Numbered from the stretch's first letter, positions 1-48,266 are shown. The stretch is DNA of 48,266 nt from a virus (IMGVR_UViG_3300034272_000895:1-48266), one strand, 5' to 3'. Program-made: numbers and translations. The notes: generated by a model from the letters alone, not told the origin.

Positions 1-52
1 CTATCGGCAGGGTATACTCCGTGTTGACGTTAATCTGAGATAAAAACTTCAT
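1..52 (-). CDS. 5' end of a leftward gene, probably tail fibre/structural (partial)
   Basis: An ATG at 52 opens a frame that stays open to the left edge and begins MKFLSQINVNTEYTLPI. The remainder lies outside the window. Tail-fibre and other virion proteins of Bacteroidetes phages often begin with a similar MKFLxxIN segment, and the gene follows two fibre-like genes, so a virion role is likely but not shown. A terminator (91-118) and a TAnnTTTG box (77-84) separate it from the upstream fibre gene, suggesting its own transcript. Confidence 0.5.
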   Translation of the reverse strand, partial: MKFLSQINVNTEYTLPI

Positions 53-76
53 AGTTTACCAGCCTAATACAATATA

Positions 77-84
77 CAAATCTA
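77..84 (-). promoter_or_regulatory. Candidate -7 box for the left-edge gene
   Basis: The minus strand reads TAGATTTG, an exact match to the Bacteroidetes -7 consensus TAnnTTTG, 25 nt before the ATG at 52 and just after the preceding terminator. No TTTG -33 box is seen at the usual 19-21 nt spacing, so the call rests on position plus the -7 box. Confidence 0.35.
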
Positions 85-90
85 CGAAAT

Positions 91-118
91 AAAAAAGGGG
101 AAGACAGTTGCCTCCCCC
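91..118 (-). terminator. Rho-independent terminator after the 398-aa fibre gene
   Basis: The minus strand forms GGGGAGG - 7-nt loop - CTTCCCC (one G-U pair) followed by TTTTTT. It lies 22 nt past the stop of the fibre-like gene ending at 141 and would end the transcript of the terminase-portal-fibre block. Confidence 0.75.
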
Positions 119-140
119 TTAAACATATGACTCCAAATCA

Positions 141-1337
141 TTATGCTTCAGCAGTCTCAGGAGCGTCTCCGTTAACTGAACCACCAACCGTATCGCCAGT
201 GCGCTTAGAAGCAATTAGAATTACGTAGTAGTCGTTATCTGTAACAGCAGAAGCAAACGATACCGTCAACGTGTTTACCGTTGGGCGGGCCACATCAACA
301 TATACCGTCTCTTGAGTTGCGTATGAAATAACTTGAGCAGAGACAGCCTTCGTTCCAAGGTTGTGCGTAACCGTGTAGATGTTTCCAGTCTTCGAAACAA
401 CTCCGATTTGAGCAGGGTCAAGAGAGTAGTGAATCGGAGCACCGAGAAGGTTTGCGATTGAGTTGAAGGTAGCTCTCTTAATTTCTCCGGTCTCACCGAT
501 GGCGTTGTCGTATACGTAGAAGAAGTCATCCGTTCCGGGAACAATCGTTTCTACGCTACCAATGTGAAGGGGCTGGTCAACCGTAGTGAATCGGTCAGCG
601 GTCTCATCCCACAAGAACGATACGTTGGTAGACGTACCACGCTCAACCTCGAAACCAGCATTCTGCGAAGGAGTTCCAGTCTCGTCAGAGTTCAACTTGA
701 TGATGCTGTCACCAATGTTTACCTCGTTAGAGTTAACGCTCGTAGTGGTACCAGTAACGATAAGGTTAGCCTGAATCGTGATGGTCGGGTTGTCCTCAAG
801 GTCAACAGTGCGGATGATAGGAGCATTCTGCAACTGTCCACCCGGACCCCACATTAGTATGTTGTACTGCGTCAGGTTTGCGTAGTTGGTGAGCTCAATT
901 GCGTTAGCACCAACAGTAATACCCGAGTTAGCAGTTACACCGATGTCAAGGGTTACATCACCAGTAAGTTCACCACCACCAGTCAAACCATTACCTGCGA
1001 TAACGTCAAGACCAGTGTGGTCTACGTTACGGGTGTTCGCAAGGTCAAGCTGAACAGCGTTAGTGGTTACGGTGATACCAGTGCCAGCACCAACGTCAAG
1101 GGTTACCGAACCGCCATCTCCACCTCCGGTAAGACCAGAGCCAGCGAGAACCTGTTGGATGTCACCTTTGATGTCAACCCACGCACTACCATTGTAGAAG
1201 TACATCGTGTTGACCGTAGTGTCAAAGTAAATCTGACCAGCTACTGGGCTTGAAGGTGCGTTAAGTGAGTTATGAATTCTAGGCTCGATAATCTCGAGCT
1301 TATTCATATCAATGGGTGAGAAATAATTGATAGCCAT
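141..1337 (-). CDS. Tail fibre-like structural protein
   Basis: A 398-aa protein with the low-complexity, beta-rich style of phage fibres. Two copies of a G-GLTGGG-(G/E)LTGDVTLD-like repeat (about residues 66-82 and 114-132) resemble fibre repeats. A middle block (TGTTTSVNSNEVNIGDSI onward) matches a segment common in phage and cyanophage structural proteins, where it shapes a trimeric beta shaft. The C-terminal ~90 residues contain VTHNLGTKAVSAQV, a motif also found in the next gene (1343-1669), so both may carry the same tip domain. The ATG at 1337 lies 5 nt from the stop of that upstream gene. Probably binds the host surface or decorates the virion. Exact fibre position unknown. Confidence 0.65.
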   Translation of the reverse strand: MAINYFSPIDMNKLEIIEPRIHNSLNAPSSPVAGQIYFDTTVNTMYFYNGSAWVDIKGDIQQVLAGSGLTGGGDGGSVTLDVGAGTGITVTTNAVQLDLANTRNVDHTGLDVIAGNGLTGGGELTGDVTLDIGVTANSGITVGANAIELTNYANLTQYNILMWGPGGQLQNAPIIRTVDLEDNPTITIQANLIVTGTTTSVNSNEVNIGDSIIKLNSDETGTPSQNAGFEVERGTSTNVSFLWDETADRFTTVDQPLHIGSVETIVPGTDDFFYVYDNAIGETGEIKRATFNSIANLLGAPIHYSLDPAQIGVVSKTGNIYTVTHNLGTKAVSAQVISYATQETVYVDVARPTVNTLTVSFASAVTDNDYYVILIASKRTGDTVGGSVNGDAPETAEA

Positions 1338-1342
1338 AGTGC

Positions 1343-1669
1343 TTAGTTAAAGTATGCCTTGCCACTAAAGGCTCCAGCAAATTTTAGACGTATAGTGTTC
1401 ATTGTTAGATATTCGACTTCACCAAATACGATGTTGTCAGTTGAGTCAACCACCGTTACCGATGCTCGTTTTCCTAAGTTGTGAGTCACCTCCCAAGTAG
1501 CCTCAGCTACCCCTTGAACGTGAGTGTAGTGAGCATCGCCTCCACCCCCAGTGACTCCCTTGATAGAGAGACTGGTGGTTGGTCTTGGGATGACAATAGT
1601 GTTCTGAAGCGTGGGCTGTTGTACGCTTACATTGATTTGTTCTCCGCTATTGATGGTTATATCACTCAT
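1343..1669 (-). CDS. Small structural protein with fibre-tip-like C-terminus
   Basis: A 108-aa protein. The first ~50 residues are Thr/Val/Gln-rich and likely beta. The last ~60 contain WEVTHNLGKRASVTVVD, closely paralleling VTHNLGTKAVSAQV of the neighbouring 398-aa fibre-like protein, including the following valine-rich strands ending in a phenylalanine-rich segment. This suggests a duplicated tip or capping domain. The start overlaps the stop of the upstream gene by 4 nt (ATGA), indicating translational coupling. Likely a virion component, perhaps a short fibre; the family is not recognised with certainty. Confidence 0.55.
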   Translation of the reverse strand: MSDITINSGEQINVSVQQPTLQNTIVIPRPTTSLSIKGVTGGGGDAHYTHVQGVAEATWEVTHNLGKRASVTVVDSTDNIVFGEVEYLTMNTIRLKFAGAFSGKAYFN

Positions 1670-2025
1670 AGCGTAACGTCCTCATTTACTTTGAAGATTC
1701 CGTACAACCACGTCTTAACAGAGCCAGTGTTCGTGCTTTGCAAATCGTATACATAAAGCCCACCATTTACACCAGCCATCGTGGCGGGTAAGGCAGTAAT
1801 AGTCAACACACCTTGAGAGGTTCCACTGTAAGAGAACACATCATCCTCAAGGATGGTAGAAGCGGAAGTATCCGTCTCACGAACATCTAGCTTCCACGTG
1901 TATCCGGTGAGGTTGAGTGCAGCTCCAGTGTCGTCCTTAAACGTAATTTCAAGACGGAAAGAGTCACCCTTTCTGCAGGTGATGTCTACTCTTTGTGCTG
2001 TATCTAAGTTAATCTGGGTTGCCAT
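1666..2025 (-). CDS. BppU-like N-terminal domain protein (baseplate/tail adaptor candidate)
   Basis: A 119-aa protein whose RKGDSFRLEITFKDDTGAAL and LTGYTWKLDVRE segments match the style of the immunoglobulin-like N-terminal domain of upper baseplate proteins (BppU type), which anchor receptor-binding proteins. It ends in GLYVYDLQS and a final strand, consistent with one complete domain. It lies directly downstream of the portal gene (17 nt) and overlaps the next structural gene by 4 nt. The likely role is anchoring fibres or decorating the tail. A TAnnTTTG box lies 5 nt before the ATG. Confidence 0.5.
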   Translation of the reverse strand: MATQINLDTAQRVDITCRKGDSFRLEITFKDDTGAALNLTGYTWKLDVRETDTSASTILEDDVFSYSGTSQGVLTITALPATMAGVNGGLYVYDLQSTNTGSVKTWLYGIFKVNEDVTL

Positions 2026-2029
2026 GTTA

Positions 2030-2037
2030 CAAAGTTA
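2030..2037 (-). promoter_or_regulatory. TAnnTTTG box abutting a start codon
   Basis: The minus strand reads TAACTTTG followed by TAACATG, placing the -7-type box 5 nt before the start codon at 2025. Transcription from it would begin at or next to the ATG, giving a nearly leaderless mRNA. No -33 box is evident. The same TTTGTAAC(A)ATG arrangement recurs before the gene starting at 39641. Confidence 0.3.
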
Positions 2038-2042
2038 CAACT

Positions 2043-4481
2043 TTAAAGAAGGGCGTCTAACGGGTCCGGGCTTGATTCATCGGTCAGCTCTGGGCGTTCA
2101 CCTTTGCGCTGAGCAATCAATTTGCTCTGCTCTACGGCCTGCTTGCGCACACGCTCATCTTTTCTGTCCTCTTTCATCATGTCAAGGTTTTCCTTGCTCA
2201 TTGTTTGTTGCATAGTCATGCCACCACGAACTTGAGCTTCCACCTGAGCGAGTTGCATCTTGAGCTGGTATTCTACCTGCAACAGCTGAGATTTGACCTG
2301 AGCTTCGAGCTGAATCTTCTGGGTCTCAAACTGAGCCTTCATTTCCTCCTCCTGCATTCTACCTTGAGAGGTTGCCTGAGCCACCTGCATATTGGCTTGA
2401 GCTTGCATCTGGCTGTTTGCCTGCGCCTGTCTCATAGCCTCTTTCATTCGGCGCTTGCGACGAATAATCAAAAGCTGTTCTGCTTGGTCTACATCCTTAA
2501 GCTGGCGGATAGCCATAGCATCTTCGAGGTCAATCTCTTTCTGAGCCAAAGCTACTTGGATGTTTTGCTCGAGGTATGCTTTTTCGTTGTCGCTCATTTC
2601 ACTTACAACCCGGATTCCGAAGTTGTACATAGGCAGGTTCTCGAAGCTCGTCAAGAACTGCATAGACTTTTCACCTAAAGCTTTAACATACGTACCGTAA
2701 AGAACTGATTCCTTGGGAAGTACCTGCAAGCACTTTACTACGTCCTCGCACACCTTACGGAACAGAACATTGCTGGCGTTGGTGATGTCGTAGATGGCGT
2801 TATTTCCTGCGGCCATCTGCTGCTCACGAACTCCGACCAACTGCTCACCCTTGGGTGACGTGCCGTCCATAACCTCGTTGATGCCAGTAGCATCACGAAT
2901 CATGCGGAGGTAGTGATTGTAAAGGTTGATGAACTCGTTGATGTTACGGATGCTATTCTCCAGCGGACGTACGGGTGGGTTTTGGAATCCACCTTCTGGG
3001 TTCTTACTGCGATAGTAGAACACACCGGTCTGCTCGTAGATGTCTTGGATGTCTAGCGGCTGGAGCTCTCCTCCACGTCCTAGCTGTACGTTCTCAAGTC
3101 CTTCGATATCCACCAATAGACCGTCAGGCTTAGCCTTAGCAATAGCCTGCTGAATCTTCAGGTGAGTCAACTGTAGCTGGTCAGCGAATCCGATGATGCT
3201 GTTGACCATTGACTTGGGTAGCATGCGGCGCATGTTGACTGCAACCACGCTGTATGACAAGCGTGTCTTAGTCAGGTCATGTACGTTCTTTGGAAGATTC
3301 TTCTTGAGCCCGTAGTTGAACACATAATTCGTACCTACAATGTAGCTACCTCCGTAGACGGTCATGTTGCGCATGAACACCGGCTTGCGGTCGTATACGC
3401 TCTGGGTCGGCATCTTGTACTCATTACCCTTGTAGTAGAATCCTACGTTACCAAAGCGTGAGCTCTTCTCTTCGAAGACCATGTCGTCAACGCTGATAAA
3501 CTCAAAGTCCAATACCTCGATGATGAACTCGTCATACCCGTAAGTAGTCTTGTCCAGATTCCTATCGTAATAGGAATGCGTCATCTTGTTTGGATTGTTG
3601 TTGTAGCGGTGGCGTACGCTTGATGCGATGCGCTCGAACTCTTCTTCGCTAAACTCGTTACCGGCCTTGCGCTTAAGGTCCTGAATGGTCATGCGCTTGA
3701 TGTGGCCAGCATACACCATGTCCGAGAAGTTAGGGTCTTCGGTGTAGCTGTGGATGAAGTATGCCGGGTCGACGTATTCCTCTACGATTCCGTAGTTAGG
3801 GTCGTTCTCACGCTTCACTACGCCCATGCCATTAACGACTAGGTCTTCTACGGCACGACGGAAAATCTTCTCGTTGAAGTCGTTCCAGCTGAGCGTTAGG
3901 TTGGTAGCCATCTGTGCTACTGCCTCGGCGTGGGTCTTCAAGTTTGCGTTTAAGAAAATCTCTGCTTCATCCTCGGTATCAGGAAGTTGCTCGATGTCAA
4001 AGTTTGCCTTAAGACCTAGGTCTTTGGCCATCTTGTGAAGGTCTTTGTTTTGGATGCGTCGGCGAATCTTATCACGCTCACGCTCTTTCTCCATCATCGA
4101 CACAGGGTCCATTGCCTCTACACGTGGGTATGGCTCACGAGACAGAATCTTGTTGACGACAATCTTAACGAACTTAGGCACAATAGGCACAGGAGTCCAG
4201 TCGATGTTCAACAAAGAACCGTCACCGCCATTTGGGTCCAGCGAGGTTAAAATTTTCTTGTAGATGGTTGTGTCCTGCGTGCCGGCAGCATAGTCCCTGT
4301 TAAGCTCAAAGGTCTTTAAGCGGCGTCGAAAGATAGAACCTTCGTCGTCAGCAGCACCCCATTGCTTCTCAATGGCACGGGCATATTCTAATCCATAAGC
4401 CTTGCTGCCCTTGACGCTGGGGTCCGCCAAAGGATTCGGGAAGTTCCCGAACTTATCCTTTTCACTTTGGTACTCTTGCAT
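2043..4481 (-). CDS. Portal protein
   Basis: An 812-aa protein that forms the dodecameric ring at the capsid vertex through which DNA is packaged and ejected. The order terminase, portal, tail genes and the length fit large portals of Bacteroidetes podophages. Visible are a mixed alpha/beta body with clip/stem-type segments (INEFINLYNHYLRMIRDATG, where the INEVMDG loop follows) and a long Gln/Met-rich helical C-terminal barrel (about residues 640-760) typical of podovirus portals. I chose the ATG at 4481, not the TTG at 4508, because the promoter-like box 4506-4513 would otherwise overlap the start. A 28-aa spacer region separates it from terminase. Confidence 0.85.
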   Translation of the reverse strand: MQEYQSEKDKFGNFPNPLADPSVKGSKAYGLEYARAIEKQWGAADDEGSIFRRRLKTFELNRDYAAGTQDTTIYKKILTSLDPNGGDGSLLNIDWTPVPIVPKFVKIVVNKILSREPYPRVEAMDPVSMMEKERERDKIRRRIQNKDLHKMAKDLGLKANFDIEQLPDTEDEAEIFLNANLKTHAEAVAQMATNLTLSWNDFNEKIFRRAVEDLVVNGMGVVKRENDPNYGIVEEYVDPAYFIHSYTEDPNFSDMVYAGHIKRMTIQDLKRKAGNEFSEEEFERIASSVRHRYNNNPNKMTHSYYDRNLDKTTYGYDEFIIEVLDFEFISVDDMVFEEKSSRFGNVGFYYKGNEYKMPTQSVYDRKPVFMRNMTVYGGSYIVGTNYVFNYGLKKNLPKNVHDLTKTRLSYSVVAVNMRRMLPKSMVNSIIGFADQLQLTHLKIQQAIAKAKPDGLLVDIEGLENVQLGRGGELQPLDIQDIYEQTGVFYYRSKNPEGGFQNPPVRPLENSIRNINEFINLYNHYLRMIRDATGINEVMDGTSPKGEQLVGVREQQMAAGNNAIYDITNASNVLFRKVCEDVVKCLQVLPKESVLYGTYVKALGEKSMQFLTSFENLPMYNFGIRVVSEMSDNEKAYLEQNIQVALAQKEIDLEDAMAIRQLKDVDQAEQLLIIRRKRRMKEAMRQAQANSQMQAQANMQVAQATSQGRMQEEEMKAQFETQKIQLEAQVKSQLLQVEYQLKMQLAQVEAQVRGGMTMQQTMSKENLDMMKEDRKDERVRKQAVEQSKLIAQRKGERPELTDESSPDPLDALL

Positions 4482-4505
4482 GATGAGGGCTATATTTCTA
4501 ATATG

Positions 4506-4513
4506 CAAATATA
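4506..4513 (-). promoter_or_regulatory. Candidate -7 box before the portal gene
   Basis: The minus strand reads TATATTTG (TAnnTTTG) 25 nt before the portal ATG, in the 55-nt gap after terminase. No TTTG is found at the standard -33 spacing; the nearest is about 31 nt upstream. Confidence 0.35.
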
Positions 4514-4536
4514 AAGATTTACGTTAAGCGGTTTCT

Positions 4537-6663
4537 TTATCGCTCAAACGGCTTAAATGTGCGAAAGAACTTCTTCTCGTTGAAGTTAGTCTTTGGCTTT
4601 TCCTCTTTTATTTTTTGCGCAGCAAGCAAGGCAAGGCCAGCGCTGATGGTCAAGTCAAACTTAGTTCGGTCATCAATTCTGAATCCAATCCAATCTTCTA
4701 GCGTGCGGTCGAAATACATCTTGCCCATCTCTCCGGTGTCCGGGTTCATGCCCACGTGATTATGGATAAACGCCTCAATTGACTGTGCGTGTGCGTGTAT
4801 AAAGTCCTGACTATTAGACGGTATGCCTTTTGTCTTTGAACCAACAGTTGAACCGCCGAGGTGTTCCGGTCTGTCCATCAAGTAGTTATCATATCCACGT
4901 GACTCGAAGTAGCGCACGATACCATACTTGTTGTTTTCCACTAGGAGCGGATAGCCATAGAAGACAGCGGCCATTAGCACGTCCTCGTAGAATATCTTGG
5001 CTAGGGGAGGTCGGCTGGCGTACTCGGCCACGAACATATTGCTCGGGAAATTGACGTTAAACTTATTGAAGATATGGCATGCGCCCTTTGAGCCTCGTCC
5101 GTCCACGGTCGCATCAATGTCGTATGAGTCGACTCCGCCTACACCTATGGCGTTGATGGGTGGACTCTTCTTGCCGGAGCGGTCAGCATTCATTCTGTTC
5201 TGCTGGTCTGCTGGGGGTATCCACGCAATTATCCATCGACCATTGACTGCGTCCGGGTTAAACACCACACGTGAGTCCTGCACTCCGGCCTCCCACACAA
5301 AGTTTCCCTTAACCACGGGGCTTGGGTACAGCTCTTGGTTGTGGGTCATCTGCTCGTAAATCTTTCCAATGTTGAACAAGCTTCGCTCTGTAGAATCACG
5401 GAATGCCTCATCGACGGTGAAAGGGAACTGACGAATCTTTTCGTTCAGCTCGTACGGGTCACGAAGCAGGGCATCACGTTCGTTACGCAAGTAGGTCTTG
5501 GCTCCGATGTCTGTGAAGTCCCCTTCAATTGTTTTAACGGGCTTAGCTGGGTCTTCTACGATTGCATTGCCGTATTCATCAAAGAACCCCTCCAGAGCGC
5601 TGTAGGCCGGGATAAAGATGCGGTACAGTCCAGTGCGTGTGCGACCGTTCTTGTTGCGCTCCTGAGGGTCCGAGTCGTAATAGATATCACGAAACTCCTT
5701 GCCCCCTTTATCGAGCGGATTCACCGTTGAGCCAACGAGTGCTTTTCCAACAACCCTACGTCCGACAATCAAACACGTACTTTCAATACGCCATGCCTCA
5801 CGTATGTCCGCTGGCTTCTCCCATTTTCCGGCCTCGTCAAGGTATAGGATGTGAAGTTTCTCACCGTCATATGCGTTGGTGGTGGTGTTCTTCCAGTTGA
5901 TTACAGTGTCGAGAGCTTCGCCGGCTACGGATGTCTTATTGCTTTTGGTGATTCGCTTGGATGGCTCACGGAATGCCAGCTCCATTCGTGGGTTGGTGGT
6001 ACCGTCTTGGATTGGCTTAAAGAAGAACGGGTAGCTTTTAAACATAGGCACCACCTTCTTCATGAAGATATTCTCCTGCGCATCCTTACCAGTTTTGCTC
6101 TGAATACCTAAAAGCTTTTCTTTAACTTGAGTGCCCTCATCGACTAATATTGAGCTACTTATGTTTGTGTAACCAGAGCGTCTACACTTGACGTAAACCT
6201 GCCCAATACATCGTGGGTCTGCCTCTACGGCGGCGAAGTGAAGGAAGATAGTTCTCTGGAACGCTAGGTAGCTTGGATATCCGACGTCCATCTTGGACCA
6301 CTGGAGCATCATGTAGTGGCGTCCTGTGATGTAAGTTGGTGTTCCGTTATTCATGAACCATATCCCTTTGCGTCGTCGTACGAACTCACGCTCGATGACA
6401 ACGGAGTGCTTGTCACGAAACTCCTTGGGTTGTTCGGCCCACTCGTCCATGGACTTGATACGAAGCAGGTCGGATGGCAGCTGTAGTCGTTGCCACTTCT
6501 GTTTCTCCTTCGCTAAGTCGTGCCCTATGATTTCCTTCTTGGGAGGGACAGCCGGGAGCTGGATGAACAGACCTTCCAGTTCAATGATTTCCCCTTCAGT
6601 ATTGTCCGGGCAAATATTGATTACGTAGTCGGTATAGTTCTGTACGGTCTTTAGTCCAGCCAT
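4537..6663 (-). CDS. terL: Terminase large subunit
   Basis: A 708-aa packaging motor. An N-terminal ATPase has a Walker A-type segment KCRRSGYT (residues 159-166), a deviant of the usual G-x4-GK(T/S) and typical of this terminase group, Walker B ILYLDEAG with D276/E277, and a coupling motif VGSTVNPLDKGGK. The C-terminal RNase H-like nuclease shows GGVDSYDIDAT (D512, D515, D517) and a late acidic segment near RIDDRTKFD. It translocates and cuts DNA at the portal. The ATG at 6663 lies 2 nt after the stop of the small upstream gene. Downstream is the portal gene. Confidence 0.93.
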   Translation of the reverse strand: MAGLKTVQNYTDYVINICPDNTEGEIIELEGLFIQLPAVPPKKEIIGHDLAKEKQKWQRLQLPSDLLRIKSMDEWAEQPKEFRDKHSVVIEREFVRRRKGIWFMNNGTPTYITGRHYMMLQWSKMDVGYPSYLAFQRTIFLHFAAVEADPRCIGQVYVKCRRSGYTNISSSILVDEGTQVKEKLLGIQSKTGKDAQENIFMKKVVPMFKSYPFFFKPIQDGTTNPRMELAFREPSKRITKSNKTSVAGEALDTVINWKNTTTNAYDGEKLHILYLDEAGKWEKPADIREAWRIESTCLIVGRRVVGKALVGSTVNPLDKGGKEFRDIYYDSDPQERNKNGRTRTGLYRIFIPAYSALEGFFDEYGNAIVEDPAKPVKTIEGDFTDIGAKTYLRNERDALLRDPYELNEKIRQFPFTVDEAFRDSTERSLFNIGKIYEQMTHNQELYPSPVVKGNFVWEAGVQDSRVVFNPDAVNGRWIIAWIPPADQQNRMNADRSGKKSPPINAIGVGGVDSYDIDATVDGRGSKGACHIFNKFNVNFPSNMFVAEYASRPPLAKIFYEDVLMAAVFYGYPLLVENNKYGIVRYFESRGYDNYLMDRPEHLGGSTVGSKTKGIPSNSQDFIHAHAQSIEAFIHNHVGMNPDTGEMGKMYFDRTLEDWIGFRIDDRTKFDLTISAGLALLAAQKIKEEKPKTNFNEKKFFRTFKPFER

Positions 6664-6665
6664 GG

Positions 6666-6962
6666 CTACTTACTAAATCGTTCGGCGAACCCGCCGCTGA
6701 AGTCTCCCTTCTCTTTGACGTCGTCTCCGGAGCGCAGGGTCTTAATCATATCTTCCAACCGTTGTCTTTCTTGCAACAATTCACGTGCGTCGACGGCGGT
6801 CTGCTTGATGGATTGCAGTTCGGCTTTGCGGGCCGAGCCATTGATATCAGGGTCCACTGGTTTTTTAATCTCCTCAATCATGTTGTTGATGGCGACCTCC
6901 ATGGACTCAAGCAGGCGCTGTGCAGCGTCTACCGTGGTGAAGTTACTTGCCTTCCTCGACAT
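6666..6962 (-). CDS. Small coiled-coil protein upstream of terminase (small terminase candidate)
   Basis: A 98-aa, highly charged helical protein (about residues 12-80), with segments such as ESMEVAINNMIEEIKKP and VDARELLQERQRLEDM. It sits immediately before terL, the usual place of a terminase small subunit, but shows no clear helix-turn-helix, so that role is positional inference. The ATG at 6962 was chosen over an upstream alternative at 6977; it overlaps the GroES-like gene by 20 nt. Alternatives are a scaffolding or packaging accessory protein. Confidence 0.5.
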   Translation of the reverse strand: MSRKASNFTTVDAAQRLLESMEVAINNMIEEIKKPVDPDINGSARKAELQSIKQTAVDARELLQERQRLEDMIKTLRSGDDVKEKGDFSGGFAERFSK

Positions 6963-7515
6963 ACAGCAGGTCGTCAATCATCATGCGCCACACCTTTTGG
7001 CCGTCTACTTCCATCTCGTAGTCCGAGTTCTTCGAGAAGTACACGACGTCTCCCTTATTTAGACCTAGTCCAGATAAGAGTTCACTATTGGCGAACACAC
7101 GACCACGGTCGTTCTGTATGCTATCCTGTACAACTTCGAACAACAAGCTTGTCATCTTTTGGCTGGACTCCATTGGTTCAAGAAAGACCCACTGGTCAAT
7201 CATGTGGATACCTTCGCTGTTCTTGTATGCGTGCCCTAGGTTGTTGCGACCTCCGCCGGCAACGTAAGGAACTAGATACTTTCCGTCTCCGAGGTAGAAG
7301 CGTGGGGTCATAAGCACCGTGTGGTGGAAGTACAGGATGTCTCCGACCTGAGCTCCCGGGTTACCAATAATTGGTACCGATACGATTTCGGCTTCCATGA
7401 ACCGGTTACCAAACTCATCGAACTTGGAATCCAGAAACATCTTCTGGCCGCCTACAATAATCTCGTCCTTCCACTTCTTGTCGAGGTGGATGATAAAAGC
7501 ATTTGGTGATTTCAT
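6943..7515 (-). CDS. GroES-like co-chaperonin
   Basis: A 190-aa protein with the chaperonin-10 fold pattern: N-terminal strand AFIIHLDKKWKDEIIVGG replacing the start of GroES, then AEIVSVP, QVGDILYFHHTVL (matching the GroES GDxVLF strand) and C-terminal GDVVYFSKNSDYEMEVDGQK, equal to the last GroES strands. A mobile-loop-like insertion lies between. Phage GroES analogues (T4 gp31 type) replace host GroES when GroEL folds the capsid protein. The ATG at 7515 follows the upstream stop with 1 nt spacing. Confidence is moderate because the two halves are separated by an unusually long insert (~70 residues). Confidence 0.6.
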   Translation of the reverse strand: MKSPNAFIIHLDKKWKDEIIVGGQKMFLDSKFDEFGNRFMEAEIVSVPIIGNPGAQVGDILYFHHTVLMTPRFYLGDGKYLVPYVAGGGRNNLGHAYKNSEGIHMIDQWVFLEPMESSQKMTSLLFEVVQDSIQNDRGRVFANSELLSGLGLNKGDVVYFSKNSDYEMEVDGQKVWRMMIDDLLYVEEGK

Positions 7516-7516
7516 G

Positions 7517-7753
7517 TTAGTCGAATTTGCAATCATACTCTACCATGCATGGCATAGAGTCTACGCTCTTCCACAGCATGGTTCCTTCATTTCCCTCAAT
7601 GTAGATGAGGTATCGTTTGAAGTTGTATTTGTGCAGGTGCTCGTCGTCGAGTACGATGAACGAGACTTTAGCTGAGCCCACGGGCATACCGACGTAGTAT
7701 GCCATGGCGTCCTTGGGGTTTTGCCCAATGACAATCTTTCGAATTAGATTCAT
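7517..7753 (-). CDS. Hypothetical 78-aa protein
   Basis: A small protein (MNLIRKIVIGQNPKDAMAYYVG...) of alternating beta and loop segments. Such short proteins sit near the GroES-like gene in related Bacteroidetes phages, but no function is recognised. The stop and the downstream ATG are 1 nt apart, and 11 nt separates it from the upstream gene, so it is part of the packaging-block transcript. Confidence 0.6.
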   Translation of the reverse strand: MNLIRKIVIGQNPKDAMAYYVGMPVGSAKVSFIVLDDEHLHKYNFKRYLIYIEGNEGTMLWKSVDSMPCMVEYDCKFD

Positions 7754-7764
7754 GATTCATTTGT

Positions 7765-8082
7765 TTAATTAATGCTCCCATTCCCGTATTTATTAATCCA
7801 CCAATCGATGGTCTGGGGTTTGGGGTCTTCATTTACTGCATTGTAGATATCGATGGCTGACGACATGAGTTGTTCAAACTCTTCGTCCTCCGAGGCATTT
7901 GACGACAGGCTGACAGACAGGTCATCATCTCCTTCGTCGTTTTCATTGTAGAGACCCATCACAAAGGTGAACACTACGTCTTCACTGAGTCCGTGCTTCA
8001 TTGAAAGAATTTGCACAAGCTCATAGACCTCGTCGTTTACCTCTTTGATGAAGTTCTTGATGAACTCGTCGTCACGTTGCAT
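7765..8082 (-). CDS. Acidic hypothetical protein
   Basis: A 105-aa helical and strongly acidic protein (NENDEGDDDLSVSLSSNASE in the middle), ending TIDWWINKYGNGSIN. No family is recognised. The start overlaps the upstream stop by one base (TAATG). Charge and position would fit a DNA-mimic, chaperone or scaffold-like role, but nothing in the sequence decides. Confidence 0.6.
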   Translation of the reverse strand: MQRDDEFIKNFIKEVNDEVYELVQILSMKHGLSEDVVFTFVMGLYNENDEGDDDLSVSLSSNASEDEEFEQLMSSAIDIYNAVNEDPKPQTIDWWINKYGNGSIN

Positions 8083-8951
8083 TATGATGCAAATGTTAAC
8101 GTTTGGCTTGATACCTTCTGTACCTCCACAAGGCTCTTCTGGGAAATCGAAATACCATCACCCACGGCGCTAACAACAACTTCAATGTAGTTTGATGCAG
8201 CGGCTCCAAGCACATGGGTAAACGAAATAACTTCAGAAGCTCCTACCGCAAGGGCTCCGGTTTTGTGAGTTCTGATTGTAGCACCATTGAGCCTAAGGGC
8301 AACAGTCAATACTGAACCATTGGTTCCGCAGGTAGCCTCGAGGTTAACCCCTACACGAACAGCCCCATCTTGAGAAACAAGGATTCTTGTGTTGCTAGTT
8401 CCAAGGGTGAATCCAGAGCTGAACGAGTAGCTTGCGTCGTCGTTAGCGTTATTTACTGCGTAGTAGGTTAGCGGGGTTATGCTAGTCGTAACAGCCTGAG
8501 ATGCTGATGTTCTTGCGTACATAGCCTGACCAAGCGACTCTTGTGCTATGGTCATGGTGTCCGTAGATGCGTTGGTAGTGATGACTACACCTGAGCCCGG
8601 GATGATTCCAAGCTGGTCAGATGGGCTATCGGCAACAAGACTAGACTGGCCGGTTACGGCAATGGTGGTGAAGCTGTTTACCTGCTCGAATGATGAAGAG
8701 CCGAGCTCACGTACCTTGACGGTGTTGTCGGTATCGTCGTACACCAGAACGGTCGTCTCACTAGATGATATCGTTGGGGTGTTCGTGATAAGAAGCGAAG
8801 AAACCTCTACAGCGGTGGTTCCAACGCTCAATGCAGTTGCATTGCCTGCTCCGTCTTCTATGTTCTTAATGGTAGTAGAAGCCTGACCGCTGCTAAGCTT
8901 GAGCAGCGATGGATAGGTGTCTTTTGGTTTAGAGCCAGTTAAAGTAGCCAT
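8082..8951 (-). CDS. Fibre/head-decoration-like protein with C-terminal jelly-roll-like domain
   Basis: A 289-aa Ser/Thr/Val-rich protein. The N-terminal half (about 1-140) is fibre-like, with the LGIIPGSGVVITTNASTDTM block. The C-terminal half (about 150-289), with YYAVNNANDDASYSF, ILVSQDGAVRVGVNLEA and YIEVVVSAVGDGISISQKS, looks like a C1q/TNF-type jelly roll used at fibre tips. It starts at the edge of the palindromic divergent promoter 8951-8990, opposite the MarR-like gene, and heads the terminase/portal transcript. The receptor or decoration role is inferred. Confidence 0.55.
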   Translation of the reverse strand: MATLTGSKPKDTYPSLLKLSSGQASTTIKNIEDGAGNATALSVGTTAVEVSSLLITNTPTISSSETTVLVYDDTDNTVKVRELGSSSFEQVNSFTTIAVTGQSSLVADSPSDQLGIIPGSGVVITTNASTDTMTIAQESLGQAMYARTSASQAVTTSITPLTYYAVNNANDDASYSFSSGFTLGTSNTRILVSQDGAVRVGVNLEATCGTNGSVLTVALRLNGATIRTHKTGALAVGASEVISFTHVLGAAASNYIEVVVSAVGDGISISQKSLVEVQKVSSQTLTFAS

Positions 8952-8990
8952 TAATTCCTAATTTTGTTGTCATACAAAAGTAAGAATTAA
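8951..8990. promoter_or_regulatory. Palindromic face-to-face promoter region
   Basis: Two 17-nt arms (8951-8967 and 8974-8990) match as an inverted repeat at 15 of 17 positions around the 6-nt centre TGTCAT. Each arm contains a TAnnTTTG -7 box: TAATTTTG at 8959-8966 pointing right toward the MarR-like gene, and TACTTTTG at 8982-8975 pointing left toward the fibre/terminase block. The two polymerase sites overlap, so binding at the palindrome could control both directions. No clear -33 TTTG is seen on either side. Confidence 0.6.
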
Positions 8991-8994
8991 ATTT

Positions 8995-9453
8995 ATGCCA
9001 GTAAGCAGAGTGGCCAAGTCGAAGATGTTTCGTGAGGCCAGCAAGTTGAACAAAAGGTTCGTGTCGCATCACGGGCTAAAGGATTTGTTCCGAACCTTAG
9101 ATTACTACCGAAAGAAGGGAGAGCTTACGGTGACGCAGATGTCATTTATGACGTGGGCATACGAGTATGAATTCTTTACCATTGACTACGCATGCGACAA
9201 GCTGGACAGAAGTAAGCAGAACTTTCAGAGGACCATACTTTTCCCATTGCAGACGCTTGGGTATATGTATAAGCACTTCGATAAGCTGACTCCTTCGCAG
9301 ACGAGGGAAGACCATCTATTCCGTAGCGAGACTAAGTTCAACTACAGGGCCAGATTTGCCCTAACCCAAAAGGGTAGGATGTGGGTGAGTATCTTTTACC
9401 GGATGGCAGACGGAACGCTTAAAGGCGATTCCAGCGGTCCATCAGGGCATTGA
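8995..9453 (+). CDS. MarR-like winged helix-turn-helix protein
   Basis: A 152-aa protein on the rare rightward strand. The core (about residues 43-145) follows the MarR order: a helix with ELTVTQMSFMTWAYEYEF, a recognition-helix region DYACDKLDRSKQNFQRTI, a wing, then RARFALTQKGRMWVSIFYR, matching the usual linker LTxKGR helix. MarR proteins are dimeric regulators that bind palindromic sites, often over their own promoter. Here a near-perfect palindrome holding both divergent promoters lies directly upstream, so autoregulation plus control of the terminase/portal block is a reasonable inference. The 3' end overlaps the antisense small gene 9419-9565. Confidence 0.6.
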   Translation: MPVSRVAKSKMFREASKLNKRFVSHHGLKDLFRTLDYYRKKGELTVTQMSFMTWAYEYEFFTIDYACDKLDRSKQNFQRTILFPLQTLGYMYKHFDKLTPSQTREDHLFRSETKFNYRARFALTQKGRMWVSIFYRMADGTLKGDSSGPSGH

Positions 9454-9565
9454 ACTCAATATCGATTTTGTGTTCCACCAGCAGGTCGTGTTGCAGGCGG
9501 TCGGGAGATGTTCCTTCCTCTTTGTAGAGGAGAATCATTTGGTTGATGAATCCTTTCGTTTCCAT
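9419..9565 (-). CDS. Small 48-aa hypothetical protein
   Basis: An ORF beginning METKGFINQMILLYKEEG and ending NALMDRWNRL, mostly helical and amphipathic. It overlaps the end of the rightward MarR-like gene by 35 nt in antisense, forming a convergent tail-to-tail pair. Its start codon lies within a compound palindrome (9564-9593), suggesting regulated expression. No family is recognised. Confidence 0.5.
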   Translation of the reverse strand: METKGFINQMILLYKEEGTSPDRLQHDLLVEHKIDIEFNALMDRWNRL

Positions 9566-9593
9566 TTTAGTGTTGTTAGTGTGACACTAAAAT
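9564..9593. promoter_or_regulatory. Compound palindrome (operator-like), TTAGTGT repeats
   Basis: ATTTTAGTGT (9564-9573) and ACACTAAAAT (9584-9593) are perfect 10-bp inverted arms separated by 10 nt. That spacer contains a second TTAGTGT (9576-9582), which itself forms TTAGTGT-G-ACACTAA with the right arm. The result is two direct TTAGTGT half-sites and one inverted half-site, overlapping the start codon of the gene at 9565. It could bind a dimeric repressor such as the adjacent MarR-like protein. A run of T follows on the plus strand (9599-9605), so an AT-rich terminator for the MarR-like gene is an alternative. Confidence 0.5.
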
Positions 9594-9617
9594 AAAAATT
9601 TTTTTGATTCGTGCAAC

Positions 9618-9794
9618 TTATTTGGAATGATACTTCATTTCCTTGAACGGCATCTCGAGAGAAGCTCCTTTGTGTGGCTTAAAGTCCTCACCATGCTTCA
9701 TCAGGAAATAGCGTCCACGCTCTGTCATCCAGTGGTAGCCTTCTGGGGCTTTCACCATAATCTCCCCGGACTTTGATTTCTTAACGGCTTTCAT
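9618..9794 (-). CDS. Small 58-aa protein with MKAVK start
   Basis: A 58-aa basic protein beginning MKAVKKSKSGEIMVKAP, followed by EGYHWMTERGRYFLM. The GYHWM segment is familiar from small Bacteroidetes phage proteins, but no function is known. The start overlaps the upstream gene by 14 nt. It shares its N-terminal MKAVK with two other small genes in the same run (10058 and 10297). Confidence 0.6.
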   Translation of the reverse strand: MKAVKKSKSGEIMVKAPEGYHWMTERGRYFLMKHGEDFKPHKGASLEMPFKEMKYHSK

Positions 9795-9918
9795 TTACTT
9801 CCTCTAGCATTAGCTTGTTTAGGATGTCGTGATTCACAGCCATGCGCTTAATAAACGCAAGCTGGGTGTTCCGGCTCAGCCTTTTGTGCTGTTCTCTCTT
9901 CTTAGCAGAGGTTGCCAT
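9781..9918 (-). CDS. Small 45-aa basic protein
   Basis: A 45-aa ORF beginning MATSAKKREQHKRLSRNTQ and then helical (LAFIKRMAVNHDILNKLM). The start overlaps the upstream stop by one base (TGATG), which supports real translation. The N-terminal 20 residues are very basic, so nucleic acid binding is possible. Family not recognised. Confidence 0.5.
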   Translation of the reverse strand: MATSAKKREQHKRLSRNTQLAFIKRMAVNHDILNKLMLEEVNESR

Positions 9919-10058
9919 CACTTCTCTTCCTCCTTGTACTTAGCGCAAATCTCAAACATAACAACAGACGTTCCCGCCGTTGCCTTCTTGATGATTGCCA
10001 CCACCTCATCGAGGTTTTCGCCCTTGGCTTCTACCTCTTCAAGTTTAACTGCTTTCAT
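9918..10058 (-). CDS. Small 46-aa protein with MKAVK start
   Basis: An ORF beginning MKAVKLEEVEAKGENLDEVV, ending in a short helix with KYKEEEK. It belongs to the run of tiny genes transcribed leftward from the promoter at 10373-10404. It shares the first five residues with its neighbours but not the rest. No function is recognised. Confidence 0.5.
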   Translation of the reverse strand: MKAVKLEEVEAKGENLDEVVAIIKKATAGTSVVMFEICAKYKEEEK

Positions 10059-10069
10059 AACAAACGTAT

Positions 10070-10297
10070 TTAGCGCAAAGGTACTTCTTTTACAGATGTG
10101 GCTCCGGGGAAGGTGTGCTTCCCAGAATACGGTTCAGCAACCTTCTCGTCCCCCACATCCGGGATAAGACGCAGCTTCATACCGGTCTTGGACATATCGA
10201 TGGTATCCCCATCAATGATGATGTACTTGCGTGTACGATACGGGGAGCCATCGCTGTACCCCCTTACTTGCACGTCCTGCTTCTTGATAGCTTTCAT
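10070..10297 (-). CDS. Hypothetical 75-aa protein, first gene of a small operon
   Basis: I chose the ATG at 10297 (MKAIKKQDVQVRG) over upstream in-frame starts, because the promoter -7 box lies at 10373-10380 and the longer form would begin inside it. The protein is beta-rich (RTRKYIIIDGDTIDMSKTG, MKLRLIPDVG), possibly a small barrel. It is first in the leftward run 10297-9419. Confidence 0.6.
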   Translation of the reverse strand: MKAIKKQDVQVRGYSDGSPYRTRKYIIIDGDTIDMSKTGMKLRLIPDVGDEKVAEPYSGKHTFPGATSVKEVPLR

Positions 10298-10362
10298 TCT
10301 GTTCTGCTTTACCCTTACAAAATTAAGACAATCAACAGAATGATGAAATCGAAGATTAGCAC

Positions 10363-10375
10363 TTGACAATGTCAA
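10363..10375. promoter_or_regulatory. TTGACA-A-TGTCAA palindrome (operator candidate)
   Basis: A perfect 6-bp inverted repeat around one A. It overlaps the -7 box of the leftward promoter (10373-10380) and supplies the TTG of a candidate rightward -33 box (10363-10365), which is followed after 20 nt by TAACTTCG (10386-10393, one mismatch from TAnnTTTG). A protein bound here would block both. Confidence 0.5.
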
Positions 10376-10404
10376 ATTTATTTCGTAACTTCGCTAACGA
10401 CAAA
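10373..10404 (-). promoter_or_regulatory. Bacteroidetes-type promoter for the 10297-9419 operon
   Basis: On the minus strand TTTG (10404-10401) is followed after exactly 20 nt by TAAATTTG (10380-10373), a full match to the -33/-7 consensus. Predicted transcription begins near 10366, leaving a leader of about 70 nt before the ATG at 10297. Confidence 0.75.
10386..10393 (+). promoter_or_regulatory. Candidate rightward -7 box for the small basic gene
   Basis: TAACTTCG differs from TAnnTTTG at one base and follows TTG (10363-10365) by 20 nt. It precedes the ATG at 10412 by 18 nt and overlaps the leftward promoter, giving a divergent overlapping pair. Confidence 0.35.
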
Positions 10405-10411
10405 GCTCGCT

Positions 10412-10555
10412 ATGGCAAAGCAAGGGCGTCGCCAAAGCAGAGCCCGCCAGCTAGCAAAGTCACACAAGCGTGTCAAGCGGGGAGACTATTTGCTCACAGA
10501 CACCCACACACCAATCACGGAACCACATTCAACTTGCTGTAAACCCGCTGCTTAG
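10412..10555 (+). CDS. Small 47-aa basic protein (regulator candidate)
   Basis: A rightward ORF starting MAKQGRRQSRARQLAKSHKR, extremely basic over the first ~23 residues and ending in THSTCCKPAA with paired cysteines. It lies divergently from the 10297 operon at a palindromic overlapping promoter region, the arrangement expected of a small DNA-binding regulator. No helix-turn-helix can be assigned by eye, so it could also be a nucleic-acid-binding peptide of another kind. Existence is supported by context more than by length. Confidence 0.4.
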   Translation: MAKQGRRQSRARQLAKSHKRVKRGDYLLTDTHTPITEPHSTCCKPAA

Positions 10556-10856
10556 GCCCTTTGGGTTGAACAGATTCTTTAACCCAGTTCCGTTCCTGCT
10601 TTGGTTTTATTATTAAACCACCTGCAAACCAGTTAGTTAACACCTCTACATTAAAGCTACACTTTAAATTATTTGAACAGCAATAGTCACACCATTGTGT
10701 TGACGTCACCAAAATGGTCGCTGAGTAATGTACAGGGTGGGGATTATATACGCTTCCAGCGATAGGAAAATGACATCGGAAACCGATTCCCAAACCCATG
10801 GGGCACCCTCGGGAACCACCCAAACCAGAAGTTTTAGCGTTTTTTCTGGGTACCAA
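10515..10856 (-). CDS. Doubtful 113-aa ORF
   Basis: A leftward ORF of 113 aa with a Cys cluster (WCDYCCSNNLKC) and a basic C-terminus, in an otherwise gene-poor stretch. Codon use is unlike the neighbours (many TTA, AAT and ATA codons), and the N-terminal 45 residues are Gly/Pro-rich and weakly protein-like. It overlaps the rightward basic ORF by 41 nt. It could be a small zinc-binding protein or a chance frame. Confidence 0.25.
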   Translation of the reverse strand: MVPRKNAKTSGLGGSRGCPMGLGIGFRCHFPIAGSVYNPHPVHYSATILVTSTQWCDYCCSNNLKCSFNVEVLTNWFAGGLIIKPKQERNWVKESVQPKGPKQRVYSKLNVVP

Positions 10857-10861
10857 ACTCC

Positions 10862-11098
10862 CTAGTCAAGCACCTGCCAAACCTCGGTCAATACAGCTGG
10901 TACCGACATCCTATAATATACATTATGTTAATTGGACCTTTTGTCAGGTCGTTTAGGACAGGTCGCAGGGCATGCCCCTCCCCCACCCCGGGCACCTACC
11001 GACGGCCTGCAGGGCCCGCCACTACTGGCTTTCAGGCCAAGCTGACAATCCCCCCTCCCTCTTTACGCTCAAATCAAATCATCAAACCACTACAATCA
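10862..11098. other. GC-rich gene-poor stretch with palindromes
   Basis: No convincing ORF. The portion 10960-11060 is visibly richer in G+C than its surroundings and contains GGGCATGCCC (perfect 10-bp palindrome), CCCCGGG, GGCCTGCAGGGCC and several C-runs. An AT-rich island, CCTATAATATACATTATG, precedes it (10911-10926). It lies downstream of the nuclease gene ending at 11099. Structured RNA, a replication origin or a replaced segment are possible; nothing seen decides among them. Confidence 0.4.
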
Positions 11099-12013
11099 CT
11101 ACACCCAAACTGACTTGACATACGATGTATGTGTGACCAGCTCATGCAATGGTGGTATCCATCCCTCCGCATTGTCGTCCCCGTAGGTGCTGTTACCCGT
11201 TGTGCGGTACGATGAGGTGAGCAGATGGCTGAGTAGTTCGTCTCGTTTAAACACGTGAGCGACGTTGTCTGGTGCGATGATGTAGACGTAGTAGTCTGCC
11301 TTTGACGCCATGATTCCGGAGTCTTCGTTGGCTCGTGTGTTGCGGTACTCGATGTATAGGTTTGGCTTGTCTGGGGTATTTCGTTTGGCTGCCCAGTACA
11401 TTGCCTTCTCGTCGTACTTGACCTCGAACGTGATGGTCTTTGGTCCTTTGGTTGCCTTGATATCCCAGTCGTAGAACTTGGTATCTGGTGCTGTTTGGAT
11501 TGCGTATCCGTGTGCGGTCATGTGTGCTGACCATAGCTGTTCTCCTTTCTTCCCGGTTGCGGTGAAGTCGAGGCTATCAACGAATATGCATTGTTCTTTG
11601 CTGAGCTCGTAGAACTCGTCATTGCCTTGCCGTGAGCGTGCGCTGACTGACTTGGTGACTTTGTTCTCTGGCTTAAATATATCTGTGCTCTTGGCGACGA
11701 TGATGGCTTCTGTTTCCCGGCACACCACGCAGTACCAGAACTCTCTGTCTGTGTACTTATGCTTGCGTGCGAGGAATGAAACGGTTGGAAATGGAAAGTC
11801 TTGATGGCTTGTCCACGGGTAGTTGTGTTTGACTTCAACCTCGTAGCGTGCCACTTTGTTGGTGGCTTTGTCCCTTGCTGCTAGGTCGATAGCGTACTTA
11901 TCACGTGGTGTAAGCACCTCGAGACCGAGGCGTAGCAGGTGGCGCTTTACCACTTGCTTACCCCAGTCGTCGTTGGCGTTGAAATCGTCTTGAGAGAATG
12001 CTCCTGCGCTCAC
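11099..12013 (-). CDS. Tandem PD-(D/E)XK nuclease-like protein
   Basis: A 304-aa protein with two nuclease-like signatures. Domain 1 (about 16-125): D43 in YAIDLA, then YEVEVKH with E60-x-K62. Domain 2 (about 150-250): FYDWDIKA (D184), then TFEVKYDE with E197-x-K199, followed by an IEYRNT strand and a Lys/Asp-rich segment (MASKADYYVYI) common in phage Hjc/RecB-like nucleases. Each looks like a complete beta-beta-alpha core, so the protein may be an internal duplication acting as a pseudo-dimer. The GTG start overlaps the upstream stop (GTGA). Roles could include host DNA degradation, recombination or anti-defence. Last gene of the coupled operon from 14749. Confidence 0.6.
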   Translation of the reverse strand: MSAGAFSQDDFNANDDWGKQVVKRHLLRLGLEVLTPRDKYAIDLAARDKATNKVARYEVEVKHNYPWTSHQDFPFPTVSFLARKHKYTDREFWYCVVCRETEAIIVAKSTDIFKPENKVTKSVSARSRQGNDEFYELSKEQCIFVDSLDFTATGKKGEQLWSAHMTAHGYAIQTAPDTKFYDWDIKATKGPKTITFEVKYDEKAMYWAAKRNTPDKPNLYIEYRNTRANEDSGIMASKADYYVYIIAPDNVAHVFKRDELLSHLLTSSYRTTGNSTYGDDNAEGWIPPLHELVTHTSYVKSVWV

Positions 12014-12264
12014 TGATAGCTTGGTACTACCACTTGCTCGATGTACTCTTTGGTAGCCCTGTTGATGTAGATGGGCGTACCGGGACCAACGTATGCTCCG
12101 AAGGTGTTGTACTCAAGATAATCTAGCGCTTCATCAACCTCCATCCCGTCTCTGTTGACGAGGGTGAAAATCATCTTCTGGACGTCGTAGACGACACGTC
12201 CGGAGACGTGGCAGTAGCCGACGATAGCCTCGTCGAATCCGTCTGCAAATAGAATCTCGTTCAT
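12010..12264 (-). CDS. Conserved phage hypothetical protein (84 aa)
   Basis: Starts at 12264 (MNEILFADGFDEAIVGYCH). The pattern FDEAIVGY, then MIFTLVNRDGMEVDEALDYL, then EYNTFGAYVGPGTPIYI is that of a widespread phage protein of unknown function found in many tailed phages and giant viruses. It overlaps both neighbours by 4 nt (ATGA upstream, GTGA downstream), so translation is coupled. No catalytic residues are evident. Confidence 0.7.
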   Translation of the reverse strand: MNEILFADGFDEAIVGYCHVSGRVVYDVQKMIFTLVNRDGMEVDEALDYLEYNTFGAYVGPGTPIYINRATKEYIEQVVVPSYQ

Positions 12265-12641
12265 TCCTCTGTCATTGCTTTGATGGTGGTGTATGGCGTG
12301 TGCTTCCAGTTGGTGGACGGGATGAATACCTTGCCGTCCTTGATGGTGCCTTCGATTTGGTTGAGCTCCTGATAGTACACGTTGTTCCAGTCGTACCATA
12401 GCACATATCCGAACTTGTATCCCCTCCCGTTCTTGTATGCTTCGAGGGTTGCTAGCTGTGCCAGTGTTGGCATATCGTTGATGAGCATGATGGCCGCCAG
12501 TGGCTTGCCTTCGAGCGTCAGTGAATAGTCGATGTGTTGTTGGTCCCCGAGCAGCTCTTTATTCCCCTTTGGGGCTTTTGCCACGAATGCCAGCAGTGCG
12601 TGCATCTCGTTGAGCTCGTTTATCATGGGTGTCTGTTGCAT
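12261..12641 (-). CDS. Hypothetical 126-aa protein
   Basis: Begins MQQTPMINELNEMHALLAF and contains LEGKPLAAIMLINDMPTLAQ and a Trp/Tyr-rich segment (YVLWYDWNNVYYQEL) before a C-terminal strand region. Its start lies inside the 3' part of the upstream nuclease gene (83-nt overlap), past that enzyme's nuclease core. No family is recognised. Confidence 0.6.
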   Translation of the reverse strand: MQQTPMINELNEMHALLAFVAKAPKGNKELLGDQQHIDYSLTLEGKPLAAIMLINDMPTLAQLATLEAYKNGRGYKFGYVLWYDWNNVYYQELNQIEGTIKDGKVFIPSTNWKHTPYTTIKAMTEE

Positions 12642-13035
12642 CTTTTAAATTGAGTTTGTTGGTGAATTGAATTATGCCTTTCTTCTGATTGTTCTTTGAG
12701 GGTGTTACCCTTAGTGAAAGCACGTTCCCGTACTCTCCTTCTGCCACGTAAGCAACTTTGTTTATTTCTGGGTTGTAGACTGCCAGTATGTCGAAGTCTG
12801 TGTTGAGTTCGGTCTTAAACCGGTGTGACGCCCGCATGGGCTTCACCTCTGCACGTCCGTTGGTGGTGCTTCGGTACTTGACCTGCACCCGGTAGAACTT
12901 GCCTTCGAATATTATCCCTAGGTCAAACGGGCAGGTTGCGCTCACCGGTGTCATCACCAAGCAATTCTGAAATATCAGGTCCGCCGTCACCAGCGCCACT
13001 CCGATATCCCCTTTGCTTGTTGTAGGATGATGCAC
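12559..13035 (-). CDS. PD-(D/E)XK endonuclease, PF11645-like
   Basis: A 158-aa protein beginning at a GTG. TSKGDIGVALVTADL, then PVSATCPFDLGIIF (D38), then FYRVQVKYRS (Q51-V-K53) follow the motif order of the PF11645 PD-(D/E)XK family, which includes the intron-homing enzyme I-SspI and many free-standing phage and cyanobacterial nucleases. The Q-x-K in place of E-x-K is usual there. The long overlap (113 nt) with the preceding gene and GTG start are odd. A basic C-terminus (HDKRAQRDARTAGIRG) would help DNA binding. It could be a free-standing homing or host-DNA nuclease. Confidence 0.7.
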   Translation of the reverse strand: MHHPTTSKGDIGVALVTADLIFQNCLVMTPVSATCPFDLGIIFEGKFYRVQVKYRSTTNGRAEVKPMRASHRFKTELNTDFDILAVYNPEINKVAYVAEGEYGNVLSLRVTPSKNNQKKGIIQFTNKLNLKDATDTHDKRAQRDARTAGIRGKSPKGE

Positions 13036-13183
13036 TAGGCAATAGGTTCTTTACTTTGGTCCAGTGCTTCCATTCCTTACTTCCGGGCTCGGACATTGCC
13101 AAAACCTGTTCTGCTTGTACTCGTGCGCTGTCACCATGTTTCGCTAGCATTTCTAGTGCCTTAAAGTTAGGGTCTAAATCCAT
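12923..13183 (-). CDS. Hypothetical 86-aa protein overlapping a nuclease gene
   Basis: Begins MDLDPNFKALEMLAKHGDSA, helical in the first 55 residues, then Gly/Asp-rich. The last 37 codons overlap the nuclease start in another frame. It overlaps the upstream gene by 10 nt. The combination suggests either a true out-of-frame overlap or an ancestral fusion broken by a frameshift. Confidence 0.5.
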   Translation of the reverse strand: MDLDPNFKALEMLAKHGDSARVQAEQVLAMSEPGSKEWKHWTKVKNLLPSASSYNKQRGYRSGAGDGGPDISELLGDDTGERNLPV

Positions 13184-13323
13184 TCGATTATCCTACTTAA
13201 TTTATCCTTAACACGTTGCCAAAAGGTGGGCTTTTTCTCCTCGATAAATTCATCTTCATCGAAGAACCAATCGAAGCGGATGTCGTCATCCTTTGCCATC
13301 TGTTTCTTCTGCTGCTCAGTCAT
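13174..13323 (-). CDS. Small 49-aa acidic/Trp-rich protein
   Basis: The ATG at 13323 (MTEQQKKQMAKDDDIRFD) was chosen since an upstream in-frame start lies well inside the preceding gene. The sequence is strongly charged, with FDWFFDEDEF followed by an amphipathic helix ending RIIEWI. It overlaps the upstream gene by 8 nt. No family is recognised. Confidence 0.5.
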   Translation of the reverse strand: MTEQQKKQMAKDDDIRFDWFFDEDEFIEEKKPTFWQRVKDKLSRIIEWI

Positions 13324-13543
13324 GGTACGGGTGTATATCTGAATCGTTAAACTTGTCATATTCCGGGTAGTGGAGCCCTTCGTTGCCATTGGAACCTATG
13401 ATGTCCATGCGCTTGTTGAGCTTTTCTTCTTGCTCATGCCACTCCTGCTGACGAGCGTGAGCTGAGCATGGGGATGGCAGTTGGTTGTCGACGTGATTCT
13501 GGCTGTCGCCAAGGTCATCCCAGTAGAGAAAAATCTGGTTCAT
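13316..13543 (-). CDS. Hypothetical 75-aa protein
   Basis: Begins MNQIFLYWDDLGDSQN and is rich in His, Asn, Asp and Gln, ending with DIHPYHD. It starts within the ATGA overlap with MazG-like (13540-13543). The composition suggests a disordered or metal-binding small protein; no family is recognised. Confidence 0.5.
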   Translation of the reverse strand: MNQIFLYWDDLGDSQNHVDNQLPSPCSAHARQQEWHEQEEKLNKRMDIIGSNGNEGLHYPEYDKFNDSDIHPYHD

Positions 13544-13842
13544 TGCTTGATGAATACCCCGTTAACTGTTTCTCCTTTGCGGTTGGCAATCTCACCATAG
13601 GCATGCTCTAGGCACTCCCACGGGCTAAGCTCCAGCTGGGCTGAGAGGATGATAAGCGTGACCAGTACGTCTCCGATGGCATCGATGGTTTCATCTTCTT
13701 TGTTCTTTGCGATAGCAGAGGACAGCTCACCGACTTCTTCGACCACCTTCAGCATCTGACGGGTGGCGTTCTCTGGTTTGACAAGGTCCCGGCGGTGTGC
13801 CCACTCGACGACCTTCATCTCTAGTTCTAGTATTTCATTCAT
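13540..13842 (-). CDS. mazG: MazG-like NTP pyrophosphohydrolase
   Basis: A 100-aa single-domain MazG-type all-alpha enzyme. The metal-binding signature is E35-E36-V-G-E39, followed by DAIGDVLV with D54 and D58. These enzymes hydrolyse (d)NTPs or (p)ppGpp-like nucleotides to NMP and pyrophosphate. Phage forms are thought to affect the starvation alarmone or clean the dNTP pool. The ATG at 13842 was chosen since the upstream alternative is TTG. ATGA overlap with the downstream gene. Confidence 0.85.
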   Translation of the reverse strand: MNEILELEMKVVEWAHRRDLVKPENATRQMLKVVEEVGELSSAIAKNKEDETIDAIGDVLVTLIILSAQLELSPWECLEHAYGEIANRKGETVNGVFIKQ

Positions 13843-13853
13843 GGCCTGCAAAT

Positions 13854-14147
13854 TTAAGAATTCATTGGCTTGTAGCCGGAATCAAATAGCTCATTTACTG
13901 AAGACTCGAGAAGCTGTTCTACCCCACGCTTGACGCAAAGGAACGTCTCTTCTTTCTCGTGGTCCATGTCTATGTGCACATACATCTTCGACAGGAACTC
14001 CTCGAGGTCTTTCGACAGGAGGTTGATGCTGCGCTTGATGTTGTGCCGGTATGCGTTGGTGCCTTGCAGCTCATCGAATAGCTCCAGCTGAGCCTGCATG
14101 AGGATGATAAGCTTGACGAGCTTGAGCTCTAAAGATTGGTCCTTCAT
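13854..14147 (-). CDS. Helical hypothetical phage protein (97 aa)
   Basis: The ATG at 14147 overlaps the upstream stop (TGATG). The sequence is predicted to be nearly all helix with a heptad-like pattern: LKLVKLIILMQAQLELFDEL, then LQGTNAYRHNIKRSINLLSK. The LQGTxxYrxxlK pattern is seen in many small phage proteins of unknown role. The gene sits next to MazG and may belong to the same nucleotide-metabolism or host-takeover set. Confidence 0.6.
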   Translation of the reverse strand: MKDQSLELKLVKLIILMQAQLELFDELQGTNAYRHNIKRSINLLSKDLEEFLSKMYVHIDMDHEKEETFLCVKRGVEQLLESSVNELFDSGYKPMNS

Positions 14148-14314
14148 CACAGTGTCTCTTGGCTTAGTACGTCGTAGATTTTACCTAGGTTGAGGTAGTA
14201 CTCAACTCCGTTGTAGACCATTAGTGTTTCTTGGTCTGCGATGACGGCAAGATTGAGCTGTTGTTCGCCAATCTTGATTTCGAGGCTTTGGTTTTTTGTT
14301 AGTTCTATTTTCAT
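14147..14314 (-). CDS. Small 55-aa protein with MKIELT leader
   Basis: Begins MKIELTKNQSLEIKIGEQQ and is beta-rich. The first 18 nt of the gene are identical to those of the gene starting at 17539. It overlaps the upstream gene by 4 nt (ATGA) and the downstream gene by 1 nt. No function is recognised. Confidence 0.55.
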   Translation of the reverse strand: MKIELTKNQSLEIKIGEQQLNLAVIADQETLMVYNGVEYYLNLGKIYDVLSQETL

Positions 14315-14466
14315 TGTTGTGTTTCTAAAATTAAACTGAGTGCATTTACGTATCCCTCCCAATACTTAGCCTCCGTGTCTCGGCGGCTGTATAAGCATAC
14401 GTTGCGGTTATATTGTGCCTTCTTGTATTGGTCGAGCAACAATTCTTTCTTTTTAATCTCTTCCAT
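14311..14466 (-). CDS. Small 51-aa helical protein
   Basis: The ATG at 14466 (MEEIKKKELLLDQYKKAQYN) was chosen because the earlier in-frame start is inside the upstream gene. It ends YWEGYVNALSLILETQQ. Its 5' codons share ATGGAAGAGA with the genes starting at 15169 and 24060. ATGA coupling with the downstream gene. Unknown function. Confidence 0.55.
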   Translation of the reverse strand: MEEIKKKELLLDQYKKAQYNRNVCLYSRRDTEAKYWEGYVNALSLILETQQ

Positions 14467-14749
14467 CTGGCCAGTCGATGTATTTAAGTCCATACATTAC
14501 ATTAAACATTCTCATCTCAAGCTCAGCGTAGTGCTTCGTGAACTTCATATTCTTTTGTAGGTACTCCATCCCCCACTCTTTCCACTGCTCTGCCTGAGCA
14601 ACGGTCATAGTCCAGTCTGTGTACCAATCATCTGTTCGTCCCTTGATGTCGTCATAGGTTACGTTGTGGCCGGCAATCTCAAACATCTTGTTGATGAGGT
14701 CTTCACTTGCCTTGTTCCACTTCTCTTGTTTCGTTAATCTCTTTGCCAT
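14453..14749 (-). CDS. Hypothetical 98-aa protein, first of the coupled operon
   Basis: Starts at MAKRLTKQEKWNKASEDLIN and contains DIKGRTDDWYTDWTMTVAQA and EQWKEWGMEYLQKNMKF. The central TxxQ/WxxW pattern is common in small Bacteroidetes phage proteins. It leads a series of overlapping genes to 11099. Two palindromes lie upstream (14795-14809 and 14832-14852), so expression of this operon may be regulated there, although no full consensus promoter is visible. Confidence 0.6.
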   Translation of the reverse strand: MAKRLTKQEKWNKASEDLINKMFEIAGHNVTYDDIKGRTDDWYTDWTMTVAQAEQWKEWGMEYLQKNMKFTKHYAELEMRMFNVMYGLKYIDWPDGRD

Positions 14750-14794
14750 AATGTGTATTATAATGCACAAAACTGTAACATTTTGTATAGTTTA

Positions 14795-14809
14795 TCGGAT
14801 ATTATCCGA
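14795..14809. repeat. Palindrome TCGGAT-ATT-ATCCGA
   Basis: A perfect 6-bp inverted repeat with a 3-nt centre in the AT-rich gap before the operon starting at 14749. It is a candidate operator. A near DnaA-box, TTATTGCACA, lies at 14821-14830. Confidence 0.4.
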
Positions 14810-14831
14810 ATTAGTGTACTTTATTGCACAT

Positions 14832-14852
14832 ATTTATACTCATAGTATAAAT
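14832..14852. promoter_or_regulatory. Palindrome with TATACT/AGTATA arms
   Basis: ATTTATACT and AGTATAAAT are perfect 9-bp inverted arms around CAT. The same TATACT...AGTATA core recurs at 15619-15631 (arms separated by one T), with a further AGTATA half-site at 15643-15648. All are in non-coding gaps between leftward genes, which suggests one DNA-binding protein recognising both. Confidence 0.5.
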
Positions 14853-14887
14853 TGAAGCGCATTCTTAAACTTGCCAAAACTGTGTTT

Positions 14888-15169
14888 TTATGGCACATTT
14901 GGCGAAGTTGGCTCCAGTATAATCTCCCAGTAAGTTGTGTGGTCTTTGAACCCAACAACCTTGCGGTCGATTCCTGCGACCTCAAGCGGGTAGTCAATAG
15001 TAATGTAAGGGCCACCGCTGGGGTCTACCATAATGACTTCGTCTGAGTCTCTGTCGTATCCCATTCGGCAATACTTAAAAGACCCACGCCAGTCTACGTT
15101 GCCCTGCTCGTTGAGTGAGAAGGTGTACTTGTCACCGTATCGGTTGATGTATTCTTTAGTCTCTTCCAT
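14888..15169 (-). CDS. Hypothetical 93-aa protein
   Basis: Begins MEETKEYINRYGDKYTFSL and is beta-rich, with DRDSDEVIMVDPSGGPYITI and a C-terminal Tyr/Trp segment. It overlaps the upstream zinc-ribbon gene by 14 nt. No family is recognised. Confidence 0.55.
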   Translation of the reverse strand: MEETKEYINRYGDKYTFSLNEQGNVDWRGSFKYCRMGYDRDSDEVIMVDPSGGPYITIDYPLEVAGIDRKVVGFKDHTTYWEIILEPTSPNVP

Positions 15170-15536
15170 TTGAAAATTTGTTTGATGTGCTGCATACTGT
15201 GCACAATCGCTTGCCCTCCATTACTAGCCCAAGCTTTGGTGTGTGCCACGTTTCTTCCTTGCATTTCTTGCAGCGCTGGAACCCTTGTGTTGTTGGTTCG
15301 TTCTCCCTGTACTTGCGTATCAGCTCAAAGGTTTTCTTGACATCAGCAAGCTTGTAGGTTTCTCCAACACGCACTGGATACCAAGCAATTGTGAAGCCGT
15401 AGTTGGCATCCCAATCTTCTTCGTGCACTCTGTTGCCGTTTACTGAGCGAAGGTAAATCCAAGGGATGTTACCAGCAAGCTCAAGAGTTATGCCTATCTT
15501 CTTTAGGCGGTTGATTAGTATTTCTAGTTGGCTCAT
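15156..15536 (-). CDS. Conserved protein with C-terminal zinc ribbon
   Basis: A 126-aa protein. The first ~80 residues (RLKKIGITLELAGNIPWIYL, then NYGFTIAWYPVRVG) match a small conserved protein common in Bacteroidetes phages and prophages, function unknown. An added zinc ribbon C89-x2-C92 ... C112-x2-C115 follows, so a nucleic-acid or protein-binding zinc finger is appended. The gap upstream holds the TATACT/AGTATA operator candidates. Confidence 0.65.
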   Translation of the reverse strand: MSQLEILINRLKKIGITLELAGNIPWIYLRSVNGNRVHEEDWDANYGFTIAWYPVRVGETYKLADVKKTFELIRKYRENEPTTQGFQRCKKCKEETWHTPKLGLVMEGKRLCTVCSTSNKFSNGRD

Positions 15537-15560
15537 AAGGTTGTAACTGATTTAGTGGAT

Positions 15561-15705
15561 ATGAAATAGAAGGAGTGGCTTCGGGTCTCTCAAGGTTTCT
15601 GGTTAGCCTGATTTCACCTATACTTAGTATAAACCTTTTTTCAGTATAGTCACCTTTATCAGTGGTGTGCTAACTACAGCTTCACTCACCACTCCCTCGT
15701 TTCAT
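15561..15705. other. Imperfect long inverted repeat bracketing a 168-nt gap
   Basis: ATGAAA (15561-15566) plus GGAGTGG (15572-15578) at one end mirror CCACTCC (15689-15695) plus TTTCAT (15700-15705) at the other, with 5 versus 4 nt between the two blocks. The enclosed ~110 nt contain no ORF and include the TATACT/AGTATA sites. This could be a structured leader or processing site, or the edges of a small inserted unit. Confidence 0.35.
15619..15648. promoter_or_regulatory. Second TATACT/AGTATA operator candidate
   Basis: TATACT-T-AGTATA (15619-15631) is a perfect 6-bp palindrome around one T, followed by an extra AGTATA half-site at 15643-15648. It lies about 90 nt upstream of the zinc-ribbon gene and shares its core with 14832-14852. 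Confidence 0.5.
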
Positions 15706-15956
15706 TACCAATAGAACACTTCTTTTCCTTCGCTATCCTCTATCCTAATAGAACTCCAACCATTTAAGTCGCCTAATGGATATTCCCGTTCTGCATCCAC
15801 ATCGTATCGGTAGATTTCATCTGATGAACCACCATACCAACAAGTGATTTTGTATCCATCATCTGTACTACCAGTGAACGTGAATGTGTATTTGTAATAA
15901 TGAGAGAATCTTAGTAGCGTGGCATCAAATTTCTCTTGTACTTGTTCTGCCGTCAT
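15705..15956 (-). CDS. Hypothetical 83-aa protein at the end of the small-gene array
   Basis: The start at 15956 (MTAEQVQEKFDATLLRFSHY) follows the stop of the preceding array member by 1 nt. A longer in-frame form would read through the neighbour's conserved tail in the wrong frame. The body is beta-rich, with YKYTFTFTGSTDDGYKITCW and IYRYDVDAEREYP. No family is recognised. Confidence 0.55.
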   Translation of the reverse strand: MTAEQVQEKFDATLLRFSHYYKYTFTFTGSTDDGYKITCWYGGSSDEIYRYDVDAEREYPLGDLNGWSSIRIEDSEGKEVFYW

Positions 15957-15957
15957 T

Positions 15958-16092
15958 TCATTTGGTGTTAAAGGTTTCGTTGTGGTATTGTTCCGTAATT
16001 GGGTTTTGATTATCATCTAATAAACGCTTATGCCGTTTAAGCCAATCGCTTACCCATTCGTCTATAAATTCTTTTTGTTTTTCAAGTGTCAT
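15958..16092 (-). CDS. Array member, 44 aa, ETFNTK tail
   Basis: Begins MTLEKQKEFIDEWVSDWL and ends TEQYHNETFNTK. The tail matches several neighbours. Short helical proteins ending in YYNETF-like tails are common in Bacteroidetes phages and prophages, with unknown function. It starts at a junction repeat. Confidence 0.55.
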   Translation of the reverse strand: MTLEKQKEFIDEWVSDWLKRHKRLLDDNQNPITEQYHNETFNTK

Positions 16093-16104
16093 TTCTCTTT
16101 AGTG

Positions 16105-16188
16105 TTAAAGAAAAAAGACTCCGTTAATCAGTGCGGTAGCTTGCCGCTTGCTGAAACCTAATGCGCCATAAGCGGGCGGAGTTCTCAT
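16105..16188 (-). CDS. Array member, 27 aa (micro-ORF)
   Basis: Encodes MRTPPAYGALGFSKRQATAL followed by INGVFFL and stops at the TAA inside the junction repeat. Start and stop are both set by junction repeats, which is the main argument that it is translated or derived from a former array member. It shows no ETFNTK tail because the repeat is read in another frame. Confidence 0.35.
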   Translation of the reverse strand: MRTPPAYGALGFSKRQATALINGVFFL

Positions 16189-16200
16189 TTCTCTTTGGTG

Positions 16201-16356
16201 TTAAAGGTTTGCTAACTCAACCATCTTTAAAGCTAACAATACAAGAAACAAAACAGCAAACCAAAAAAGTGATTTGTTTGACACGGCAAGGACACCACTA
16301 AAAGTAGGTGGGTCATTAGGGTCTTTGTTATACCATTTTAAAAATATATTCTTCAT
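16201..16356 (-). CDS. Array member, 51-aa single-pass membrane protein
   Basis: Begins MKNIFLKWYNKDPNDPPTFS; residues about 30-45 (LFWFAVLFLVLLALKM) form one transmembrane helix. It ends ELANL at the TAA within the junction repeat. It is the only clear membrane protein in the array. Holin-like, superinfection-exclusion or other membrane roles are possible; the sequence does not decide. Confidence 0.5.
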   Translation of the reverse strand: MKNIFLKWYNKDPNDPPTFSGVLAVSNKSLFWFAVLFLVLLALKMVELANL

Positions 16357-16649
16357 TTCTCTTTTGTGTTAAAGACTGTTTTGTTTTCCTGTGGGTAGTA
16401 GGTATAACCATTCGTACTATCCTGTAGATTTTCTTGATTGGTGTTAAAGGTTTCGTTGTAGTAAGTTTCGCCCATCCATTGCACAAGACCTTCTTCATTG
16501 TAATCCCAACCTTGTTTAACTGCATTCTCAATCTCCTCCTTGTGCATTGCTTTGGCTTGCAACAAAATTGCACCAATGACAAGGTCATTACCGCTCGGTA
16601 TTAGTTTGTCCAATGAGCTAACTGCCCATTCAATACTGCTCTGTTTCAT
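16353..16649 (-). CDS. Array member, 98 aa, MKQSSIEW paralogue with doubled tail
   Basis: N-terminus MKQSSIEWAVSSLDKL and the central QAKAMHKEEIENAVKQGW match the 71-aa gene at 16903-17118 (MKQSSIDW, QAKAMHKEEIENAYW). It contains an internal YYNETFNTNQ followed by a further ~30 residues ending VFNTKEK, so the tail is present twice, as if two genes fused by loss of a stop. ATGA overlap with both neighbours. Function unknown. Confidence 0.6.
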   Translation of the reverse strand: MKQSSIEWAVSSLDKLIPSGNDLVIGAILLQAKAMHKEEIENAVKQGWDYNEEGLVQWMGETYYNETFNTNQENLQDSTNGYTYYPQENKTVFNTKEK

Positions 16650-16900
16650 TTTTGTTTAGTGTTAAAGGTTTCTTCATAATACTCATCAAATGTTGGGTCA
16701 GATGGTTTAATGTATTCATCTCCTTGATATGCTACTTGCGCTTCAAGCCAAACATCCGACAACATCTCTTTTTCTTTATCTTGGAATGTCAGTGCTTCCT
16801 TTGCTGCCATAAACAACGCCTCACATTGTGGGGTGTGGTCTGACCACTCGTTAGCTAACTGCTCCAAGCGTTCTACGATTTGTCCTGTAATTGTTTTCAT
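16646..16900 (-). CDS. Array member, 84 aa, ETFNTKQK tail
   Basis: Begins MKTITGQIVERLEQLANEWS and ends EYYEETFNTKQK. Helical, with a charged middle (FQDKEKEMLSDVWLEAQ). Together with the next gene it forms a MKT.../MKQSS... pair that resembles the pair 17115-17363 and 16903-17118, so a two-gene unit seems duplicated. Function unknown. Confidence 0.6.
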   Translation of the reverse strand: MKTITGQIVERLEQLANEWSDHTPQCEALFMAAKEALTFQDKEKEMLSDVWLEAQVAYQGDEYIKPSDPTFDEYYEETFNTKQK

Positions 16901-16902
16901 TT

Positions 16903-17118
16903 CTATTTTGTGTTAAAGGTTTCGTTGTAGTATTCCTCACATTGAGAACCCGATGTTGGAATCCACTGTCCGCCATCCCAATACGCATTCTCAATCTCTT
17001 CCTTGTGCATTGCTTTGGCTTGTTCAAAGCTCATCTTAACAGCCTCAAGTAAATCACCATCGTGTTCAAAGTGAGACTTAAGGTTGTTGTAAATCCAATC
17101 AATACTGCTCTGTTTCAT
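16903..17118 (-). CDS. Array member, 71 aa, MKQSSIDW paralogue
   Basis: Begins MKQSSIDWIYNNLKSHFEHD and shares QAKAMHKEEIENA with the 98-aa member. It ends EEYYNETFNTK with a TAG stop inside the junction repeat. The motif order (amphipathic N-terminal helix, then MHKEEIxxAY, then YYNETF) is that of a widespread uncharacterised Bacteroidetes phage family. Confidence 0.6.
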   Translation of the reverse strand: MKQSSIDWIYNNLKSHFEHDGDLLEAVKMSFEQAKAMHKEEIENAYWDGGQWIPTSGSQCEEYYNETFNTK

Positions 17119-17363
17119 TTCTCTTTTGTGTTAAATCGTTTGTCAAACATATCATCAATAGTCAAGTCCTCACACCAAGACTCTTCAGTCTCTTGGTAGT
17201 TTCGGTTTGCTTCATCGCAGTATTCTACGAAATCACACATCACATCCTTCTCTTTCTGGAGTAGTTCTCTTGCTTTATCTCTTAAGTCCAAAATGAAACA
17301 CTCTTTCTCCTCTCGGAGGATTTTGTTCATTTCGTCTATCATTTCTTGCATCGGTGTTTTCAT
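17115..17363 (-). CDS. Array member, 82 aa, RFNTKEK tail
   Basis: Begins MKTPMQEMIDEMNKILREEK, helical and acidic throughout, ending DDMFDKRFNTKEK, a diverged version of the shared tail. ATGA overlaps on both sides. Probably the same family as the other array members; unknown function. Confidence 0.6.
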   Translation of the reverse strand: MKTPMQEMIDEMNKILREEKECFILDLRDKARELLQKEKDVMCDFVEYCDEANRNYQETEESWCEDLTIDDMFDKRFNTKEK

Positions 17364-17539
17364 TTCCCTTTGGTGGTTTTATCCGTCGTTGTCTTGCATT
17401 TGGTGCACTTATGATGCGAATCTCCATCAAGAAAGTCCTGCATCAGGTAGAAGTCATCTCCCTCGTTGTCTTGTTCAGTGCCGTTCTTAATCATATCAAC
17501 GATTAGCAACAGCTCGGTCATTGTTAGTTCTATTTTCAT
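17360..17539 (-). CDS. Array member, 59 aa, with CxxC
   Basis: Begins MKIELTMTELLLIVDMIKNG and ends with HHKCTKCKTTTDKTTKGK, a single CxxC with two preceding His that could bind one metal ion. The first 18 nt equal those of the gene at 14314. ATGA overlaps with both neighbours; the 3' end is a degenerate junction repeat. Confidence 0.55.
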   Translation of the reverse strand: MKIELTMTELLLIVDMIKNGTEQDNEGDDFYLMQDFLDGDSHHKCTKCKTTTDKTTKGK

Positions 17540-17727
17540 AGCTCTCCGTATTCTTCGTTGTAGTACTGCTCAGCGATGTCGTTCCAAACCTTGGACTCTA
17601 CACCGCCAAACGTAACAGCCTTCTGAATCGCTGTTTTCTCTGCCACTAGGGCCCGGTCAAGGACGTCCTTGGGTATCTCAATACCAAGCGACGTAAGCTC
17701 CTCGACCATAAGTCGAATGGGTGTCAT
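17536..17727 (-). CDS. First array member, 63 aa, YYNEEYGEL tail
   Basis: The ATG at 17727 (MTPIRLMVEELTSLGIEIPK) was chosen because the longer frame reaches almost to the tRNA. It ends IAEQYYNEEYGEL, an older-looking form of the YYNETF tail. It leads the array directly after tRNA-Arg; no consensus promoter was found upstream, so it probably shares the tRNA transcript. Confidence 0.55.
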   Translation of the reverse strand: MTPIRLMVEELTSLGIEIPKDVLDRALVAEKTAIQKAVTFGGVESKVWNDIAEQYYNEEYGEL

Positions 17728-17805
17728 TTGTGTTGTTGTATTAAATTCTTGTGCAAGGTATGTATAATGATTTACCTGCGCAAACTTTTTCAACAAAACT
17801 TTTAG

Positions 17806-17878
17806 TACCCCTGACTGGGCTCGAACCAGTACTCGACAGCTTAGAAGGCTGTTGCATTATCCGTTATGCTACAGGGGC
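17806..17878 (-). tRNA. tRNA-Arg (anticodon UCU)
   Basis: The minus strand folds as a full cloverleaf: acceptor GCCCCTG/CAGGGGT (one G-U), D-stem GCAT/ATGC, anticodon stem ACAGC/GCTGT with loop CTTCTAA (anticodon TCT), a 5-nt variable region, and T-stem ACTGG/CCAGT with loop TTCGAGC. Discriminator A; CCA is not encoded. It reads AGA/AGG codons and may supplement a host pool short in these. Confidence 0.93.
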
Positions 17879-17882
17879 AAAG

Positions 17883-17944
17883 GGGTAGCCGCCATGCCCC
17901 ACCGGAACAACCTACTGCATGGCGTAACCAACTTGCTGCTACCC
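17883..17944 (-). ncRNA. tRNA-like nested hairpin 5' of tRNA-Arg
   Basis: On the minus strand GGGTAGC pairs perfectly with GCTACCC (7 bp, acceptor-like), enclosing AGCAAGTTGGTTA (D-loop-like GTTGGTTA) and a perfect 8-bp hairpin CGCCATGC/GCATGGCG with a 19-nt loop containing GTTCCGG. Total 62 nt, 4 nt from the tRNA 5' end and 6 nt after the stop of the upstream gene. It could be a degenerate or armless tRNA, or a structured processing signal. Confidence 0.45.
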
Positions 17945-17950
17945 TTACCC

Positions 17951-18154
17951 CTAATCTGTTTCTTTCACCAGACGGTCAATCATTTCTGGGTCGTGCTTAC
18001 GAACTGAGCGAAGATTCTTACGCTCCTCGACCTTTGCCTTCTCATAGGCGGTCTTAGAGCAGTCTTTGCCTAGGTTGGCAAACATCAGCGCATTAGTTTG
18101 AAGCACCCCATCAATGATTCGACGGCAGTCTGGACAATTGAAGTATCCCATCAT
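17951..18154 (-). CDS. Hypothetical 67-aa protein with CPDC motif
   Basis: Begins MMGYFNCPDCRRIIDGVL; a single CxxC near the N-terminus plus a third Cys (KDCSK) could give partial metal binding. The C-terminal half is charged and helical. ATGA overlap with the upstream glycosyltransferase gene. Unknown function. Confidence 0.55.
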   Translation of the reverse strand: MMGYFNCPDCRRIIDGVLQTNALMFANLGKDCSKTAYEKAKVEERKNLRSVRKHDPEMIDRLVKETD

Positions 18155-19125
18155 AGTCCCATTAGTCGTTCTTGGTTGATAGTGTCGATATGGAAATCGA
18201 CTCGCACCGCCTCGTATAGGTTATCCCCGAGACGTTTGGCCTCCTTCTTTGTCATGGAAGCAACAGCCTCCACCCACTCGTCTGAATTCGAGCAAAGGAT
18301 TCCTGTCGTGCCATGCTCAATGACCTCCTTGTAGGGCGTCACATTGCTGGCAATCACTGCTGTACGTGTAAATCCAGCCTCAGCAACCTTCAGTGAAGAC
18401 TTGCATTCATTGAACTTGCCACCACGGAGCGGGACCAGCGACACGTCGCAGTTCCGGTACAGCTCCCCGTATTCGAATATTTGCAGCGGCTCCAGAATCA
18501 GGTCCGCCTTGAAGAAGTTCACGTAGTCTACGTCTTGCATGTGGACTGCCGTTGTCTTGTACTGGCTCCAGTCTACTGCGCTAGTGAGCTCAACATCTTT
18601 TGTGTGGCTACTGGCGCCAAGGTATCCAAACCACAGGTCGTCTCCAGTGGTCTTCTCTTTGCCCCACATTGGATAGTCCGGGTCGATGCCATTAGGCACG
18701 ATGCGAATCAGTGCGGTTGGATTTAGGTGTTTGCGTATCTGCTTTGCTAGGGTCAGTGATGGCGTCCATATTTCGTCAGCAATGCGCACTGTGCGTTTGA
18801 TGGCGTTGGTCATTCCATCCGGACCGTAGAAGAACTTGAAGTACGGGTTACTCTTCTCAACCTCCCAGTAATCATCTAGGTCTACAATTAGTTTGACCCC
18901 CGCATCCTTCAGTTTCTTGCTGAAAACTTCGGCACCCTTAGCTCGAGCGAACAGAGTTCTGCTCACCACGAAGTTCTTGACGTGGGTCAGGTCGAAGTCC
19001 ATCATGTCGAAGCTATCGCCTATCACGTGAAGGTTAATCAAACCTTGGTCCTGCATACGCAGGAACGGCACGATTAACCGATGATAGTTGATTCCGTGTA
19101 GGCGCTCAACGAATATAATGGTCAT
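18151..19125 (-). CDS. Glycosyltransferase (GT-B fold, group 1/GT4-like)
   Basis: A 324-aa protein. The start at 19125 (MTIIFVERLHGINYHRLIVP) replaces a longer frame that runs inside the upstream gene. An N-terminal Rossmann-like half contains LIVDLDDYWEVEKSNPYFKF and EIWTPSLTLAKQIRKHL, then the linker IVPNGIDPDYP. The C-terminal half has LWFGYLGASSHTKDVELT and the donor-binding block SLKVAEAGFTRTAVIASNV with YKEVIEHGTTGILCSN, typical of GT4. Phage enzymes of this type glycosylate DNA, virions or host surface. Target not predictable; no DNA base-modification gene is seen nearby. Confidence 0.8.
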   Translation of the reverse strand: MTIIFVERLHGINYHRLIVPFLRMQDQGLINLHVIGDSFDMMDFDLTHVKNFVVSRTLFARAKGAEVFSKKLKDAGVKLIVDLDDYWEVEKSNPYFKFFYGPDGMTNAIKRTVRIADEIWTPSLTLAKQIRKHLNPTALIRIVPNGIDPDYPMWGKEKTTGDDLWFGYLGASSHTKDVELTSAVDWSQYKTTAVHMQDVDYVNFFKADLILEPLQIFEYGELYRNCDVSLVPLRGGKFNECKSSLKVAEAGFTRTAVIASNVTPYKEVIEHGTTGILCSNSDEWVEAVASMTKKEAKRLGDNLYEAVRVDFHIDTINQERLMGL

Positions 19126-19348
19126 CCCCTCCACGTCGTTCTTCTGCTGCGGTTTTAATGATTTCAAGCTCTGCTTTGATTTGTTTGATGTGCGAGTCAA
19201 CGATTGATTTGACAATGTCTACGTCGTCAATTGGTTGTCCGCTGTTGTTGTGTAGGGCATCGTATAACGATTCCGTTATAATGGCTGCTCTACTAGTGCC
19301 AAGAAAGTATAACCAGCTTAGCTCCTTGTCGTCAATGGGAATTAGCAT
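19106..19348 (-). CDS. Hypothetical 80-aa helical protein
   Basis: The start at 19348 (MLIPIDDKELSWLYFLGTSR) was preferred over the ATG at 19372, which would overlap the nuclease gene by 41 nt. Helical, ending in a charged segment (AELEIIKTAAEERRGG). It lies between the resolvase-like and glycosyltransferase genes with overlaps on both sides. No family is recognised. Confidence 0.5.
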   Translation of the reverse strand: MLIPIDDKELSWLYFLGTSRAAIITESLYDALHNNSGQPIDDVDIVKSIVDSHIKQIKAELEIIKTAAEERRGGDDHYIR

Positions 19349-19793
19349 CTTTGATAATTTTGATTGCTTCATCCACCTGCTTCTGGTTGCGGGGCAGGAA
19401 CAGCATGTAGTTGTGTCCTGTCTCCTGCAAGAAGTGAATGAACAGCTTCCAGCGCAGGTGAAAAGTATGTTGTGATGGAACGAAACCTTTGGTCTCGATT
19501 ACAAAGTTGTGCTTTTCTGACAGGAAGTCCGGTGTGTACGTGATGTCCCGGACCAGCTTGCCTGTGGCGTCAACCAAGTCAGCAGTCTTCGGAACGTTCT
19601 TGTAAATGCGCCCACTATATCGGATAGAATCTAACAAGCGAAAAGGGGCTGGCTCGTAAACGAACTCCAACCCCTCTTCCTTTAACCTTGTGTAGCAGTA
19701 GGCTTCTAGTAGCGACGAGAACTCTATTCCGTCAATCGTTTTTTTCTTTGACTTGACGGCTCCAGTGTTTTTTGTACGCCTCTGTTTTTTCAC
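19332..19793 (-). CDS. Endonuclease I-like (DUF1064) Holliday junction resolvase
   Basis: A 153-aa protein with GTG start. The PD-(D/E)XK order is clear: FSSLLEAYCYTRL (E30), a YEP strand, ITYTPDFL (D89), FVIETKG (E100-x-K102), then a helix with WKLFIHFL. This is the DUF1064/T7 endonuclease I-like pattern. Such enzymes cut branched DNA before packaging and aid host DNA breakdown. It sits just downstream of the primase/helicase, as in many phage replication modules. The basic N-terminus fits DNA binding. Confidence 0.75.
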   Translation of the reverse strand: MKKQRRTKNTGAVKSKKKTIDGIEFSSLLEAYCYTRLKEEGLEFVYEPAPFRLLDSIRYSGRIYKNVPKTADLVDATGKLVRDITYTPDFLSEKHNFVIETKGFVPSQHTFHLRWKLFIHFLQETGHNYMLFLPRNQKQVDEAIKIIKDANSH

Positions 19794-19796
19794 AAT

Positions 19797-21641
19797 CTAA
19801 AAAGCTATATCAAAAGTACTCTGAATATCAGTAATATCCAAATTAGGTTGTTGAAACTGCTGTGCACGTTCGAGAAACTGAGGCCGGTAAAGATTCTGTC
19901 CTTGTAGTGCGTGGAACCCGGTTCGTGATTCATCCATGCGAAGCAATAGTGGTGAGTCGTGTGGCGTGGGCTCCCCGCCTAGCTCCTGAGTCCGAACTTT
20001 TCGTACGTGAATCTCAACAGTCCTTCGCTCCAGCGGGTCCATTGCTTGAATCCTTCTGTGGATAGTGATAAAGGTATCTGCCCGGTTTACGTTACGACCA
20101 CCCCCTTCCGTATCCTCTGCGTATGGAGGTAGTGTCATCCCATTCTCGTCCTTGCGTCGCTGAGCTTCCGTGATGGCGTGCATGTTAATCCACACAGCAA
20201 TGTCGTGGGCTGTAGCGTAGGTCAGGAACTCACTGATGGCCTCGTAGTGGTACTCGTGGGTAGACAAGGCATTGCTCCCGCTCATGTTGATGCGCAGGGC
20301 ATTGTACGGGTCCACGAGGAATCCATCGACACGCTGGCTACGACGAAGCTTCTCGCACATAAGGATTAGGTCCTTAAAGCTGTATATGTCGTGGTTGCTG
20401 ATGATGGTGAAGTGCTCCTGTACCCACTTAAAGGCCAGTTTACGCTCTGGTGTGGTCATTGATTCCACCTTGCGTCCAACTAAGAACTCCATCAAACGCA
20501 CCTTAAGCAGTGCTGTTTTATTCTCTGCGGAATACAGCACCCACTTCCAGTTGTGTCGGATGACTGAGTTGATAATCATGTACAGCATCACGGTGGTCTT
20601 GCCTACGTTGGAGTGGCCGTTGGCGATGAGCAGCTCTTTCTTGTAGCGGAAGTACTGGTCAAAGTGCTCGTTTCCGGTGTTGAGCCCGGGCTGAATCTGG
20701 CCAGTTGAATACTTCTCAATCCAGATGTAGTCGTCGTCGTCGGAGCTCAAGAAACTCATGTCCATCTCCTCAAGGTCAACGTCCTTGATGGCTTGGTTCT
20801 CTTGGTCGATGACCTCGTTGATAGGCATGCGCTTACCAAACTCAAGGCCATCACGGATGGTCATCTTGGCCGACTCCAGTGAATCAATGTCTCGCTTTTG
20901 AATTTCACGAGTGAGTACCCGAACCACCTCATCTTCCTCAAGTCGTCCAGCTGCAATGTATCCACCACAAAGGACAGCTGCGTTACGTAGGGCCGTGTGC
21001 TTCTCGCCATCGACAGCCGTCGCAATCATCTTGACCGGTATGGCCAGTTTACGGTAGTCGGTTAGAACTTCACCACGCTCCTTCTCTTTAAACTCCTGAG
21101 CCTGCTCGGTCAGTAGGGCCGTGAAGATTACACTGTTTTCGTTTACAATGATGTCTGGGTCGTGAGACTCAAAACAGGCCCTAGATTCATTCGCTCCTGT
21201 CGGGTCAGCCTCGAGTCCATACTGCTTATCAAAGTAGCCAGCAAGAGCCCTAAACTGGTCTCTGTGGCGCTCTGGGAACTTAATCTTGACCAGCAGCTTG
21301 ATGCCGTTGCCAGATGGGCTCACCCACATGGCGAAGACGTACTGGTCTGTGCCTAGCCTTGAGCGTGCCTCGTCGATGTCTTCAACTTTGTCGAAGTCCA
21401 GAACTATGAGCCCGCTGTGCTCGAACAGCATGTCGTCACGCCGCTCCTTGAATATCCCAGAGAACAGAACTACTGGTAGCTTGAGCTTGGCGGCCTTGTC
21501 GCCAGCCCTTACTTGTTCAACTAATGATGCGCTCTTCCCCGAACGGATACGTGACAGTGCCAGTCCAACGCTCTGATAGTGGAGAAGCTTCGTCTCCTTC
21601 ACATTGGATAGAAAGGTCACTTGGGAATTCATTACGCTCAT
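19797..21641 (-). CDS. VirE_N primase-like domain + DnaB-like helicase
   Basis: A 614-aa fused protein. Residues about 1-185 match the VirE N-terminal (BT4734-like) domain, an AEP-primase-like fold common in Bacteroidetes and their phages (SGIFKERRDDMLFEHSGLIV, then LDFDKVED). A linker (about 200-300) leads to a RecA-like helicase with Walker A GHSNVGKTT (342-350) and Walker B GFLVDPYN (D444), then an ATPase-type segment INMHAITEAQRRKD. It likely unwinds and primes the phage DNA. No polymerase is seen in the window. Overlaps the DUF3310 gene by 125 nt. Confidence 0.85.
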   Translation of the reverse strand: MSVMNSQVTFLSNVKETKLLHYQSVGLALSRIRSGKSASLVEQVRAGDKAAKLKLPVVLFSGIFKERRDDMLFEHSGLIVLDFDKVEDIDEARSRLGTDQYVFAMWVSPSGNGIKLLVKIKFPERHRDQFRALAGYFDKQYGLEADPTGANESRACFESHDPDIIVNENSVIFTALLTEQAQEFKEKERGEVLTDYRKLAIPVKMIATAVDGEKHTALRNAAVLCGGYIAAGRLEEDEVVRVLTREIQKRDIDSLESAKMTIRDGLEFGKRMPINEVIDQENQAIKDVDLEEMDMSFLSSDDDDYIWIEKYSTGQIQPGLNTGNEHFDQYFRYKKELLIANGHSNVGKTTVMLYMIINSVIRHNWKWVLYSAENKTALLKVRLMEFLVGRKVESMTTPERKLAFKWVQEHFTIISNHDIYSFKDLILMCEKLRRSQRVDGFLVDPYNALRINMSGSNALSTHEYHYEAISEFLTYATAHDIAVWINMHAITEAQRRKDENGMTLPPYAEDTEGGGRNVNRADTFITIHRRIQAMDPLERRTVEIHVRKVRTQELGGEPTPHDSPLLLRMDESRTGFHALQGQNLYRPQFLERAQQFQQPNLDITDIQSTFDIAF

Positions 21642-21864
21642 TGTTGTTGATGTTTAGTAGTTCTTGTCGCTCTAGTTCAAATTCGAGGTGGGCAATCGCT
21701 TTGCGGATGTCCTGAGTTATTGGGTTGCCGGGCTTCTTACCGGCACGCATGATGTAGGTTAATGCTGTTCCCAAGTTGTAGTTGTCTCCTTGAAAGTCAG
21801 CCACAACTTTGCGGGCCTCGATGCCGTGTAGTGGTCCTACGTAGTAATCTGGAATTTTATTCAT
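21517..21864 (-). CDS. DUF3310 protein (T7 gp1.7-like)
   Basis: A 115-aa protein. Residues 4-72, with PDYYVGPLHGIEARKVVADF, NLGTALTYIMRAGKK and IRKAIAHLEFELER, match DUF3310, the domain in phage T7 nucleotide kinase gp1.7. The rest is a poorly conserved tail that overlaps the primase/helicase start. A role in nucleotide metabolism is inferred from the family. The overlap with the upstream gene is 8 nt. Confidence 0.75.
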   Translation of the reverse strand: MNKIPDYYVGPLHGIEARKVVADFQGDNYNLGTALTYIMRAGKKPGNPITQDIRKAIAHLEFELERQELLNINNNERNEFPSDLSIQCEGDEASPLSERWTGTVTYPFGEERIIS

Positions 21865-22099
21865 CTCCTTGTCTGCTTGTGGTTCCTATTTGTTTTTTTG
21901 AAAGAATCTCGACTACCATTACACTGGGCTTGACTTTGCTGTTGCTCCAGAAGTATTCGGCAATCCATTCTGATTTGTACATGTTGATTTCGCTGATGGT
22001 TTCGTATGAGGATACAAGCCAGCATTCCTTCTCGCCGTATTCTCGATTGGAGCGCTTGTATTTCACACGAACAATCATATAGTAGATTGGTCGTTGCAT
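21857..22099 (-). CDS. Hypothetical 80-aa protein after an internal terminator
   Basis: Start at 22099 (MQRPIYYMIVRVKYKRSNRE) was chosen, since the longer frame encodes the terminator hairpin. The ATG at 22078 is an alternative. Beta-strand-rich first half, then EWIAEYFWSNSKVKPSVMVV. It lies just downstream of a strong terminator, so expression depends on readthrough or an unseen promoter. Unknown function. Confidence 0.55.
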   Translation of the reverse strand: MQRPIYYMIVRVKYKRSNREYGEKECWLVSSYETISEINMYKSEWIAEYFWSNSKVKPSVMVVEILSKKQIGTTSRQGDE

Positions 22100-22111
22100 T
22101 AAAATGATTGG

Positions 22112-22139
22112 GTAAAAAGAAGGGGCACTAGGCCCCCTC
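22112..22139 (-). terminator. Rho-independent terminator after the SSB-tailed gene
   Basis: Minus strand GGGGC-CTAGT-GCCCC followed by TTCTTTTT, 2 nt past the SSB-tailed gene's stop. The 20-nt segment GAGGGGGCCTAGTGCCCCTT is identical to the terminator at 26857-26882 on the other strand. It lies inside the early operon. Confidence 0.75.
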
Positions 22140-22141
22140 AA

Positions 22142-22447
22142 TTAGAACGGGAGGTCGTCACCGCCGGCAACAGGAGCTTGAGCAGCCTGCTTTTGGGCGT
22201 AGTTGTTCTGCTGTGGAGCGTTGGCTGCACGCAAACGTGGGTCAATCACCTTCATGATAGCCTTACCGTTACGGGTAAACTCCACATTGAAGTTAATCCA
22301 ACCGGTGTCGGTTACGTACTTAAGGAGGTCAGAAGCCTGCTCCTTGGTGATACCAACCTCAAAACGAACGGTCGGTGACTTGACATTGCCCATAAGGACG
22401 CCGTCGTTCTTGTACTCTTTCTGCTGGTTATTATCTTGATAAGCCAT
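22142..22447 (-). CDS. Small protein with SSB-like acidic C-terminal tip
   Basis: A 101-aa protein starting MAYQDNNQQKEYKNDGVLM. The first ~65 residues form a short fold (FEVGITKEQASDLLKYVTDT, GWINFNVEF), then a Gln/Ala-rich flexible linker, ending GGDDLPF, the tip by which SSB recruits partner proteins. It lies in the recombination module beside the exonuclease. The N-terminal part lacks an obvious OB-fold signature, so it may be a diverged ssDNA-binding protein or a partner-recruiting mimic. Confidence 0.6.
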   Translation of the reverse strand: MAYQDNNQQKEYKNDGVLMGNVKSPTVRFEVGITKEQASDLLKYVTDTGWINFNVEFTRNGKAIMKVIDPRLRAANAPQQNNYAQKQAAQAPVAGGDDLPF

Positions 22448-22473
22448 GTTGAAATGAATAAAAATTAGACAGC

Positions 22474-23289
22474 CTAGATTGTTCCGTACAGCGCAAAGCT
22501 GCCGGTCTCCTTGGTGGGGCTGTTGAGCCACTTCCGGATATTTGTTACTGCACTCCAGAACTTCTCGCCACCGACTCCGATGGTGATTTCTGAAGCCTTG
22601 AAGACCCCGCAAAGATGCGGCACGGCTTTTTCCTGCACGACCCAGTAGAAGTCTTCTATCTGTTCGTGCTCCGTGTAGATGTACGCTTGAATATCGTAAT
22701 CGTAGCTGCGAACGTCATAATGAAATCCGTGTACGTCACGGGTTGTCTTGATGTCGCTGATGAATCCATCGCCACGGTTGTCAAGGAACCCCTTGACCGG
22801 GATGTCTCTAATCCACCCGTTGATTTCGTACTGCTTCTGACCACGCAGGTAAGAGCGAACAGAACGAATCTCTCCGGTGATTGGGTCGACCACCTCGCTC
22901 TCATCGAGTCGGATAATCATATTCTCAGCCCGCACTACGTCCTCCTCTGGGATGACCATAAGGCCCTTCTCTTCGGCGTACTTGTGTTCAGCCGCCAACC
23001 ACTCTTTGTACTTGTTGGTAGAGCGTGGCTGTTTGCCCCCAATCTCATCAACGATACCTTGGTCGTAGATGATGTAGTACTTCTCGGCTACCTTCTCTGG
23101 TGTTTCGAGCATAGTCTCGTACAGGTTGCCGAAGTCGAAGGCATCGGATTCCTTGCGGAGTAGCCCACGCATGTACAGCTCGAACTTCTTCATGTCCTGC
23201 TGTTTGCTGCCGTCGGCTGCGTACTTCAGTGCGGAGTAAGACAGGTAGCCTTTACCTGTCCGCTCCATGAGCTTTGCTGCGAAATCCAT
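22474..23289 (-). CDS. PD-(D/E)XK exonuclease (RecE/lambda-exo-like family)
   Basis: A 271-aa protein; the ATG at 23289 overlaps the SSAP stop by one base (TAATG), better than an upstream start. Motifs: FDFGNLYETML (about 50-60), GFLDNRGDGF with D170, SDIKTT (D179-x-K181) and YDIQAYIYT as the motif IV helix. These fit the PDDEXK exonuclease family (DUF3799-like) that resects double-strand ends. Together with the annealing protein it forms a Red-like pair for phage recombination and concatemer handling. Confidence 0.82.
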   Translation of the reverse strand: MDFAAKLMERTGKGYLSYSALKYAADGSKQQDMKKFELYMRGLLRKESDAFDFGNLYETMLETPEKVAEKYYIIYDQGIVDEIGGKQPRSTNKYKEWLAAEHKYAEEKGLMVIPEEDVVRAENMIIRLDESEVVDPITGEIRSVRSYLRGQKQYEINGWIRDIPVKGFLDNRGDGFISDIKTTRDVHGFHYDVRSYDYDIQAYIYTEHEQIEDFYWVVQEKAVPHLCGVFKASEITIGVGGEKFWSAVTNIRKWLNSPTKETGSFALYGTI

Positions 23290-23834
23290 TAGATGAACTT
23301 CTTCAGCGCTGCGAACTGCTTGTCGGTCCAAGAGGTGCCGTACTTAGAAAACACACGGTCGTATGCTTCCTGACGTGCAGCTGGGTTCTTGCCAGACTTG
23401 ATGTAGCTAACGGCTGCTTGGAACGGGTCGTCTTCAACTTCAGCTGGAGACTGGGCTTGGATAGTTGCCTGTACCTGCTGCTTTGCAATTGCAGTAGAAA
23501 CCTCGTCTGCTGTGGCGATGCTGGTGTCGATGCCGATGCCTAGCATGCCGAGGGCACGACCAACAGCTGACGTCTCACAGTTCTCGATGTACGAGGTGCG
23601 GTTGATGTTGGATGATGACTTCTCTTCGTGGGCAAATCCAGTGCTGATGATTCGAAGATTCTCGTCACGGACTACCGCACGGATGATGACAGACTCACTG
23701 TCGACTGCGTAGATTTCGGTTTCAAGGCTCATGCCTTTGAACTCGGGCAGGGTGCGAAACGCTTTGACACGCTCATTGACCTCTACGTACTGCTTACCCT
23801 TGATGTTTGTTGTCTTGAACTTGTGCTGACTCAT
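23289..23834 (-). CDS. Single-strand DNA annealing protein (Erf/Sak/Rad52-like)
   Basis: A 181-aa protein. VNERVKAFRTLPEFKGMSLE, then a beta block EIYAVDSESVIIRAVVRDE, then YIENCETSAVGRALGMLG (about residues 83-99), the signature of annealing proteins in Bacteroidetes phages. It anneals complementary single strands made by the adjacent exonuclease. The Gln/Ala-rich linker (about 117-135) leads to a C-terminal helical tail. Overlaps the upstream gene by 41 nt. Confidence 0.75.
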   Translation of the reverse strand: MSQHKFKTTNIKGKQYVEVNERVKAFRTLPEFKGMSLETEIYAVDSESVIIRAVVRDENLRIISTGFAHEEKSSSNINRTSYIENCETSAVGRALGMLGIGIDTSIATADEVSTAIAKQQVQATIQAQSPAEVEDDPFQAAVSYIKSGKNPAARQEAYDRVFSKYGTSWTDKQFAALKKFI

Positions 23835-24060
23835 GACTCCATTCGTATTTAATTAATTGATTGTTGTGGTGCGTTATCTCGTTATTGAGGTAATGCGTTG
23901 CCAAGGAGGCTGGAGCTGCGGAGCTGTAGTCATACCCACCTTGGTCTGCGATTAGTCGTGCCAATGCGCTCATGGCAATGTCTCTGTCTTTCTTATACTG
24001 CTTGACAGCTTTGTCCAGAGCTATAACTCTGGCATGCATAAACTTAATTGTCTCTTCCAT
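23794..24060 (-). CDS. Hypothetical 88-aa protein
   Basis: The ATG at 24060 (MEETIKFMHARVIALDKAVK) was chosen over an upstream frame that overlaps the neighbouring real gene. Helical first half, a loop with GGYDYSSAAPASLATHYL, then an Asn/His-rich tail. It precedes the annealing-protein gene with a 41-nt overlap. Unknown function. Confidence 0.55.
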   Translation of the reverse strand: MEETIKFMHARVIALDKAVKQYKKDRDIAMSALARLIADQGGYDYSSAAPASLATHYLNNEITHHNNQLIKYEWSHESAQVQDNKHQG

Positions 24061-24106
24061 TTCGTTGTGCGAATTTACTGAATTAATACCGGTCTTGCAA
24101 ACTTTT

Positions 24107-24271
24107 TCAACCAAAAGTTGAAACGTATGCTGCAAGAGTTTTGATGTTCTTGTGCTTGGTGGCGTGCTCGTAGTTGCCGTTGAAGTACTCGAGGTAGTGC
24201 TCACGCTTGAAGGCAAACCAGATTCCCTGATAGGGATTGTAGTGGAACAGATAGTCTTGAAGAGTTTCCAT
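24107..24271 (-). CDS. Small conserved phage protein (54 aa)
   Basis: Begins METLQDYLFHYNPYQGIWFA. The pattern FHYNPYxGxWxAFKRExYxEYxNG followed by ...KNIKTLAAYVS is a familiar small protein of Bacteroidetes phages, function unknown. It lies 27 nt past the zinc-finger gene and 46 nt before the next. Complete from ATG to TGA. Confidence 0.65.
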   Translation of the reverse strand: METLQDYLFHYNPYQGIWFAFKREHYLEYFNGNYEHATKHKNIKTLAAYVSTFG

Positions 24272-24298
24272 GTTATTTAGAATCGTTTTAAATAGTGA

Positions 24299-24859
24299 TT
24301 AAGAAAGTGCCTGCTCTAGGTCTTCGATGGTGTAGCCTGCGACCTTGAGGCCCCGGCGGAATTCTGTCTTCTTGCCTCGTGGGATGGCGAGAGAAACAGC
24401 AGTGCTGAACACGTTTGATGTCTGGGCCAGCACGATGTAGATGGGGAACGAGCAGTAGATTTCTCCAGAGCTTAGGTCCTCAACGAATCGGTGGAATAAT
24501 CGCTTGTATGCAACCTCGTCGTAGTCTCCGGTCATCCATCCGTCTGAAATCAGGATGTGGTCGCTGTTAATCTTGGCGTCAACGAAACCACGGTATCCAC
24601 CTGTTGACGTCCAGCTGGCTGACTCCAGTGGGTCTGGGGCTCCGTCTTCATAGTCTCCACGCTCTAGGTCCATGTGCTGCTCGAGCACGGTGTTATAGAG
24701 AATCTTGACGGGCTCTTCGCCGGTTTCGTACTTCATCACGGTAACAGAGTCGTTCCATGATTCATTCTCGCAGGTCTCGCAGAGAGGTTCACCTTTTTGG
24801 TCGTGGTAGAACAGGTCCTCTTCGAGGATTTCTGTTTCGCAGCAGTTGCACTTATACAT
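24299..24859 (-). CDS. Zinc-binding-type protein (186 aa)
   Basis: The start at 24859 (MYKCNCCETEILEEDLFYHD) follows the gene upstream with an 8-nt overlap. An N-terminal zinc ribbon has Cys4/C6/C7 ... C27-x2-C30. The middle (about 60-150) is an unrecognised mixed domain with YRGFVDAKINSDHILISDGW and the C-terminus ends GYTIEDLEQALS. Binding to nucleic acid or protein is likely; the role is unknown. Confidence 0.6.
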   Translation of the reverse strand: MYKCNCCETEILEEDLFYHDQKGEPLCETCENESWNDSVTVMKYETGEEPVKILYNTVLEQHMDLERGDYEDGAPDPLESASWTSTGGYRGFVDAKINSDHILISDGWMTGDYDEVAYKRLFHRFVEDLSSGEIYCSFPIYIVLAQTSNVFSTAVSLAIPRGKKTEFRRGLKVAGYTIEDLEQALS

Positions 24860-25073
24860 TGTGAAGTTCGTTTGTGTTAGAGTCAAAGATTCGTTCGGTG
24901 GTGTGGACTACTTCCCCGTTGAGTTTCGCTGGGGCGCTGATGTGGTACTTGCCATTCCCAAGGCTCTTAACCTTGAAGGATGCGAGTGTCTGGCCAAAGA
25001 AGCGCAGGGTATCTTTCGAGAAGAAGTAAGGGGCTGTCGACTGCGTGCGTCGTTTGATTTCGTAGATGGTCAT
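24852..25073 (-). CDS. Conserved 73-aa phage protein
   Basis: MTIYEIKRRTQSTAPYFFSK followed by LRFFGQTLASFKV is a widespread small protein of phages and prophages (the YFFxxxTxxFFG pattern), with unknown role. The 8-nt overlap with the downstream gene and 9-nt gap upstream place it in the early operon. Confidence 0.65.
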   Translation of the reverse strand: MTIYEIKRRTQSTAPYFFSKDTLRFFGQTLASFKVKSLGNGKYHISAPAKLNGEVVHTTERIFDSNTNELHNV

Positions 25074-25082
25074 GGCTGATGA

Positions 25083-25277
25083 TTAATAGAATAGGGACAT
25101 AAGTAGGCTCTCGTCTTCTGGGGTGCCGACACGGAACGAAGACTCGTCAACTTCGAGCGTCCCCTCAGTATGTGCCCAGCGCTTTTTCGCTTGAGCAATG
25201 GCGGAACGCTTTGACGTAGCGTACACTTGGTTCCAGCCACCTCCGACGAAGTGGTATAGATACTGTTTCTTTTTCAT
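25083..25277 (-). CDS. Small 64-aa hypothetical protein
   Basis: Begins MKKKQYLYHFVGGGWNQVYA, basic middle (SAIAQAKKRWAHT), ending PEDESLLMSLFY. The FVGGGxNxVYA...TPEDExLLxSLFY layout recurs in small Bacteroidetes phage proteins. The stop-start overlap with the upstream gene is 4 nt (ATGC/TGA type). Unknown function. Confidence 0.6.
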   Translation of the reverse strand: MKKKQYLYHFVGGGWNQVYATSKRSAIAQAKKRWAHTEGTLEVDESSFRVGTPEDESLLMSLFY

Positions 25278-25501
25278 GCTTTGTAGAGTTCGACAGTTTG
25301 ACTTATACCTGACTCACGCAGGTTCATTATGTAGATGAAAGCTGGCACCTGCTTGGCTCCGAACTTGGTGAGCTCGAACACTCGCTCGTGGAATCCACGC
25401 TTGGTGCGATTGGCCCGGATGACGTATGAGGTTCCGCACTTTAGCATAACAGCACATACGTAGGCGGTGTCTTTAGTGACTTTGATTTGCTTGTGGTTCA
25501 T
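25274..25501 (-). CDS. Hypothetical 75-aa protein
   Basis: Begins MNHKQIKVTKDTAYVCAVML; a short beta-rich basic protein with RANRTKRGFHERVF. It overlaps the next gene by 4 nt. No family is recognised. Confidence 0.55.
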   Translation of the reverse strand: MNHKQIKVTKDTAYVCAVMLKCGTSYVIRANRTKRGFHERVFELTKFGAKQVPAFIYIMNLRESGISQTVELYKA

Positions 25502-25523
25502 GGCGTTGTTGGTGTGTTTAAGT

Positions 25524-25742
25524 TTAGAGTTGTACTAGGGTTTTGTTTTTGCAATCCAGAACGTATCGAGATTTCTTTCCGTTCGAGTCAAGCTCAGCCC
25601 AGAGGTCCTCGCTTGTTTTGCGGTACTCGTATTGTCCGCTCAGCTTGAAGAGAATGAAGTCCTCGGGGATATCTAGTTTGGTGTCAATGCTGAAGAACTG
25701 GTAAGAGCCTTCGAAAAGCTGTAGTGTGTTGATTGAGTTCAT
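25524..25742 (-). CDS. Hypothetical 72-aa protein
   Basis: Begins MNSINTLQLFEGSYQFFSID; contains SGQYEYRKTSEDLWAEL and ends KNKTLVQL. Acidic beta-rich. 3 nt separates its start from the stop of the upstream small gene at 25746. Unknown function. Confidence 0.55.
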   Translation of the reverse strand: MNSINTLQLFEGSYQFFSIDTKLDIPEDFILFKLSGQYEYRKTSEDLWAELDSNGKKSRYVLDCKNKTLVQL

Positions 25743-25745
25743 GGT

Positions 25746-25901
25746 TTATTGAATTAAAGATTCTACTACAATTGGATTTACGGTACCGTACTTACGGTGG
25801 AACTTGTTGAGGGTGCGCTCTGCTTTGGCGAACTCAGTCTTATTGACTGGGAACTGGTAGTTGCGAAGTGCGGAACGCAGGGTAGATAGCTCTGTCTTCA
25901 T
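25746..25901 (-). CDS. Small 51-aa hypothetical protein
   Basis: Begins MKTELSTLRSALRNYQFPVN, then helical and basic (KAERTLNKFHRKYGTVN), ending ESLIQ. Complete ATG to TAA, with 3 nt to the next gene. Unknown function; the position is second in the early operon. Confidence 0.5.
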   Translation of the reverse strand: MKTELSTLRSALRNYQFPVNKTEFAKAERTLNKFHRKYGTVNPIVVESLIQ

Positions 25902-25932
25902 GTTCGTGAATTAAATGTTGATGAAGCGCTCA

Positions 25933-26163
25933 TCAGTTAACCTTGTGTCCTTTCGGAACCCATTGCATCGGGTAAACTCTATACCCAGTGTGCAGGTCGT
26001 CAAGGCCGCCGCACATAGACAGGTGGTTGCAGTATTTTGTGGCATCCTCTTGAGATACGAACGCCTGTTGCAATTCGGATTTCAATCCTGCGAAAATCTT
26101 TCCTTCCCGTGACGGGACATAGTAAACACCCCATGCTACGATTTTATTATCTTGATTGTTCAT
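25933..26163 (-). CDS. First early leftward gene, hypothetical 76 aa
   Basis: The start at 26163 (MNNQDNKIVAWGVYYVPSRE) was chosen because the longer frame runs into the candidate promoter at 26194-26225. The pattern of a Gly/Trp N-terminus, then GKIFAGLKSELQQAFVSQED, then GYRVYPMQWVP has no recognised family. As first gene after the early promoter, it may act early in infection. Confidence 0.55.
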   Translation of the reverse strand: MNNQDNKIVAWGVYYVPSREGKIFAGLKSELQQAFVSQEDATKYCNHLSMCGGLDDLHTGYRVYPMQWVPKGHKVN

Positions 26164-26193
26164 GTCGCTGTTGGTATTAGTTGTTCGACAGGA

Positions 26194-26225
26194 CAACGTT
26201 ACGGCGAATATTTGAACTGCACAAC
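26194..26225 (-). promoter_or_regulatory. Candidate early leftward promoter
   Basis: Minus strand GTTG (26225-26222), 20 nt, TAACGTTG (26201-26194): one mismatch in each box from TTTG / TAnnTTTG with ideal spacing. It would start transcription about 25 nt before the ATG at 26163 and is back-to-back with the DnaA-like gene's promoter. Confidence 0.5.
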
Positions 26226-26301
26226 ACTATGCACAAAAAATTTTTGTTGAAATGCGTAAGTCGTTGATAATGAGCGAGAAAAATTTTAGTTTACCAACAA
26301 T

Positions 26302-26333
26302 TTGTTTATTACTGCTAGTCGGGCTACATTTGC
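26302..26333 (+). promoter_or_regulatory. Bacteroidetes-type promoter for the DnaA domain IV gene
   Basis: TTTG (26302-26305), 20 nt, TACATTTG (26326-26333), a full consensus match, 19 nt before the ATG at 26353. Coordinates may be off by one because the line was read by eye. Confidence 0.75.
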
Positions 26334-26352
26334 AGACTAATCAATTTCAATC

Positions 26353-26838
26353 ATGTCTAAAGGAGAAGAACTAGAACTACTCGAGCGCATCCGCACATTC
26401 TTTGGTGTGGACGTGACTGTAAAGAACCGAGCTCGCAAAATCGTAGACGTCAAACACTCGTTCGCACACGCCATGCGGGACATGGGATATACCTATGAGT
26501 ACATAGGACAGCTAACCAATCGTGACCACGCTACCGCAATGCACAGCTGCAAGACCAGCCAGATGCTGTCCGACACAGACCGGGAGTACAGCAAACTGCT
26601 GAACGCAATGCGCACACTGATTAACGACTTTCACATATCGTACGGGCTGCGTAGCACAAAAGCATATGAGCGTGACCGTGTATCGTTTGCAAAGCTGTAT
26701 GCGCTTTTGCTTCGTAGGTCATCGCCATTCTTGACTGAAAAGGAAGTACTGAGCTGGTTAGAGGTAGCGAAGATGTCTGAATTTCAATACAAGAACCTCA
26801 GTCGAACATCTGAGGAACCGGTGCCCGGGTTACAGTAA
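26353..26838 (+). CDS. Stand-alone DnaA domain IV-like protein
   Basis: A 161-aa protein on the rightward strand. The first ~90 residues fit DnaA C-terminal DNA-binding domain IV: helix ERIRTFFGVDV, the basic RARKIVDVKHSFAHAMRDMG helix, then the DnaA-box recognition motif NRDHATAMH (56-64; bacterial DnaA: GRDHTTVLH). There is no AAA+ ATPase. A helical C-terminal extension (about 95-161) is unassigned. Such proteins are candidates to bind DnaA-box-like sites at an origin or at promoters. It has its own full promoter and terminator. A near DnaA-box CTATGCACA lies upstream at about 26227-26235. Confidence 0.75.
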   Translation: MSKGEELELLERIRTFFGVDVTVKNRARKIVDVKHSFAHAMRDMGYTYEYIGQLTNRDHATAMHSCKTSQMLSDTDREYSKLLNAMRTLINDFHISYGLRSTKAYERDRVSFAKLYALLLRRSSPFLTEKEVLSWLEVAKMSEFQYKNLSRTSEEPVPGLQ

Positions 26839-26856
26839 GTAGAACTACCTACCTAC

Positions 26857-26882
26857 GAGGGGGCCTAGTGCCCCTTTTTTTA
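26857..26882 (+). terminator. Terminator of the DnaA domain IV gene
   Basis: GGGGC-CTAGT-GCCCC followed by a run of eight T, 18 nt past the stop. Identical for 20 nt to the early-operon terminator at 22112-22139. Confidence 0.8.
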
Positions 26883-26948
26883 TTGCCACGAGAAGCAGGA
26901 CAGCTAGCACAGCTGCCATCGCATTCCTGAGGTTTGGTGTCACAGTAG

Positions 26949-27374
26949 TCAGACTCCTGTTGACCTCCGGATGATTCTAACTGCAATTGCTATCAGTAAA
27001 AGTCCGATGAGTCCCCAAAAGGTAAACGACTGAACTCGCTGAAATTTAGTTGGTCCAACACTGACTTGAGGGACAGCGACTTTAATCTCTCGATAAATTG
27101 TGTCAGCATCGCAACCTCCGTCAATCATTAATGTATCAAAAGAGCGAACGATTTTTAGGCGGAACTTGTCCTTTACGATTTCGATTGTATCCCTTTGCTT
27201 TAGAATCGTTGTATCCCGTACAACAATTGGCTCGGTAACAACCGTGTCCATGACAGTCACCGTCTTCGTCGTGAGTAACGACGGGTCTTTTCTTAACGCC
27301 TTTCTTAGGTGCCATTCGGCTGAGCACCCAGTCAGCAAGAGGGCTAACGTAGCCCCCCACAAAACCTTCATCAT
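26949..27374 (-). CDS. Unimolecular spanin-like lipoprotein
   Basis: A 141-aa protein with an N-terminal lipoprotein signal, lipobox L14-T-G-C17, a mostly beta/coil periplasmic part (DTVVTEPIVVRDTTILKQRD), and a C-terminal membrane helix (about 116-134, FWGLIGLLLIAIAVRII). An outer-membrane lipid anchor plus an inner-membrane helix in one chain is the u-spanin design (phage T1 gp11), which fuses the two membranes in the last lysis step. The AEWHLRKALRKDPSLL segment recurs in such lipoproteins of Bacteroidetes phages. ATGA overlap with the 3344-aa gene. No holin or endolysin recognised nearby. Confidence 0.65.
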   Translation of the reverse strand: MMKVLWGATLALLLTGCSAEWHLRKALRKDPSLLTTKTVTVMDTVVTEPIVVRDTTILKQRDTIEIVKDKFRLKIVRSFDTLMIDGGCDADTIYREIKVAVPQVSVGPTKFQRVQSFTFWGLIGLLLIAIAVRIIRRSTGV

Positions 27375-30300
27375 TCCAGATATTTTTGTTCGACCTTTTC
27401 ATATTCTAGTTTCCATTCAAACCTTGGCTTGAGGCTAGGCATGCGACCAAAAGGTGCCTTAATCGTACGCTGTCCTCTGTTGTAATCATTGTACAAATCT
27501 ACAATCATTTCAGCCTTTTGTTCATTGGTGGCTTGCTTGTAAGAATTACCATTGAATAGGTTCTCAAGTAGTTCACGCTTGCCTTGACCGTGGACTTCTT
27601 GGATGCGCTGCATCTCTTGTCTCCACTCCTCTTCAAGCTTAGCATTCCAGCCCTTAATCTTCATTCCGTCTGGAGTTTCAGATGGCAAGTAGGTAAGCTT
27701 GGTCGGGAACTTGGGTGCAACGTCCGGCTCCTCGGTGGCTTGGTAAACACTCCACAGCTCGTTCCAAACCATGTCATCCTTAGTCTTGGAAGATTTAGTA
27801 AAGTCAACGAGGTTGTAGTACCAGCTGTTTGCTCCTTCTGGGGTCTGAGGAATCTTAGCTCCCAACGGGTCAACCTTAACCGGAATTCCATCCACGTCGA
27901 ACATACGGTCCATCACCACGTACTTGAACTTAGTGAGCACATTGTCTGACTTGATGTTCGGCATGTACTCACGCTGTCCACGGTGTACGGCAGACAGAGT
28001 ATTTGGGAGCGGGATGGCGGTGAGCGCACGGAACGTGTTCTCCATCCACTTCTCCACGTCACGCTCTGACGCCTCCCCGGAAAGCACATTGAGTAGGCTG
28101 TTCGTTCCGGCCAAGAAGCTCTGCTCGTTCATGAACTGAAGAGTAGATAGCGGCATAGACATTTGGTCCCAGATAAACTGAGCTGGCTTGAACATTCCCT
28201 CTTCGCCTACGTAGTAGCCGTCCTCGTCTGGCTTGCCACCGGCACGCTTAACAGCATTCGCACGAGCACCCAATACCATACCCGGGATTCCAAGCTTGTC
28301 GTAGCGGATGATGCGGTCACCGTCACGGTATGCCGGGTCTTCTCCATTAATCAAACGAGCAAGGGCATCCTTGTTCAGCGTTGCTGGTGGTTGCTTCAGG
28401 TAGGCGATTGCACGCTCACCTTCGTCCTCGTCATCAAATGCAGCAGAAATAATCCCGTTCACGATGAGGTAGTTGGCAGCTGCAATAATCATCTGGCCCA
28501 TGGTAGCTTTTGCAAGGTCTGACGAGCCGCCTTCGAAGTCCTTCTTGAAGAACTTATCTGTAGCAGTTGCAACACCGTAAGCCGGCAGTGCAAACTTCAT
28601 CGTCTCAGAGAAGATGTTAGCCGGGGTCTTGACGTATGGCAACGAAACCTTGAGCATGAACTCAATCATTGGTCCGACCAACGGAAGCTTTCCTGACTGC
28701 TTCTGGATAGAGAAGATTAGGTTGGCAGCTTGGTTGTCCTGCTGGAACGTAATAGTCTGTCCTGCTTTCTGAGCGGCAGCCATGGCCTTCTTGCTTGGGT
28801 ACTTCAAGAAGTTGCGACGAGCATCACCCTTAAGTCCAAGCTTGTTCGCCTCTTGAGCGAGCTGCATGGCCTCAGAGAATCTGAAGAACGGCTTATCACC
28901 CAGAGACAGGAATCGGAACATCACCTCAGGGGCTGCGCCTAGAAGACCTTCGTACAGAGCCTTTGCCCGGTCAGCAGCAGCAATATTTCCGTTAGCCAAG
29001 CGAGACAGCACGTCACCCTTGATTACTTCTTTACCGAACGTAGAGTTCACGACTGACGCAAACTTGGTGTCAGACAGAGCAGCCAATAGAGCGGCACCCG
29101 GCATGAATCCAGTGTGCACGATTTTGTCTGAGGTAGCACCACCCTTAATGATGATTTCAAAGGCTTCCATTACCCCGACACCACCTTGCTTAAGAGCATA
29201 TGGCAAAGCGGTAACAGATGCACTAAACGAACGAGGAGCCTTGCCCGTGAAGGCAGAAGTAATCTTGCTGAACAGAGTCTCAAATCCCTTGACCGGGATA
29301 CTGGTCAACATCTGAATCAAGTTGGCGCCCACGTTGGTTACCTGTGATATTGGCGTGAGCAGGTTGCCTTGAACAGTGGTAGACAAAAGGTCCATCACAT
29401 TCTTTGGAACTATAATGGACGTGAACAGATTAAGTTCACGAGTCACCTTATCAAGTTCAGCAATTGCTTTCTTGAGTCCAGCTTCCTGCTCGGCGCTATA
29501 GACTAGCTCAATCTTATCACGGAGCTCCTTCGCTTTCTGTTGTGCTGCGATGAAACGTGAAGCGATTTGGGTGAGTCTCTCCTCCTGCGTTGGAGTCATT
29601 ACTCTGTTCGCTCTTTTCAGTGCGGCACGGATGGTCTCAACGATTCCCATTGGGCTGCTAGACTTGAGCTCAGCGAAGTGGCGAAGCATGCGACCTACGG
29701 TAGTGCCGAGAACAGACAAGTCAACTAGAAGCTCAGACACATCCTCACCAGCCTCGACCTTGCGGTTGATGAGTTCGATGGCAGCAAGAACAGAAATGTC
29801 ATTCTCACTACGTCCCGGCGCAGCGGTGCGGCTGATAGTGTTCAGTCCGTCGGCAGTCATGTTTTCCAGAAGCTCGTCGTCTGTCATGTTCTCAAGGTTG
29901 TCCTTGATGGCCTTAAGCGACTGCTTGCTGTAGTATGCTTTCGGGTTATTCATCACACGAGCACGAGTCTCTGGTGAGAATCGGTTGATGGTGCGTGAAA
30001 TAGTCTGGCGCAGGTTAGATGCGCCTTCGTCTACAGAGAAGTAGACCGGGCTTCCGTCGGCATCGTTGTAACCTTTTACTTCGAATCTAGGGTCGTTCAG
30101 CTTGGTGTATACCGGGTTCTTTGCGTAGACCAGACCTCCGATTTGGATTACCTCCTCAGCAGCTACGACTGGACGGGCTGTCTTGCGGTCGTAGAAGTAG
30201 CTAGCACGAGTTGGGTTCATGCCGATTTGTTTCCACTCTGGACTGTTCCAAATCTTAGACACAATGCGCTTTGCTGTTTCTGCTCGCTCGTCTGGATTCT

Positions 30301-33300
30301 TTCCTTCAAGAGCTGCATACTTACCGAACATGCGTCCGATGGTTGACTTCGCCTGACCGGCTGCGATGTTGAGTGCTGCAAGTGGGTTTGACTTGAACAC
30401 TACGTCGGTGATACGAGCTACGTTCTGGTATGAAACCACCTTGCCGTCGTTCTTAGTTCCGTCGTGTACAGAAACAACCCACGTATTGGAGTTGATGTAT
30501 GCGGGGATATCTAAACGAAGGGCAACAGTCTGTCCTTCTTTCACCGGGGCATTAAGGCTAGGCACCTTATCCTTGCTCAGCGCTGAAGCCATACGCTCTT
30601 GAGTTGCTGGGGCAAAGAACTTAGTGATAGGCTCAACCGGCGACAGCATGGTCACCATTTGACGGAACTCATCGTTGGTGATTTTACCGTCACGAAGTTC
30701 CTGTGCAGCCTCTTCAAGCTGTGCATCACGGCGTGAGATTGCTGGGTCTCCCTTGCCTTCTGGGCTTACAAACCAATCAACACCACCTTCGTCTACAGAA
30801 AATCTAATTGGCTCTTTATTCGTTGGAAGTTCGGTCTCCCAGATAGAAGCGTACTTTATGTGATAGTATTCTCCAGCTTTTTTCTTTAGCTCTTCAACCT
30901 TCTGTTTACTTATGACTTGAGTCGGAACACGGCTCCATCCTTTTTTGTATACAGACTTATTATCTCTTGCTGCGCCAAACTCCACACGAACAGGAAGGTG
31001 CGTCATTCCAAGGTTCATTGCGGCCAAAACCCTATGGTTTCCCTCGCCAATCCAGCCGTATCCTTCGTTGTCAATATCAACATATATAGACTGGTATGAG
31101 TCATTAGTGTTGTATCCTTTAGTAATGAAGCTATCTGAAAGTTTTTTTACAAGCTCTTTATCTGACGCTAAATCATAAAGACCACTCCGGTTGCCGCCCC
31201 TCATGTCCATGAGGTTGTAAAGCTTAGACACAGGAACATATGCAATTCCACCGGTGGGTATGTCTGTACTCCTGTTGGCGGGCTCCTCATTTACACCCAT
31301 CTCAACATTAGCAAAATCTATTCTGCTTTCGTCGACAGAGAAGTACGTTTCACCGTCTTCTTCTCCAGACTTGACGTTTAAAATTGCTCTAGATAGTTGC
31401 TCTACGCTAGGCTTAGAACCGTCTCCAGTAAGCTGTTCAGCTCTTCTTGCGACAGATTCTCTAGCGGGCTCTCCGGGTTGTTTTCTTGTTGCATTTTTTA
31501 TTTGTTCTTCAGTTATACCATTCTCAATAGCCAAACGCTTAGCTGCGCTTTCGTAGTCTGGCTGTTCGTTATCACTTGTTTCAGTAGCTCCATCAGCCTC
31601 TTCACGCCCCTCTTGGAATGTTTGGTAAAGAGCCTTTTCTGGGTACCAGTTTACAGCTTGCAGGTCAGCAATAGTAATTTCAATACCAGCATCTTCTCTT
31701 AGTCTACGCTGAACCTCGTTGAATACACCAACAATAAACTTACGTTGATTGCCTCCGCTCGGAGCCTCGACCTCGCCACTGCTATTCTTGGATAGGCTGT
31801 TTCCTGCTTTTCTAAGTTCGTCAAGTGCCGGGGTAGAAGACAGCATATCACGCTTGTCTTTCTTGATTGACGCCTTGTTGATTGCGTGCGAGAGCTCGAC
31901 AACATTGAAGGATTTATAGTCTGGAATTACAGACGCTAATGTTTTCTTTTCAGAAGCGGTCAGCGAACGCAATGCCTGATTCAATCTCACCTTACCGGAC
32001 TTGATTTTCACCGGGTCAATATCGAGCAGAGTTCCGGTCAGTCTACCGTATTGACGCATAAACCAACGGTCCATTGTGAGCTGGTCAAACTGGCCGTACA
32101 GATTCATAAAGAATCCGTTGCCAATCTTAGCTCCAAAAATAGAAGCGCCATACACCTCTGTGTCAACCGTGAAGCCAGAAAGAAGTGGGGTTTTCTTTCC
32201 ACCCTTAATGTACTTGAGGTCACCAGCGTTGAACTTAGACGTCAAGAAAGTAGCAAAGTTCTCCATAGACATCTTATCAAGTACCATGTTGGTAAACTTG
32301 AAAGTGTCCTTAATTCCCTTTGACTGGGTGCCAATAGAGTATTTGCTATCGAACTTACCGTACTTTTTGTAGTACTTATACTGACGGTCAGCTTCTTTGA
32401 AGTTGTCAAATACCTTGTTACCGTTTGATGTAACGGCAACAGCAATTTTAAACGCAGCTTGAGCGGCAACGTCAGTCTCCAGCTCCGGATGAATCAAAGA
32501 CATGGTGGCCATTGCAGCCTTGGTCTTTGCGTCATACCATCCTAGTGCATCAGGGTAAGACTGAATAGCTACTAGTGTTTCGTTGATGTATGAATCAACT
32601 AGGTAGTTAGCCAATGCATTGTCGTACGTTTCAAAAGACTTGATTCCGTACTGCTTCTTTATTTCTTTCTCGTAAGACTTGAACCTGTCCTGAAGCGCAG
32701 CTTTGAAGTCAAGCTTGTTACTGAATGCAGACTCTGATGCAAACGAAATAGCGTTCTTAATACTATTTGGAGAATCAATTGTGACCGACGGAATATCATC
32801 CAAAGAGAAGTCGATGGTGTCTTTTGCCACTACTGACAATGAGCCTCCCTGAACAGACTCAGCGTCAAGAAAATCCTTACTGTCTTTTATGATTACAGCA
32901 TCAAGGACCGAAGCATTCATTGGCTTTAGTCGGTTAGATGCTTGTTGACGCATTAACATGACTTCAGCCTCATCGGTTCCAAAAATGATAACGGCCTCAC
33001 CGTACCGACCAACATCGGCGACCACATCACGCATCTTGATTTTCATCGGAGCATTTGGGTCAACGATGGCAGAGTATGTGATTTCACCTTGGTTGTTCAT
33101 CACAAAGTATCCAAGCTTTTCGTGGCGGCCACGCTTTAGCTTAGACAGGAACGCCGCTACATCATTAAAGGTCTTAATCTGTGTGCGCTCAGAGCTTGGG
33201 GTGTACAGTATTTGCCTATTGAATGAGTATGTGTCGTACGGAACTTCCTGCTCAGGGGAAACTCTTTGAGATGGCAATGAACCGTAATTGTTATCGTCAG

Positions 33301-36300
33301 TAAAAACAACAAACCTACCGCTGTCAAGATTTATAATAACTCCATTGCCTACCTCTGCACCGGTGCCTTTGAATATTTCTTTTAAGGTGCTTAACATATT
33401 AGCGTCAGCTTTAGACGGGCGAAGGGTTCCGGATGGGTGATTGTGGACCAGAGTGATTACGAGCTCTGAGGTACCAAGGTCCTCTGCAAAGTTCTGATAT
33501 GCAGCCGCAATAAGTTTAGCATCAACCGTTGCTGAGGTAGTTCCACCTGTCCCTAGCCATTGAACACGGAAGTCTCCATTGAGCGGGTTGTGATATGTTA
33601 CAAAAGCGTTCTCAGATACAGCGCTCTCAAGGTGACGGAACAAGAATGCTACGTCTGATGCATCACGAATCTTTTCAACGCCAGTGAACATGAACATTGG
33701 GTTCTTTTCCAGAACACGCTCAGCGTAGGTAATTTCACGAACCTTAGCACGAGTACCAACAGCAAACTCTGGGTTTGAGTTGGCGAACTTAACCGTTTCC
33801 TTGCCATCACGGATAACGGCCTCTTGGTCGGTAGAGAACTGAATCTCGTCGTAGTCGTTAGTAACAAATGCATCCGGGAGCAAACCAATCTTCTGCTCAG
33901 CAAAGCGCATCATATCGTACACTTGACTGACGAGCTGCTTAGCTTCTTCAGTGCGGCCTTCTTCACGAAGTTTGCGGGCCTTGTCACGGAGCTTGAATGC
34001 TTCGTCGTTGACGCCAGAGAAGTTCACCCAGCTGTTCTGTCCTCTTGTCTCAGAGGTCATAGCCTTACGGGCAAGTGGCGTGTACATGCGTGAGTGTGCA
34101 TCCCATGCGTTCTCCTCGCCTAACGGGCCGAAGCTGTTGCCTCGCTCCGCATGACCAAAGAAGTCGTGCACAAAGCGGAACACGTCATTAACCAGAAGCA
34201 CGTTGCCATTTGAATCAGTGTAGCCAGAGTCACGCAACAGCGGATTCTCTGCACGCTGGTCGTCAGTAATGGGGGTGTCTCCAAAGCCAGCCTCGGTGCT
34301 GAAGATGCGCATCGTCTTGTTGCTGCGCAGGTCCTCAATCATTTCTTGGCTGTTGTTGTACGGCTCTTCGTTATTTATTTCAACCTTGTAGCCTCGCTCG
34401 AGGATAGCCTCGTACTGAGCAATGGTCTCCTTCGCCATGGCGTCATAAGCCTTCTTGACCTCTGGGTCAGTTGGGTCGTTGCGCATAGCATCGTAAGCCT
34501 GACCAATCTGCTTGGCTCTTTCCTTGTCCAGCTTTAAGATTTTCTTGCCCTTGCGGTATGGCAAGTTGTTCTTGGTCATGTAATCTTGAATGACCTCATC
34601 GACACCTTCGAGCGGCTCGTTGAACAAGCGTGAACCAGCTGGGGTGCTGTCCAAAGATGCTTGGATGCTACGGGCTTGGTATGCAGCGTTGGTCTTAGGA
34701 AAGACAACAGACTTACCGGTACGGGTAGCAAGGTCGATGTTGCGTGCCATCGTGTACAGGTCTTGGTCGGACTCAAGCTTGATGTCCACGCCCATACGAA
34801 CGAATATCTCGTTAAAGAAATCCTTCAGCTTTTGCTTAAAGCTTCGGTCGAAGTTCTTGAGTCCATCTGGCTGAGCCACAAGAGCAAAGAACTCTGTAAC
34901 TGTTTCGTTCTGTTGCTTGCCTTCAGCATACTTCTTACCAAAGCGAACAGCACGTTGAGCAAGGGCGTTGCCTTTGTTGGCCATCTCTTCAATCTCGGTA
35001 AACAGTCGGCCCTGAACTTCTGCGTCCTCGGTGATTAGAGTGTTTACGACTGGGTGGACCACCTCGTGTACGTACTGCTTAGCGTACGAAATGTCGCTGC
35101 CGGTGGCTGCGTTGTACTGCTCTACAGCTGTGCGGCTGAGGACGTGGAACTCGTTGGTGCTGTTGTTCCAGTACGCCTTTGCGGTACCCTTGCCGTCAAC
35201 ATACATCTGAGCAGCTGCCGGGTTGCTGTTGAGTAGAGACTCAAGGCTGTTGTGCACAACCACTTTCGAGTCTTTGTCAACGGCGTTCTTAGCCACGTTG
35301 AAGATGCGGTTCATCTCAGCTGCATCCTCTTCTGATATCTCAGCGGTCGGACGGATATTTCCAATAGAAGAAACTGTGCTGTTGTCTTTCTCTGGGGATA
35401 CGATAGCACGACCGGCTGGGTCTACGGTGAATACAGGCTGAAAGAACTGGGGCTCTACTTCTGCTTGAGGTGTTTGAAGAACTCCACTTGGCGCAGTCTT
35501 TTCAGAGCTTGTTCCTTGCTGGAATACTTGCCCAACGATTTCCACTGCTTGGACAGCACCTGATACTGGTTGTTGCGTTTGGCTATCATAAACCTCTTGG
35601 ATTTGTTGGTTGATGGCGTCTACCTTCTGCTTGACACGCTCTTGAATAGCTTCGTCTTTGCCGGCAACGTTCTTTTGTAGGCCCTGCTTTTGGGCGATGA
35701 GCTGGAAGATTTGATACTTGGCTTGGTCGGTAAGCTCCTCTGGGATTTTAGCGGCGGCATCCTTGAACTCCTGAACACGGTTAAGCGTGCTCTTAGCTTC
35801 GTCCTCTGTAATGGTTCCGTCAGCTACCTGCTTGTCAAGGTACTCGGCGACACGCTCAGTCTTGATGTTCTGTGCGAAGTTGATTCCAAGGTCGAACTCT
35901 TCCTTGGTCATGTCTAGTCCGGGCTTCCGGAATGCTCCGATAGTACCAGAAATAATGCCACCACCTACAGCTTCCTGCGCACCGGCGTATAACACATCCG
36001 TTATAATCTCCTTAGCGGTCTTCGTCTTGAATACGTGCTGGCCCTGTGAGTCGGTGACGTAGTTGTTGATGAGGTCATTTGAAAGCTGCTGTAGTGCGCC
36101 AGTCTCGAACTCGGACATAGCACCAGCTGCCACCTTGCGAACGTAACCACCAAGGCCACGAGCTTCTTCTTTTACAATCTTCTCGAATGCCTCGGCTCCG
36201 GCATCATCGCCAAGACCAGCTAGACGAGTTAGGACCTTACCGGCGAGAGCACGCTTGAGCATAGGGTTGCCCTTAAGCGTATTGCCAAGACCCACCTTCT

Positions 36301-37405
36301 CCAGAACTCCTTCGATGCCAGCAACAGTAAGTTTGTAGGTCTCCTGCTCGGCCTTGGTCATCTCTAAGTTTGGATTCTCGGCAAGCTGGATGGCAAGCTG
36401 TTCCTCAGCTCCGTTGTAGGCCATATCGAAGAACGACATACCCAAGGTGCTCTTTGATGCAGCCATAGCTGGAAGCGAAGAAGCTAGGCCACGTACAGCC
36501 CCAGAAAAGAAGCGGTCCTGCAATTCCTTCTGTACCTTCTCGTCAATCTCAACACCAAAGTTTTCTATAGCCTTGTCACGTCCTTTTTGACGGATGTACG
36601 GAATGATTTCGTTCTCAATCTTGCTGTCCTTACGCCAGAACTCAGTGTATGCCGCATTGGCTGCGATGCCACGGGCAAACTCTTCGTTGTAGCCACGGCT
36701 CTTTGCGTCTTCAAAATTCTTCTGATACAAGTCATAAAGCTCTGGCTTTGAGCTCTCGCTATCCTCGATGAAGTCAGCTATGGCATTGCCGTTAAGGCTT
36801 GCCTCGTCACGAACATTTGATGCGAATCCCTCGAGACCCTCGATGAGTCCATTCCACTTGTCGCCAAACCAGTCGCCAACAGTGATTTCTGGGGCTGCCT
36901 CTTGAACTGGGGCTGTTTGTACTTGCCCGCTCAGGACACGCTCTTCTACTTGCTGACGTGCTTCAGGGGACAGCGTTGGAGTATCAGAATAAGTAACCTC
37001 TCCGGTGCGCTTATCACGAGCTACGACATTGCCTTTTTTGTCCTCGATATACTCTACTTGTGGTCCCGGCTTTTGCGGGATAGGAAGCTTAGACTCAGCG
37101 GGAACTTCTCCGAAAGCCTTGCGTAAGTTCGGAGCAAGAGTTGGCTCAGGTAATGGTAAAGCCGAAGGAACACGTTCTTTTTCGACCCGAGGTGCTCCAG
37201 CTGAAGGTGATACCATAGAAGCCGCTGGTGCTCCAGCTCGCTCTGATGGTTGGGCTGTGCTTGGTCTTTTTTTTTTTAGTTCACCAAGCGCCACATCAAT
37301 AGAGCCTTGGTCGTAACCATTAACGCCCATGATGTATGATACCCTTTCATCGGAAAGATTCTCAGCTAGTGCTCGCTCTAGGAGCTTCAGTACCTTCTCG
37401 TCCAT
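27371..37405 (-). CDS. Giant polyvalent virion protein (3344 aa)
   Basis: A multi-domain protein likely carried in the virion and delivered with the DNA. In order: Pro-rich N-terminus (1-170); helical part (about 170-700); a zinc metallopeptidase-like HEVVH (780-784) with later NETVTEFFAL; a conserved HDFFGH block (1080-1085); a RadC-like JAMM domain with H1321-N-H1323-PSG ... D1334; an unassigned helical domain (about 1540-1850); a ParB/Srx-like domain with WIGEGNHR (2118-2125); a beta domain (about 2210-2450); and a C-terminal segment of hydrophobic helices (about 2670-3190) resembling large polyvalent protein domain LPD38. Domains are separated by FSVDE-like linkers at 1190, 1533, 2022, 2202 and 2456. 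Likely roles: DNA ejection channel plus counter-defence enzymes. Confidence 0.8.
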   Translation of the reverse strand: MDEKVLKLLERALAENLSDERVSYIMGVNGYDQGSIDVALGELKKKRPSTAQPSERAGAPAASMVSPSAGAPRVEKERVPSALPLPEPTLAPNLRKAFGEVPAESKLPIPQKPGPQVEYIEDKKGNVVARDKRTGEVTYSDTPTLSPEARQQVEERVLSGQVQTAPVQEAAPEITVGDWFGDKWNGLIEGLEGFASNVRDEASLNGNAIADFIEDSESSKPELYDLYQKNFEDAKSRGYNEEFARGIAANAAYTEFWRKDSKIENEIIPYIRQKGRDKAIENFGVEIDEKVQKELQDRFFSGAVRGLASSLPAMAASKSTLGMSFFDMAYNGAEEQLAIQLAENPNLEMTKAEQETYKLTVAGIEGVLEKVGLGNTLKGNPMLKRALAGKVLTRLAGLGDDAGAEAFEKIVKEEARGLGGYVRKVAAGAMSEFETGALQQLSNDLINNYVTDSQGQHVFKTKTAKEIITDVLYAGAQEAVGGGIISGTIGAFRKPGLDMTKEEFDLGINFAQNIKTERVAEYLDKQVADGTITEDEAKSTLNRVQEFKDAAAKIPEELTDQAKYQIFQLIAQKQGLQKNVAGKDEAIQERVKQKVDAINQQIQEVYDSQTQQPVSGAVQAVEIVGQVFQQGTSSEKTAPSGVLQTPQAEVEPQFFQPVFTVDPAGRAIVSPEKDNSTVSSIGNIRPTAEISEEDAAEMNRIFNVAKNAVDKDSKVVVHNSLESLLNSNPAAAQMYVDGKGTAKAYWNNSTNEFHVLSRTAVEQYNAATGSDISYAKQYVHEVVHPVVNTLITEDAEVQGRLFTEIEEMANKGNALAQRAVRFGKKYAEGKQQNETVTEFFALVAQPDGLKNFDRSFKQKLKDFFNEIFVRMGVDIKLESDQDLYTMARNIDLATRTGKSVVFPKTNAAYQARSIQASLDSTPAGSRLFNEPLEGVDEVIQDYMTKNNLPYRKGKKILKLDKERAKQIGQAYDAMRNDPTDPEVKKAYDAMAKETIAQYEAILERGYKVEINNEEPYNNSQEMIEDLRSNKTMRIFSTEAGFGDTPITDDQRAENPLLRDSGYTDSNGNVLLVNDVFRFVHDFFGHAERGNSFGPLGEENAWDAHSRMYTPLARKAMTSETRGQNSWVNFSGVNDEAFKLRDKARKLREEGRTEEAKQLVSQVYDMMRFAEQKIGLLPDAFVTNDYDEIQFSTDQEAVIRDGKETVKFANSNPEFAVGTRAKVREITYAERVLEKNPMFMFTGVEKIRDASDVAFLFRHLESAVSENAFVTYHNPLNGDFRVQWLGTGGTTSATVDAKLIAAAYQNFAEDLGTSELVITLVHNHPSGTLRPSKADANMLSTLKEIFKGTGAEVGNGVIINLDSGRFVVFTDDNNYGSLPSQRVSPEQEVPYDTYSFNRQILYTPSSERTQIKTFNDVAAFLSKLKRGRHEKLGYFVMNNQGEITYSAIVDPNAPMKIKMRDVVADVGRYGEAVIIFGTDEAEVMLMRQQASNRLKPMNASVLDAVIIKDSKDFLDAESVQGGSLSVVAKDTIDFSLDDIPSVTIDSPNSIKNAISFASESAFSNKLDFKAALQDRFKSYEKEIKKQYGIKSFETYDNALANYLVDSYINETLVAIQSYPDALGWYDAKTKAAMATMSLIHPELETDVAAQAAFKIAVAVTSNGNKVFDNFKEADRQYKYYKKYGKFDSKYSIGTQSKGIKDTFKFTNMVLDKMSMENFATFLTSKFNAGDLKYIKGGKKTPLLSGFTVDTEVYGASIFGAKIGNGFFMNLYGQFDQLTMDRWFMRQYGRLTGTLLDIDPVKIKSGKVRLNQALRSLTASEKKTLASVIPDYKSFNVVELSHAINKASIKKDKRDMLSSTPALDELRKAGNSLSKNSSGEVEAPSGGNQRKFIVGVFNEVQRRLREDAGIEITIADLQAVNWYPEKALYQTFQEGREEADGATETSDNEQPDYESAAKRLAIENGITEEQIKNATRKQPGEPARESVARRAEQLTGDGSKPSVEQLSRAILNVKSGEEDGETYFSVDESRIDFANVEMGVNEEPANRSTDIPTGGIAYVPVSKLYNLMDMRGGNRSGLYDLASDKELVKKLSDSFITKGYNTNDSYQSIYVDIDNEGYGWIGEGNHRVLAAMNLGMTHLPVRVEFGAARDNKSVYKKGWSRVPTQVISKQKVEELKKKAGEYYHIKYASIWETELPTNKEPIRFSVDEGGVDWFVSPEGKGDPAISRRDAQLEEAAQELRDGKITNDEFRQMVTMLSPVEPITKFFAPATQERMASALSKDKVPSLNAPVKEGQTVALRLDIPAYINSNTWVVSVHDGTKNDGKVVSYQNVARITDVVFKSNPLAALNIAAGQAKSTIGRMFGKYAALEGKNPDERAETAKRIVSKIWNSPEWKQIGMNPTRASYFYDRKTARPVVAAEEVIQIGGLVYAKNPVYTKLNDPRFEVKGYNDADGSPVYFSVDEGASNLRQTISRTINRFSPETRARVMNNPKAYYSKQSLKAIKDNLENMTDDELLENMTADGLNTISRTAAPGRSENDISVLAAIELINRKVEAGEDVSELLVDLSVLGTTVGRMLRHFAELKSSSPMGIVETIRAALKRANRVMTPTQEERLTQIASRFIAAQQKAKELRDKIELVYSAEQEAGLKKAIAELDKVTRELNLFTSIIVPKNVMDLLSTTVQGNLLTPISQVTNVGANLIQMLTSIPVKGFETLFSKITSAFTGKAPRSFSASVTALPYALKQGGVGVMEAFEIIIKGGATSDKIVHTGFMPGAALLAALSDTKFASVVNSTFGKEVIKGDVLSRLANGNIAAADRAKALYEGLLGAAPEVMFRFLSLGDKPFFRFSEAMQLAQEANKLGLKGDARRNFLKYPSKKAMAAAQKAGQTITFQQDNQAANLIFSIQKQSGKLPLVGPMIEFMLKVSLPYVKTPANIFSETMKFALPAYGVATATDKFFKKDFEGGSSDLAKATMGQMIIAAANYLIVNGIISAAFDDEDEGERAIAYLKQPPATLNKDALARLINGEDPAYRDGDRIIRYDKLGIPGMVLGARANAVKRAGGKPDEDGYYVGEEGMFKPAQFIWDQMSMPLSTLQFMNEQSFLAGTNSLLNVLSGEASERDVEKWMENTFRALTAIPLPNTLSAVHRGQREYMPNIKSDNVLTKFKYVVMDRMFDVDGIPVKVDPLGAKIPQTPEGANSWYYNLVDFTKSSKTKDDMVWNELWSVYQATEEPDVAPKFPTKLTYLPSETPDGMKIKGWNAKLEEEWRQEMQRIQEVHGQGKRELLENLFNGNSYKQATNEQKAEMIVDLYNDYNRGQRTIKAPFGRMPSLKPRFEWKLEYEKVEQKYLE

Positions 37406-37406
37406 G

Positions 37407-37422
37407 CTGTATACTTATACAG
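37407..37422. promoter_or_regulatory. Palindrome CTGTATA-CT-TATACAG before the giant gene
   Basis: A perfect 7-bp inverted repeat with a 2-nt centre, between the candidate -7 box (37424-37431) and the ATG at 37405. It overlaps the expected transcription start, a typical operator position. Confidence 0.4.
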
Positions 37423-37423
37423 A

Positions 37424-37431
37424 CAAAGATA
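37424..37431 (-). promoter_or_regulatory. Candidate -7 box of the giant gene
   Basis: Minus strand TATCTTTG (TAnnTTTG), 18 nt before the ATG, identical to the box at 45918-45925. No -33 TTTG at standard spacing. Confidence 0.35.
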
Positions 37432-37443
37432 CCAATTTTAAAC

Positions 37444-38733
37444 CTACATCTGTAGACCCGGGTCGAGCTTGCGCAATAGTTTCATGAAGTTCTTTTCTCC
37501 ACCATACTGAGCAGTAAGCACGTTCCACTCGTCACTTCCACGTCTGATTGTGCGTGGCTTGATTCCAAATGCCTGAGCCTTGTCTGCTGTGGTTGGGTTA
37601 CCATTTGCGTCAACTGGAACGGTATCCATTACAGTTACACCAGCGGTGCTTGGCGTAATTCGTGTAATGTTTGTGGCAATAGACTGTCCGTTCTCTTCAC
37701 GTAGGTAGCGTAGCTGCTTACCCATCGTTGAGTAATCAGCTGCAAACTTCCCGTCTGGCTGCCTGTACACGACGGTTTCATCGAGCATTTTGTCCCACTC
37801 AGTCTTTGGCTTTTCTTGAACCTTAATTTGCTCGTAAGCCTTAATGGTTTGAGCTGCTGTACCAATGTAGTCTTGACGGACAGTATCCAAAAACTTCTCG
37901 TTTTGCTTTAAACGATTGACCTTTTCTTGGTCATAGGTATCCATCTCGCCACGAGCCTTCTGGTATGCGTAGATTACGCCATCAATAAACTGTGGAGACT
38001 GAGTAAGCTTAACGTCAAACTCGTCATCAAGAAGCTCAGTAAGTCTGGCTGGATTCACAATGCGGCCCATCTGATTCGTAACGTCATTACGGTTCAGGAA
38101 TGAGTTGGCATGTTTTTCTCCAAAGTTGGTTGCGTTTACAAAATCAGGAATGATTGACTTAGGATTCAGTGCAGAGACAAAGCTCTCGCCACGCAGTTCT
38201 GGCATAGCAAACAAGTCGAACTCACTTCCGTCTGGAGCAACAGCAGTGTATGACGTTCCCTCTCGCTTAAGCTGATAAGGCGTGCGGATGCGCTGGTCGT
38301 AGATATTGCTAATCTGCTCTGGGCTATCGTTGTACTGAGATGCAAGCTCAGGGTCGGTCATGATTTTATTGAAGTTATTCTGTTCCGACTTAACGAAAGC
38401 AGAAGCTCCGGTCATGAACTTCTCGAGCGTTGCCTTTAGCGCCTCAGCCTCTTCCACATTACCCTTGTCTTCGGCGGACAGATAGTCTTGGTAGATTTGC
38501 TGTCCTACGCTAGAAAGAGACGGGTATGCGTTGAGCCCAGACACACCGCTAATAAGCTCACCACGTTCGGCAGCAGTTTTTCTGCGCTGCACTTCTGCAC
38601 GCTCTTGTTCAGCACGAATTCTACGGGCCTCTTCGTTGGCCATACTTTCTTGCCTATCCTTGATGGCAGCATACTGCTGAGCCACTTGTGGAAAGGAGCT
38701 CTGTGCTTGTACGGGTTGTGTCAATAGTGCCAT
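37444..38733 (-). CDS. Internal virion protein (429 aa)
   Basis: A largely helical protein beginning MALLTQPVQAQSSFPQVAQQ; a long charged N-terminal helix (about 25-60, EEARRIRAEQERAEVQRRKT) is followed by mixed segments and a C-terminal EKNFMKLLRKLDPGLQM. Its place between the large tail protein and the polyvalent ejected protein matches internal core proteins of podoviruses (T7 gp15/gp16-type position), although no sequence similarity to them can be claimed. It overlaps the upstream gene by one base (TAATG). Confidence 0.6.
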   Translation of the reverse strand: MALLTQPVQAQSSFPQVAQQYAAIKDRQESMANEEARRIRAEQERAEVQRRKTAAERGELISGVSGLNAYPSLSSVGQQIYQDYLSAEDKGNVEEAEALKATLEKFMTGASAFVKSEQNNFNKIMTDPELASQYNDSPEQISNIYDQRIRTPYQLKREGTSYTAVAPDGSEFDLFAMPELRGESFVSALNPKSIIPDFVNATNFGEKHANSFLNRNDVTNQMGRIVNPARLTELLDDEFDVKLTQSPQFIDGVIYAYQKARGEMDTYDQEKVNRLKQNEKFLDTVRQDYIGTAAQTIKAYEQIKVQEKPKTEWDKMLDETVVYRQPDGKFAADYSTMGKQLRYLREENGQSIATNITRITPSTAGVTVMDTVPVDANGNPTTADKAQAFGIKPRTIRRGSDEWNVLTAQYGGEKNFMKLLRKLDPGLQM

Positions 38734-39641
38734 TACTTAGCTGCTCTGTTTTCGAATTTGCGGATGATACCCTTCATGTAGCTGTGTAGCTTAGACTTTT
38801 CATCTGTAGATACAAGCGACTTTATTGCTGCCATTTGCTTAGGGTTGAAGATGTATTCACCACCGGTCATCTCAGCAATCTTTACACCGTCTTTTACCAC
38901 ATCAATTGGGTTGGTCTTGTGAGAAAACTCGCCCGGAGTCTTCTTGATTTTAGCGCCATCCTTTGCATAGGTTAAGGCGCCCGCCCCAATGACATCAGCG
39001 GCACCTTGAAGGCCAGATAGTTGGGTCTGTAGTCCTGCTGTTGCTGCCTGCTCTGCTCGGGCAATTTGACCTTGAATCATTTCACGGTCAGCCTGCTTAG
39101 CTCCAATACGCTTTTCTTCAGCACCCAGTAATCGCTGAGCCGCTTCTTGTCCGATATCAAACTTACTCTGGGCAGCAGCGCCAACAGCACCCTGAACGCC
39201 ACCAAGGACCCCACGTGTGCCGGCAGACTGAAGTGTCTTAGCTCCAGCAGCTAGTGTTTCGTCAAGCTGATTCTGCTGACGGGCCTCGTTAGTAGACTGA
39301 GCTACCTTCTGGTAGTAGTTATAGTAATCCTCTTGAGACGTCATCGACGGCATCATGGCTTGAAGGTCACGAGCACGAGTCGTTGCCTCACGCTGTGCTT
39401 TTGCCCCCTGAATGGCAGCGTATATTTGTGGGGCCGCTGCAATAGCGCTTCCAAGTCCGGGCAAAATCATATTGCCAACGGTCTGAGCTCCGGCCGTTGC
39501 CAATTGGCCGCCAGATGAATTTAAGAATCCGCTAAGGCCAGAATTTTGACCAAAGCTTTGAGACACGGGACTAGTGAGGGAAGCTGATGGATTAAGCATC
39601 ATTCCGTTCTGTGCCTTCTTATAAGTCTTCTTTGCCTTCAT
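38733..39641 (-). CDS. Internal virion protein (302 aa), T7 gp14-like position
   Basis: Begins MKAKKTYKKAQNGMMLNPSA. Ala/Gly/Gln-rich helices, with a hydrophobic stretch at about 48-78 (TVGNMILPGLGSAIAAAPQI) that could insert in a membrane. Its C-terminus holds DGVKIAEMTGGEYIFNPKQM, a motif common in internal proteins of Bacteroidetes phages. Probably ejected with the DNA to form the channel. One-base overlap with the next gene. Confidence 0.6.
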   Translation of the reverse strand: MKAKKTYKKAQNGMMLNPSASLTSPVSQSFGQNSGLSGFLNSSGGQLATAGAQTVGNMILPGLGSAIAAAPQIYAAIQGAKAQREATTRARDLQAMMPSMTSQEDYYNYYQKVAQSTNEARQQNQLDETLAAGAKTLQSAGTRGVLGGVQGAVGAAAQSKFDIGQEAAQRLLGAEEKRIGAKQADREMIQGQIARAEQAATAGLQTQLSGLQGAADVIGAGALTYAKDGAKIKKTPGEFSHKTNPIDVVKDGVKIAEMTGGEYIFNPKQMAAIKSLVSTDEKSKLHSYMKGIIRKFENRAAK

Positions 39642-39646
39642 TGTTA

Positions 39647-39654
39647 CAAAAATA
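39647..39654 (-). promoter_or_regulatory. TAnnTTTG box abutting the internal virion gene
   Basis: Minus strand TATTTTTG followed by TAACAATG, so the box lies 5 nt before the ATG at 39641. Transcription would start near the ATG, giving a leaderless message. Same arrangement as before the gene at 2025. Confidence 0.3.
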
Positions 39655-39659
39655 AGAAA

Positions 39660-42600
39660 TTATGCACCCTGTTGGTTATGTAGGTTGCTCTTCTGGAAAA
39701 TCATGTTAACAGCATACAGCTCGATGGGAGTTGTGTCTGTGTTAGTTAGGTCTACTTGGATGTAGCTGTCACGCATTGGGTCACCATCAATTGATGCGCT
39801 AGACACCACAAGCAGGTTGTCGCCTACGGATATACCAGCTACTGAAGTGTTTGCGGCAATCGAAGTACGAGAAGAAATAGATGACACCGTGAGGTTTGTG
39901 TTGACCAAGTTGCCGGAACTGACCTTGTAGATGGCGCCTCCAATCGGGAACGCAATATCGTTTACACGTGAGGTAAACGTAATCGTGCTTCCGCTGATTG
40001 ATGCAACCTCGCCAATCGAAATGATGTTCGAAGTGCTGTCCAGCGTGTCTCGGTTAATGTGGGCGTAGTAGTTGCGCTCACGCTCATCAAACGCACCAAC
40101 GGCAACAGAACTCTGCTGAGAGCTATTGCTGAACGTAGCGGCCCAAGGAGAGTTGCCCTCTAGAGAAATAGACTCGTAGGTCTTAACCATGGATGGGTTG
40201 TTATTCGAAATAACCGAAAGCGTGCTATTGTACTGCACCCCGTAGAAGTTATTCATTGTGGCGTTCGTGCCCTGCATATACATGCGCCCGTTCTTAAATG
40301 TGTAGAACAGATTTTTAATGAAGCCCATGCGCTCAGGGATAAAGCTATAGAACGTATTCCAGAACCCAGACTTGGCGTCATACGCAACTGTAAACCCATC
40401 AAACGCCTTAGTGCCGGATGGAACAGTAAACGTCACTCCGTTATTAGTAGTAAGCGTAACAAGATTCTCGCTCAAGCTCAGTGTTCCAAGCGCATAGAAA
40501 TCAGCATTGGTAGTAGTCACCACGATGTCTACCGAACCAGTCTGGGTTTGCAGTGCATTGTCAAGTTGAATAGAGCCTGACTCAGAACCGAGGTCAAAAT
40601 ACATTACTCCATTCGCTGTGTCCTCCCAGTCCGTGAATACATCTTCCCAATCGGTATCGATGGATTCCCACTGCCAGAATGAAGAGCCATAGGTCGGGTT
40701 AACAATGATGTTGTTGCCCCCCGGGACAACTTGCATGGCTGAACTATAGTTCGTGCCCCCTGAATTGGCCGTAACATTTGTGCTGTATATATCGGCAATA
40801 CTAAGAATGTACTCATCATTGCCCGGGTCGTAGCCGCCATTAACATCGACAAACGAACCAAATCTTTTTGCGTCAGAGAACGAGCTTTCAAAAAAGCTGT
40901 CCATGTTTTTTTCGCTTATTGGCTCGATGCCAGACGGCCCAAAGGCCAGAACTTTTCCGTTCTTTATGTCTGCAAAGTATATTCGACCAAATCTGATGAC
41001 AACTGACTCAGGATTGCTATCGCACCCAAAGTCGCCACTACGATATATAGGAGTACCAAGAACCTCATTAGAGGCGACAAGGTCTGACGTTTCGCTTGCA
41101 TATTGAATTATGTTTCTACTTACTGGAATAACAGAAAGCTTGCTTTCTTGAAGGCAAACCAAACTGTCGGCAAGGCTCTGCAAATACTTGATTCCCCCAA
41201 AGGTAGCATCAAAGTCGCTGAAGTTAGCGAGAGACAGATTGAAGCTAGAAAGCAACAGCTCTGTATTGTCAAAATTAAACGGTTCACTATAGGTCACAGA
41301 CGCCAGTCGACGGAGCTGAGCAGCGGATGGGGCATATAAGTTTGCACGACCAAAAGAATTCTGTGCGCTTTGGAAGAAGTCGCTAAGCTTGACGTCTTCA
41401 ATATAATCAGTGAGATAATTATACGTTGTCACGTCAGTCCCGTAGCGAAGCTGACGCAATCGAAACCACACATCGCCTTCAACTAATTCTACAACCGAGT
41501 TGGCGTTCTGAACTGTGAATAAGGCAATTACGTTAGATGCGTTTGCTAAGAATTCACAGTCTCCAGCGTATGCATATGCCGGGTCGTCTGAGTTGGATAC
41601 GTTGTTAATTTGAATTTTAACACCGCCAGCCGACAAGAAAATATCCCCCTTATATGGCTTGATGCTTGACTTAAAGAATCCCCATCCTCCTTGGTTCTGA
41701 ACGTCAAACGTTCCGGATGTTGCTGTTCTTTCGCTACCGTGTGCACCATTAACTACTGGCAAACTCTTGCCAATCTCGTAGTAAGGTAGGCCCTCGGTGG
41801 TCTTCTTGCGTGAGTAAATCTCGATAACACACTTGTTGTCCCAGTCGTCTGCGCCAACAATAACAGCGGCCTTCCCAAACTTAGGGTGGCCATTGTCCTC
41901 GAGAATCAAGAAGAAGCCAGTGGTCTGGTAAATAGTATTGTCGTTAGCGTCGTCAAGGATTGGGTTCGTAGTCGGTGAGTTCTCGAAGTACTCGTATCCA
42001 ACTACGTTAAAGTCTACACCATCTGGGTAGTAAGTTCCACCAAAGCTATAGATTCGAACCTTGTCTCCCGGGTTGTACGCATAGTCAATTAACGCACCCT
42101 TTGCCTCACGATAGCTGTCCTCTTTCCCGGACAGTGAGCGCATAGAAACGAAGATTTTATCGTTGTAGGTAGAGGAAATATTCTTGATAGTTGGATTCGT
42201 GGCAGTGTAAGCACGAATAACAGAATACTGAACGAACGAAACAATAGACGTATTTCCGGCATATACCGGAGACCAACGCTTAGCCCAGCTTGGCGGGTTG
42301 TGCTTCAAGCGCATAACCATAGAGGTCTCACCCTTTCCATTTCGCTCGCTAAACCATTTTGCATAGGTATCAGGAAGCTTGTTTACAGCCCCAGAACGAT
42401 TTCGGTCGTCGTAGTAAACTATGCCAAAGCTATGCGTTGCCCCGGCTTTAAATGACGGTGAGCCAGTGGTCCCAGATAGATATCTTGAATTGTTTGTTAC
42501 AACATCGTCAATCCAGTAGCTGTTCATGTAATCCGTGTACGGAAGCGTAAACATTGCAGCTGGGTTCACAAAAAGGTAGCCAGTATATGGCGTTCCGTCT

Positions 42601-44357
42601 CCAGTATAGTTTACCGTAAGACCAGCCAGTCCGTAGCTTTTATCACGGATATTTCGTTGGTCAGAATAATCTGGGTTTCGATTCGTAAGTATTCCGGTTG
42701 AACCATACAAAGAGCCAACCTCAAGCTGTGCGCTCTTGATTCGCATCCCTCCAGTAATCTTATTAGTTGAAGAGTTATATGTTAAACCAGTAAGTTCTAC
42801 ATATCCAGACCCCTTGAAGAATCCAAAACGACCAATATCGGCCATGCTCTCGCCTTCTTCTACTACGTTTCCGAGCTCTGTTGTGTGGCTGGAAAATTGG
42901 TCAACGGTATCAAACGAAACAGCATAAGCCTTTTGTATTCTTTGAATCACTTGGCCTGCAAGTTGGGCTCGTGTTATGGCGCTTGAGCTAGTGAAAGATT
43001 CAGTCACCTTTAACGGCGTCATGTCTACGTTTACGTATTCTTTAACACGCCCAGATATCATGTTTTCGCCATCGTTGCGCTGCCACTCTCGCCAGCTCAT
43101 TGGGTAGTTTGATAGCTCTAGCTTAATGTAGTCAACATTAACACTGAAGTCCAATGTATAAATTGAGTTGGCATCAATGTTCCCGGGAAGGGTTGAGAAG
43201 TCAAGCTCAAATGTTTTGGTAAAAGAGTCGTTGGCGATGGTCGCAGTAACGCCGGTGGTTATCGAAGTCCCTCTAGGTTTATAGTTCGGCTCCACTACGC
43301 CATCGACAACAACATTGTCATAACCCTCAACGTGGTTACCATACATGAGTCTGTTTCCTACTATCGCTTGGGCCTCGGCGCTAAGCGGTACGTTATCGAA
43401 CAGTTTATTTTTTACGTCGTTAGGCACGACACTATAGCTGGCGTCGTTTCTAAAGATTATGCTTTTCTCAACAACAAAAGAATTAATGTTGTCGGTCTCG
43501 CCAATGACAAAAAAAGCACCCTCCAATGACGCACGAGCTAGCACACGAATCTTACTGACGTCACCAAGATTTGTCTTAACAAAAACTTGCATGGCATTGT
43601 CCTGCTTTTTAAGGTCGGCAGAAACAAGTCCATCTAGAAGTTGATTGTTTGAGTAAGTTACCGTACTGTACGGACTAATTGCACTGACCTCGCCGTCATC
43701 ATAAACGTACTGGTATGCGAACTGAAACATCTTGTCGTACAAGTTGTTCGAGCTTATGTTTTGGTCAGTAAAGAACTGCCATCTGGGCGGTTCTAGCGGC
43801 GGCTGCTTTGCGGTAGTAATGAATAGCAAGCGCTGCTCTTGAGTCAGCGGGGTGGCCGGGTTAGTTCCCAAGCTGTAGTTGGCCGGGTACCCACCACGCA
43901 AAGCCTTCGTCGCATTAATCTTCTTTGGAGCGTTAACTCCATCGGTAAAGTATAGCAGCGTCTCGCCCTTCTGATTGATGATGATGTCAGCCTTGACGAA
44001 CATCGTCTCCTTGAAATTCAAGATGGGGTCTTGGTAGACCTTAAACACCTTGTCCTTCGACATGCTGTACCGGTAGATGCTGTGGTTGTCGTTGCTATTC
44101 CAAACGAAGTAGTATACCTCGTCATTCTGCGTGGAAGCAACAGACCCGATAGTTCTGTTCGTTCCTACTGGAAGCGAGTCAGAGCTAGCGCTGTAAGCGA
44201 CTACTGTATTTCCCTCGACATTTTTAATAACACCAGCATTGCCACCTGAGTCCGGCGATATGCGGACATTAAGAGCATCAAGCATTTCAATGCTTTTAAG
44301 AATGCGTGCGTCATCATCCTTGTTAAGGTAACTGGGTAGCAGCTTGTCAATTGCCAT
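39660..44357 (-). CDS. Large tail/stabilisation protein (1565 aa)
   Basis: A very long beta-rich protein beginning MAIDKLLPSYLNKDDDARIL. The N-terminal part (1-330) has the SLDALNxRIxxxxG style, YFTDGVNAPKKINATKALRG, and repeated strands typical of the large tail-tube/stabilisation proteins of crAss-like and related podophages, which build the tail nozzle. A PANYSL/PPLEPP linker follows. The remainder (about 400-1565) holds long beta runs and may form the tail spike-like shaft. Start 3 nt from the stop of the ring protein. Probably tail hub or nozzle. Confidence 0.7.
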   Translation of the reverse strand: MAIDKLLPSYLNKDDDARILKSIEMLDALNVRISPDSGGNAGVIKNVEGNTVVAYSASSDSLPVGTNRTIGSVASTQNDEVYYFVWNSNDNHSIYRYSMSKDKVFKVYQDPILNFKETMFVKADIIINQKGETLLYFTDGVNAPKKINATKALRGGYPANYSLGTNPATPLTQEQRLLFITTAKQPPLEPPRWQFFTDQNISSNNLYDKMFQFAYQYVYDDGEVSAISPYSTVTYSNNQLLDGLVSADLKKQDNAMQVFVKTNLGDVSKIRVLARASLEGAFFVIGETDNINSFVVEKSIIFRNDASYSVVPNDVKNKLFDNVPLSAEAQAIVGNRLMYGNHVEGYDNVVVDGVVEPNYKPRGTSITTGVTATIANDSFTKTFELDFSTLPGNIDANSIYTLDFSVNVDYIKLELSNYPMSWREWQRNDGENMISGRVKEYVNVDMTPLKVTESFTSSSAITRAQLAGQVIQRIQKAYAVSFDTVDQFSSHTTELGNVVEEGESMADIGRFGFFKGSGYVELTGLTYNSSTNKITGGMRIKSAQLEVGSLYGSTGILTNRNPDYSDQRNIRDKSYGLAGLTVNYTGDGTPYTGYLFVNPAAMFTLPYTDYMNSYWIDDVVTNNSRYLSGTTGSPSFKAGATHSFGIVYYDDRNRSGAVNKLPDTYAKWFSERNGKGETSMVMRLKHNPPSWAKRWSPVYAGNTSIVSFVQYSVIRAYTATNPTIKNISSTYNDKIFVSMRSLSGKEDSYREAKGALIDYAYNPGDKVRIYSFGGTYYPDGVDFNVVGYEYFENSPTTNPILDDANDNTIYQTTGFFLILEDNGHPKFGKAAVIVGADDWDNKCVIEIYSRKKTTEGLPYYEIGKSLPVVNGAHGSERTATSGTFDVQNQGGWGFFKSSIKPYKGDIFLSAGGVKIQINNVSNSDDPAYAYAGDCEFLANASNVIALFTVQNANSVVELVEGDVWFRLRQLRYGTDVTTYNYLTDYIEDVKLSDFFQSAQNSFGRANLYAPSAAQLRRLASVTYSEPFNFDNTELLLSSFNLSLANFSDFDATFGGIKYLQSLADSLVCLQESKLSVIPVSRNIIQYASETSDLVASNEVLGTPIYRSGDFGCDSNPESVVIRFGRIYFADIKNGKVLAFGPSGIEPISEKNMDSFFESSFSDAKRFGSFVDVNGGYDPGNDEYILSIADIYSTNVTANSGGTNYSSAMQVVPGGNNIIVNPTYGSSFWQWESIDTDWEDVFTDWEDTANGVMYFDLGSESGSIQLDNALQTQTGSVDIVVTTTNADFYALGTLSLSENLVTLTTNNGVTFTVPSGTKAFDGFTVAYDAKSGFWNTFYSFIPERMGFIKNLFYTFKNGRMYMQGTNATMNNFYGVQYNSTLSVISNNNPSMVKTYESISLEGNSPWAATFSNSSQQSSVAVGAFDERERNYYAHINRDTLDSTSNIISIGEVASISGSTITFTSRVNDIAFPIGGAIYKVSSGNLVNTNLTVSSISSRTSIAANTSVAGISVGDNLLVVSSASIDGDPMRDSYIQVDLTNTDTTPIELYAVNMIFQKSNLHNQQGA

Positions 44358-44360
44358 AGG

Positions 44361-45173
44361 TTAGTACTTAGGGCCTTGGTAAAAATTCTTTCTAATCGTC
44401 TTGAGAATCTCCTCCTTGCTAAATGATTTGATTCGTGCGTTGGCGATTCTACGCTCATTGTAGTACTCTTGACGAGCACGTGCTTTTTCGTTTGCCGGAA
44501 CAGTACTCTTGCGCTCTACAATCTTGTAGTAAACGTATGCACGAAGAGCGGACTCAGCGTACATGTGCACAGAGGGGTTTGTACTTCTAGCTTCATCGGC
44601 AATGTATTCGATTACAACCTCACTAAGTCCCTGTGTGGTGTTTAGTTCAATGCGATTCTGGTCCAGATTGATTCGGTATTCACCGCCATATTGTCCTCCA
44701 CCAACTCCGTATAGACGACCTTCGGTAGACTCGTACAGATAGTTGCGGAAAATGTAGCTATCGTATCCCTTGAATCCGGTCATATCCTGAGGGATGGTTT
44801 TGTCATCTACCCGGTCGTACACGCCATCATTATCTGAGTCGATGTAGTTACCATTGGTATCCTCAAGGTAAGCCTGTGAGTAGTTTAGGTTCTTGTTCTC
44901 TCCGAAAACGTATACAAGTCCATCGCTACCAACGACACCAATTTTAGTGAGGTCGACAAAATCATCCGGCAAATCGACAGTATTGAGCGAAGCATTTACG
45001 GGGAGTTTAAGTGAGCGTACACGCTTCATCATATCGAATCCCATTTCACGGATTCCACGAAGCGCAAAGTTCCGAACCAGCGTATTGCTTACGCCAGCTG
45101 CGTAGTCGTCTCCATCCATCGTGAGGATGAAGTCGTTTACAATCTGGTCTATACTTACAGTATTCCTTGCCAT
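44361..45173 (-). CDS. Connector/ring protein 1 (270 aa)
   Basis: Begins MARNTVSIDQIVNDFILTMD; NFALRGIREMGFDMMKRVRS, then LNTVDLPDDFVDLTKIGVVG are characteristic of the head-tail ring proteins found next to the large tail protein in Bacteroidetes podophages. A calcium-type loop DSDNDGVYDRVDD (about 131-143) sits in the middle, and a helical C-terminus (ARARQEYYNERRIANARIKS) ends in KNFYQGPKY. One-base overlap with the upstream ring protein gene. Role: joins the portal to the tail. Confidence 0.7.
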   Translation of the reverse strand: MARNTVSIDQIVNDFILTMDGDDYAAGVSNTLVRNFALRGIREMGFDMMKRVRSLKLPVNASLNTVDLPDDFVDLTKIGVVGSDGLVYVFGENKNLNYSQAYLEDTNGNYIDSDNDGVYDRVDDKTIPQDMTGFKGYDSYIFRNYLYESTEGRLYGVGGGQYGGEYRINLDQNRIELNTTQGLSEVVIEYIADEARSTNPSVHMYAESALRAYVYYKIVERKSTVPANEKARARQEYYNERRIANARIKSFSKEEILKTIRKNFYQGPKY

Positions 45174-45898
45174 TAACCTTGCTGTTGTGCGCCGTAAGCT
45201 ATTACAGCCTCGTCACGCAAGTTGATACCAATCATTTTACCAAGCTCCATAATAAGCTTCGGGATATAGTGGTCCGGCAGCTCGAAGTCAACGCTGTTAG
45301 TTGCGCTGTAAACTTCTTTACCGGACACCACCGTATAGCCAAAGCGTGGCGATGCCGCTGTTCTTGCCCCCGTAGATGGAGACAGACCCTCAGGCTGCTT
45401 ATAGTAGCGAATCTTAATCTTTTTAACCGAGGTAGGAAATACTTCGATTACATCACTTAAGAACGCCACTGGCGCCGTGTCAGACGGGGCAGACAGGTTA
45501 CTTTGAAGAACGTACTCTAGCTTCTCCTCGTCATAGATGATATCTATTGTATTAGATGTAGACGTATTGAATACGTACGTTCCAAATGTGCGAAGAGAAA
45601 TAGCACGAGCCAAGTCGTCTGGCTTAGTAAACACACCGTTGGCTTGGGTAAGCGTAGCGGTCTTAGAGAAAACAGAAAGGTCCTCCTCAAGTTGTTTGAG
45701 GCGGGACAGGTGGCGCTGTACGTCAATGCCACGAAGGCGCAAGTTCTTGGCTACAGTAAGCTCAGAGAAGATGTTGTTGAAGACAGTCGTCTGGGCTACT
45801 GCAGCAAAGCTATTGAACACGGAAGGCGTGACGAACCCACGTTCGTCCTTGTTCGCCAAATCCTTGAGCGCATTATATACTACGTTAACGCTTGCCAT
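45173..45898 (-). CDS. Connector/ring protein 2 (241 aa)
   Basis: Begins MASVNVVYNALKDLANKDER. Helical N-terminus (about 5-75, VFNSFAAVAQTTVFNNIF), then a beta-rich middle (TIDIIYDEEKLEYV) and YIPKLIMELGKMIGINLRDE near the C-terminus. It forms an overlapping pair with ring protein 1, in the usual order after the capsid genes. A terminator and TAnnTTTG box precede it. Assigned from position and style. Confidence 0.6.
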   Translation of the reverse strand: MASVNVVYNALKDLANKDERGFVTPSVFNSFAAVAQTTVFNNIFSELTVAKNLRLRGIDVQRHLSRLKQLEEDLSVFSKTATLTQANGVFTKPDDLARAISLRTFGTYVFNTSTSNTIDIIYDEEKLEYVLQSNLSAPSDTAPVAFLSDVIEVFPTSVKKIKIRYYKQPEGLSPSTGARTAASPRFGYTVVSGKEVYSATNSVDFELPDHYIPKLIMELGKMIGINLRDEAVIAYGAQQQG

Positions 45899-45917
45899 AG
45901 CTGAAATTATTGTCTCA

Positions 45918-45925
45918 CAAAGATA
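45918..45925 (-). promoter_or_regulatory. Candidate -7 box for the connector/tail block
   Basis: Minus strand TATCTTTG, 19 nt before the ATG at 45898 and directly after the terminator, which is a natural place for a new promoter. No standard -33 box. Confidence 0.4.
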
Positions 45926-45928
45926 CCT

Positions 45929-45956
45929 AAAAAAAAGAGGGCGACTTTCGCCGCCC
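45929..45956 (-). terminator. Terminator after the capsid-adjacent gene
   Basis: Minus strand GGGCGGC-GAAA-GTCGCCC with a GNRA-type tetraloop and one G-U pair, then CTC and eight T. It lies 47 nt past the stop at 46003. Confidence 0.8.
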
Positions 45957-46002
45957 TACTTCACCAACAACTACAAATGTCCCTAAGGATATTTGCGCTA
46001 AG

Positions 46003-46830
46003 TTACGCAACTGCTTCCAGTCGCTCCAAGATTTGTTCATAAACTGGTGAACCTTTTTCCGTCAAGCAGAAGCGGGTCATTACGTCTACGCTGTCCATGC
46101 CTGCCGGGGTTGATACGATAAGTCGTGCAGAATCAAACCAGTACATGCCGTCTGAGCGGTTATCGAGAATCTGGAAGTCGCAAGCCTGCATAATTGCAGA
46201 ACGAGTCTTAACCGCAGGGTTATCGAACATTTTAATGAACTCCGTCGGGCTTGTCTTAGCCTCGAGCAACAATTCACGCTTGATTCCCATATTGTCTTGG
46301 TTGATGTTGATGCCAAGGTAAATGGCAACCGGCAGAAGCTCACTGATGCTCTTCTCACGGATGAGGCCAACGGCCTCGTGGATTTTGAACTCTACGTCAA
46401 CTTCGACCTCGGCCTTCTTCTGGTCATCCATTAAGCGGAACAGAATACCACCGTTAGCTGAATTTGACGGGTGAGCATTCAGGTAGGCAACGAGGTTTGG
46501 CTGCGTGTAAGGAACAGCGAGTAGTCCGTTGCGGAATACCACGTGCTCACGCACAGCGTTAGGGCTTTGTTCATCTACAAAGATTGACGGTTCGTTGGGG
46601 CAGTAACGAATAGACCGGACCGTGTTCTTTGAGTCGTCATATACCGTTACGGCATTTTGAGGTAAGCTGAAGTAGATGCCTCCGCCTTTCTCGATTGTGT
46701 AGATGTAGGTTTTTTTGCTGTCGTCCCCTTTCTTCTGACGGGCTACAAACGACTTAGCTTCCACTTCGGGAGCTACAGATTCCGTCGACTCGGTGCGTGG
46801 GCGACGTCCACGTTGAACATTCTGTTCCAT
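46003..46830 (-). CDS. Capsid-adjacent structural protein (275 aa)
   Basis: Begins MEQNVQRGRRPRTESTESVA, with a basic, Ser/Glu-rich disordered N-terminus (1-40) followed by a beta domain (YIYTIEKGGGIYFSLPQNAV, then VVFRNGLLAVPYTQPN) and a helical C-terminus ending ILERLEAVA. It lies between the major capsid gene and the connectors, each separated by a terminator, fitting a minor capsid or head-completion protein of this phage group. Not recognised with certainty. Confidence 0.55.
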   Translation of the reverse strand: MEQNVQRGRRPRTESTESVAPEVEAKSFVARQKKGDDSKKTYIYTIEKGGGIYFSLPQNAVTVYDDSKNTVRSIRYCPNEPSIFVDEQSPNAVREHVVFRNGLLAVPYTQPNLVAYLNAHPSNSANGGILFRLMDDQKKAEVEVDVEFKIHEAVGLIREKSISELLPVAIYLGININQDNMGIKRELLLEAKTSPTEFIKMFDNPAVKTRSAIMQACDFQILDNRSDGMYWFDSARLIVSTPAGMDSVDVMTRFCLTEKGSPVYEQILERLEAVA

Positions 46831-46855
46831 GATTGAATACTATTAAAAGATTAAA

Positions 46856-46888
46856 AAGAAAAAAGGGAGCCACCCGAAAGTGGCCCCC
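46856..46888 (-). terminator. Terminator after the major capsid gene
   Basis: Minus strand GCCAC-6-nt loop-GTGGC extended by GGG/CCC across one mismatch, followed by TTTTTT CTTTTT. It begins 9 nt past the capsid gene's stop. Confidence 0.75.
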
Positions 46889-46896
46889 CTCAAGAT

Positions 46897-48266
46897 TTAG
46901 GCTTTCTTGATAAGCACGTGACGGTTAGCACCACGGGTAACCAAAGCAACCTCTGAGCGGTAGTTGAACTGAACCAAGTCCTTGGTGTCGTTCGTTGCGC
47001 CGAGGATAGAGCCGGTCATCCAGTGCTCCATTTCACGAGAGTAACCATTGCTGGCCTTGAAGTTGAGCTCCAATGAAGGGTTGCGGTCACCGCTCTTAGC
47101 GTCAACAACGGTAGACATCGGGATGATGGCACCAATGAATTCAGCAGCAGCAGCAGAAGAAGCACCCAACAAAGTAGGCTCGTTCAACAATTTCCAGTCA
47201 TGCTTGTGGAAGGTGTAACCACCACGAGTGAAGCTCTGGAAACCAAGCTCAACAGCCATATCCTTGCTGTTGTTGAAAGCTCCGAATGAACCGGGAAGAC
47301 CTACAGTAAGACCGGTACCAGCGTAGCCTTGGGCAAGCAGGTCGTCAATCTTGAGGGCTTGGTGACGGTTCACGTACATAGCGTACTCAGGGGCGGCACC
47401 TTGACGGTCAAGCTCCTTAACGAGTGCGTCTACGTCGGCGATAGTCTCGATGTAGTTACCATGAACGATACCACGGTCTTCGATAGCGCTGAAGTAACCT
47501 TCAGAACCAGCAATGTTAGAGATACCAGTAGCGGTAACTTTCTGACCCAAGAGCATCATCATCTCACGCTTGTCGAGGAAGCGCTGACGAGTGTCACCTT
47601 CTGACTTGATGTACCAGCGGTAGTCGCCGTTACCCAAGTTAATCCAGCCGATGTTAGTAGCTTGTGAACCGGTAACCTTGTAGATTTCTTTAACAATCAT
47701 GTAAGGGTTGGTACGCTTAACTACGTTAGACTCCATGTAGTCAGTCTGCTGGTCAGAACCTTGAGCAAACAAGTTACCTACGATGGGGTACTCAACGCCA
47801 GCAGCTGCGATAGCAGGAAGGGCGTCAGCAGAAGACAAAGCACGAAGCTTGAATGACTGGATGGTGTTTCCGGTCTTAACTACGTCGTAAACGAAGGCAC
47901 GAGTCTGTCCAGCAAGAACGATGTCGTTCTCACGAAGAAGGCCAGTGTCAGCGCTAGCGGCAACAGCAGCAGTAGCTACAACAACAGTTTGAGTAGCGCC
48001 AGCAGCACCAGCAGCAGCAGAAGCGATTCCAGCGGTAGCCGTAGGAACGATGCTAGCTTTAGGGTGCAAACGCTGCTCCTCCCACCATTGTACTTCGTCA
48101 GCCACGCCAGCAGCCTTAACAGCACCGGTCAACTGAAGGAAGCCAGTGATGCCTTGGTTACCGTAGGTCTTAACGAGCAGCTCACGGTTGTCGGGCTTGT
48201 TTACGTCGTTAATGAAAGAAGCTAAGTCAACGTACTTAGCGGGGTCGAGGCGACGAATCGCCGAGG
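46897..48266 (-). CDS. Major capsid protein (partial, runs off the right edge)
   Basis: The reading frame stays open from 46897 to the right edge; the nearest apparent start at 48132 is a TTG inside it (residues before it read YGNQGITGFLQ), so the N-terminus is outside the window. At least 456 residues are visible. GNQGITGFLQLTGAVKAAGV, then DEVQWWEEQRLHPKAS match the N-terminal style of HK97-fold capsid proteins of crAss-like and other Bacteroidetes phages. The C-terminal part has YRWYIKSEGDTRQRFLD and KASNGYSREMEHWMTG and ends RGANRHVLIKKA. An Ala-rich insertion (about residues 36-65 from 48132) could face outward. Confidence 0.8.
   Translation of the reverse strand, partial: SAIRRLDPAKYVDLASFINDVNKPDNRELLVKTYGNQGITGFLQLTGAVKAAGVADEVQWWEEQRLHPKASIVPTATAGIASAAAGAAGATQTVVVATAAVAASADTGLLRENDIVLAGQTRAFVYDVVKTGNTIQSFKLRALSSADALPAIAAAGVEYPIVGNLFAQGSDQQTDYMESNVVKRTNPYMIVKEIYKVTGSQATNIGWINLGNGDYRWYIKSEGDTRQRFLDKREMMMLLGQKVTATGISNIAGSEGYFSAIEDRGIVHGNYIETIADVDALVKELDRQGAAPEYAMYVNRHQALKIDDLLAQGYAGTGLTVGLPGSFGAFNNSKDMAVELGFQSFTRGGYTFHKHDWKLLNEPTLLGASSAAAAEFIGAIIPMSTVVDAKSGDRNPSLELNFKASNGYSREMEHWMTGSILGATNDTKDLVQFNYRSEVALVTRGANRHVLIKKA

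Follow-up and report, generated by a model that had tools for sequence, protein, structure and literature searches.

Short peptides that recur almost unchanged at the domain borders of a very large phage protein raise the question of whether they are recognised as protein, for instance by a protease, whether they mark the points at which domains are exchanged, or both. The case comes from a viral record in IMG/VR (IMGVR_UViG_3300034272_000895), a linear fragment of 48,266 bases, the whole of which is here called the window. A preliminary description had reported a giant ORF punctuated by FSVDE-like peptides, proposing either cut sites of a maturation protease or a recombination-friendly linker through which enzyme cassettes are swapped. 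The ORF is a real frame of 3344 amino acids on the minus strand (Table 1), and the peptides, referred to below as linkers or seams, can be followed from it into a larger set of related proteins.

By its muzzle genes (PF25731, E 7e-20, and PF25729, both crassvirus-type), portal, terminase and gene order the phage is, on gene content, crAss/elemovirus-like, an assignment that is not a formal placement within Crassvirales. PHROGs for the portal and the large terminase are matched in the window and capsid genes are also present; the terminase is 39-46% identical to those of elemovirus-like Flavobacterium phages and of a Manatee Spring podovirus, with further matches in Cellulophaga and Bacteroides phages. 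The window also carries a tRNA-Arg gene (anticodon tct, 17805-17878, minus strand). The muzzle gene is followed by two mid-size genes and then by the giant ORF, in a slot matching that of the cargo genes gp45-gp47 of crAss001, whose gp45-gp50 are the crassvirus cargo proteins (PMC10172136); the cultured phage elemoA has a 3694-aa 'structural protein' at the corresponding point of its gene order. Because these genes hold the same position, the window giant is probably virion cargo, a prediction drawn from gene order and the annotation of a cultured relative. It resembles crAss001 gp45-gp50 in giant size and in its place after the muzzle (PMC10172136), and differs in that gp47, gp49 and gp50 are RNA-polymerase related and lack a strong seam, whereas no RNA polymerase domain was detected in the window giant (P0001). 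With gp21 of elemoA (a Flavobacterium phage, elemovirus, NC_055852) it shares the zincin-like domain (E 2.7e-49), although that protein lacks a strongly recurring seam and the remaining modules of the window giant were not detected in it. In tblastn searches with residues 1-935 and with the last 666 aa of the giant no annotated phage was matched.

With RadC, ParB-like, L5_gp82-like and zincin-like domains and the modules M2 and M4 predicted in one chain, the giant is, from its domain content, a phage polyvalent protein. Such proteins were described from phages and conjugative elements; it was proposed that they are injected alongside the DNA and free their domains by autoproteolysis, and MPTase-like HExxH domains were suggested as the cutters (Iyer et al. 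2017, PMC5512222). Both those proteins and the window giant are giant multidomain chains with HExxH, RadC, ParB-like and unnamed modules; RadC, which Iyer et al. 2017 list for polyvalent proteins of conjugative elements only, is found here in a phage protein, in the window and in its nearest relative.

Table 1. Parts of the giant protein and its linkers, with positions in the window.
Feature	Residues	Position	Strand	Basis or remark
Giant polyvalent protein, 3344 aa, predicted virion cargo		27371..37405	-	ORF; position after muzzle
N-terminal conserved region	265-632	35510..36613	-	common to related giants
Zincin-like domain	698-901	34703..35314	-	HEVVH at 780-784 and NETVTEFFA
Module M2	932-1178	33872..34612	-	phrog_3170 family
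RadC/JAB module	1225-1524	32834..33733	-	PF04002 E 5e-9
Module M4	1537-1996	31418..32797	-	also in freshwater podoviruses
ParB-like module	2028-2199	30809..31324	-	phrog_1033 E 3e-4; missing in L001
Module M6	2220-2455	30041..30748	-	kin of Pfam Phage_L5_gp82 / phrog_586
Conserved C-terminal block	2479-3315	27461..29971	-	
Linker 1, FSTDQ	1190	33824..33838	-	M2/RadC border
Linker 2, FSLDD	1533	32795..32809	-	RadC/M4 border; extra L001 module sits here
Linker 3, FSVDE	2022	31328..31342	-	M4/ParB-like border
Linker 4, FSVDE	2202	30788..30802	-	ParB-like/M6 border; L001 lacks all between linkers 3 and 4
Linker 5, FSVDE	2456	30026..30040	-	M6/C-terminal border

The pattern FS[VTLI]D occurs in the protein at exactly the five positions first noted (1190 FSTDQE, 1533 FSLDDI, 2022 FSVDES, 2202 FSVDEG and 2456 FSVDEG) and nowhere else, against 0.14 occurrences expected from composition and a maximum of 2 in any of 2000 shuffles. 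FSVDE, found three times against 0.003 expected, is its most recurrent 5-mer. The peptides had been called near-identical, which suits the last three copies, whereas the first two are looser. Their position at domain borders was borne out: with the modules placed by HMMs, one copy lies at each junction of the series M2, RadC, M4, ParB-like, M6 and C-terminal block, and the two N-terminal junctions of the giant have no copy. At the DNA level the last copy, TTCTCTGTAGACGAAGG, shows 1-2 mismatches to the other two FSVDE copies, and the window holds 4 matches to it at no more than 3 mismatches, against 0.11 expected. Setting aside two antisense frames within the giant gene itself, no other plausible ORF of the window contains the peptides. 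AlphaFold modelling of residues 2010-2475 puts the linkers at 2022 and 2202 in segments of pLDDT <50 and predicts that the one at 2456 begins directly after the final strand of folded M6. This last adjacency, together with a hydrophobic-x-F pattern common to some lineages, would suit an explanation by structure intrinsic to the modules, i.e. the strand or cap that closes each fold, or by chance; however, five unrelated modules of this one protein share one seam in a number of copies far above chance.

The nearest relative, L001, encodes a relative of the giant from residue 615 onward and differs from it by whole modules. The ParB-like module, which two FSVDE copies enclose in the window giant, is exactly what L001 lacks, and only one linker, GETFFSIDEGVDWF, stands between its M4 and M6. 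An additional module, about 400 aa long, occupies the place of the one FSLD linker of the window giant, with FSLD flanking the insertion on both sides. The extra module (L001:2774-3991) has no Pfam or PHROG match. Over the last part of the locus (L001:5477-18893 versus window 17374-30793, 13.4 kb) the two DNAs are 99.6% identical, while the remainder of L001 is 75-80% identical to the window; the switch is abrupt, near residue 2275 inside M6, and may reflect phage recombination or an assembly chimera. That the module differences are themselves an assembly artefact was considered and rejected: both fall within the diverged part, flanked left and right by diverged DNA, and are thus independent of the 99.6% joint.

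Viral contigs were scanned with alignments of M2, M4 and M6, which gave 240 loci and, together with loci fetched earlier, 179 non-redundant giant ORFs. A blind search of these for short repeats that stand apart in the chain and have unlike surroundings revealed that many giants bear a border peptide that recurs in them and is their own: FSR.Q (5-6 copies; L126, L130, L258), FSRR (5 copies; L091), QFMPAE (3-4 copies; L243, L246, L252), IRMQAP/LRFQAP (4 copies; L102), AAEQRV (8 copies; L186), an LDAR-type peptide (6-7 copies; L067), ISFRIDE (4 copies; L163), KM..GGEI (7 copies; L173) and FSNR/FSQRA (L154, L169). IKFQK (L058) is another such peptide, and there are weaker RFSL and LYSK examples in prophage relatives. 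Significant repeats (p<1e-5) were found in 126 of the 179 giants versus 62 of 192 control ORFs from the same loci, a comparison that is a rough guide only because protein lengths differ between the sets; the top control repeats, judged by eye, are tail-fibre-like or low-complexity. Of the non-redundant giants with 2000 aa or more, 11 reach p<1e-8, while 76 fall short of 1e-6, so the strong form of the seam is a minority, and none was found in elemoA or in the RNA polymerase proteins of crAss001. The window motif itself escaped a blind scan with four fixed residues because its copies vary. FSVDE as a universal linker was rejected: it is absent from distant homologues of the single modules, and the total of [FY]S[VILMTA] over the 179 giants is not raised (614 versus 672). 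The refuting condition of the preliminary description, homologues without the linker, thus had an unexpected outcome: distant homologues do without FSVDE, yet these often have another recurrent peptide at the same borders.

The seams were compared with module borders in 19 linker-bearing giants, using homology segments to other giants at <70% identity and 500 random shifts. Only 10.6% of the segments cross a linker, versus 69.8% at shifted positions (47.8% in the lowest of the 500 shifts), and 2086 segment ends lie no more than 20 aa from a linker, where 345 are expected. Linker-bounded module indels recur in several phage pairs (RFMPE-[169]-RFMPE, IKFQKT-[173]-IKFQKT and FKKQK-[176]-FKKQK), but when 24 independent module indels were collected without bias, only 5 had peptides that match at both ends (p<0.05), RFMPE, FSVDE, FKKQK and IKFQKT among them. 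In the pair L229/L235 the DNA joint lies inside the linker codons, TTCATGCCAGA, the left side tracking one copy and the right side the other. The proposal of a linker across which cassettes are exchanged is thus directly supported, with modules present or absent between linkers in L001 and in other pairs and a joint within linker codons.

The seam goes with the protein that receives a module. After M6 the window protein has FSVDE, while other giants have QFSMGNR (L194), LRFQAP (L102), FSR.Q (L126/L130/L258), IKFQK (L058) or an FSNR-type peptide (L154/L169); M2 and M4 are likewise followed by seams specific to the host protein, and in relatives with the same C-terminal block the seams around M4 differ protein by protein. 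The post-M6 seams reach a mean BLOSUM sum of 20.3 when set against the remaining seams of the protein they belong to, versus 5.8 under permutation (p=2.5e-5). In flanks kept out of motif discovery, the motif of the own protein appears in 7 of 32 cases (0.014 expected), all of them in the FSR.Q and AEQR lineages, and another protein's motif in 1 of 468. Gains and losses of modules fall exactly at the seams, and the sequence of a seam is a property of the host protein and not of the module; the interpretation of seams as cassette borders is supported. An end strand intrinsic to the module is rejected on the differing seams after the same module, and since one module family has different seams in different proteins, at the significance just given, explanation by module structure or chance is highly improbable.

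A seam of this kind might owe its identity to DNA alone: short direct repeats that recombine and are homogenised by copying, with a peptide that nothing recognises. We tested for synonymous codons shared among seam copies by permutation, chosen because pairs of copies are not independent. Sharing exceeds chance in AEQR (112/161 versus 62), in FSVDE (27/39 versus 16.9, p=0.0085) and also in FSR.Q, FSRR and FMP, which favours exchange at the DNA level and speaks for recombination as the whole explanation, as do the L229/L235 joint within linker codons and the linker-bounded module indels. Against this, LDAR (30/107 versus 35), RxQAP (16/29 versus 16) and IKFQK retain the peptide with codons at chance level, which points to constraint on the protein; the M4-M6 joint of L001 differs silently from both copies in the window protein; and the repeats are just about 11-17 bp long. 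Recombination as the only role of the seams is accordingly unlikely, though it keeps a substantial share of our expectation. A putative protease site would be the best reason for peptides that are identical where their codons are not, and cleavage at the seams is plausible on this sequence evidence.

We propose that a constant N-terminal part with the zincin-like domain and a constant C-terminal block would enclose a variable row of effector modules, with the FSVDE peptides as the seams of that row. The peptide would be recognised as protein, most likely as a cut site that frees the modules, the cutter being either the zincin-like domain of the chain itself or another protease, and identical seams would double as short direct repeats for recombination. 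As every seam has the same short sequence, a module arriving between two seams would at once be releasable. This joint reading, a polyvalent cargo protein whose seams serve both as putative cleavage sites and as recombination repeats, we rate as evenly poised between right and wrong. A more specific version, held tentatively and with more doubt than belief, is that each phage lineage pairs a private punctuation peptide with a protease to match it, which is probably the zincin-like domain of the same chain, with captured modules gaining the peptide at both ends and the specificity of the two co-evolving.

The candidate cutter has features consistent with an active metallopeptidase: across 38 homologues the HExxH positions are invariant or at least 90% conserved and the downstream Glu (E155/E159) is at least 90% conserved. 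An AF2 model (pLDDT 79, pTM 0.73) predicts helices placed to suit the HExxH and the second-helix Glu. The domain has no Pfam peptidase match, and a fold search of the PDB with the model gave no confident match, the best being an M61 aminopeptidase at E 1.2. Giants with strong seams have HExxH in 11/11 cases versus 60/76 for the others, a difference that is not significant (p=0.20).

A protease acting more widely would be another way of reading the seams as cut sites. Proteases of jumbo phages and T4 cleave many head proteins at short motifs, so that there is precedent for a general protease of head maturation that would process several virion proteins in trans while the particle assembles. For jumbo phages the case is that of SPN3US gp245 (PMC10052503). 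The seam peptides are, however, missing from the other ORFs of the window and from those of 17 related loci (about 70,000 aa), which favours action within the giant over a general virion protease and led us to set aside a general site; moreover, the crAss001 structure paper has no mention of proteolysis, cleavage or a protease (PMC10172136), and no protease gene was identified among the window ORFs tested. We regard this source of cleavage as improbable. Recognition without cleavage, the peptide being a tag on each module for a packaging or ejection partner, or a docking or unfolding signal that imposes a pause during extrusion through the tail, would suit a probable cargo that must traverse the tail, and one tag per module with a host-specific sequence might fit a partner-specific interaction. 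Yet the N-terminal junctions lack the tag, we know of no docking or packaging partner for such peptides, and the observations would suit a cleavage site just as well; we give this reading little credence.

Iyer et al. 2017 make no mention that we could find of a 'linker' or a recurrent border peptide (PMC5512222), and no earlier description of such linkers was found in the literature searched, which was mostly without subscription journals and preprints. As far as searched, phage-specific seam peptides are thus a novel trait in an already described class of proteins. Rhs proteins, CdiA with its VENN motif and MARTX toxins likewise exchange cassettes at a conserved junction, with proteolytic release in some, and have one junction, or a motif or cleavage residue common to the family. 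The seams would differ from these in being repeated many times and specific to each phage protein. To our knowledge there are no cut sites established in polyvalent proteins, and none appeared in the literature searched; the seams, easily found by sequence, offer candidate sites in many phages and make the old question of whether giant cargo proteins are cut or reshuffled a testable one. They also allow module borders to be called automatically and specificity to be compared with the accompanying zincin-like domain, and they reveal how phages build new combinations of effectors. Were cutting confirmed, they would be a possible source of diverse short protease sites; and a private peptide with a matching protease, if true, would amount to a polyprotein system of bacterial viruses in which protease-site specificity diverges phage by phage.

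Further recurrent peptides were seen among the relatives. The M2-bearing proteins of L076 and L093 contain 3-5 copies of a longer repeat, KYNENHDARGQFS/NPNHD, which is unlike the seams in kind, and a related podovirus (L282:741-12320, MW202828) encodes a 3859-aa giant, annotated as 'reticulocyte binding/rhoptry protein', with a weak recurrent peptide of the IFKQQD type.
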